A DNA stretch of 35,225 bases from Frankiaceae bacterium (lineage in GTDB: Bacteria; Actinomycetota; Actinomycetes; JAFAQI01), in assembly GCA_025929315.1 (NCBI GenBank), contig JAICMI010000012.1, positions 1 through 35,225 on the forward strand, read 5' to 3'. Positions 1 to 35,225 of the stretch are shown piece after piece. Position 1 is the first letter of the stretch, and each line of letters begins with the position of its first letter. The notes below the pieces were generated by a model. That model was not told where the DNA came from. It searched no databases and saw only the letters and a list, made by a program, of their open reading frames with translations. The position numbers and the translations under genes are program-made.

Positions 1-363
1 CTGGATCCGCGCTTCGAGCCCCGCGATCATGCGCGGTGTGAAGCCGCGGTTGACCAGGCTGCGCATCCGGGTGTGGTCCGGCGGGTCCTGGTTGAGCATG
101 AACATGCGCTGCTGGTCGATCTGCACCTGCGCGTATTCATCGAGCATCGCCGTCTTCTCGTACGACGAGAACAGCTCGGGGTTGCGAGAGACGTAGACGA
201 CGTCCGGGTGCCGGGTGATCGCCCAGTAGCCCTCGGGCAGCTGCGGGTCATCGTGCCGGAAGACCGGTGCCTCCTGGCGCAGCCGCTTCAGCTGGTCGTG
301 CGGGACGCCGGTGGCGGCGTACTGGTCCATGTCGTAGACGTCGATCTCATGGCGCTCGGGCAC
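1..363 (-). CDS. cyp125: Cytochrome P450, CYP125-like, N-terminal part (cut by window edge)
   Basis: The first 121 codons of a P450 read from a GTG at 363, with AGAGGG about 8 nt upstream; the rest, including the heme-ligand cysteine, lies outside the window. Visible are the substrate-recognition N-terminus (GYWAITRHPDVV, FSSYEK) and the helix-C signature DPPDHTRMRSLVNRGFTPR, where His and Arg normally contact heme propionates. The FSSYE and HTRxR...RGFTPR pattern resembles actinobacterial CYP125 (steroid C26/C27 monooxygenase), which oxidises the cholesterol side-chain terminus before CoA activation; CYP142 lacks the FSSYE form. The divergent neighbour is a fadA5 homologue, as in M. tuberculosis Rv3545c/Rv3546, and a perfect KstR-type palindrome lies 25 bp upstream. 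P450 assignment is near certain; the CYP125 subfamily rests on partial sequence plus context. Confidence 0.85.
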   Translation of the reverse strand, partial: MPERHEIDVYDMDQYAATGVPHDQLKRLRQEAPVFRHDDPQLPEGYWAITRHPDVVYVSRNPELFSSYEKTAMLDEYAQVQIDQQRMFMLNQDPPDHTRMRSLVNRGFTPRMIAGLEARIQ

Positions 364-387
364 GCTCGCACCCTCTCGAGACGGAGG

Positions 388-400
388 TAGAACGAGTTCT

Positions 401-401
<1 letters not shown>
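388..401. promoter_or_regulatory. KstR-type operator, site 1
   Basis: TAGAACGAGTTCTA is a perfect inverted repeat with 6-bp arms and a 2-bp centre. It matches every fixed position of the mycobacterial KstR consensus TnnAACnnGTTnnA. It lies 25 bp upstream of the P450 GTG and abuts the predicted P450 -10 box, where a repressor would block the start of transcription. The kstR gene itself is not in this window. Confidence 0.85.
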
Positions 402-1602
<1,201 letters not shown>

Positions 1603-1606
1603 GCCG

Positions 1607-2395
1607 GTGTCACATCTGGAAACCGAGCTGGTCGGTCACGTGCTCGTCGTCACGATGAACCGGCCAGAAGCAAAGAACGCCCTCTCCCCCGAGATGTTGG
1701 TCGGCATGGCTGACGCGTGGGACCGCATCGACAGCGATCCCGAGATTCGTTGTGCGGTCCTCACGGGCGCGGGCGGCGTGTTCTGCGCCGGCGCCGACCT
1801 CAAGGCGATGAACAACGCGCAGGGTGAGTCCGACGCCTCACGTCGCTTCAAGGAAGACGCCGGTCTCGCGTGGAAGGCGCTGCTGCGCCATCACCAGCTG
1901 ACCACACCGCTGGTCGCGGCCGTCGAGGGATACGCCGTCGCCGGCGGCACCGAGATCCTCCAAGCGACCGACATCCGCGTCGCCGGCGAGAGCGCCAAGT
2001 TCGGCGTCGTCGAGGTCACCCGCGCGCTGTTCCCCCTCGGCGGGTCGACGGTGCGGTTGCGTCGTCAGATCGCGCACACCAAGGCGATGGAGCTGCTGCT
2101 CACCGGTGACACGATCTCCGCCGCCGAGGCCGAGCGCATCGGACTGATCGGCCGGGTCGTCCCGGACGGGACGGCATTGGAAACCGCGCTCGGGATCGGG
2201 CAGCGCATCGCCCGCAACGGTCCCCTCGCCGTACAGGCGGTGAAGCGGTCCGTGCAAGCAACTGAGGGACTTCCCGAGGCCGAGGCACTCAAGATCGAGA
2301 TGGAGATCGGCCTGCCGATCTTCGGCACCAACGACGCCAAAGAGGGCACTAAGGCCTTCAAGGAAAAGCGCGAGCCCAACTACACCGGCTCATGA
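1607..2395 (+). CDS. echA19: Enoyl-CoA hydratase, EchA19-like (steroid side chain)
   Basis: A 262-residue crotonase. The GTG at 1607 lies 4 nt after the thiolase stop; the reading frame is open further upstream, but that overlaps fadA5. The oxyanion-hole segment CAGADLKA and the two catalytic glutamates (E116 in [16 protein letters not shown]136 in [15 protein letters not shown]) are present, so hydratase activity is plausible. The segments [30 protein letters not shown] and [15 protein letters not shown] resemble M. tuberculosis EchA19, which hydrates the C22 double bond of 3-oxo-chol-4,22-diene-24-oyl-CoA. With FadA5 next door, the operon supplies two steps of the same C24 cycle; the intervening dehydrogenase is not in the window. 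Specificity is inferred from resemblance. Confidence 0.88.
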
Positions 2396-2405
2396 GGCTG
2401 AGCCG

Positions 2406-2960
2406 ATGACGTTGGGTCCCGCCGTGCGTCGGTTGATGGATGCGTCGGTTCTGACGAAAGCCGATGCCGACGAGCTCGCGGTCGCGCTCAAGGAGATCGA
2501 GGCCATCGCCGCACGGCTCGAAGATGCCGGCATCAACGAGACGTTGCCCTTCTGGGACAAGGAGAGCATGCGTCAGGGCGTGCGCCCGTTCAGTCCCGTC
2601 ATCGGCGAAGCCAATCCGATCGCGCCACCGATGACCGTGCGCGTCGTGGGCGACGCCGTCGTCGGCGAGTGCACGATGCGCCCCATCCACGAAGGACCGC
2701 CCGGAGCGGTGCATGGCGGCTGGGTCGCCACGTTGCTGGACCAGCTGCTGGGTCACGCCACTGCAGCCAGCGGCAATCCGGGCTTCACGGCCGAGCTCAC
2801 GGTGCGCTACCGCCGGCCGACCCCCTACGGCGTCCCACTGACGTTGCGCGGCCGCACCGACGACGTCGACGGCCGACGGGTGCGGGCAAGTGCAGAGATC
2901 GTCGTCGACGATGTCGTCACCGCCGAAGCCACCGCGCTGTTTCTCAAGCCACGGACCTGA
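2406..2960 (+). CDS. Hotdog-fold acyl-CoA thioesterase (PaaI-like)
   Basis: A 184-residue protein. The C-terminal 110 residues form a hotdog domain with the PaaI/4HBT hallmark HGG at 103-105 (GAVHGGWVATLLDQLLGH, with Asp112 as a possible catalytic acid) followed by the beta-strand ELTVRYRRPTPYG. The N-terminal 60 residues are a helical extension of the kind seen in actinobacterial PaaI-like proteins. The ATG is 10 nt after the echA19 stop, so it is the third gene of the sterol operon. A likely role is release of CoA from stalled or by-product acyl-CoA; the substrate cannot be read from sequence. Its last 17 bp overlap the convergent reductase gene. Confidence 0.82.
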   Translation: MTLGPAVRRLMDASVLTKADADELAVALKEIEAIAARLEDAGINETLPFWDKESMRQGVRPFSPVIGEANPIAPPMTVRVVGDAVVGECTMRPIHEGPPGAVHGGWVATLLDQLLGHATAASGNPGFTAELTVRYRRPTPYGVPLTLRGRTDDVDGRRVRASAEIVVDDVVTAEATALFLKPRT

Positions 2961-3771
2961 CGACGTCGGCAAAGGACATCGCCGGCCGTCCCGTGACCCG
3001 TGCGATGTCGTCGCTGACCTCTTGCATTTCGCCACTGGCAACTGCGGTGTAAGTCGACACCCAAGCCTCGACCATCCAGTCGGGCGCGCCGTAGTGCGCG
3101 CGTGACGCATAAGCCTCATCAAGAGTCTCGTTGTAGTAGCTGACCTGGCGCCCGGTCACCTCCCTGATGATCTCCGCCATCTCCGCAAAGGTCAGTGCGT
3201 CGGGGCCGGTCAGCTCGTAGACGGCGTTCGCGTGCGACCTGGGTTCCATCAGTACGACGGCCGCCACCGCTGCGACGTCGTCGCGTGCCACCGCGGCAGC
3301 ACGTCCATCGCCGGCCGGGCCTCGGATCACGCCGTCGTCACCGGCCATGCCCGGCAGGAAGTCGGCGTAGAGGTTGTCGCGCAACAGTGTGTAGGTCATG
3401 CCACTGGCACGGATGTGTTCCTCGGTCGCGGCGTGGTCGCGCACAAGTGTGAACGCCGCATCCGGCCGAGCCCCCACGAACGACGTGTAGACGATGTGCT
3501 CGACGCCGGCAGCAGCTGCGGCATCGATGAAAGCGCGATGCTGGTCGAGCCGGTCGACCGCCTCGGCGCCGGACACCATCAACAAGGTCTGCACTCCGGC
3601 CAGTGCCTCAGAGGCGTCGACGCCGTAAGCCGCCTGCACGATCTCGCCGAGGTCAGGAGCGCGCGTCGCGTCACGCACAAGAAGGCGCTGCGCCACGCCC
3701 GCCGCAGCCAGTGACCGGGCGACTCGCCCGCCGATCCCGCCGGTCGCCCCGGTAACGCCCACCAGACCCAT
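2944..3771 (-). CDS. NmrA-like / atypical SDR NAD(P)H-binding reductase
   Basis: A 275-residue protein starting at the ATG at 3771, behind GGGAGG about 9 nt upstream. The N-terminus MGLVGVTGATGGIGGR is the dinucleotide-binding GxxGxxG loop of atypical SDRs. The body (YTSFVGARPDAAFTLVRDHAATE, YTLLRDNLYADF) matches the NmrA/QorB-type family of NAD(P)H:quinone reductases and redox sensors. The canonical Tyr-x3-Lys is absent, as usual in this group. It is the last gene of the minus-strand string led by the sulfatase, with 49 nt separating it from the cyclase gene, and its 3' end overlaps the thioesterase gene by 17 bp. Substrate unknown. Confidence 0.8.
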   Translation of the reverse strand: MGLVGVTGATGGIGGRVARSLAAAGVAQRLLVRDATRAPDLGEIVQAAYGVDASEALAGVQTLLMVSGAEAVDRLDQHRAFIDAAAAAGVEHIVYTSFVGARPDAAFTLVRDHAATEEHIRASGMTYTLLRDNLYADFLPGMAGDDGVIRGPAGDGRAAAVARDDVAAVAAVVLMEPRSHANAVYELTGPDALTFAEMAEIIREVTGRQVSYYNETLDEAYASRAHYGAPDWMVEAWVSTYTAVASGEMQEVSDDIARVTGRPAMSFADVVRSVA

Positions 3772-3789
3772 ATCCAGAACCTCCCGGGG

Positions 3790-3803
3790 AATGACCCGTT
3801 CTA
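3790..3803 (-). promoter_or_regulatory. Degenerate KstR-like half-site (weak candidate)
   Basis: On the minus strand TAGAACGGGTCATT carries a full TAGAAC half-site, but the second half departs from TnnAACnnGTTnnA at two fixed positions. It lies 18 bp upstream of the NmrA-like ATG. It could be a chance match or a low-affinity site. Confidence 0.2.
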
Positions 3804-3820
3804 CGCGCGGCCTGACAGGA

Positions 3821-6800
3821 TCAGCCGTGAGCCGCCTGCAGCCTTTCGGCCTCGGCGATGTAGCGCACTGCACCTATCTCCTTGAACAACTCGAGCGCTC
3901 GCTGCGTATGACTTCCGCCTGCGCGCAGTCGGCAGTACATCTCAGCGACCCGGAAACCCCTCTCGCCGAGCATCTCCGCAGCGCCGGCGGCGTCCGATCC
4001 GAGGATCGCGCGGGCGACCCCAGCCCACCACGGGATGTCGATGAGCGCGGCCACTTCCGCAGCCTGATCGGTCCGTCCCAGATCAACGGCGAGCCACATG
4101 TAGGTCGATATGTGTGCGCTGGAGGCAAGGACCGATGGCAGTGCGGACATCGTGTGCAGCTCATCGAACTGAGCGGCGGCCTCCGGCGCGCGTCCCGCGC
4201 CGAACAGGACGGACGTCCGCACCACCATGGCGGGGACAATGACCTGCGGGTCACCCGCCCGCCGGGCAGCCGCAAGCGCCCGATCGACCTCGCTCAGAGC
4301 CTCCGGGGTCTGTCCGCGAGCCGACAGCATGTCCGCGTGAATACGTCGCGTTTCGATGTCGACGTAGTCGCCCTCACGATCGTCCAACAACAGCTCGTCG
4401 AGGCCGGCGGTGGTGAGGGCCCAGTCGCCGGCTAGAAAGGCAAGCTCTGCTCTGCCGGCTCGGTACCAGAGCCGGTTGTATTTGCTGCCGCCGAACTCGC
4501 GCAGGTAGTCAGCCCATTCCTCGCCGAGCTGCGTGGCCATCTTCAGGTTACCGGTGCGCATGTAGGAGACGATGAGATTGTTCCGCGTGTGGTTCATCTC
4601 GTGGATCGCCCGCGCGTCTCGAGCAATCTCGTAGGCACGTTGCTGCTCGGCGAAACCGTCCTCGTCGCCGAGCGCGACTCGCGAGCCTCCCCGGGCGTCG
4701 AGCAACCTCGACAACAGGTCCGGCCGGTTCATCTGCTCGACGAGCGGTAACGCCTCGGCGATGGTCACCAATGCCACCTCGTGCTCGTCCCCGACGTATT
4801 GCTCGACGGCTCTGACGACAAGGGCTTCGACGCGCACATCCGAGTCGGGCAATCCCACCAGGATCTCGTCGACGGTGTTCCGCCACGCGCGCGTGCCCGC
4901 GGCGTCGCCTCGGAACCAAGTCTCGCGAGCGAGCAGCAGGCCCGCGCGGGCGGCCAGCTCCGGCTTGCCCTCTTCTCGTAGACGTGACAATGCCTCGACC
5001 AGGAGCTTCTGACCCGTACGGTCCCACTCGCAGGCCGCCGCGCCCGCCGACAGCAACAGCTCGCTGCGCTGCGGGTCACTCGCCGGAGTGAGTTCGAGCG
5101 CGGTTGTGAAGAAGCGGCTCGCTTGGAGGTAGGAGCCGAGACCAAATGCTCGGTCGCCGGCCCGGCGAAATGCTGCAATTGCGGCCGGCTCGAGCTCCGC
5201 AGTGTCAGCCCCCGCCGCACGCCCGAACTCCAGCGCCTCGGCGTAGTGATGGGCCAGGAGTTCGGCGTGATCGTCCGGTCTGCCGAGTGCGGAAATCCAC
5301 TCCGCGGCCTGTCGATGGCTGCGGCTTCGGTCGGCGCGTGGAATCTGCCCGTAGGCGACGTCGCGTGCGAGCGCATGCCGAAAGGCGAACTCGGTCTCGC
5401 CCTCGACCGACGATCGGCGCTCGCGCCTCACGAACTCACGCTTCTCGAGCTCGCGCAACGTCTGCTCGACCTCGGGAAATGGTCGTCCCGCCAGTGCGGC
5501 GACCGCACCGGACCAGAAGACGGTGCCGATGACCGAGGCTGCCTGGAGAAGCTGTTTGTCGCCGACGGCAAGACCGTCGAGCCGAGCCGCGATGATGCCC
5601 TGAACCGTGTCCGGGATGCGGTCGTCGGCGACGCCGCGATCGGAAACCATCCGTGCGAACTCCTCGGCGAACAAGGGGTTGCCGGCAGCGCGTTCGACCA
5701 GCGCTTGCTGCACGGACGCATCGAGGACCGGTACGCCGAGGACGTCGAGGACCAACCGCGCAGTGTCCTGGGCAGTGAGCGGGGCCAACGAAAGCACCAA
5801 GGCATTCGCCATGCCCGCGCCCCAGGTGGGGCGGCGAGTCAGCAGCTCGGGCCGGGCCGTGCCGACCAGGAGCACCGGCAGGCCACGCAGCCACTCCCCG
5901 AGCTCGGCGAGGAAGTCGAGCAAGCCCTCGTCGGCCCAGTGAAGATCTTCGACGACGAGCACAAACGGGCCGCGCTCGGCGAGCGCTTCGAGGAAACGAC
6001 GCCACGCCGGGAAGGTCTCCTCGTTGGAGACGCCGCCCTCGCCGGAAGCCAGTCCGAGCAGTGGTCGCAACCGTCGGGCCACCCAATCCGCGTCACTCCC
6101 CTGAATCAGGCTGCGCGTGACCTCGTTGAGCTTCGACTCCGCGACCTCCGGCGTGTCGCTGTCGAGGATCCCGGTCTCTGCCTTCACGATCTCGGTCAGC
6201 GCCCAGAAGCTCACGGCGTCGCCGTAAGCGAGACAACGTCCATGTCGCCATGTGACGAGGTCCGAATCGGCGTCGACAACGCGCGCAAGCTCGGCCACGA
6301 GCCGCGACTTGCCGGCACCGGGAACGCCGACGATCGTCACCTGCTGCGGCTCGTGCTCCTGTCGCGCACGTTCGAATGCCTCGCGCAGAAGGTTGAACTC
6401 GCGATCGCGGCCCACGAACTCCGTCGTGGAGGTGCGGTCGACGCCATGCGCGGCGTTCGCGCGCGCCCCGCGTGCTTCGAAAACGACGACAGGCTCGGAC
6501 TTGCCCTTGGCGACGATCGGCTCCACGTCGACGTAGTCGATGACGCTGGCGGTCGCCCGGTGCGTGACTGCGCCGACCAGCACGCCGTTGATCGGAGCGG
6601 CCGACTGGATCCGCGAGGCCGTGTTGATGACGTCGCCCGCCACCATCCCCTCGCCGCGATGAGGGTCCGCATCGAGCGACACCAAGGCCTCTCCGGTGTT
6701 GACGGCAATGCGTACCTCGACGTCCGGCTGCGCGGCGGCCCACTCACAGATCGCGAGTGAGGCTCGGACAGCACGCTCCGGATCGTCCTCGTGCGCAGTG

Positions 6801-7000
6801 GGCGCACCGAACACAGCCACCACCGCATCGCCGATGAACTTTTCGACCGTCCCGCCGAAACGCTCGAGCTCGTCGCGCACCCGGTCGTGGTAGGGCGAGA
6901 GCAGCGCACGCACGTCCTCCGGGTCCATCGCTTCGGACCGACCGGTGAAACCGACGAGGTCGCAAAAAACGACGGAGACGACCTTGCGCTCCTGCCGCAT
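3821..7000 (-). CDS. Class III adenylate/guanylate cyclase-AAA ATPase-TPR signalling protein
   Basis: A 1059-residue protein. Residues 5-175 are a class III nucleotidyl cyclase domain: metal aspartates D14 (FCDLVGFT) and D58 (EKFIGDAVVAVFG), transition-state N126 and R130 in GDVINTASRIQ, and a C-terminal KGKSEP strand. All key residues are present, so catalysis is plausible. Residues 195-460 are a STAND/AAA_16 NTPase with Walker A GVPGAGKS at 225-232 and Walker B VLVVEDLHWAD at 347-357. The rest is a helical, TPR-like repeat region. No transmembrane segment was seen. Such proteins are thought to couple ligand or partner binding on the repeats to cyclase output. The ATG is 19 nt after the DinB-like gene. 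A homologue begins at 33571. Confidence 0.9.
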   Translation of the reverse strand: MRQERKVVSVVFCDLVGFTGRSEAMDPEDVRALLSPYHDRVRDELERFGGTVEKFIGDAVVAVFGAPTAHEDDPERAVRASLAICEWAAAQPDVEVRIAVNTGEALVSLDADPHRGEGMVAGDVINTASRIQSAAPINGVLVGAVTHRATASVIDYVDVEPIVAKGKSEPVVVFEARGARANAAHGVDRTSTTEFVGRDREFNLLREAFERARQEHEPQQVTIVGVPGAGKSRLVAELARVVDADSDLVTWRHGRCLAYGDAVSFWALTEIVKAETGILDSDTPEVAESKLNEVTRSLIQGSDADWVARRLRPLLGLASGEGGVSNEETFPAWRRFLEALAERGPFVLVVEDLHWADEGLLDFLAELGEWLRGLPVLLVGTARPELLTRRPTWGAGMANALVLSLAPLTAQDTARLVLDVLGVPVLDASVQQALVERAAGNPLFAEEFARMVSDRGVADDRIPDTVQGIIAARLDGLAVGDKQLLQAASVIGTVFWSGAVAALAGRPFPEVEQTLRELEKREFVRRERRSSVEGETEFAFRHALARDVAYGQIPRADRSRSHRQAAEWISALGRPDDHAELLAHHYAEALEFGRAAGADTAELEPAAIAAFRRAGDRAFGLGSYLQASRFFTTALELTPASDPQRSELLLSAGAAACEWDRTGQKLLVEALSRLREEGKPELAARAGLLLARETWFRGDAAGTRAWRNTVDEILVGLPDSDVRVEALVVRAVEQYVGDEHEVALVTIAEALPLVEQMNRPDLLSRLLDARGGSRVALGDEDGFAEQQRAYEIARDARAIHEMNHTRNNLIVSYMRTGNLKMATQLGEEWADYLREFGGSKYNRLWYRAGRAELAFLAGDWALTTAGLDELLLDDREGDYVDIETRRIHADMLSARGQTPEALSEVDRALAAARRAGDPQVIVPAMVVRTSVLFGAGRAPEAAAQFDELHTMSALPSVLASSAHISTYMWLAVDLGRTDQAAEVAALIDIPWWAGVARAILGSDAAGAAEMLGERGFRVAEMYCRLRAGGSHTQRALELFKEIGAVRYIAEAERLQAAHG

Positions 7001-7019
7001 GCCCGGAGGATAGGGCCCC

Positions 7020-7571
7020 TCACGACGTCATGCCCTGCAGTCCGACCAATGCCCGCCCGTGCTCCACCTCGCCCATATGTCGCAATCCGTGCTGGTAGAT
7101 CCAGCACTCGATCGCGTCTGACCTGGTCATTCCGGCCTCGCCGGCGACGCGCGCGCTGAACGTCGACGCGATCTGCGGGGGAAACGGTCGTTGAACGATG
7201 ACCTCGTCGAGCGCCGCCTGGTCGAGCGTTCCGAGCCACGCCTCGGTGCGGGCGAACACCCGCGACTGGTAGTCGCAGTAGACGTCGTAGTCGCCGATCC
7301 GCTGCTCGACCATCTCGTCCACGGTCTTGTGCTTGCCGTGGTCGGGGATCGCCAGCCCCATCCGCTTGCCCAATGCGTCGTCGTACACGAGATCCCCGGC
7401 GCCGAGCATCGTGGCTGACCCGTCCTCTATCTGCGCCATGTGAAACAGAGAGAACGCGATGGGCAACACCGGCTTTCGCTCGACATGGTTGACCTGCTCG
7501 ACCGTCATCGACGCGACCGCGTCCTCCCAGAGTGAGTGAAGCGCGCGCATCCGTCGCTCCAATGACGTCAT
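7020..7571 (-). CDS. DinB-superfamily protein (putative metal-dependent hydrolase/transferase)
   Basis: A 183-residue helical protein with the DinB/YfiT three-histidine pattern: H44 (FSLFHMAQIEDGS) and, near the C-terminus, H161 and H165 in YQHGLRHMGEVEHGRALVG. In this superfamily the histidines bind a divalent metal, and characterised members act as thiol-dependent transferases or hydrolases; no substrate can be assigned here. The ATG overlaps the sulfatase stop by 4 nt (ATGA), so the two are translationally coupled. The close link to a sulfatase suggests a supporting role in the same process, which is inference. Confidence 0.75.
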   Translation of the reverse strand: MTSLERRMRALHSLWEDAVASMTVEQVNHVERKPVLPIAFSLFHMAQIEDGSATMLGAGDLVYDDALGKRMGLAIPDHGKHKTVDEMVEQRIGDYDVYCDYQSRVFARTEAWLGTLDQAALDEVIVQRPFPPQIASTFSARVAGEAGMTRSDAIECWIYQHGLRHMGEVEHGRALVGLQGMTS

Positions 7572-9793
7572 TCCTTGGCCAGCTCGGTCTGAGCGATGCT
7601 GCGCACATCAGCGGCATCCGCCTTGCTGCGGATCGTGATCGTCACGCTCTCGATCACACCACTGAATGCGAACGGCGCGAAGTAGTCGTCCGTGACCGGC
7701 GACAGCGCATCCCGCCCGATGTCCATGCCGGTCGACCCCAGCATGCGCACCAACTGCGCGATCTGCACCGACCCCAAGTCCGTGCCATCGCAGCCAACGG
7801 TCAACGTCCCGCCCGATCCTTCTCGGTCGAAGCGCGCGACCAGCTCGTGTCGACCCGCCGTCAGGGTCACGGGCGCGCTGGCGCGGTGCCGGGTGCCCAA
7901 CGCGTTGTACTCGAACTGCAGTGCGCCGTTCTGGATGAAGAACGAGTGACCCACGTTGTGACTGCCACGCGCATAGAGCACGCCTTCGGGCTTGTCCTCG
8001 ACCTGCACCACCGCCGTGATGGTCCACGCCCGACCCCCCAGTGGTGGGCACGCGTCGGCGGGAATGTGCGAGACCGGCGGCCGATAGACGTATTCCTTTC
8101 GCGCGTGCACGGTGCCAGGCCGCGGCACGCCGCCGAACAGCTCGATCGTCCGGTCGTCCAACGGGAGTACGCCGTACTCACCTGCCTGCACCCACCACAG
8201 GTCGATCAGCTCACGCAGCTTCTGCGGGTTGCGGTCGGCAAGGTCATGACACTCGGAGAAGTCGCTGTCGAGGTGGTAGAGCCCCCACTCGTCGTCGTCG
8301 AACGGCTGGCCCTGCTCGTGGTAGGTCGTGATCTTCCAGCCATCCGCCCAGAGCCCGCGATGGCCCATCTGCTCGAAGTACTGGACGGATCGCGTCGTAG
8401 CTTTCGGATCGTTGAACGTCGGCACGATGCTGGTGCCGTGCAGCGGCAGCTGCTCGACGCCGTTGTGCTGCGCATGCCACTGCGCTCCAGTCACCTCGAG
8501 GATGGTGGGCGTGATGTCGACGGCGTGGCAGAACTGGTGTCTGAGTCCCGAATCCTTGAGGCCAGCCGGCCAGTGCACGACGAGCGGATCACGCACGCCG
8601 CCGCCGTAGGTGTTCTGCTTGTACCAGCGAAGCGGCGAGTTGCCCGCCTGCGCCCAGCCCCACGGATAGTTGCTGTGCGAGTGCGGGCCGCCGATGTCAT
8701 CCAGCCGGTTGGCGACGATGTCGTCGATGTCCTCCCAGCGCGCGTTGAAGAAGCTGAACTCGTCCATCACACCGAACGGCCCGCCCTCCCGCGACGCTCC
8801 GTTGTCGGACAGCACCATCAACAACGTGTCGTCGAGCAGTCCGCGCTGCTCCAGGAACTCGGTGAGCCGTCCGATCTGCGCATCGGTGTGCTCGAGCATC
8901 GCGGCGAAAGCCTCTTGCAGGCGCGCGGCGAACTTGCGTTGGTTGTCGGTGAGCTCGTCCCACGCAGGCACGCCGGGGTTGCGCGGTGCCAACGTCGTTC
9001 CCGGCGGTACGACGCCCATCTCCACCTGACGCGCGAACCACCGCTCACGCGCGGCGTCGTACCCGTCGTCGAACTGGCCTCGCCACCGATGCAGGTAGTC
9101 CTCGGGCGCCTGGTGCGGAGCATGAGTGGCGCCGAACGCGAGATAGAGGAAGAACGGTCGGTCGGGACGGATCGACGTGAGATCGCTGATCCAACCGATG
9201 GACTTGTCCACGATGTCTTCGGACACGTGGGTCCCGGGGGGGTCGATGTGACCGTTGTCGCTCGTCAGCTCCGGTTGGAACTGGTCGGCCTCCCCTTGCA
9301 GGAATCCGTAGAAACGGTCGAAGCCCTTCTGCACCGGCCAGTTGTGATGCGGTCCGGCAGCCGAACACTCCTCCATCGGCGCGAGGTGCCACTTGCCGGC
9401 CGCGTAGGTCGCGTAGCCCTTTGCCCGCAACAGCTCCGCAACTGTCGCGGCGTTGGGGCTGATGCCACCCCGCATGTGCGGGAAGCCGGTGTTCCAGTTG
9501 GACACGCCGCGCATCCCGACGGCGTGGGGGTTGCGACCGGTCAACAAGGCGGCACGCGACGGCGAGCACAGCGCCGTCGTGTGGAAGCTGGTGTAACGCA
9601 GTCCGTCCGCGGCGAGCTTGTCGATCGCCGGAGTTGCGAGGTCCGACCCATAGCAACCGAAATGCGCAAATCCGGTGTCATCGAGAACGATGACGACGAC
9701 GTTGGGGCCACCGGTCCAGAGCGGATCGGGCCACCACGGGTCCGAGTCGTGAATGGTGCGGCCGATCTTGCCCTTGAACTCCACGGCGGGCAT
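7568..9793 (-). CDS. Type I sulfatase (formylglycine-dependent), long form
   Basis: About 741 residues. The ATG at 9793 is used; an in-frame TTG at 9799 is an alternative, and neither has a clear Shine-Dalgarno. The sulfatase signature CSPSRAALLTGR starts at about residue 76; this cysteine is normally converted to formylglycine. Metal-binding aspartates occur in VVVIVLDDTGF and VLSDNGAS. The core resembles large bacterial arylsulfatases, and the last 170 residues form a beta-rich C-terminal domain. No signal peptide is evident, suggesting a cytoplasmic enzyme. It heads the minus-strand sulfatase-DinB-cyclase-NmrA string and diverges from the DUF1330 operon across a perfect inverted repeat. 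No formylglycine-generating enzyme is in the window. Confidence 0.92.
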   Translation of the reverse strand: MPAVEFKGKIGRTIHDSDPWWPDPLWTGGPNVVVIVLDDTGFAHFGCYGSDLATPAIDKLAADGLRYTSFHTTALCSPSRAALLTGRNPHAVGMRGVSNWNTGFPHMRGGISPNAATVAELLRAKGYATYAAGKWHLAPMEECSAAGPHHNWPVQKGFDRFYGFLQGEADQFQPELTSDNGHIDPPGTHVSEDIVDKSIGWISDLTSIRPDRPFFLYLAFGATHAPHQAPEDYLHRWRGQFDDGYDAARERWFARQVEMGVVPPGTTLAPRNPGVPAWDELTDNQRKFAARLQEAFAAMLEHTDAQIGRLTEFLEQRGLLDDTLLMVLSDNGASREGGPFGVMDEFSFFNARWEDIDDIVANRLDDIGGPHSHSNYPWGWAQAGNSPLRWYKQNTYGGGVRDPLVVHWPAGLKDSGLRHQFCHAVDITPTILEVTGAQWHAQHNGVEQLPLHGTSIVPTFNDPKATTRSVQYFEQMGHRGLWADGWKITTYHEQGQPFDDDEWGLYHLDSDFSECHDLADRNPQKLRELIDLWWVQAGEYGVLPLDDRTIELFGGVPRPGTVHARKEYVYRPPVSHIPADACPPLGGRAWTITAVVQVEDKPEGVLYARGSHNVGHSFFIQNGALQFEYNALGTRHRASAPVTLTAGRHELVARFDREGSGGTLTVGCDGTDLGSVQIAQLVRMLGSTGMDIGRDALSPVTDDYFAPFAFSGVIESVTITIRSKADAADVRSIAQTELAKE

Positions 9794-9800
9794 CCTCAAG

Positions 9801-9823
9801 TATTGACAGAGGTAGTGTCAATA
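9801..9823. promoter_or_regulatory. Perfect inverted repeat between divergent sulfatase operons (candidate TetR operator)
   Basis: TATTGACA and TGTCAATA are perfect 8-bp arms separated by 7 bp. The repeat lies 7 bp upstream of the sulfatase ATG and 16 bp upstream of the DUF1330 GTG. Each arm contains TTGACA oriented as a -35 for one of the two genes; on the plus strand TAGCGT follows after 17 bp as a weak -10. One bound repressor dimer could silence both operons. The TetR gene at 10385 is the natural candidate binder. Confidence 0.7.
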
Positions 9824-9839
9824 ACTAGCGTCCGCGAAC

Positions 9840-10391
9840 GTGCCGCGATACGGGACGATCGACCATGACTACGCCCTTCGGCTCGCAGGCTCCGAGGACG
9901 GGCCGATCTACATGCTCAATCTCATGGCCTACCGCGCGGAGGCCGACTACGGCCCCGATGGAGAGAAGGGCGTCGCGGGTCGCGAAGCGGACGACCGCTA
10001 CGCCCCGCTCGACGTCCTCGCCGAGATCGGCGCGCACGTCTGCTTCCTCGCCGAGGTCGAGTCCGGCGAGTGGGACCGCGTCGCCGTGGTCCGATACCCC
10101 ACCCGCAAGTCCTTCGTCGACATGCAGTCCCGCCCCGACTTCCAGAAGCAGCACGTGCACAAGGAAGCCGGGATGGAACGCACCATCATCCTCGGCACCG
10201 TTCCCACCGGCGAGCTTCCGAAGGTGTCCGCCGGCGACCTCGTCCGTCTCGACCTGTCCGACTCCCCGGGACAGTTCGCCGTCGAAGGCGCGATCGTGGG
10301 TGACGGCCGCACCTGGGCGAGCGTGAGCTACACCCCGGTCGACGACGTGGCCGGGGACATCGTGCTGCGCACGGTGGTCAGTCGGTGGTAG
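9840..10391 (+). CDS. DUF1330 family protein
   Basis: A 183-residue protein from a GTG. The first 120 residues match the DUF1330 pattern: IYMLNLMAYRAEADYG, a GREADDRYAPLDVLAEIGAHV segment, WDRVAVVRYPTRKSFVDM, then a conserved AGMER near 115. DUF1330 is a small dimeric alpha-beta barrel fold; some relatives carry out small-molecule chemistry, but none predicts a reaction here. A C-terminal extension of about 60 residues follows. It is the first gene of a plus-strand operon, its stop overlapping the TetR GTG by 7 nt. A role in processing or sensing the product of the sulfatases is inference. Confidence 0.75.
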   Translation: MPRYGTIDHDYALRLAGSEDGPIYMLNLMAYRAEADYGPDGEKGVAGREADDRYAPLDVLAEIGAHVCFLAEVESGEWDRVAVVRYPTRKSFVDMQSRPDFQKQHVHKEAGMERTIILGTVPTGELPKVSAGDLVRLDLSDSPGQFAVEGAIVGDGRTWASVSYTPVDDVAGDIVLRTVVSRW

Positions 10392-10927
10392 ACGGCCGGC
10401 GCGCTCGGCGCGCGGAGAACCGGACTGCGGTGATCGACGCCCTCGTCGACCTGTTCCACGACGGGATCTACGAGCCGGGCTCGGCACTGATCGCCGAACG
10501 TGCAGGTCTGTCGCCGCGATCGCTCTTCCGCTACTTCGACGACATCGACGACCTGACCCACGCAGCGATCGACCGGCACATGGCCGAAGCCCGGCCGCTG
10601 GTGGACCTGGACATCGGCGACGGCGCTCCGCTCAGTCTGCGCATCGAGCGCCTCGTCGACGCGCGCATCCGCTTGTACGACGCCATCGCACCGGGCGCGC
10701 GCGCAGCACGGGTGTGCGCGCACCGCAACGCAGCAGTGGCAAAGCAGATTCGTGACTCGCGCCGCTATCTGCGCGACCAGATCAGCCACCTGTTCGCGCC
10801 GGAACAACCAGATGTCGCCGCGCTCGACGCCCTCTGCTCGTTCGAGACCTACGAGCTGTTGCGTGAGCACCAGTCGAAGCAAAAGGTCCGTGCGACGCTG
10901 ATCGCCGCATTGACTGCGTTGCTGTGA
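10385..10927 (+). CDS. TetR/AcrR family transcriptional regulator
   Basis: A 180-residue protein. The N-terminal HTH (ALIAERAGLSPRSLFRYFDD, residues 34-53) is typical of TetR DNA-binding domains, ending in the conserved FRYF motif. The remaining residues form the variable helical ligand-binding/dimerisation domain. The GTG start overlaps the DUF1330 stop by 7 nt and its stop overlaps the next GTG (GTGA), so it sits inside the operon it probably controls. The likely operator is the 8-7-8 inverted repeat at 9801-9823. The inducing ligand is unknown; a desulfated product or acyl-CoA would fit. Confidence 0.88.
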   Translation: MVDGRRARRAENRTAVIDALVDLFHDGIYEPGSALIAERAGLSPRSLFRYFDDIDDLTHAAIDRHMAEARPLVDLDIGDGAPLSLRIERLVDARIRLYDAIAPGARAARVCAHRNAAVAKQIRDSRRYLRDQISHLFAPEQPDVAALDALCSFETYELLREHQSKQKVRATLIAALTALL

Positions 10928-11304
10928 GAGGGAGCATCCGCCGCGAAGTACGGATTGCTTGTCCGGCGGACAAGGTCTGGACGCTCGTCGGTGACGCTGT
11001 CCGGATCCCGGACTGGTTCCCCGGCATCGTCGACGCGGTTGTCGACGGCGACACTCGCACGATCACGACGGGGTCGGGCATGCAGCTGCCGGAACAGTTC
11101 ATCGCCGACCCCTTGCAACGCCGGTTCCAATATCGGATCACCGGCATGAAAGAACACGTGTCGACCCTTGACGTCATCGACCTCGGCGACGACACATGTC
11201 TCGTCATCTACAGCGTCGACGCCGACCCCAACACCATGGCGCTGGTCATCGGGGGCGCGGCCGGCAACGCGCTCGAACACCTGCGCACGCTGATGGAGAC
11301 CTGA
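10924..11304 (+). CDS. SRPBCC (START/polyketide-cyclase-like) lipid-binding family protein
   Basis: A 126-residue protein of the SRPBCC fold: N-terminal beta-strand REVRIACPADKVWTLVGD, then the helix-turn RIPDWFPGIVDAVV, beta-strands TRTITTGSG and RRFQYRI, and the long C-terminal helix GGAAGNALEHLRTLMET. These helix-grip proteins bind hydrophobic ligands in a central cavity, and some are cyclases or aromatases. It is coupled to its neighbours by GTGA (TetR stop) and TGATG (sulfatase start) overlaps. In this operon it may bind the hydrophobic part of the sulfatase substrate or product, which is inference. Confidence 0.82.
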   Translation: MRGSIRREVRIACPADKVWTLVGDAVRIPDWFPGIVDAVVDGDTRTITTGSGMQLPEQFIADPLQRRFQYRITGMKEHVSTLDVIDLGDDTCLVIYSVDADPNTMALVIGGAAGNALEHLRTLMET

Positions 11305-12833
11305 TGGGCCGCAAGATCCTGTTCGTCACAACCGACCAGCAGCGCTACGACACCCTCGGCTGCAACGGCGGCACAGTCGCACGCACGCCGGTCGTCGACG
11401 CGCTCGCCGCCGCCGGGATCCGCTACGAGCGCGCCGTTCCGCAGTCGGTCGTCTGCATGCCGTCGCGGTCAACGATCCTCACCGGCCAGCACCCGTCCAC
11501 GCACGGTGTCTGGATGAACGGCGTACCCCTGCCGGCCTCCGCACCGTCGGTCGCCGACGTCCTGCACGACGCCGGCTATCGCACTGCGCTCATCGGCAAA
11601 GCGCATTTCGAACCGTTCCTCGACCCGTTCCTGCGGTTCCCGGAGAACGCGCTCGCGCGCTCCGGCGTGACGCCACCCGGCGGCACCCACCGCGGCTTCG
11701 AATACCTCGAGATGGCGACGCACACCAGTGTCGGGCCGATGCATTACGCGCAGTGGTTGATGAAGGAGCATCCGGAAACGGTCGGCATGTTCTACAACGT
11801 CCTCGACAACGCCCTGCAGGTGAACGCGGACGGCGGTGGCGAGAGCGGTGCGCCGCAGGTGAAGGTCAATGAGATCCCGCGCGAGTGGTACCACACCGAC
11901 TGGGTTGCCGACCGCACGATCGCCTGGCTCGACTCTCTCGACACGGACGTCGACTGGTTCTGCTGGATGAGCTTCCCCGACCCGCATCACCCCTGGGACC
12001 CGCCGCAGTCGGAGATGGGTCGCATCGACTGGCGCGACGTACCCCTTCCGGCCGGTTATCCGGAGCGCGCGGACGAACGCGAGTCGCTGCTCGACGACAA
12101 GCCGCGGCACTGGCGGATGTGGTACGACGGCGAGCTCGTCTCCAACTACGAAGCGCCGGCGCACTGGGTGCCGGCAACGATGACGGCCGAGCAGGTGCGT
12201 GAGGTCAACGCGCGCAACGCGGTCGAGTGCGAGCTCATCGACGAGGCGCTGGGTCGCGTGCTCGGCGCGATCGAGAGTCGCGGCTGGACCGGCGACACCG
12301 ACGTCATCTTCACGACCGACCATGGGGAGCTACAGGGCGACTTCGGCCTTCTCTTCAAGGGTCCGTATCACGTGGACGCGCTGATGCGGTTGCCGTTGAT
12401 CTGGCGTCCGGCGCCGAGTGCAACTGTGACGCCGTCGGTGGTGTCGCAGCCGGTCGGGTTGGTCGACCTCGCGCCAACCTTCTGTGCGATCGCCGGCGTC
12501 GCGGCTACCGACTGGATGCAGGGCGACGCGTTGCCGGTGACCACCGGCGCAGGCGATGCGGTGCTCACGGAGTGGGACAGCGAGCTGTTCGGCGTCGACG
12601 TGCACGTTCGGACCATCACCAGGGATCAGTGGGTGTTGTCGGCGTACACACGCGGAACGGTGCACGACGGCAGTGAGGGCGAGCTCTATGACCTGAGCCT
12701 CGACCCGTTGCAGCGCAAGAACCTGTGGTCCGATCCCGCGCGCGCGGCACTGCGCGACGACCTGCTCGCGGAGTTGTGGGACAAGCAACCGCCGCCGCGC
12801 GTACCGCGGCTGCAGCTGGAGGCTCCGGTATAG
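11304..12833 (+). CDS. Type I sulfatase / phosphonate-monoester-hydrolase-like enzyme
   Basis: A 509-residue protein; its ATG shares one base with the preceding stop. The signature CMPSRSTILTGQ begins at C51, the predicted formylglycine. Metal ligands are suggested by TTDQQRYDTLGC near the N-terminus and FTTDHGELQGDFGL in the C-terminal half. The opening FVTTDQQRYDTLG and the overall size are closer to the phosphonate monoester hydrolase/arylsulfatase subgroup than to the long sulfatase at 7568-9793, so the two are not recent duplicates. No signal peptide is visible. It closes the DUF1330-TetR-SRPBCC operon. Substrate unknown. Confidence 0.92.
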   Translation: MGRKILFVTTDQQRYDTLGCNGGTVARTPVVDALAAAGIRYERAVPQSVVCMPSRSTILTGQHPSTHGVWMNGVPLPASAPSVADVLHDAGYRTALIGKAHFEPFLDPFLRFPENALARSGVTPPGGTHRGFEYLEMATHTSVGPMHYAQWLMKEHPETVGMFYNVLDNALQVNADGGGESGAPQVKVNEIPREWYHTDWVADRTIAWLDSLDTDVDWFCWMSFPDPHHPWDPPQSEMGRIDWRDVPLPAGYPERADERESLLDDKPRHWRMWYDGELVSNYEAPAHWVPATMTAEQVREVNARNAVECELIDEALGRVLGAIESRGWTGDTDVIFTTDHGELQGDFGLLFKGPYHVDALMRLPLIWRPAPSATVTPSVVSQPVGLVDLAPTFCAIAGVAATDWMQGDALPVTTGAGDAVLTEWDSELFGVDVHVRTITRDQWVLSAYTRGTVHDGSEGELYDLSLDPLQRKNLWSDPARAALRDDLLAELWDKQPPPRVPRLQLEAPV

Positions 12834-12952
12834 GCGGGTGCCGTTCTCGATCGTGAGGTCCGGCGTGCTTCGCGATTGTTGAGTGCGACGAAATCCCACT
12901 TTCCAAGGCAATCAGCGCGGGATTTCGTTGCACTCAACGAGAAATTCGGCTT
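12834..12952. other. Intergenic stretch between sulfatase stop and cupin remnant
   Basis: No open frame with coding character was found. The segment is dominated by the long inverted repeat listed separately at 12878-12938. Together with the cupin remnant and the 70 bp before the MarR stop it makes up the 366-bp gap between intact genes. Confidence 0.6.
12878..12938. repeat. 20-bp near-perfect inverted repeat (extragenic palindrome)
   Basis: The left arm GTTGAGTGCGACGAAATCCC (12878-12897) and right arm (12919-12938) are reverse complements with a single mismatch, flanking a 21-nt loop. It lies 44 bp after the sulfatase stop and 14 bp before the cupin remnant. There is no T-run after either arm, so it is not a typical intrinsic terminator, although the RNA hairpin would be very stable. 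It looks like a REP- or MITE-like unit; copy number in the genome is unknown. Confidence 0.75.
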
Positions 12953-13129
12953 GAGTTCGGTCCGGGGGGAGGCAACGCAGTCGAGGCCTGCGCCGGGGAC
13001 TTCCTCCACGTCCCGAAGCACGTCATCCACCGGGAGGTGAACCCCCGGGACGAGGAGAGTCACGTCGTTGTTGTGCGCGCCGGCGACGGAGCGCCGACCG
13101 TGAACGTCGACGGTCCCGCGCGCGGCTGA
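12953..13129 (+). pseudogene. C-terminal remnant of a cupin-domain protein
   Basis: An open frame without a plausible start reads EFGPGGGNAVEACAGDFLHV, then PKHVIHREVNP and DEESHVVVVRAGDG, ending at TGA 13127-13129. GDFLHVPKHVIHRE is the second conserved cupin motif (GDxxxxPxxxxH), and the VVVVRAGDG ending is typical of small single-domain cupins. The first cupin motif and the N-terminal half are missing, and the frame begins 14 bp after a 20-bp inverted repeat. It is therefore a truncated gene rather than a functional small protein. Confidence 0.7.
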
Positions 13130-13152
13130 AGAGGCGGCCTACGGGGGTGCGG

Positions 13153-13167
13153 CCGCGAGACTCGCGG
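13153..13167 (-). terminator. Short GC-rich palindrome after the MarR gene (possible terminator)
   Basis: CCGCGAGACTCGCGG is a perfect palindrome apart from its central base, located 33 bp beyond the MarR stop on the minus strand. There is no T-run, so assignment as a terminator is weak. Confidence 0.25.
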
Positions 13168-13199
13168 TGTTCCTGCCTGTGGCTTGCACTGCGTAGCGT

Positions 13200-13628
13200 T
13201 TACTCCGGTCGGATGCGCCGTGCAGTCCTGTCGGGAGGGTCGTCGCGGTGTCGTTCGACAGAGCGTTGGACCTTCGCAAGCAGCAGGCACAGTCTGCGCT
13301 GCTCGGTTTCGGTCAGCGCGTCGGCGATGATCGTGCGCTCCCGACGGTGGAGTGAGGGCAGCATGTCATCGACGATGGCTCTGCCTTTGGGAGTGATCGC
13401 GATCAGCAGCTTGCGCCGGTCGGCTGGGTGCGGCATGCGGCGGATGAGGCCGCGATTTTCGAGCGTGTTGAGCATCGAGGTCATGCTGCCGGTCGTGATG
13501 ATGAGCCGTTCGGCGATGACGCTCGGTTCGAGGGGTGCGTCGGCGCCGTCAAGGACGGCGAGCGCCTGTTTGGCTGTCCCGGACAGGCGGTGGTCTTCCC
13601 AGGCCTGCCTGTCGTGAAGAGCGATCAA
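13200..13628 (-). CDS. MarR-family transcriptional regulator, N-terminus apparently frameshifted
   Basis: A winged-helix MarR protein: recognition region PSVIAERLIITTGSMTSMLN, wing DRRKLLIAITPKGRAIVDDM, C-terminal dimerisation helices. The only in-frame start is a TTG at 13628, which would delete most of helix alpha1. Upstream, the same frame continues with convincing MarR sequence (EYPGADRLATECYANIVRTG) to at least the Trp codon at 13724, but has no ATG, GTG or TTG. An ATG at 13765 right after GGGGAGGG lies in another frame, which closes at a TGA overlapping the TTG. A one- or two-base indel between 13724 and 13765 would join them. Either the gene is broken or the sequence has an error. It probably regulates the ABM gene upstream. 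Confidence 0.8.
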   Translation of the reverse strand: MIALHDRQAWEDHRLSGTAKQALAVLDGADAPLEPSVIAERLIITTGSMTSMLNTLENRGLIRRMPHPADRRKLLIAITPKGRAIVDDMLPSLHRRERTIIADALTETEQRRLCLLLAKVQRSVERHRDDPPDRTARRIRPE

Positions 13629-13743
13629 CCTGTCGCCGGTGCGAACGATGTTCGCGTAACACTCGGTGGCGAGCCGGTCGGCTCCTGGGTATTCGTCCCC
13701 GAAGTTGTCGTCGACGACGATCCAGGGCGTGGCGGCGCCGGCC

Positions 13744-13778
13744 GGGGAGGGACGACGCGGGTCATCCCTCCCCTTTTT
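13744..13778 (+). terminator. Intrinsic-terminator-like hairpin (plus strand) over the MarR translation start
   Basis: The arms GGGGAGGGA (13744-13752) and TCCCTCCCC (13765-13773) are perfectly complementary and are followed by TTTTT on the plus strand, a textbook rho-independent shape. No plus-strand gene ends here; upstream plus-strand coding stops at 13129. On the minus-strand transcript the same hairpin would hold the GGGGAGGG Shine-Dalgarno-like sequence and flank the ATG at 13765. It may stop antisense transcription or limit MarR translation. Confidence 0.55.
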
Positions 13779-13795
13779 CGTTTCGTGTACCTGGC

Positions 13796-14071
13796 TCAGG
13801 AGCTGGTCTCCTCGTAGATCTCGATGCGCGGCTCACTGGTGACACCGGCCTTCTGCATGGCCTCGGGCAAACCTGGATCGGTGGCGAATGCTTGCGCGTC
13901 GGCGGCCGTCGGCCAGAACGTGAGCACAAGGACCTCGTTGGGGTCGTTCGCGTCGCGAAGCAACATGTCCCCTGTGCAGCCGTTCTGCTTGCGGACGGCC
14001 CCGTGCCCGTCGTAGCCGGTCTTCCACGTGTCGTAGTCGGCGACGTGGTGTCGCACTGCCACTGTGGTCAT
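13796..14071 (-). CDS. Small dimeric alpha-beta barrel protein (ABM-like)
   Basis: A 91-residue protein: beta-strand MTTVAVRHHVADYDTWKTGY, central DMLLRDANDPNEVLVLTFWP, helix AADAQAFATDPGLPEAMQKAG and a final strand PRIEIYEE. This layout is that of the antibiotic-biosynthesis-monooxygenase/dimeric alpha-beta barrel superfamily; no catalytic residues can be assigned. The ATG follows GGGAGGG. A perfect MarR-type palindrome lies 38 bp upstream and the MarR gene follows on the same strand, so this is probably a two-gene operon under its own MarR regulator. Confidence 0.72.
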   Translation of the reverse strand: MTTVAVRHHVADYDTWKTGYDGHGAVRKQNGCTGDMLLRDANDPNEVLVLTFWPTAADAQAFATDPGLPEAMQKAGVTSEPRIEIYEETSS

Positions 14072-14109
14072 GGGCCCTCCCTGGAGGCTGATCGCTGCTC
14101 GTGCAGACG

Positions 14110-14123
14110 ACTTGAACTCAAGT
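14110..14123. promoter_or_regulatory. MarR-type operator upstream of the ABM-MarR operon
   Basis: ACTTGAACTCAAGT is a perfect inverted repeat with 6-bp arms and a 2-bp centre. The TTGA/TCAA half-sites are the kind bound by many MarR regulators. A further half-site, CTTCAAG, follows at 14131-14137. It lies 38 bp upstream of the ABM ATG. The MarR product of the same operon is the likely binder. Confidence 0.6.
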
Positions 14124-14215
14124 TATTAGACTTCAAGCGAGTGTCAACCCCGCCGTCGATGAACCATCCGAACTGACTACGCCCCTGGGTTCAGGCGAGC
14201 CGTGCGGGTTATGCG

Positions 14216-14608
14216 CTAGAAGTTGCCACCGGTTCGCCAAGCCATCTCCTGCAACGTCCAGCCGTTGCCGTCAGGGTCTGTGAATCCGGCGTACCGGACG
14301 CCGCCCCCGACGTCGCTGATCTCACCCACCTCGACACCACGACCGAGGAGTTCGGTGCGACTGGACTCGATGTCCCCGACCACCAAGTGCAACGCGCGAA
14401 TCGACCCCGGTGCGCCCTCGTAAGCACTCAGTCCGATGCCAAAGCCGATGGAGCAGCCCGACCCCGGAGGCGTCAGCTGTACGACGCGAACGCCCTCTGC
14501 CGGCTGCACGTCGACGTCGACACTGAAGCCCAGCTTTTCGAAGTAGAAGGCCTTGGCTCTATCGACATCGCTGACGGGAATCGGCACAAGCTCGAGTTTC
14601 ATATCCAT
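14216..14608 (-). CDS. Glyoxalase/VOC-superfamily protein
   Basis: A 130-residue vicinal-oxygen-chelate protein using the ATG at 14608 (a second ATG at 14602 is equally possible; no clear Shine-Dalgarno). The frame is open further upstream, but that part does not look like protein. The two beta-alpha-beta-beta-beta modules are visible: LVPIPVSDVDRAKAFYFEKLGF and, after the linker, ALHLVVGDIESSRTELLGRG, ending FTDPDGNGWTLQEM, where the last Glu is a usual metal ligand. The ligand set is incomplete, so this may be a binding or resistance-type VOC protein rather than a glyoxalase. No linked pathway is evident. Confidence 0.8.
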   Translation of the reverse strand: MDMKLELVPIPVSDVDRAKAFYFEKLGFSVDVDVQPAEGVRVVQLTPPGSGCSIGFGIGLSAYEGAPGSIRALHLVVGDIESSRTELLGRGVEVGEISDVGGGVRYAGFTDPDGNGWTLQEMAWRTGGNF

Positions 14609-14680
14609 GCGCGCCACTATTTCCGACCGGTACGACGGGGCCGGTCGCCTCATCCCGTGGGCTGATGAAAAACTTGCCAG

Positions 14681-14908
14681 GTGGACCGCGCCGACGACCG
14701 AGACGTGGCAGCGAGCAAGCGGGACCAGAGCGCCCGCCGACGAGATGACGACGCGCGCGCCCGGGACGACGAGGCGGCGGCCCGGGAAGCCGACGGCGAC
14801 TTCAGCGGTGCAGCTGCCGACCGCCAAGCCGCGGCAAAAGACCGCACACAGGCTGCGATCGACCGGGAAATGTCAGCGCGGGACAAAGACGCAGACGACG
14901 ACGTCTAG
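14681..14908 (+). CDS. Small, highly charged RD-repeat protein
   Basis: A 75-residue reading frame from a GTG, composed almost entirely of Arg, Asp, Ala, Lys and Glu. It has a repeated RDxxAxxRD rhythm (DRADDRDVAASKRDQSAR, RRDDDARARDDEAAARE, AAAKDRTQAAIDREMSARD). The periodicity of roughly seven suggests a long charged helix or coiled coil. Similar RD/ARD repeat stretches occur in linker regions of actinobacterial signalling proteins, but here the repeat stands alone. No Shine-Dalgarno is obvious. The pattern supports coding, but a chance open frame in GC-rich DNA cannot be fully excluded. Confidence 0.5.
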   Translation: MDRADDRDVAASKRDQSARRRDDDARARDDEAAAREADGDFSGAAADRQAAAKDRTQAAIDREMSARDKDADDDV

Positions 14909-14960
14909 ATCGACCGTTCGGCCAGTAGCGACAGCGCGGTAAGAACGGGACGATAACCAC

Positions 14961-15167
14961 ATGACCCAGGTCACGATTGCACCGCAACACGCCCGGACAT
15001 GCGCAGGGTGTCTCGGCAGCGGTGCGTGCTGGGTCTGCCTCGGCAGCGGTCGGCTCCAGCGCGACTACCTGCGTCAACTCACGTGCCACCGCTGTAGCGG
15101 CACCGGGGCCTGCGCGGAGGATCTCGCTCCGGTGGTCGTGCTGCCCGACCAGCGCGAAAGCGCCTGA
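14961..15167 (+). CDS. Small cysteine-rich CxxCxGxG (DnaJ zinc-finger-like) protein
   Basis: A 68-residue protein from an ATG, with seven cysteines at 14, 17, 23, 26, 42, 45 and 51. They lie in CAGCLGSGACWVCLGSG and CHRCSGTGAC, repeats of the CxxCxGxG zinc-binding motif of DnaJ cysteine-rich domains and related redox/zinc mini-proteins. There is no J-domain or substrate-binding domain. It probably binds one or two zinc ions; function unknown. It ends one base before the stop of the convergent dehydrogenase gene. Confidence 0.68.
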   Translation: MTQVTIAPQHARTCAGCLGSGACWVCLGSGRLQRDYLRQLTCHRCSGTGACAEDLAPVVVLPDQRESA

Positions 15168-15168
15168 C

Positions 15169-16215
15169 TCAGGCCTGCAGGTCGACGACGACCTTCACGT
15201 CATCCGGAGAGCGTTCGAGCGCCTGCGGCCATGACGCCATCGGGACCCGGCGCGAGACAAGCCGCCCGAGCCAGCCCGGGTCGGCCACTCGCAGATAGTC
15301 CGCGGCCTGCTCGTAGTGTCGCCGCGCCGCATTGACCGACCCGAAGACGACGCTGTTCGTCAGCACGAGCTGCTTGTTGATCGCACTCTCGTCGACATCG
15401 AGCGCGTGCTTGCCGGACGAGATCCCGGTCAGGCACAGCACGCCGTCCGGTGCGAGGCTGTTCATCAGGTCGAAGACAAGCGATCCGACCCCCGAGCATT
15501 CGATCGCGACGTCAGGATGCAAGCCAAGGTCGGCAACGGACTTCGTGTGGTAGGTCGCACCGATGTCGGCCACCAGCTTCGGTTTGGGCCCGTCAGCGAC
15601 CCGGTCGAGAACGTGCACGTCCAGCCCCTTCTGTACGCCGATCATCGCGGCCAGCAGCCCGATTGGTCCCGCACCCGTGATCAGCACAGTGCGTGGTTCC
15701 CACGGGGCGCGGGCACCGAGTCGGTCGACGTAGTCCCAGGCCTTTGCGACGACGGAGGTCGGCTCCGTGAGGACACCGAGGTCACCGATCGCAGCGTCGA
15801 GCTTGACCAGGTACTTGGCGGGTGCGCGCCAACGTTCGGCGCCGTACCCATCGAGCTCTTTGATGCCGCGCTCGGTGTATTGGCCGTTGTTGCAGAAGTC
15901 CCACTGGTCCTTGCTGCACGGCAGGCACGGCACCGGGTCCGGTCGGCGAACGATTCCGACCACCAGGTCCCCCGCCGACAGTCCACTGTCCGCCGGCGCC
16001 TCCAGCACGCGGCCGAGCGACTCGTGGAACAGCACGATCCGTTCATGGCCTGGCGGCGGCCAGCCGTATCCGGCCGAGGTGATCTCGACGTCCGTGCCGC
16101 ACACCCCGACAAGGAGTCCCTCGACCAGGACTTCGCCCACCTCGACCGCGGGCTCGCCGATCTCCTCTACTCCCGCGGTGTCAGGTCGGCCAGGGGCAAC
16201 GGTGCAGGCGCGCAT
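15169..16215 (-). CDS. Zinc-dependent medium-chain dehydrogenase, glucose 1-dehydrogenase-like
   Basis: A 348-residue MDR enzyme. Catalytic-zinc residues are C39 with T41-D42 (GVCGTDVEI) and H64-E65 (LFHESLGRV). A zinc-lobe segment has C97, C100 and C108 (PCLPCSKDQWDFCNNG) followed by QYTERGIKELDGYGAE, and the Rossmann loop is VLITGAGPIGLLAA. The YTERGI stretch and the HESLGRV motif are those of archaeal-type glucose 1-dehydrogenases that oxidise aldoses with NAD(P). The lobe has only three cysteines. Its ATG lies inside the 3' end of the GH92 gene (49-nt overlap), so the two are probably co-expressed and could act successively on released sugars. Exact substrate uncertain. Confidence 0.85.
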   Translation of the reverse strand: MRACTVAPGRPDTAGVEEIGEPAVEVGEVLVEGLLVGVCGTDVEITSAGYGWPPPGHERIVLFHESLGRVLEAPADSGLSAGDLVVGIVRRPDPVPCLPCSKDQWDFCNNGQYTERGIKELDGYGAERWRAPAKYLVKLDAAIGDLGVLTEPTSVVAKAWDYVDRLGARAPWEPRTVLITGAGPIGLLAAMIGVQKGLDVHVLDRVADGPKPKLVADIGATYHTKSVADLGLHPDVAIECSGVGSLVFDLMNSLAPDGVLCLTGISSGKHALDVDESAINKQLVLTNSVVFGSVNAARRHYEQAADYLRVADPGWLGRLVSRRVPMASWPQALERSPDDVKVVVDLQA

Positions 16216-18659
16216 GCATCGACGCTAACCCGTGACATAGCGGCCTTGCCGGAGGGAGGTGGTGAGGTGGCCCACGACGGCACCGGTCGGCGCGACATGC
16301 CGAACGTCAGACGTCCGCCGTGACGCAACGAAGCCACCCGCACGAAAGGCCGATCAACCGACCGGCCGTTGACCGCCAGCCGTCCGACGTATCCGTCCCG
16401 CGGCGCACCCGGTGCGGCGATGCGCACGTCACCGCCGGGCAGATGCAGCACCACATGCGGAAACATCGGCGCCCCGACCGCAAGCACGTCCGTACCGGGC
16501 ACCGCCGGGTAGAAGCCGAGCGCGTTGAGCACCCACCAGGCCGACATCGTGCCGAGGTCGTCATTGCCGGGCAGCCCACCCGGGCCGGGCGAGTACAGAG
16601 ACAGCATCGCCTTGCGCACGATCCGCTGCGCCTTCCACGGCTCGCCCGTCCAGTCATACAAATACGGCGTATGCAACGTCGGCTCATTGCCGAGGAACGC
16701 GTACGGCGAGGCCGGGCCGGCGTTGAGCTTCGTGAAGAATCGGTCCAACCTCTTTGACGTCGCGGCGCGACCACCCAGGGCACGGACGAGGCCGGCCGGA
16801 TCGTGCAGGACTCCCCACGTGTACTGCGCTGCGTCACCCTCGACGAAGCCATCGCCACTCGTCGGGTCGAACGTCGGCGTCCACGCACCCGTCGCCGACC
16901 TCGGCTCGACATAGCCGTCAGCAGCGTTGAACACCTTCCGCCAATTGCCCGACCGGTGAAGCATCGATTTCGCAGTCTTCGCGGGAGCGCAGACCGCATG
17001 TGCGAAAGCGCCGATGGCGAAGTCGGCTGTTGCATACTCCAACGTCGTGGCCGCCGGCCCCCACACCGCGGCAGGGTCTGCGACAGCCGCGGCACCACCA
17101 AGGTGGTGCTCCTCTTCGGCCGCGATGTAGCCGCGGGCGTCGTACTCCAGCGAGCCAGGACGCTCCACATATCGCTGGCCGGCGTCGGCACCGACCGCAG
17201 TCGCGCCGTGCACCATCGCCTCGAGTGCGGCTGTCTTGTCGAACGACCGTGCTCCGAACGCGTAGGCGGACGAGATCGCGATGTCAGCCGGATCGCCGGT
17301 CATGACATCCGTCTGCTGATCGGCGAACGACCACTTCGGCAACCAACCCGACTGTTCGTAGTCAGCGAGCAACGACTGAATTACGTCACTCACCCTGTGC
17401 GGCAGCAGCAGCGCAAGCAACGGGATCTGGGTCCGGTAGACGTCCCAGCCCGAAAAGTCGGCATACATCGTGAAGCCGCGCGCGACATGGACGGCGCCGT
17501 CCATCCCCGGATAACGGCCGTCGACGTCGCTGAACGTCCGCGGCTGCAGCAGTGCGTGGTAGAGCGCGGTCTCGAAGATGTTTCGCTGCGCGTCAGTGCC
17601 ACCGCTTACGCCGATGCGACCCAGCGCGTCGTTCCATGCGGCGCGCGCATCACGTCGTACGCGGTCGAAACGGAACGAGGGTTGTTCAGCCGCGAGGTTG
17701 CGACGCGCATCAGCAACGGAGACGAAGGACACTCCGACGCGTACGTTGACCTCGCGCTGCGCCCGCGTGTCGAACGTCGCGTAGGCGCCGGCCTGCGCCG
17801 TACCGCTCGGGTCACCGTCGATGTGCTTGGGCCCGCCCGGGACCGGACCGTAGTTCTCCGGCAGAGCTGACGTGTCATGAGCATCGGTGCCGTGCGTGTT
17901 GAGTGTCTGCCGCTGCCACGTCCCGTACGAGGAGAACGGCCGGTCGAACACGGCTGCAAAGTAGACGGTGTAGTCGCCGCCCTGGTAACAGAACTGACCT
18001 GACGATGCGCTGCCGCTGATTTCGCGGCGTGCCTGGTCGATGTGCACACCTGCATCGCGGTCGGCCATCGCACTGCCGCCCGCGTTGACAAGAACGCTCG
18101 ACGAGCGACCAGGCGGAAACGTCAGCCGGGCCGCTCCCGTCCTTGTCGTCGCCGAGAGTTCCGTGGTGACGGCCCTAGGAGTGCCTGGATCGAGGACCAC
18201 CCGGTAGTAGCCGGGGCTGGCCTCCTCGTTGCGGTGGTTGAACCGCGGCTGGAACTGATCGGACAGATCGGCGGAGAACGGCTTCGCGGGTGACGCCGTG
18301 ATCGGCGCAGTCATCGGCAAGAACGGCAGGTCTCCGTACAACGAGCAGCCCGCGCCGCTGACATGCGTCAGGCCGAAGCCGCGGATGCGGCTGTCGTGCC
18401 AGGCATAGCCGCCGACATAGCTGACGTCACTCTGGAGCGTGTCGGGACTCCACTGCACCATGCCGAAGGGCATGGTCGCGCCAGGATAGGTGTTGCCGGC
18501 GCCGCCGCCGGTGCCGTAGTTGGCCGCGGACGCGTCCGTCCCCACGAACGGATTGACCCAGCTCGCCGCGTCTCGCCCGGCCGCGCCGCCCGGCACCGCA
18601 ACCGCGACGGAGACGGCGAGCAGCGCCGCCGTTGCAACGGCAATGAGACGTCTGGTCAT
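16167..18659 (-). CDS. Secreted GH92 family alpha-mannosidase
   Basis: An 830-residue protein with a Sec signal peptide (TRRLIAVATAALLAVSVAVA...AAG). The N-terminal beta-sandwich opens with VNPFVGTD and the (alpha/alpha)6 catalytic domain follows. The presumed general acid is E607 in GFVEGDAAQYTW, and the base aspartates D700/D701 lie in GNDDLGTMSAWWVLNALGFYP; TLHTPYLYDWTGEPWKAQ is also typical. GH92 enzymes are calcium-dependent exo-alpha-mannosidases acting on glycans. The family sequence ends near SWATSPPPSG; about 25 further residues overlap the dehydrogenase start. The gene ends the amine-oxidase relative by a 4-nt overlap (ATGA). Linkage specificity cannot be read. Confidence 0.92.
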   Translation of the reverse strand: MTRRLIAVATAALLAVSVAVAVPGGAAGRDAASWVNPFVGTDASAANYGTGGGAGNTYPGATMPFGMVQWSPDTLQSDVSYVGGYAWHDSRIRGFGLTHVSGAGCSLYGDLPFLPMTAPITASPAKPFSADLSDQFQPRFNHRNEEASPGYYRVVLDPGTPRAVTTELSATTRTGAARLTFPPGRSSSVLVNAGGSAMADRDAGVHIDQARREISGSASSGQFCYQGGDYTVYFAAVFDRPFSSYGTWQRQTLNTHGTDAHDTSALPENYGPVPGGPKHIDGDPSGTAQAGAYATFDTRAQREVNVRVGVSFVSVADARRNLAAEQPSFRFDRVRRDARAAWNDALGRIGVSGGTDAQRNIFETALYHALLQPRTFSDVDGRYPGMDGAVHVARGFTMYADFSGWDVYRTQIPLLALLLPHRVSDVIQSLLADYEQSGWLPKWSFADQQTDVMTGDPADIAISSAYAFGARSFDKTAALEAMVHGATAVGADAGQRYVERPGSLEYDARGYIAAEEEHHLGGAAAVADPAAVWGPAATTLEYATADFAIGAFAHAVCAPAKTAKSMLHRSGNWRKVFNAADGYVEPRSATGAWTPTFDPTSGDGFVEGDAAQYTWGVLHDPAGLVRALGGRAATSKRLDRFFTKLNAGPASPYAFLGNEPTLHTPYLYDWTGEPWKAQRIVRKAMLSLYSPGPGGLPGNDDLGTMSAWWVLNALGFYPAVPGTDVLAVGAPMFPHVVLHLPGGDVRIAAPGAPRDGYVGRLAVNGRSVDRPFVRVASLRHGGRLTFGMSRRPVPSWATSPPPSGKAAMSRVSVDACAPAPLPLADLTPRE

Positions 18660-20008
18660 GCGGCCGGACGCCCGAGGGACTTCGCGATGCGGTGGCCGCT
18701 GCGAATCGCGCTCTCCATGTATCCGGCGAGCGCCTCGGTGTGCTCACCCGCGAACCGGATCCGGCCGACGCCGTCACGCAGCACCGGCCAGAAGGGTGTC
18801 ATCTGCCCGGGCCGATAGACCGCGTAGCCGCCGCCCGTGTAGCGCTCGTTGGGCCACGCCATCGTCGCGATCCGGCCAGTGTCCAGCAGGCCGGCCTCGG
18901 TATAGACCGTGTCAGCCTGCCTGGTGAACGCAGAACGTCGTCGTCGTTCGGTCATCGCTGCCGCGCTTGCCGCCGCGTCGCCCGTGACGAACTGCGAGAA
19001 CAGTCCCTGCACTGTCTCCGGTCGAGAGTCGGTCGGTGACCAGCCGATGGCAAACGGCAGGTCGGTCAACGTGAAGCCGGAGGAGCCTTCCGCCCTCCAG
19101 AAGGCTGCGTCGTACTCATGAATGACCTTGACCGCATGCCCCAGGTCGAGCCCCGAGATCACCGCGCGCACCGACGCCGGAAGCGCCGGCGTGAACTCGA
19201 CCCGTCGCATCGGCATGAGCGGCGCCGCGACAACCAGCCAGGCGGCATCGACATGACCGGCGCGCAAATGCACCCGCACGCCATGACGACTGTGCTCAAC
19301 CCGCGTAACCGGCGCACTGAGACGGACGCACGTGCCAAGCTTCCTCGCCATTGCTTGCGGCAGCAAACTGTTGCCGCCGGCGACTCGCATTGTCTCCGTG
19401 CCGGTCAGCCCGAGCACGCTGCTCGACGTCACCGCCTCCTGCTGTGCGATGAACAGCAGCGAGATGTCACGCAGCTCCGCGTTGTATTCGCCGCGGTTCT
19501 CCAGACGGACCAGGAACTCCGCCGACGGCGCCAGCTTCTGGCGTCGTACGAAGTCCTCGAGACTCTGCGCATCGAGCTGCTCGGCATTGCGCGCGCGGTC
19601 CGGGTGATCGGCATTGATGCCGTCGGCAAGTGCCGACACCGCGTCGTCGAAACGTAAGTAGTCCTGGAGCGCCTTGCCGCCGTCGCGAGTGAGGAACGCG
19701 GCAAGCGGTTCGCGGGTCCCCTGGTAGTAGACGGTGCTGTCGTAGGGCTTGAGCGGAGCCCGGCGCTCGGTCGACAGACCGAACCGCTTGAGCATCGCCT
19801 GGATCGCGTAATGGCCGTCGTCGATCGACTCGCCACCGGGGGCCGCGGTCAGGCCAGCCAGCCCCGCACCGATGATCGCGACCCGGCGACGCGCGCCGTG
19901 ATCGGGGCGGACGCTTGTGTGGGCCCTGGCTGCGGGAGCCGCCGCCAGGACAGCAGCGCCAGCCGCCGCACCGAGAACGGCCCGCCGACTAGGACCGGGA
20001 GAGGACAC
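18656..20008 (-). CDS. Tat-exported flavin amine oxidase relative with an internal deletion in the FAD domain
   Basis: A 450-residue protein with a twin-arginine signal (SRRAVLGAAAGAAVLAAAPAARA). The dinucleotide loop VAIIGAGLAGLTAA is followed directly by PGGESIDDGHYAIQAMLKRFG. In flavin monoamine oxidases roughly 30-40 residues lie between these, including the helix end, the glutamate that binds the FAD ribose and the GGR loop. That segment is missing in frame. The substrate domain and C-terminal FAD motif (RIRFAGEHTEALAGYMESAIRSG) are intact. FAD binding is probably impaired, so this may be a decaying gene despite its open frame, or an assembly collapse. It lies upstream of the GH92 gene with a 4-nt overlap. 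Confidence 0.8.
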   Translation of the reverse strand: MSSPGPSRRAVLGAAAGAAVLAAAPAARAHTSVRPDHGARRRVAIIGAGLAGLTAAPGGESIDDGHYAIQAMLKRFGLSTERRAPLKPYDSTVYYQGTREPLAAFLTRDGGKALQDYLRFDDAVSALADGINADHPDRARNAEQLDAQSLEDFVRRQKLAPSAEFLVRLENRGEYNAELRDISLLFIAQQEAVTSSSVLGLTGTETMRVAGGNSLLPQAMARKLGTCVRLSAPVTRVEHSRHGVRVHLRAGHVDAAWLVVAAPLMPMRRVEFTPALPASVRAVISGLDLGHAVKVIHEYDAAFWRAEGSSGFTLTDLPFAIGWSPTDSRPETVQGLFSQFVTGDAAASAAAMTERRRRSAFTRQADTVYTEAGLLDTGRIATMAWPNERYTGGGYAVYRPGQMTPFWPVLRDGVGRIRFAGEHTEALAGYMESAIRSGHRIAKSLGRPAA

Positions 20009-20081
20009 CCTCGAGTCTTCGACGCCGACGTGTCAGAACCTTGTCCGGCGACAGCCGTCCCGACGTTCCGACAAGACGGGT

Positions 20082-21737
20082 CTAAGCGTGCTTCGCTGAG
20101 GCGGCCGCGCCCAGGCCCAGCCGCTCGATCGTCTCCTCGCGCATCTTGTACTTCTGGATCTTGCCGGTGACCGTCATCGGGAACTCGTCGACGAACACGA
20201 CGTAGCGCGGCACCTTGTAGTGCGCGAGCGACGCCTTGCAGAACGCGCGCAGCTCCTCCGCGTCGCACGTCGCCTCCTCGTGCAACCGGATCCACGCGCA
20301 CAGCTCTTCGCCGTACTTCTCATCCGGCACTCCGATGACCTGTACGTCGCCCACCTTGGGATGCGTGTAGAGGAACTCCTCGACCTCGCGCGGGTAGATG
20401 TTCTCGCCACCGCGGATGACCAGGTCCTTGATGCGGCCGACAATGTTGAGGTAGCCGTCGTCGTCCATCGTCGCGAGGTCACCGGTGTGCATCCACCCGG
20501 CCACATCGACGGCCTCGGCGGTCTTGTCCGGCTCGTTCCAGTAGCCGAGCATCACCGAGTACCCCCGCGTGCAGAACTCGCCGGGCGCCCCGCGCGGCAC
20601 CGTCAAGGCAGTGTCCGGATCGACGACCTTGACCTCGACGTGCGGGTGCACGGTGCCGACGGTCGCGACGCGTCGGTCGAGATCATCGTCGACGCGCGTC
20701 TGTGTCGACACGGGTGACGTCTCGGTCATGCCGTAGCAGATGGTCACGTCGGTGCAGCCCATGTCGTTGACCACGCGTTTCATCACCTCTACCGGGCACG
20801 GCGAGCCCGCCATGATCCCGGTGCGCAACGACGACAGGTCGTAGGACGCGAAGTCCGGCAGACCCAGCTCTGCGATGAACATGGTGGGAACGCCGTAGAG
20901 AGACGTGCACTTCTCGTCCTGCACCGCCCGCAGCGTTGCCGCCGGCTCGAACGATGGCGCCGGGATGACCATGCATGCGCTGTGCGTCACCGCGCCGAGG
21001 TTGCCCATGACCATGCCGAAGCAGTGGTAGAAGGGCACGGGGATGCAGACGCGATCGGCCTCGGTGTATCCGCACAGCTCGCCGACGAAGAACCCGTTGT
21101 TGAGGATGTTGTGGTGCGACAGCGTCGCGCCCTTCGGGAACCCTGTCGTCCCGGACGTGTACTGGATGTTGATCGGGTCGTCGAACGACAGTGTCGCCTC
21201 GCGGTCGTGCAACCGATGCGTCGGCGTCGAGTCGCCACGTTCCGACAAGGCGTCCCACTGCGGCGAGCCGAGGTAGATGGTGCCCTCGAGCCCGCCGATC
21301 TCCTCGCGGACGCTGTCGATCATGTCGACGTACGACGACGTCTTGAACTCGGTGGCACTGATCAGCAGCCGGCAGCCGGACTGGTTGAGCACATAGGAGA
21401 GCTCGTGCGACCGGTAGGCCGGGTTGATGTTGACGAGGATGGCGCCGATCTTGGCCGTCGCGAACTGCACCAACGTCCATTCCGGGCAGTTCGGCGACCA
21501 GAGGCCGACCCGGTCTCCCTTGTCGACGCCGAGGTCCAGCAGGCCGAGCGCGAGGGTGTCGACGTCGGCAGCGAACTGCGCGTAGGTCCAGCGCCGCCCC
21601 GTCGGCACGTCGACGAGCGCCTCTCGGCCGGGGTGGGCCGACGCGGCACGCTCGAGGTTGGCACCGATCGTCTCACCGAGCAGCGGAGCCGCCGACGGTC
21701 CAGAGGCATAGGAGACAGGAGCGGGCAAGCTCGTCAT
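20082..21737 (-). CDS. Acyl-CoA synthetase (AMP-forming, FadD type)
   Basis: A 551-residue ANL-superfamily ligase from the ATG at 21737; the frame is open further upstream, but that would run into the divergent LVIVD gene. The AMP/ATP P-loop [18 protein letters not shown] is at 193-210. Later motifs are [49 protein letters not shown], and the C-terminal catalytic lysine in [13 protein letters not shown]. Such enzymes activate medium- to long-chain fatty or other carboxylic acids with ATP and CoA. No KstR-type box precedes it, so a link to the sterol genes is not shown. Chain length cannot be assigned. Confidence 0.92.
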
Positions 21738-21815
21738 GCCTGAACGATCCACGTCTCCGAACCAGGAGGCAAGCGCCGGCGCAGGAACCGAGCACCCCGC
21801 GTCGAACCGGACACC

Positions 21816-23231
21816 ATGTCGCTCAGGCTGCGTGCCCTCGTCGGACTTCAGGTCCTCGCTCTGCTCGTCGGTGCCGTCACCGCCTCCCGAGCCTCGACCG
21901 TGGCTGCCGCCACCCCGCCGGCTGGTGCGATCTCGTCCAACGTCGAGTTCGTCACCAACCTCCCGGAAGCCGCGACGGCGATCTCGATCAACTTCATCGG
22001 CGACACGATGTTCGTCAGCACAGTCAAAGGCCTGCTGTCCTACGACGTCAGCGATCCCACGCATCCGCAGCTGCTCGGTGCACTGCCCTACTACATCTGG
22101 GAGAACGAGGACGTCGACGTCGACGCCAAGCGACACCTGCTCTTCGTCTCGCGCGACCCCCGCGGCTTCACCTCACCGGCCACGACCGATTTCCCGTACG
22201 GCGCAGTCGAGGTCTACGACGTGTCCAACCCGTCGGTTTTCGTACCTCTGTCGGTGACGACGCTGCCGACCGGTCACACCACCACGTGCGTCGACGGTTG
22301 CAACTACACCTGGACCGGCGGCCCGGCGACCAGCCCACTCGACGCGCACGACTGGGGCTTCGGCCGGCCGATCTTTGCGCTCGACATGCGCGACCCGAGC
22401 CATCCGGTGCGGTGCCCGCACGAGATCGACGCCGGCCAGAACGATGGCCAGACCACCTATGCGCATGACGTCCAGGTCGATGCGCACGGCATCGCTTGGG
22501 TGTCCAGCGACGGCGGCGTCCGCGGCTTCTGGGTCAACGGCAAGCACCGCAACCCGGTCACGGGCAAAGTCCAGAAGGCGACCGGTTGCGACCCGGTCCC
22601 CTACGCCGGCGGCGGCACCGACCTCGGCCGCTACAAGACCCGTGCCGGGCTGATGCACAACTCCTGGCACGACGTGAACGCGTCCGTCGACGGGCACAAG
22701 GGCGACGTGCTCTACGCAACGGAAGAGGTCACGGACGCGGGGTCCTGCAAGGGCTTCGGTCGGTTCGCCACCTATGACCTGCGCGGCACGTTCCACGGCG
22801 AGGGTTGGCGCAACATCGCCAAGACACACTTCCGCATGAACGAGCTCGACGAGTGGACGCCTGAGAAGCAGCCGGGCAGCGACGGCTGCGACTCCGCGCA
22901 CTACTTCACCGACCGCGGAGACCAGTTCCTCGCCGGGGCCTACTACACGCAGGGCACCCGCTTCCTCGACGTCTCCGACCCGCGTCACATCCGGCAGGTC
23001 GGCTACTACCGTCCCGACGACGCCGACACGTGGGCGTCGTACTGGCACAAGGGCTATGTCTTCATCGCCGACTTCCAGCGTGGCGTCGACGTCATCAAGC
23101 TCAAGGGACAAGCTCCGATGCCGAGCGCCATGCCCGCCGTCACCGCTCCGCCGCTGCCGGCCGGCCGGTCCCTTGTTGATGTCGCCAGCCGGCAAGAACA
23201 CTGGCACTGGATGTGCGTCGAGCCTCGCTAA
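21816..23231 (+). CDS. Secreted LVIVD-repeat (beta-propeller-like) protein
   Basis: A 471-residue protein with a Sec-type signal peptide ([20 protein letters not shown]). It carries repeated strands of the LVIVD/choice-of-anchor type: [47 protein letters not shown] and [17 protein letters not shown]. The DxSDPxxP signature marks blades of a propeller. Conserved His/Asp segments ([41 protein letters not shown]) suggest a metal or ligand site, and several cysteines could form disulfides. Extracellular function unknown. It is divergent from the acyl-CoA synthetase, with 78 bp between. Confidence 0.75.
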
Positions 23232-23232
23232 C

Positions 23233-23766
23233 GTGAGGGCGGTGACCGAGGAGCCGCTCGACCTGCACGACCGCACCTTCAGCAACGAGCGGCTCGGTCC
23301 GGCCGACCTCATCACCAACTCCGAGATCGTCGAGGTCGTGCTCGAGGACTGCGACATCATCGGCGTGACCGCACAGAAGTCTCGGCTGGAACGGGTGAAG
23401 ATCACCGGCTCACGTCTGCGCGGCGTGACCTGGGCGGCAGGCGTCATCCGCGGGCTCACGCTCGACCTGGTCAACGGCACCGACTTGTCCTGCCGATTCT
23501 CGACGCTGCGCGTCGTCACGATCCGGGACTGTCAGCTGCCCGAGGCCGACTTCACCGAGGTGGAGTTCGACCAGGTCCTGTTCGAGCGCTGTGACCTGCG
23601 GGGTGCGAAGTTTGACCATGCCAAGGTGAAGAAGCTGCGCATCGTCGGCTGCAACCTGGCCGGGGCGTCGGGTGCGGTCGATCTGCGCGGGGCATCGATG
23701 GAGCTCGACGACGTCCTCTCGCTCGCACCTAGCCTCGCCCGCGAAATCGGCATCACGATCGAGTGA
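23233..23766 (+). CDS. Pentapeptide-repeat-like protein
   Basis: A 177-residue protein. The GTG at 23233 directly follows the preceding stop; a second GTG at 23242 is possible, and neither has an ideal Shine-Dalgarno. The sequence shows degenerate A(D/N)LxX pentads: VVLEDCDIIGVTAQKSRLE, VTIRDCQLPEADFTEVEFDQ, FERCDLRGAKFDHAK and GCNLAGASGAVDLRGASM. This implies a right-handed quadrilateral beta-helix. Some family members mimic DNA and protect gyrase, but this one has no specific mark of that role. No membrane segment. Confidence 0.72.
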   Translation: MRAVTEEPLDLHDRTFSNERLGPADLITNSEIVEVVLEDCDIIGVTAQKSRLERVKITGSRLRGVTWAAGVIRGLTLDLVNGTDLSCRFSTLRVVTIRDCQLPEADFTEVEFDQVLFERCDLRGAKFDHAKVKKLRIVGCNLAGASGAVDLRGASMELDDVLSLAPSLAREIGITIE

Positions 23767-23787
23767 GCAGCCACCTAGGCTGACAGC

Positions 23788-24324
23788 GTGGGGAAGGTCT
23801 TCGACGGTATCGACGACACACTGGCGGCGTGGATCACGGCGCAGCCGATGTGGTTCGTGGCAACCGCGCCGCTAGCAGCGAACGGCCACGTCAACGTCTC
23901 CCCGCGCGGCCTCGACTCGTTCTCGATCCTGTCGACCCATCGCGTCGCCTGGGTCGACTTCACGGGTAGCGGCATAGAGACGATCGCGCACCTGCGGGAG
24001 AACGGTCGCGTCTGCGTGATGTTCTGCTCGTTCGGTCAACGTCCCCGTGTCGTCCGGCTGCACGGACACGGATCCGTCCACCAACCGCCCGACCCGTTGT
24101 ACGACGACGTGGTGGCGCGCCACCCCGAACATCCCGGCGCCCGGGCCGTCATCACGGTCGACATCGACCGGGTCAGCGACTCCTGTGGTTACGGCGTACC
24201 CGTCATGGATGTCGTCGGTGAGCGCGACCTCCTGCGCCTGACCGCTGAAAAGAAGGGCGTCGACGGCATCGCCGCCTATCTCGCCGCCCACAACACGAGT
24301 CTCGACGGTCTACCCGGGCTGTAA
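23788..24324 (+). CDS. Pyridoxamine 5'-phosphate oxidase-like (PPOX split-barrel) flavoprotein
   Basis: A 178-residue protein from a GTG. The split-barrel features are WFVATAPLAANGHVNVSPRG (strand pair plus the SPRG flavin-phosphate loop), AWVDFTGSGIETIAHLRENGRVCVMF and VVRLHGHGSV. In the actinobacterial PPOX group such proteins bind FMN or F420 and often act as small-molecule reductases; the sequence does not decide which cofactor. No operon partner is evident, the next gene starting 69 bp later. Confidence 0.8.
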   Translation: MGKVFDGIDDTLAAWITAQPMWFVATAPLAANGHVNVSPRGLDSFSILSTHRVAWVDFTGSGIETIAHLRENGRVCVMFCSFGQRPRVVRLHGHGSVHQPPDPLYDDVVARHPEHPGARAVITVDIDRVSDSCGYGVPVMDVVGERDLLRLTAEKKGVDGIAAYLAAHNTSLDGLPGL

Positions 24325-24344
24325 CGGCTGACTGAGCACAGAAG

Positions 24345-24361
24345 TCCTTGTGGCACAAGGA
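24345..24361. repeat. 17-bp palindrome upstream of the HNH gene
   Basis: TCCTTGTGGCACAAGGA has perfect 8-bp arms around a single central base. It lies 32 bp before the ATG of the DUF222/HNH gene. It could be an operator; no T-run supports a terminator. The binder is unknown. Confidence 0.5.
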
Positions 24362-25074
24362 AAAGTGTCAGAGCTCGGTGCTTTCATCGCTGAATGACGG
24401 CCACCACCATTCCTAGCCCTGTCGGCGCACGTGCCACACGCAGACCGCTCGAACGGCTCGAAGCCGAGCTCGTGGAGCTCGCAGGCCAGATCGCCGGGGC
24501 AACGGCGCGCTTCATCTCGCTCGTCTCGGAGTTCGACGCAGCCGAAGGCTGGCGTGACTGGGGCATGAAGTCGACTGCTCACTGGCTGTCGTGGAAGTGC
24601 GGACTCGGGCTGGTGGCTGGCCGCGAGCACGTGCGGGGTAGCGCGGTCCCTTCGCGAGCTGCCACTGGTTACAGCGGAGTTTGCTGCCGGTCGGTTGAGC
24701 TACTCGAAGGTCAGAGCCCTCACCCGTCTCGCCACTCGCCAAACCGAGCGGCAGCTTGTCCACGTGGCACGCGCGGCGACTGCTGCGCAACTCGATCGGC
24801 TGCTCGCACGGCATCGACGTGCGACGCGAAATGCCAGCCCTGACGCGCACGCGCGGTCGGAATACCTCAACTACCACCTCGACGATGACGGTTTCCTCGT
24901 CGGATCGTTTCGAATCGCCCCAGAGCGGTCGCCGGTCGTCGCCCAAGGTCTCGATGTCATGACCGGCCGGATACGTGAGCTCGGCAGTGAAGGCAAAGAC
25001 GAGGACGGTCGCGTCCCGAGCCGTCAGCCATCCCGCGCCGATGCTTTGGTCACGATGTGCGAGCGAGCGATGGA

Positions 25075-25097
25075 CAACGCTTCCGCGGAAGCGCCTG
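25075..25097 (+). repeat. Direct repeat copy 1 with 16-bp perfect palindrome
   Basis: A 23-bp sequence present again at 25708-25730, both inside the HNH gene and in the same frame (encoding NASAEAP). It contains CGCTTCCGCGGAAGCG at 25078-25093, a perfect 16-bp palindrome. Confidence 0.8.
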
Positions 25098-25707
25098 CCG
25101 CAGCAGCAGAGCGCTATCAGCTGGTCTTGCACAGCTCCTTGGAGGCACTGTCGCGACCTGATGACGCCGACGACGATGGCCCCGCGGCCGAGCTGCACGC
25201 ATCCGGTGGTCTCGCCGTGCGGGTGGCACCGGCCACCGCTCGACGTCTCAGCTGCGACTGTCCGAGCGCCCGCATGGTCGATGGACCGGACGGGTCCGCG
25301 GTCCACGTCGGCCGCAAGACCCGCCGCATCCTCGGACGTCTGCGTCGAGCAGTTGACGCCCGTGACCACGGCATGTGCAGGACGCCTGGCTGCACCGAAC
25401 GCGCTACGCAGATCCATCACATCCGCCACTGGGCAAACGGAGGGTCGACGTGCTTGAGCAACCTGATCAGCCTCTGCGACGGCCACCACTGGCTGGTACA
25501 TGAGGGAGGGTTCACGATCCTTCCCAGATCTGGCGAAGGATGGGCACTGGTCGGCCCGACAGGCGTCGTCATCGAGCCGGCTGCGCCCCCGACCGGACCT
25601 AGCCAAGCTCTGCCGCATGACGCAGGAATTTCGGCCGACGCCCTGACCGGCGACTGGGACGGTGGTTTGTTGCGCGCGGATGCCCTCGACGGAATTCTGC
25701 ACCCGTC

Positions 25708-25730
25708 CAACGCTTCCGCGGAAGCGCCTG
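25708..25730 (+). repeat. Direct repeat copy 2 with 16-bp perfect palindrome
   Basis: Identical over 23 bp to 25075-25097, 633 bp away and in frame; its palindrome is at 25711-25726. Either an internal duplication or a target-like site carried twice by the endonuclease gene. Confidence 0.8.
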
Positions 25731-25847
25731 AATCGGGCTTTCGGTTCAGCCAAGCCGCCATCGACCATTGGTGTGCGTTCGTCGCGGATCTCGAGGCGTC
25801 TGCTGGCACCGGGGAAGGAATCTTCGTCGACGATTAGGGTCCGGATC

Positions 25848-26630
25848 ATGTCAGTCGCGGGGGACATCGAGCGAGTGACTCCGCCACACCTCGACGAGGC
25901 CTACGCACTCGACCGCGAGATTGCGACTTCGCTCAACGTCGACGCGCCGTGGCGGCGCGCCGCGGTCGTCCCGGCGGTGGCGGTGCTGATCATCGGCATC
26001 CTCATCCCGCTGGTCGTCATCGGACTGGGGCTGCCTCGCAAGGGCGACGTGCGCGGCGCCTACGGACTGATCGGCGAACTCGTCTTCGCGGGCATCGTCC
26101 TGGCCGTCGGCGCGCCGGTCGCGCGACGCATGGGTGGATGGGCGCAGGCAGTCGGACTCGACCGACCGCGGCGGGACGACATCGGAACCGTCGTGAAGTG
26201 GTTCTTCGCCCAGTTCGCCGCTCGGTTCGTCGTCGGGATCGTCATCGTCAGCGTCTCCCCCCACCTGCACCCGGTCGGCAACGCCGCAGGGGTCGACAAG
26301 CTGCACACCACCGGGCGGGTGTTGGTGCTGATCTCGGCAGTGCTGGTGGCCCCGGTGATGGAAGAGATCGCGTTCCGCGGCCTGATGTTGCGCGCGATGA
26401 TGCGCCGCCTCGGCTACTGGCCGGCGGCAGGTCTGTCCTCGCTCGTCTTCGCCCTGCTGCACGCGCCGGCGGTGCCGGACCTACAGAGCGCAATCGTGCT
26501 CGTGCTCGTCATCTATGTCTTCGGTCTGCTGCAATGCCAGCTCGTCCGGCGACGGGTGCGACTGGCACCGGCCGCCGGCGTGCACGCGTCGATCAACCTC
26601 GTGACGCTCGTGGCCGCGCTGGCTGCCTAG
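25848..26630 (+). CDS. CPBP-family intramembrane metalloprotease (CAAX protease/ABI)
   Basis: A 260-residue integral membrane protein from the ATG at 25848; the frame extends upstream but overlaps the HNH gene. Hydrophobic segments lie near 40-60, 74-90, 117-136, 158-172, 193-207 and 216-230. The CPBP active-site motifs are EEIAFRG at 172-178, H205 in FALLHA and H246 in HASINL. In bacteria the family takes part in membrane-protein processing and bacteriocin self-immunity; no bacteriocin gene is visible here. The 3' end overlaps the convergent rhodanese gene by 4 bp. Confidence 0.88.
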   Translation: MSVAGDIERVTPPHLDEAYALDREIATSLNVDAPWRRAAVVPAVAVLIIGILIPLVVIGLGLPRKGDVRGAYGLIGELVFAGIVLAVGAPVARRMGGWAQAVGLDRPRRDDIGTVVKWFFAQFAARFVVGIVIVSVSPHLHPVGNAAGVDKLHTTGRVLVLISAVLVAPVMEEIAFRGLMLRAMMRRLGYWPAAGLSSLVFALLHAPAVPDLQSAIVLVLVIYVFGLLQCQLVRRRVRLAPAAGVHASINLVTLVAALAA

Positions 26631-26935
26631 CCGCGTTCGACCGGGAGCCCCGCCGTCTCCCAGGCATCCATGCCGCCCCTGACGTTGACCGCGTCGTACC
26701 CGGCGCCGACCAGCGCCTCGGCCACCACCGCCGAGCGGGCGCCGACGTGGCAGATGCAGGCGAGCAGCTGATCGGGCAGCAGGTGCGCCGACGTCGACAG
26801 CTGCCGCATCGGAATGTGCAGCGCCGCAGGCGCCCGAACGGCGGTCCACTCGTCCGGCTCGCGAACGTCGAGCAGCACGGCGCGGCCGTCGTCGAGCAGC
26901 TGAGCGGCCTCCAGCACGGAGATGTCCCTAGGCAT
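26627..26935 (-). CDS. Single-domain rhodanese-like sulfurtransferase
   Basis: A 102-residue rhodanese from the ATG at 26935, which overlaps the Gfo/Idh stop by 8 nt. The active-site loop is CHVGARS with catalytic C62, matching CxxGxRS; LLDVREPDEW and YDAVNVRGGMDAWETAGLPV are the usual flanking motifs. Such proteins carry persulfide sulfur to acceptors, but here it could also serve iron-sulfur upkeep for the operon's ferredoxin, which is inference. It is the last gene of the six-gene operon starting at 30910. Confidence 0.9.
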   Translation of the reverse strand: MPRDISVLEAAQLLDDGRAVLLDVREPDEWTAVRAPAALHIPMRQLSTSAHLLPDQLLACICHVGARSAVVAEALVGAGYDAVNVRGGMDAWETAGLPVERG

Positions 26936-27923
26936 CCTGTGACTCCCCGCGAAGCGGAAGGCCAGCCGCCCCATAAATGTCATCGATCAGCCGCATCGTC
27001 ACCACCGCGTCGCGCGGCGTCGTCGGGAACGGTCTGTCCTCGGTCACAGCACCGAGGAACGCGCGCAGCTGCATGTCGTAGGAGGGCTCGCCCTTGACCC
27101 GCTCACGCGTGGTCTTGCCGTCCACCGTGACACGCAGGCGGTTGTAGACCTGCGGCGCGACGAAGTTGAGGGCGCGCACCTTGCCGCGCGTCCCGTCGAT
27201 GTGCACCGCGATGCGCAGCAGCCGGCTCGACCACATCGACGCGTCACTGCGGCCGACCGCACCGTTTTCATAGCGGAACCGCGCCGACATGGCCCTATCA
27301 ACCGGGCCGCCCTTCAACCTTTTCGGCGTGGCCGACACGACCGTCGGCTCTCCGGGCCCGAAGGTACGAAGCGCATGCACCGGATAGACGCAGTCCATCG
27401 ACGCACCACCGGCGAGGGCGTAGTTGTAGCGGATGTCGGAGAACTTCGGCAGCGGAAAGCACAACCACGCGCGCACCGACGTGATCTCGCCAAGTGAGCC
27501 GTCGTGGACCAACGAGCGGATGCGCCGGGTCAGCTCGTGGTAGCGGTAGTGAAACGCCTCCATGACTACGAGCCCCGACTTCTCAGCGGCGTCCGCAACT
27601 TCCTCCGCCTCGGCAGCGTTGGCGGTGAACGGCTTCTCGCACAACACGTGCTTGCCCGCCGCGATCGCCTTCAGCGTCCACTCGGCGTGCAGCCCGTTGG
27701 GCAACGGGTTGTAGATCGCGTCGATCTCAGGATCATTGATGACGTCGTCGTACGACGCGTGTACGCGCTGGATGTCGTGCTTGGAAGCGAACGCGTCGGC
27801 CCGGCCCCGATCCCGCGCGGCGATCGCCACCACATCAGCCCCGGGCACGCGTCCGGCCGGGCGGATCAACGCCATCGGTGCGATGCGCGCCGCGCCGATG
27901 ATGCCGATCCGCAGGTCAGCCAC
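26928..27923 (-). CDS. Gfo/Idh/MocA-family oxidoreductase
   Basis: A 331-residue protein. The N-terminal Rossmann fold opens with LRIGIIGAARIAPMAL, followed by VVAIAARDRGRADAFASKH and the hallmark EKPFTANAAEAEEVADAAE, whose EKP contacts the nicotinamide. The C-terminal alpha-beta substrate domain is complete. Family members oxidise or reduce sugars, inositols and dihydrodiols (trans-dihydrodiol-dehydrogenase-like); the substrate here is open. Six nt separate it from the patatin gene, within the operon behind the KstR-type box. Confidence 0.88.
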   Translation of the reverse strand: MADLRIGIIGAARIAPMALIRPAGRVPGADVVAIAARDRGRADAFASKHDIQRVHASYDDVINDPEIDAIYNPLPNGLHAEWTLKAIAAGKHVLCEKPFTANAAEAEEVADAAEKSGLVVMEAFHYRYHELTRRIRSLVHDGSLGEITSVRAWLCFPLPKFSDIRYNYALAGGASMDCVYPVHALRTFGPGEPTVVSATPKRLKGGPVDRAMSARFRYENGAVGRSDASMWSSRLLRIAVHIDGTRGKVRALNFVAPQVYNRLRVTVDGKTTRERVKGEPSYDMQLRAFLGAVTEDRPFPTTPRDAVVTMRLIDDIYGAAGLPLRGESQDA

Positions 27924-27929
27924 GCGCCG

Positions 27930-28784
27930 TCAGGCCTCCCACAGTGAACGGACGTCGTCCGCTACCGCCGCCGCCTGGGCCCGCCCGGCCTGCGCCGCGG
28001 GCCGCGCAGTCGCGGGGTCGAGCGGGTTGGCGCCGAACGCTGCCAACGAGTCCTCGTCCGGACGGATGGCCAGCGTGTTCTTGCGCTTCAGCACCTTCTT
28101 CGATGCCTTGTCGACGTCGGGGTCGAGGACAGTGAGGTCTTCGACGGGTGCGAGCACGAGCACGATGTCGTAGTCGGCGACGAGGTCGACGTTGGTCGAC
28201 GACCTGACCCCGCCATCGATGTAGCGACGGCCGTCGATCGTCATCGGCGGCCAGATGCCGGGGACAGCACAGCTGCCCGCGACGACGTCGACGAGGTCGG
28301 CGCCGTCCTCCGCCGTGAAGACGCGCTCCTCACCCGTCGAGGCATCCACCGTCACAATGCGCAGGTCACGCCCGGTCGGCCACTTGCGCTCGGGCAGCCG
28401 CGCCTCGATCACCTCGCGTCGGCGCCGCTCCGGCACCGTTGACGAGGCCAGCGCGAAGCGGCCGATCGCCGCGCGCAGCTCCTGCCCGGGCTCGGTCTGG
28501 CTCATCAGCGACGTCCAGTCCGCGACCATCTTCTCGAGATCGACCTCGACCGGGATCTCAGCCGATTCGCCGGTCGGGAAGGCGTGCCGGTCGTGAAGCT
28601 CCGCCAGCGGCGCACCGCTGGTGACCTGCGCGGCAACCGCGGACCCCGCTGACGTGCCGACGATGACGTCCGCGTCGAGGACGTCGACGCCGGCCTCCGC
28701 CAGCCCGAACAGCAATCCCGTCTCCCATGCGATGCCGGCGACGCCGCCGCCGCCGAGGACCAGTGCTCGTGACTTTGCGCCCAT
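27930..28784 (-). CDS. Patatin-like phospholipase/acyl hydrolase
   Basis: A 284-residue protein with the oxyanion loop LGGGGVAGIAWETG at 10-23, nucleophile S45 in VGTSAGSA and the catalytic Asp in the D-G-G motif at 190 (RYIDGGVRSSTN). The Ser-Asp dyad is intact. Family enzymes release fatty acids from phospholipids or other acyl esters; in a sterol/lipid operon cleavage of sterol esters or membrane lipids is conceivable but not shown. No signal peptide. The ATG overlaps the preceding stop by 1 nt (TGATG). Confidence 0.9.
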   Translation of the reverse strand: MGAKSRALVLGGGGVAGIAWETGLLFGLAEAGVDVLDADVIVGTSAGSAVAAQVTSGAPLAELHDRHAFPTGESAEIPVEVDLEKMVADWTSLMSQTEPGQELRAAIGRFALASSTVPERRRREVIEARLPERKWPTGRDLRIVTVDASTGEERVFTAEDGADLVDVVAGSCAVPGIWPPMTIDGRRYIDGGVRSSTNVDLVADYDIVLVLAPVEDLTVLDPDVDKASKKVLKRKNTLAIRPDEDSLAAFGANPLDPATARPAAQAGRAQAAAVADDVRSLWEA

Positions 28785-29602
28785 CAGATGACCCTTCCAG
28801 CCAGGTCGCGCACAGCGGCTACAGCGTCGCCGCGCGTCGGTAGCAGGAAGACTGCCCGCTCCACGCCCATTGAGTCGTAGTGCGCGATCACGTCACGGTC
28901 CGGACGGACGAGGTAGAGCGTGACCGGCGGCACCGGTTTGCCGGCGGCGTCGGCCATGTCCCTCAGCTGCGCCAGCCGGTCGGAGAGCTTGTCCTTCGAC
29001 GGCATCGGCATCCAGCCACCCGCGTAGTCGATCGCGTGCTGCATCGCGCGTTTGCCGCTGCCGCCGACCCAGACCCGCATCGGGGACTGCACGGGCTTGG
29101 GCCATTGCCACGACGGCTCGAGCCGGGCGTGCTTGCCGTCGTACGACGCGACGTCGTTGCTCCAGAGCTGTTGCATGAGCTCGACGCGCTCCCGCATCAC
29201 GTCCCAGCGCTCGCTGAACTCGACCCCGTGATGCGCCAGCTCTTCGACGTTCCAGCCGGCGCCGACACCGAACAGCAGCCGTCCGCCGGAGAGGACGTCG
29301 AGGGACGACACCTCTTTGGCGAGCACGATCGGGTCCCGCTCGACGACGAGGCAAACACCTGTCCCGAGACGCAGCCGCTCGGTGACCGCCGCCGCCGCGG
29401 TCAGCGCGACAAACGGATCCAGCGTGCGCGCGTATTCGTCAGGCAGCTCGCCGCCCATGGGGTACGGCGTGCGCCGCGACGTGGGGATGTGCGTGTGCTC
29501 GGCGACGAACAGCGACTCGAAGCCTGCGTCCTCGGCCGCGCGAGCCACATCGCGCACATCACTCGTCAGATCGCTCGCGAACAGCGCGACGCCGAGGTGC
29601 AT
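28784..29602 (-). CDS. LLM-class F420-dependent oxidoreductase
   Basis: A 272-residue TIM-barrel protein of the luciferase-like monooxygenase family, starting at the ATG at 29602. Family features are GVALFASDLTSDVRDVARAAEDAGFESLFVAEH, the strand RLRLGTGV, LDVLSGGRLLFGVGAGWNVEEL and VWVGGSGKRAMQHA. In actinobacteria most such proteins use F420, with roles in oxidising alcohols or reducing enoates; the cofactor is inferred from the subfamily. It sits 10 nt after the zinc ADH gene and overlaps the patatin start by 1 nt. Confidence 0.87.
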   Translation of the reverse strand: MHLGVALFASDLTSDVRDVARAAEDAGFESLFVAEHTHIPTSRRTPYPMGGELPDEYARTLDPFVALTAAAAVTERLRLGTGVCLVVERDPIVLAKEVSSLDVLSGGRLLFGVGAGWNVEELAHHGVEFSERWDVMRERVELMQQLWSNDVASYDGKHARLEPSWQWPKPVQSPMRVWVGGSGKRAMQHAIDYAGGWMPMPSKDKLSDRLAQLRDMADAAGKPVPPVTLYLVRPDRDVIAHYDSMGVERAVFLLPTRGDAVAAVRDLAGRVI

Positions 29603-29612
29603 GTGCGCCCTC

Positions 29613-30698
29613 TCAGTCGAAGGTGATGACCTGGCGGATGACGTCACCGGCCGACAGCGCACCGAACGCGTCGTTGATGTCGTCGAGGGCCAGCCGCCGC
29701 GTGATCATCCGCTCGAGGTCAAGCTGGCCGGACCGCCAGAGTGCAAGCAGTCGGGGGAAGTCGCGGCGGATGTTGGCCGAGCCGTAGTAGGTGCCACGGA
29801 GGTTCTTCTCGTCGTAGAACAAGTCGAACGCCGAGAGCTCGACCATGTCCTCGGCCCGCCCGACACCGACGACGACAGTCGTGCCGCCCCGCCGCGTGGC
29901 GCTGTAAGCCGCCTTGATGGTCTGCGACCGGCCGACCACCTCGAAGGCGTAGTCGAAGCCGCTGCCGCCGGTGAGCTCGCGCAACGCGTCGGGCAGCTGG
30001 TCGGGCGTGACCGCATGGGTGGCGCCGAACTGCTTGGCCCAGCCGAGCTTTGCCTCGACCATGTCCACCGCGAGGATCGTCGCCGCTCCTGCGATACGCG
30101 CGCCCTGGATCACACTGATACCGACACCGCCGCAGCCGAACACCACGACACTCGACCCGGGCTCGATCTTGCCGGCGTTGATGGCGGCGCCGACGCCGGT
30201 CATCACGCCACAGCCCAGCAACGATGCGATGTCGTAGGGGATGTCAGGGTCGATCTTGACCGCGCCCTGTTCGAGCAGGATGACCTCTTCGGCGAAGGTC
30301 CCGGCGCCGGCCATGCCGAACGTCGGCGTCGTCCCGTCGAACATGAAGTGCGCATCGCTGAACGCATTGATCATGTAGGCCATGCACAGCTGCGGCTGGC
30401 CGTTGACGCACTCTTTGCAGGCACCGCACTGCGGCGACCAGCAGACGACGACATGGTCGCCTTCGGCGAGCGATGTCACTCCCGCGCCGACCTCGACGAT
30501 CTCGCCCGCGCCTTCGTGTCCGAGGACAGCGGGAACGGCGACAGGAATCGTCCCGTTCATCGCCGACAGGTCGGAGTGACAGACGCCGGTCGCCTTGATG
30601 CGGATGCGGACCTTGCCCGCGCCCACCGCCGTCGTCGTCACGTCGTCGCGGACGTCCAGCTTGTCGTCGCCGACGTTGTGCAGGACAGCGGCCTTCAT
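29613..30698 (-). CDS. Zinc-dependent alcohol dehydrogenase (class III/NDMA-like MDR)
   Basis: A 361-residue MDR alcohol dehydrogenase. The catalytic zinc is bound through C40 (GVCHSD), H61/E62 (LGHEGAG) and a later cysteine in LLGCGVMTG. The structural zinc has four cysteines, C91, C94, C97 and C105 (CGACKECVNGQPQLC), and the NAD loop is VVVFGCGGVGISVIQGA. It resembles mycobacterial zinc ADHs of the Rv0761c/Rv3086 group. The ATG shares a base with the ferredoxin stop, and both lie behind a KstR-type box. Oxidation of a primary sterol or lipid alcohol made by the P450 is an attractive but untested role. Confidence 0.9.
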   Translation of the reverse strand: MKAAVLHNVGDDKLDVRDDVTTTAVGAGKVRIRIKATGVCHSDLSAMNGTIPVAVPAVLGHEGAGEIVEVGAGVTSLAEGDHVVVCWSPQCGACKECVNGQPQLCMAYMINAFSDAHFMFDGTTPTFGMAGAGTFAEEVILLEQGAVKIDPDIPYDIASLLGCGVMTGVGAAINAGKIEPGSSVVVFGCGGVGISVIQGARIAGAATILAVDMVEAKLGWAKQFGATHAVTPDQLPDALRELTGGSGFDYAFEVVGRSQTIKAAYSATRRGGTTVVVGVGRAEDMVELSAFDLFYDEKNLRGTYYGSANIRRDFPRLLALWRSGQLDLERMITRRLALDDINDAFGALSAGDVIRQVITFD

Positions 30699-30910
30699 CA
30701 GATGCTCTGCTTCTTCTCGAGCAAGAGGGCCCGTTTCGGACAGGAGTCGACGGCCTCACGGGCACGCGTCGCAAGCTCGCCGTCGGCATCCTCGATGAGG
30801 ATGTGCAGCACTTCGTCGTCGTCCAGCTCGAACATCTCCGGAGCGACGCCGACGCAGACGGCGTTGGCTTCGCACTCGTTGTGGTCCACGACCACGCGGA
30901 ACTCACCCAC
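30698..30910 (-). CDS. fdxD: [3Fe-4S] ferredoxin, FdxD-like
   Basis: About 70 residues from a GTG at 30910. A GTG at 30895, preceded by GGTGA at 7 nt, is an equally good start. Cluster ligands are C13 and C19 in NECEANAVCVGVAPEMF and C57 in DSCPKRALLL. The CxxAxxC...CP pattern with three cysteines denotes a [3Fe-4S] cluster, as in actinobacterial ferredoxins serving P450s. The sequence resembles M. tuberculosis FdxD (Rv3503c), a KstR-regulon member. It leads a six-gene operon behind a KstR-type box. Electron supply to the CYP125-like P450 is likely from shared regulation, but not proven. Confidence 0.88.
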   Translation of the reverse strand: MGEFRVVVDHNECEANAVCVGVAPEMFELDDDEVLHILIEDADGELATRAREAVDSCPKRALLLEKKQSI

Positions 30911-30916
30911 GGCGAA

Positions 30917-30945
30917 AGTAGAACACGTTCTGTTTTCGGAGGCAA
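30917..30945 (-). promoter_or_regulatory. Predicted promoter of the ferredoxin operon
   Basis: On the minus strand TTGCCT (30945-30940) and TCTACT (30922-30917) are separated by exactly 17 bp. The -10 overlaps the right half of the KstR-type box at 30919-30932. Prediction from spacing; the elements are imperfect. Confidence 0.4.
30919..30932. promoter_or_regulatory. KstR-type operator, site 3 (ferredoxin operon)
   Basis: TAGAACACGTTCTG matches TnnAACnnGTTnnA at all fixed positions except the last base, with perfect AGAAC/GTTCT arms. It lies 9 bp upstream of the ferredoxin GTG and overlaps the predicted -10. It is the same motif as at 388-401, 30 kb away. Confidence 0.8.
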
Positions 30946-30980
30946 AACAGCCCCCGACCAACCGCGGCCGGGGGCTGTTT
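30945..30980 (-). terminator. Strong intrinsic terminator of the G1 peptidase gene
   Basis: The arms AAACAGCCCCCG (30945-30956) and CGGGGGCTGTTT (30969-30980) form a perfect 12-bp stem with a 12-nt loop. On the minus strand the hairpin runs into TTTT just after the peptidase stop. It insulates the ferredoxin operon from read-through. Confidence 0.88.
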
Positions 30981-30992
30981 CGCGCTATCAGA

Positions 30993-31787
30993 TCAGGGTG
31001 CTGCGCAGGTCTGCGCGTAGGCACAGACGTTGAAGCTCTGCCCGTCCGCGGCCAGCGCCGACGGTGTGGCCTCGTTGACCAGACCAGGGCCCATCGCGAT
31101 GCTCACCGGGTTGCCCTGCGCGATCGTGTGCGTGCCGGACGCGTCGGTGAAAGTGCTGGTCGGACCGAAGTGGTTGACGCCGGTGTTGGCCGGGATCGTC
31201 TGTACGACGAGCGTGGGCGCCTCGAAGATCCACTCCGCCGATGACTCGGTCGAGGCGTAGCTGATGTTCTGCTGCCAGGACCAGTGACCCGCGTCGCTCA
31301 GCGAGACCGACCAGAGGTTGCTGCCGACCAGGTGGATGTCGACCGTGACGACGTCGCCGGCATTGACGGTGCACGTGGGATCGCCGGTGCAGCCGCTGGT
31401 GATCGGCGTCTCGCTGGCGGGGAGGATCTCGTACCAGGCGTAGTTGCCCTGGACGGCGTCCTCGGAGGTCCCGGCCTGGATCAAATCGGACGAGGAGTAA
31501 CCGCCGATGCCGGTCCAGTTGGCGGCGAACCCGGGCGGCACCGGGTTGACCGAGGGAACGGTGAACGTCGACGTCACGCCTGACACCCCGGACCCGGGCG
31601 CGGTCGCGTATCCGGACCAGTTGAGGCTGGTGGTGTCGGCGTTCTCCTTGGGCAGGATCTGCCCCTGATGGGCCGGGATCAGCCGGCCGTGGCTCGCGAC
31701 CGTCGCCGCCCCCGCGGCGGTTGATGCGAGAGATGCCGAGGCGATTCCGGCTACGGCGATGAGCAGGGTTGCGGTGCGACGTCGCAC
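30993..31787 (-). CDS. Secreted glutamic peptidase, family G1 (eqolisin/peptidase A4)
   Basis: A 264-residue protein from a GTG preceded by AAGGTGG. A signal peptide (ATLLIAVAGIASASLASTAAGA) precedes a propeptide-like stretch. The G1 fold starts at SLNWSGYATAPG. The catalytic pair is Q104 in WTGIGGYSSSDLIQAGT and E185 in STESSAEWIFEAPT, the same positions as the Gln/Glu dyad of fungal eqolisins; two cysteines at C133 and C139 may pair. G1 peptidases cut proteins at acid pH outside the cell. The gene stands alone, with its own terminator. Confidence 0.87.
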   Translation of the reverse strand: MRRRTATLLIAVAGIASASLASTAAGAATVASHGRLIPAHQGQILPKENADTTSLNWSGYATAPGSGVSGVTSTFTVPSVNPVPPGFAANWTGIGGYSSSDLIQAGTSEDAVQGNYAWYEILPASETPITSGCTGDPTCTVNAGDVVTVDIHLVGSNLWSVSLSDAGHWSWQQNISYASTESSAEWIFEAPTLVVQTIPANTGVNHFGPTSTFTDASGTHTIAQGNPVSIAMGPGLVNEATPSALAADGQSFNVCAYAQTCAAP

Positions 31788-31878
31788 TGGTTGCCACCTT
31801 CGCTGCGGTGGTCAGGCTGGGCTAACCGGGCTTATTGGACATAAGGGCTAACGAAGAAGAGCGCGATACGTTACGGCC

Positions 31879-32712
31879 ATGCCTCTCCGGATGGACCCGG
31901 CGGAGCCCGAGCCCGACTGGATGCTGCGGCTCGATGCGGCTGAGGGCATCGCCACGCTGACGCTCGACCACCCGGACAAGCTCAACGCCTGGTCGTGGGA
32001 GGCGTCGCGACAGCTCGGCAAGCGCGCCGACCAGATCCGGTTCGACGACAGCGTCCGCGTCGTCGTCGTCCGGGCCGAAGGACGAGCGTTCTGCGCCGGC
32101 GTCGACCTCGGCATGCCCGAGGACCGGGTCACCGGCCGGTCACCCGCGGAGAAGGTGCGCAACTACTACGAAGGCATCCGGTGGGTGCACGAGCGCTTCC
32201 ACGCGTTCTCCGACCTCCCCCAGCCCATCGTCGTCGCCGTGCAGGGCTACTGCCTCGGCTTCGGCTTCGAGTTCGCGTTGATGGCCGACATCCGGGTGTG
32301 TGCGGACGACGCGATCTTCGCGCTGCCCGAGGCGACCGTCGGCGTAGGTGTCGACGCAGGTGGAGACCTGCGCCTCGCCCGCGAGGTCGGCGCCGGTTGG
32401 GCAAAGATGCTCGCGCTGACCGGCCGCCGGATCGACGCCGCCACCGCCGAACGGCTCGGTGTCGTGCAAGAGGTCGTCGCCCGCGACGCGCTCGACGACA
32501 CCGCCTACGCGATCGCGCGCGAGATCCGCGACAACGCACCCCTCGCCGTACAGAGCATCAAGCGCTCCATCAACGCGTTGGCCGACCGTGGTCTGGCCGA
32601 CGCATTGCGGTTCGAGGCGATGAGCGCATCCGTCGAGTTCGTCTCCGAGGACATGCCCAAGGGCTATGCCGCCAAGGCCGCAAAGCAACCGGTCGAGTTC
32701 GAGGGCAAGTAG
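31879..32712 (+). CDS. Crotonase-family enzyme, enoyl-CoA hydratase or dienoyl-CoA isomerase
   Basis: A 277-residue crotonase with oxyanion segments FCAGVDLGMP and GYCLGFGFEFALMADIRV. Acid/base positions are E131 and E151 (PEATVGVGVDAGGDLRL). D159 falls where delta3,5-delta2,4-dienoyl-CoA isomerases have their third catalytic acid, whereas ordinary hydratases have Pro/Gly there. Isomerase activity is therefore possible. Ten nt downstream comes a 2,4-dienoyl-CoA-reductase-like SDR, the natural partner for unsaturated acyl-CoA breakdown. No KstR-type box was seen upstream; two GGGCTAAC repeats 26 bp apart (31819, 31845) precede the gene. Confidence 0.85.
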   Translation: MPLRMDPAEPEPDWMLRLDAAEGIATLTLDHPDKLNAWSWEASRQLGKRADQIRFDDSVRVVVVRAEGRAFCAGVDLGMPEDRVTGRSPAEKVRNYYEGIRWVHERFHAFSDLPQPIVVAVQGYCLGFGFEFALMADIRVCADDAIFALPEATVGVGVDAGGDLRLAREVGAGWAKMLALTGRRIDAATAERLGVVQEVVARDALDDTAYAIAREIRDNAPLAVQSIKRSINALADRGLADALRFEAMSASVEFVSEDMPKGYAAKAAKQPVEFEGK

Positions 32713-32722
32713 CGATGCCTTT

Positions 32723-33574
32723 ATGACCGGGCTGCCGCGGCCGCCGCAGGCCGGTACGCCGATGCTGCCGACCGACACGTTCGCCGGCCAGGTCGTGCTG
32801 GTGACAGGCGGCGGCACCGGGCTCGGCAAGGCCATCGCCGTCGAGTTCGCGCGTGCAGGTGCCGCGGTCGCGGTTGCCAGCCGATCGGCTGAACACAGAC
32901 AAGACGGCGTCGCAGCAGTCGAAGCGGCGGGCGGCAAGGCGACCGGTGTCGAGGTCGACGTGCGCGAGCCGGAGTCGACGGCCGCTGCGTTCGACGCGGC
33001 AGAGTCCGCGCTGGGACCGGTCACGGTGCTCGTGAACAACGCCGCCGCCAACTTCCCCATAGCTGCCGCAGACCTATCGCCCAACGGGTGGCGTGCGGTT
33101 GAGCGCATCGTTCTCGACGGCACGTTCTTCTGCTCGCAGGAGATGCACCGCCGCGCCGTCGCCAACGGGCTGGCCGGGTCGATCGTCAACATCGCCACGA
33201 CCGCGGCGCTCGCCGGCGGTCCGGGCATGGCGCACTCAGCCGCCGCCAAAGCCGGTGTCATCTCCCTGACGAAAACACTCGCCGTGGAGTGGGCGCCCGA
33301 CGGTGTGCGCGTCAACGCGATCGCGCCGGGGCTGTTCCCCCACGACGACCTGCCCGACGCCATCAAGGCAGCACGCGACCCCAGCGTCGACGACACCCGG
33401 CAGCCCGCCGGGCGCGTCGGCCAACCGCACGAGCTCGGCTGGGCGGCCACCTGGCTGTGCTCGCCGTACGCGTCCTTCGTCACCGGCCATGTGCTCGTCG
33501 TCGACGGTGGCAACTGGCTACGACGCGACTTCGCGATGCCCCCGGTGAGATCGATCAGCGACCAGCTCCCATGA
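32723..33574 (+). CDS. 2,4-dienoyl-CoA-reductase-like short-chain dehydrogenase
   Basis: A 283-residue classical SDR fold: cofactor loop VTGGGTGLGKAIA, NNAAAN at 105-110, then AHSAAAKAGVISLTKTLAVEWAPDGVRVNAIAPG. The lysine K176 is present, but the usual Tyr four residues before is Ser172. The same substitution occurs in 2,4-dienoyl-CoA reductases, whose HSAxAKA(G/A)V and AVEW segments also match. The R-S motif after the second strand (VASRSAEHR) suggests NADPH. It starts 10 nt after the crotonase gene and its stop overlaps the cyclase ATG by 4 nt. Confidence 0.85.
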   Translation: MTGLPRPPQAGTPMLPTDTFAGQVVLVTGGGTGLGKAIAVEFARAGAAVAVASRSAEHRQDGVAAVEAAGGKATGVEVDVREPESTAAAFDAAESALGPVTVLVNNAAANFPIAAADLSPNGWRAVERIVLDGTFFCSQEMHRRAVANGLAGSIVNIATTAALAGGPGMAHSAAAKAGVISLTKTLAVEWAPDGVRVNAIAPGLFPHDDLPDAIKAARDPSVDDTRQPAGRVGQPHELGWAATWLCSPYASFVTGHVLVVDGGNWLRRDFAMPPVRSISDQLP

Positions 33575-35225
33575 ACGTCTGTCCTGCGTGCACGAAAGAG
33601 GTCGCCGGCGAGTTCGCGTTCTGCCCCTTCTGCGGCGCCGCGCTTGCCGCACCCGTGGAACGCCGCGAAGTCCGCAAGGTCGTCACCGTGCTCTTCTGCG
33701 ACATCACCGGATCGACGGAGCTGGGCGAGCGTCTCGACCCGGAGGCTCTGCGGCTGTTGCTCGCCCGCTACTTCGAGCGGATGAAGCACATCATCGAAAG
33801 CCACGGTGGGTCGGTCGAGAAGTTCATCGGAGATGCCGTCATGGCCGTCTTCGGTGTGCCGACCGTGCACGAGGACGACGCGCTGCGCGCCCTTCGCGCG
33901 GCCGTCCAGATGCGCGATGCGTTGCCGGACCTCGGCATCGAAGGCCGCATCGGTGTGATGACCGGCGAGGTGGTCACCGGCACCGAGGAGCGACTGGCGA
34001 CCGGCGACCCGGTGAACGTCGCGGCGCGGCTCGAGCAGGCCGCACAGCCCGGAGAGATCATCATCGGACACGAGACGTTGATGTTCACCCGGGACGCCGC
34101 CGACGTGGACCCGATCGCGCCGTTGACCGTCAAAGGCAAGAGCGAGCCGTTGGTTGCCTACCGGCTGTTGACCGTGCACGGCGACGAAGGGCTGGCCCGA
34201 CGGCTCGATACGCCGCTGGTCGGACGGACGACAGAGCTGCGCCGACTCCAGGACGCCTACGACCAGGCGACGCGGGACGGCTCGTGCCAGCTGTTCACGC
34301 TCCTGGGAAGTGCCGGTGTCGGCAAGTCGCGGCTCACCGCTGAGTTCCTCACCTCGCTCGACGGCGCCCGTATCGTCCGCGGCCGCTGCCTGCCCTATGG
34401 CGAGGGCATCACCTACTGGCCCGTCGTCGAGATCATCAAGCAGCTGCCCGACGTCGACCTGGACGCCGCCGCGAGCCTTGGCCTGGAAGCGGTCCTCAAC
34501 GGGACCACCGGGAGCTCCACCGAGCAAATCGCGTGGTCGTTCCGCAAGCTGCTGGAGGCACATGCCGCCAACGGTCCGCTGGTCTGCGTCTTCGACGACG
34601 TGCACTGGGGCGAGGAGACCTTCCTCGATCTCGTCGAGTCCGTCGCCGATCTGTCGAGAGGAGCGCCGATCCTGCTGCTCTGCGCGGCCCGTCCGGAGCT
34701 GCTCGACCGACGTCCCGGGTGGGCGGGCGGAAAGGTGAACAGCACCAGCGTGCTGCTCGAGCCACTCGGCCCCGGGGAAGCTGCCGCGATGGTCGCGAGC
34801 CTCGCCGTTGCGGACGCCGACCTGTCGGCACGCATCTGCGAGTCCGCCGAAGGCAATCCGCTCTTCGTCGAGCAGATGGTCGCGCTGATCAAGGAGTCGG
34901 GCCGGACCGACGTCACCGTGCCGCCCACGATCTCCGCGTTGCTGACCGCCCGCCTCGAACAGCTCGACGACACGGAACGACGCGTCCTCGAACGGGGCGC
35001 CGTCGAGGGCCGAATCTTCCACCGCGGCGCCGTCCAGGCCCTCGGCCCCGAGGAGAGCCAGCTCATCACCCGGCTCACGTCTCTCGTCCGCAAGGAACTT
35101 GTGCGACCGGACAAGCCGCTCTTCGCCGGCGACGACGCGTTCAGGTTTCGGCACATGCTCATCCGTGACGCGGCGTACGACGCCATGCCCAAGGCGACGC
35201 GAGCCGACCTGCACGAGCGGTTCGC
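33571..35225 (+). CDS. Zinc-ribbon class III cyclase-AAA ATPase, N-terminal part (cut by window end)
   Basis: The first 551 codons, open to the window edge. Residues 4-21 hold a zinc ribbon (CPAC...CPFCG). The cyclase domain follows: FCDITGSTELGER with the first metal Asp, EKFIGDAVMAVFG with the second, GDPVNVAARLEQAA with the catalytic Asn and Arg, and KGKSEPLVAY. Then comes an AAA_16 NTPase with Walker A LGSAGVGKSR and Walker B VCVFDDVHWGEE. All cyclase residues are present. It resembles the protein at 3821-7000, which lacks the zinc ribbon. The ATG overlaps the SDR stop (ATGA), placing the cyclase in a lipid-catabolic operon. Confidence 0.9.
   Translation, partial: MNVCPACTKEVAGEFAFCPFCGAALAAPVERREVRKVVTVLFCDITGSTELGERLDPEALRLLLARYFERMKHIIESHGGSVEKFIGDAVMAVFGVPTVHEDDALRALRAAVQMRDALPDLGIEGRIGVMTGEVVTGTEERLATGDPVNVAARLEQAAQPGEIIIGHETLMFTRDAADVDPIAPLTVKGKSEPLVAYRLLTVHGDEGLARRLDTPLVGRTTELRRLQDAYDQATRDGSCQLFTLLGSAGVGKSRLTAEFLTSLDGARIVRGRCLPYGEGITYWPVVEIIKQLPDVDLDAAASLGLEAVLNGTTGSSTEQIAWSFRKLLEAHAANGPLVCVFDDVHWGEETFLDLVESVADLSRGAPILLLCAARPELLDRRPGWAGGKVNSTSVLLEPLGPGEAAAMVASLAVADADLSARICESAEGNPLFVEQMVALIKESGRTDVTVPPTISALLTARLEQLDDTERRVLERGAVEGRIFHRGAVQALGPEESQLITRLTSLVRKELVRPDKPLFAGDDAFRFRHMLIRDAAYDAMPKATRADLHERF

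Follow-up and report, generated by a model that had tools for sequence, protein, structure and literature searches.

What do a crotonase-fold protein and an SDR, encoded one directly behind the other on an actinomycete contig, do together, and on what kind of substrate? The pair lies in the window, by which I mean the whole stretch of 35,225 nt analysed here (Frankiaceae bacterium, GCA_025929315.1, contig JAICMI010000012.1, positions 1-35,225 of the forward strand), in a genome of 2.65 Mb that is spread over 179 contigs and 68% complete. A first-pass annotation of this DNA had proposed a module of a dienoyl-CoA isomerase and a 2,4-dienoyl-CoA reductase acting on polyunsaturated acyl-CoAs, an interpretation that is plausible in outline, wrong in assuming a standard DECR1-like active site and too narrow on the substrate. 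The strongest new results are that the module is conserved and that the window's SDR clade has lost the second active-site tyrosine. The reading that I prefer, with a probability of about one half and judged from sequence, is an isomerase plus NADPH-dependent dienoyl-CoA reductase module in which the reductase site would be eroded to a Lys/Asp-based one. The two genes are indeed 10 nt apart, since the crotonase ends at 32712 and the SDR begins with an ATG at 32723 that agrees with the N-termini of its orthologs (a longer in-frame ATG lies at 32666), and Pfam finds ECH_1 in the former and adh_short_C2 in the latter. The features discussed below are as follows.

28784..29662, minus strand: F420-dependent LLM-class oxidoreductase (TIGR03619, 271.7 bits, cut-off 166.9)
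29613..30698, minus strand: zinc alcohol dehydrogenase, nearest the NDMA-dependent type (TIGR03989, 322 bits, below the cut-off of 440)
30698..31024, minus strand: single-cluster ferredoxin, divergent, conserved near the pair within the family (PF13370/PF13459)
31879..32712, plus strand: crotonase-fold protein of 277 aa, predicted to be an acyl-CoA isomerase (or hydratase) (PF00378, 162 bits; triad E131/E151/D159)
32269..32271, plus strand: E131 codon of the crotonase (alignment)
32329..32331, plus strand: E151 codon of the crotonase (alignment)
32353..32355, plus strand: D159 codon of the crotonase, Gly in hydratases 5ZAI, 5XZD and 9QWV (alignment)
32713..32722, plus strand: 10-nt spacer, crotonase to SDR
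32723..33574, plus strand: DECR-like SDR, 283 aa, of a long, crotonase-partnered subfamily
33116..33118, plus strand: D132 codon of the SDR, DECR1 Asn148 position (Asp in 12 of 12 window-clade rows)
33203..33205, plus strand: A161 codon of the SDR, DECR1 Tyr199 position (Ala or Gln in the window clade)
33236..33238, plus strand: S172 codon of the SDR, position of the SDR catalytic Tyr and of DECR1 Ser210 (alignment)
33248..33250, plus strand: K176 codon, SDR catalytic Lys (invariant, 90 of 90 rows)
33341..33343, plus strand: H207 codon of the SDR, marker of the crotonase-partnered subfamily (His in 65 of 66 long and 0 of 24 short rows)

Purifying selection acts on the two genes alike: six within-family comparisons put dN/dS at 0.09-0.16 (crotonase) and 0.12-0.25 (SDR). 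The AlphaFold models of the two proteins, built on shallow alignments (10 and 7 rows), are poor (mean pLDDT 58 and 46).

A crotonase-SDR pair that recurs across phyla

An SDR ortholog is present in 8 of the 12 genomes examined of the window's family (the window included), and a crotonase abuts it in seven of these eight, the contig of the eighth ending at that very place. To look further afield, named genomes were scanned with two peptide patterns, and the best 80 of 584 loci comprise 56 with long SDRs that are 51-80% identical to that of the window (L031-L086) and 24 with shorter FadH-like SDRs that are 40-51% identical (L087-L110). Within these best 80, a crotonase lies within 3 kb of the SDR at 53 of the 56 long-SDR loci and at a single one of the 24 short FadH-like loci (L108), while chance would give roughly 5%, estimated from some 21 crotonases encoded in 2.65 Mb as the frequency with which a random gene has one within 3 kb, though the loci are not independent. 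In two of the three long-SDR misses (L073 and L076) the locus begins at the end of a contig, and only L047 is a real one. A search from the crotonase side (E 1e-75) finds the crotonase in 3 of 396 genomes of the phylum, not counting that of the window, and in each of these three the fetched region also contains the SDR. The paired module that had been proposed from a single locus thus recurs across phyla, and the pairing is widespread and real. The open-access PMC literature, represented mostly by titles and the openings of abstracts, yielded no report from these bacteria of a dienoyl module made up of a crotonase and an SDR.

Partners of other kinds also occur. In two genomes from a different family of the class, a Tyr-bearing SDR (L008, L009) lies beside what reads as a P450-like gene, and a second SDR copy in one of the two has a crotonase (34% identical) directly downstream. 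Genome G024 holds two long SDR paralogues (L118, L119), one near a P450-like gene and the other near a crotonase.

The acids of the crotonase

The crotonase presents E131, E151 and D159 in gap-free alignment with the Asp/Glu/Asp of ECH1, the motif around the third acid reading ...KEVDVGLAADVGTLQRL in 2VRE and ...PEATVGVGVDAGGDLRL in the window, so the assignment of D159 as the third acid of dienoyl-CoA isomerases stands. I take E131 to occupy the position of ECHS1 E144 and ECH1 D176, E151 that of ECHS1 E164 and ECH1 E196, and D159 that of ECH1 D204. Acids fill all three positions in ECH1 (2VRE, 1DCI) and in M. tuberculosis EchA21 (8SOY, an entry titled enoyl-CoA hydratase), also without gaps near the motif, although the first is Asp in 2VRE and 8SOY (D/E/D) and Glu in the window (E/E/D). 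There is no supported grouping of the window protein with these enzymes: the tree node that joins it to ECH1/EchA21 has weak support and the ECH1 rows are half filled. The hydratases/dehydratases 5ZAI, 5XZD and 9QWV share the two catalytic glutamates with the window but have Gly where it has D159, and it is hydratases and dehydratases that give the best PDB matches (131 bits to 5ZAI, as against 102 to 2VRE). The isomerase-like character claimed for this protein is therefore upheld as far as the ECH1-like triad goes, but both hydratase glutamates (E131, E151) are retained, so the window crotonase may be an isomerase or a hydratase.

Paralogues and partners sharpen the picture. Among 19 other crotonases examined in the window genome, Asp stands at position 159 in five, which rules out D159 by itself as the mark of an isomerase; the E151 plus D159 combination occurs in two, and the full [E/D/Q]-E-D pattern in one (L134). 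The 53 partner crotonases of the long SDRs (again from the best 80 of 584 loci) read E-E-D in 26 cases and Q-E-D in 25, the remaining two (L048, L057) reading otherwise. With the first hydratase glutamate replaced by Gln in 25 of the 51 [E/Q]-E-D partners, the pair that is retained is E plus D, and since the partners fall into at least two well-supported groups in the tree, a window type and a Q-E-D type, the SDR accompanies different crotonases that share this pair. An isomerase role fits the partner set overall better than hydration does, because the Q-E-D crotonases are without the first hydratase Glu, and by extension the window protein would be an isomerase as well.

The SDR and its departing active site

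A PDB sequence search places the SDR nearest to 3IMF (197 bits), an entry titled short chain dehydrogenase that I take to come from B. anthracis, followed by DECR1 (147 and 144 bits), glucose dehydrogenase (143 bits) and DECR2 (139 bits), and the top NCBIfam model is PRK07677, '2,4-dienoyl-CoA reductase', at 235.8 bits against a cut-off of 318; among the models shown, no dienoyl-CoA reductase or other curated cut-off was reached. The protein is thus DECR-like, as had been proposed. The accompanying notion that an SDR-type dienoyl reductase would be an exception in bacteria does not hold, since a curated NCBIfam model exists and 3IMF is bacterial; such enzymes are already known.

The E. coli flavoenzyme FadH, the usual bacterial solution according to the first-pass annotation, would be expected to catalyse the same step with an unrelated fold, and by Pfam the window protein is an SDR, not an OYE plus NAD(P)-binding flavoenzyme. 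With the flavoenzyme of genome G046 as the query, no full-length FadH/OYE flavoenzyme was found in the eight SDR-bearing family genomes; matches within the family cover the OYE half only, except for one second-half piece in G005, a genome without the SDR, and two other-family genomes each carry a full-length one. This query is FadH/OYE-like rather than proven FadH, as its best models are mycofactocin OYE_2 and BaiCD, both below cut-off.

For the active site I use what I take to be the DECR1 numbering, Asn148/Tyr199/Ser210/Lys214. These positions read N/Y/S/K in DECR1 and in 3IMF, D132/A161/S172/K176 in the window SDR and S/L/A/K in DECR2. Ser172 does replace the catalytic Tyr of SDRs (S-AAA-K176), the same in DECR1 and 3IMF, and the fold, the Lys and the Arg after beta-2 (S53-R54) are likewise shared with DECR1 (1W6U), 3IMF and PRK07677. 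The likeness to 2,4-dienoyl-CoA reductases that was drawn from this serine is incomplete, however: Ala stands in for the second DECR1 tyrosine and Asp for Asn148, and only the Lys of the four residues is invariably retained in the clade. The window SDR further departs from DECR1, 3IMF and PRK07677 in its crotonase partner, in falling below the PRK07677 cut-off and in H207, W240, N264 and R267, which mark a separate subfamily; the last three are each present in 64 of 64 long rows, while other residues prevail at their positions in the 24 short ones.

The alignment of 90 rows holds 66 long SDRs (12 of the window clade and 54 others) and the 24 short ones. In the tree, the crotonase-partnered SDRs are one clade (61 rows, support 100), within which the Tyr-less window clade is a single branch (11 rows, support 99). 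The loss of Tyr161 takes two changes for 12 rows, namely DECR2 and eleven window-clade rows, on a tree built without the three trait columns, so the window clade lost its second tyrosine in one event that is separate from that of human DECR2. All 12 window-clade rows have D132 and K176 (H171, N106 and N110 are invariant too), while position 161 is Ala in six and Gln in six, and position 172 is Ser in nine, Ala in two and Thr in one. The other 54 long rows have Tyr at 161 in all but one (Phe) and Ser at 172 throughout, and at 132 they carry Asn (39), Thr (9), Asp (5) or Gly (1), a position that needs 10 changes on the tree and at which one of the scan patterns, IVLDGTFF, favours Asp. As Asp132 is seen in Tyr-bearing relatives as well, the order suggested, tentatively in view of those 10 changes, is Asn to Asp before the loss of Tyr. 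DECR1 chemistry is then not simply transferable to the window clade, as read from the alignment, because the second Tyr is gone, Asp sits at the Asn148 position and Ser172 has become Ala or Thr in three members.

Human peroxisomal DECR2 (4FC6) is comparable, with no Tyr at either position and with the Lys and the His at K-5 kept, its own residues at the Tyr199/Ser210/Asn148 positions being Leu/Ala/Ser. Hua et al. reportedly found in 2012 that DECR2 is an active reductase in which Lys and Asp stand in for the Tyr-Ser pair. This Asp, presumably Asp137, aligns two residues before window D132; the window clade also keeps a Lys and an Asp, but its Asp sits at the Asn position.

Among the short SDRs, those of L087, L090 and L095 are bacterial sequences with a DECR1-like Pro preceding the Ser, and the two of them that were in the tree group at support 97 with human DECR1, which makes the three possible bacterial kin of the mitochondrial enzyme. 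L087 is titled a Klebsiella pneumoniae MAG but groups with a Myxococcota sequence and DECR1, and the title is probably wrong.

Proposed chemistry, its rivals and the substrate

In the preferred reading, the crotonase would shift C=C bonds, E151 and D159 together transferring the proton, and the SDR would pass a hydride from NADPH (a cofactor consistent with S53-R54) to a conjugated 2,4-dienoyl-CoA, working without the Tyr199/Asn148 pair of DECR1 through the invariant K176 and D132, possibly with H207. The crotonase may act before the reductase (3,5- to 2,4-dienoyl-CoA) or after it (3-enoyl- to 2-enoyl-CoA); in PMC12691678, SDR-type DECRs are described as delivering the hydride directly from NADPH to give a 3-enoyl-CoA that later requires an isomerase, so an isomerase adjoining the reductase would make sense on either side. 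The roles of D132 and H207, like the reactions and the cofactor, are hypotheses, and it counts against them that the clade has lost two of the four residues of the DECR1 active site and varies at a third.

Could this be an ordinary beta-oxidation pair, with the crotonase hydrating 2-enoyl-CoA and the SDR oxidising 3-hydroxyacyl-CoA? The two hydratase glutamates and the hydratase/dehydratase matches in the PDB speak for it, yet the SDR has neither the catalytic Tyr for alcohol/ketone chemistry nor a replacement tyrosine and is closer to the DECR type than to dehydrogenase SDRs, and the Gly of three aligned hydratases at the D159 position and the Gln at the first acid of many partner crotonases make this explanation very unlikely. 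Improbable as well is that the Tyr-less clade is no longer a reductase and has been recruited to isomerisation, to hydrolysis or as a structural partner of the crotonase, which would account for the lost Tyr161, the variable Ser172 (Ala 2 and Thr 1 of 12 rows), the change of Asn to Asp and the tight same-strand coupling to the crotonase; the Rossmann motif, S53-R54, N106 and K176 are nevertheless retained at low dN/dS, and human DECR2, reportedly an active reductase, is without the same residues.

The remaining rival keeps the module chemistry and moves it to a ring- or terpenoid/steroid-derived dienoyl-CoA. Here the neighbourhood matters: on all five family contigs that reach that far (L111-L115), the ferredoxin and the zinc alcohol dehydrogenase lie back to back with the pair, and the F420-dependent LLM oxidoreductase follows in four of them, the contig of L112 ending before it. 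At other loci, genes for P450, acyl-CoA ligase, an acyl-CoA dehydrogenase pair, Amidohydro_2, sulfatase and more SDRs and crotonases are among those nearby. The conserved ferredoxin, NDMA-type alcohol dehydrogenase and F420 oxidoreductase, together with the P450, ligase, paired dehydrogenases and Amidohydro_2 near homologous SDRs or pairs, favour such a substrate, but these neighbours differ among lineages and genomes of this kind commonly hold large catabolic families, so that I regard a restriction to ring or terpenoid/steroid compounds as doubtful. The linear polyunsaturated acyl-CoA first suggested is likewise not favoured by the ferredoxin, alcohol dehydrogenase and F420 oxidoreductase nearby, and an acid derived from an alcohol, a terpenoid or a ring would suit the gene context no less well than a linear fatty acid. 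A polyunsaturated fatty acid operon can be set aside, since a selection of 40 neighbour proteins at 18 loci proved mixed, with no fixed beta-oxidation operon.

Returning to the isomerase-reductase module, I would add one tentative extension, more speculative than the module itself: the window clade may represent a third kind of active site among SDR dienoyl-CoA reductases, in which Asn gave way to Asp and then Tyr and then Ser were lost, leaving Lys and Asp (plus His207), independently of human DECR2, within a crotonase-SDR module of Actinomycetota, Myxococcota and Pseudomonadota acting on non-fatty-acid dienoyl-CoA. If true, this would provide a natural SDR series (Asn/Tyr/Ser/Lys; Asp/Tyr/Ser/Lys; Asp/Ala or Gln/Ser/Lys; Asp/Gln/Ala or Thr/Lys) for probing how few catalytic residues suffice to reduce a dienoyl-CoA, and a testable function for a recurrent crotonase-SDR pair that now carries generic annotation.

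Several other genes of the window deserve mention. The window has an additional ORF at 30993-31787 (minus strand) between the ferredoxin and the crotonase, which is secreted-looking, has no Pfam match at 1e-6 and contains an NWSGY/GIGG stretch that, I presume, resembles glutamic (G1) peptidases. Downstream, the ATG of a guanylate-cyclase plus AAA_16 gene (33571-35225, plus strand) overlaps the SDR stop (ATGA); it is ruled out as part of the module because no homologue occurs in the nine extra regions fetched, and a long ORF at 3821-7000 (minus strand) resembles it. Sulfatase-family genes lie at 7568-9799 (minus strand) and 11196-12833 (plus strand), and at the opposite end of the window a second acyl-CoA group encodes, by Pfam, a thiolase, a crotonase and a 4HBT-type thioesterase consecutively (472-2960, plus strand).
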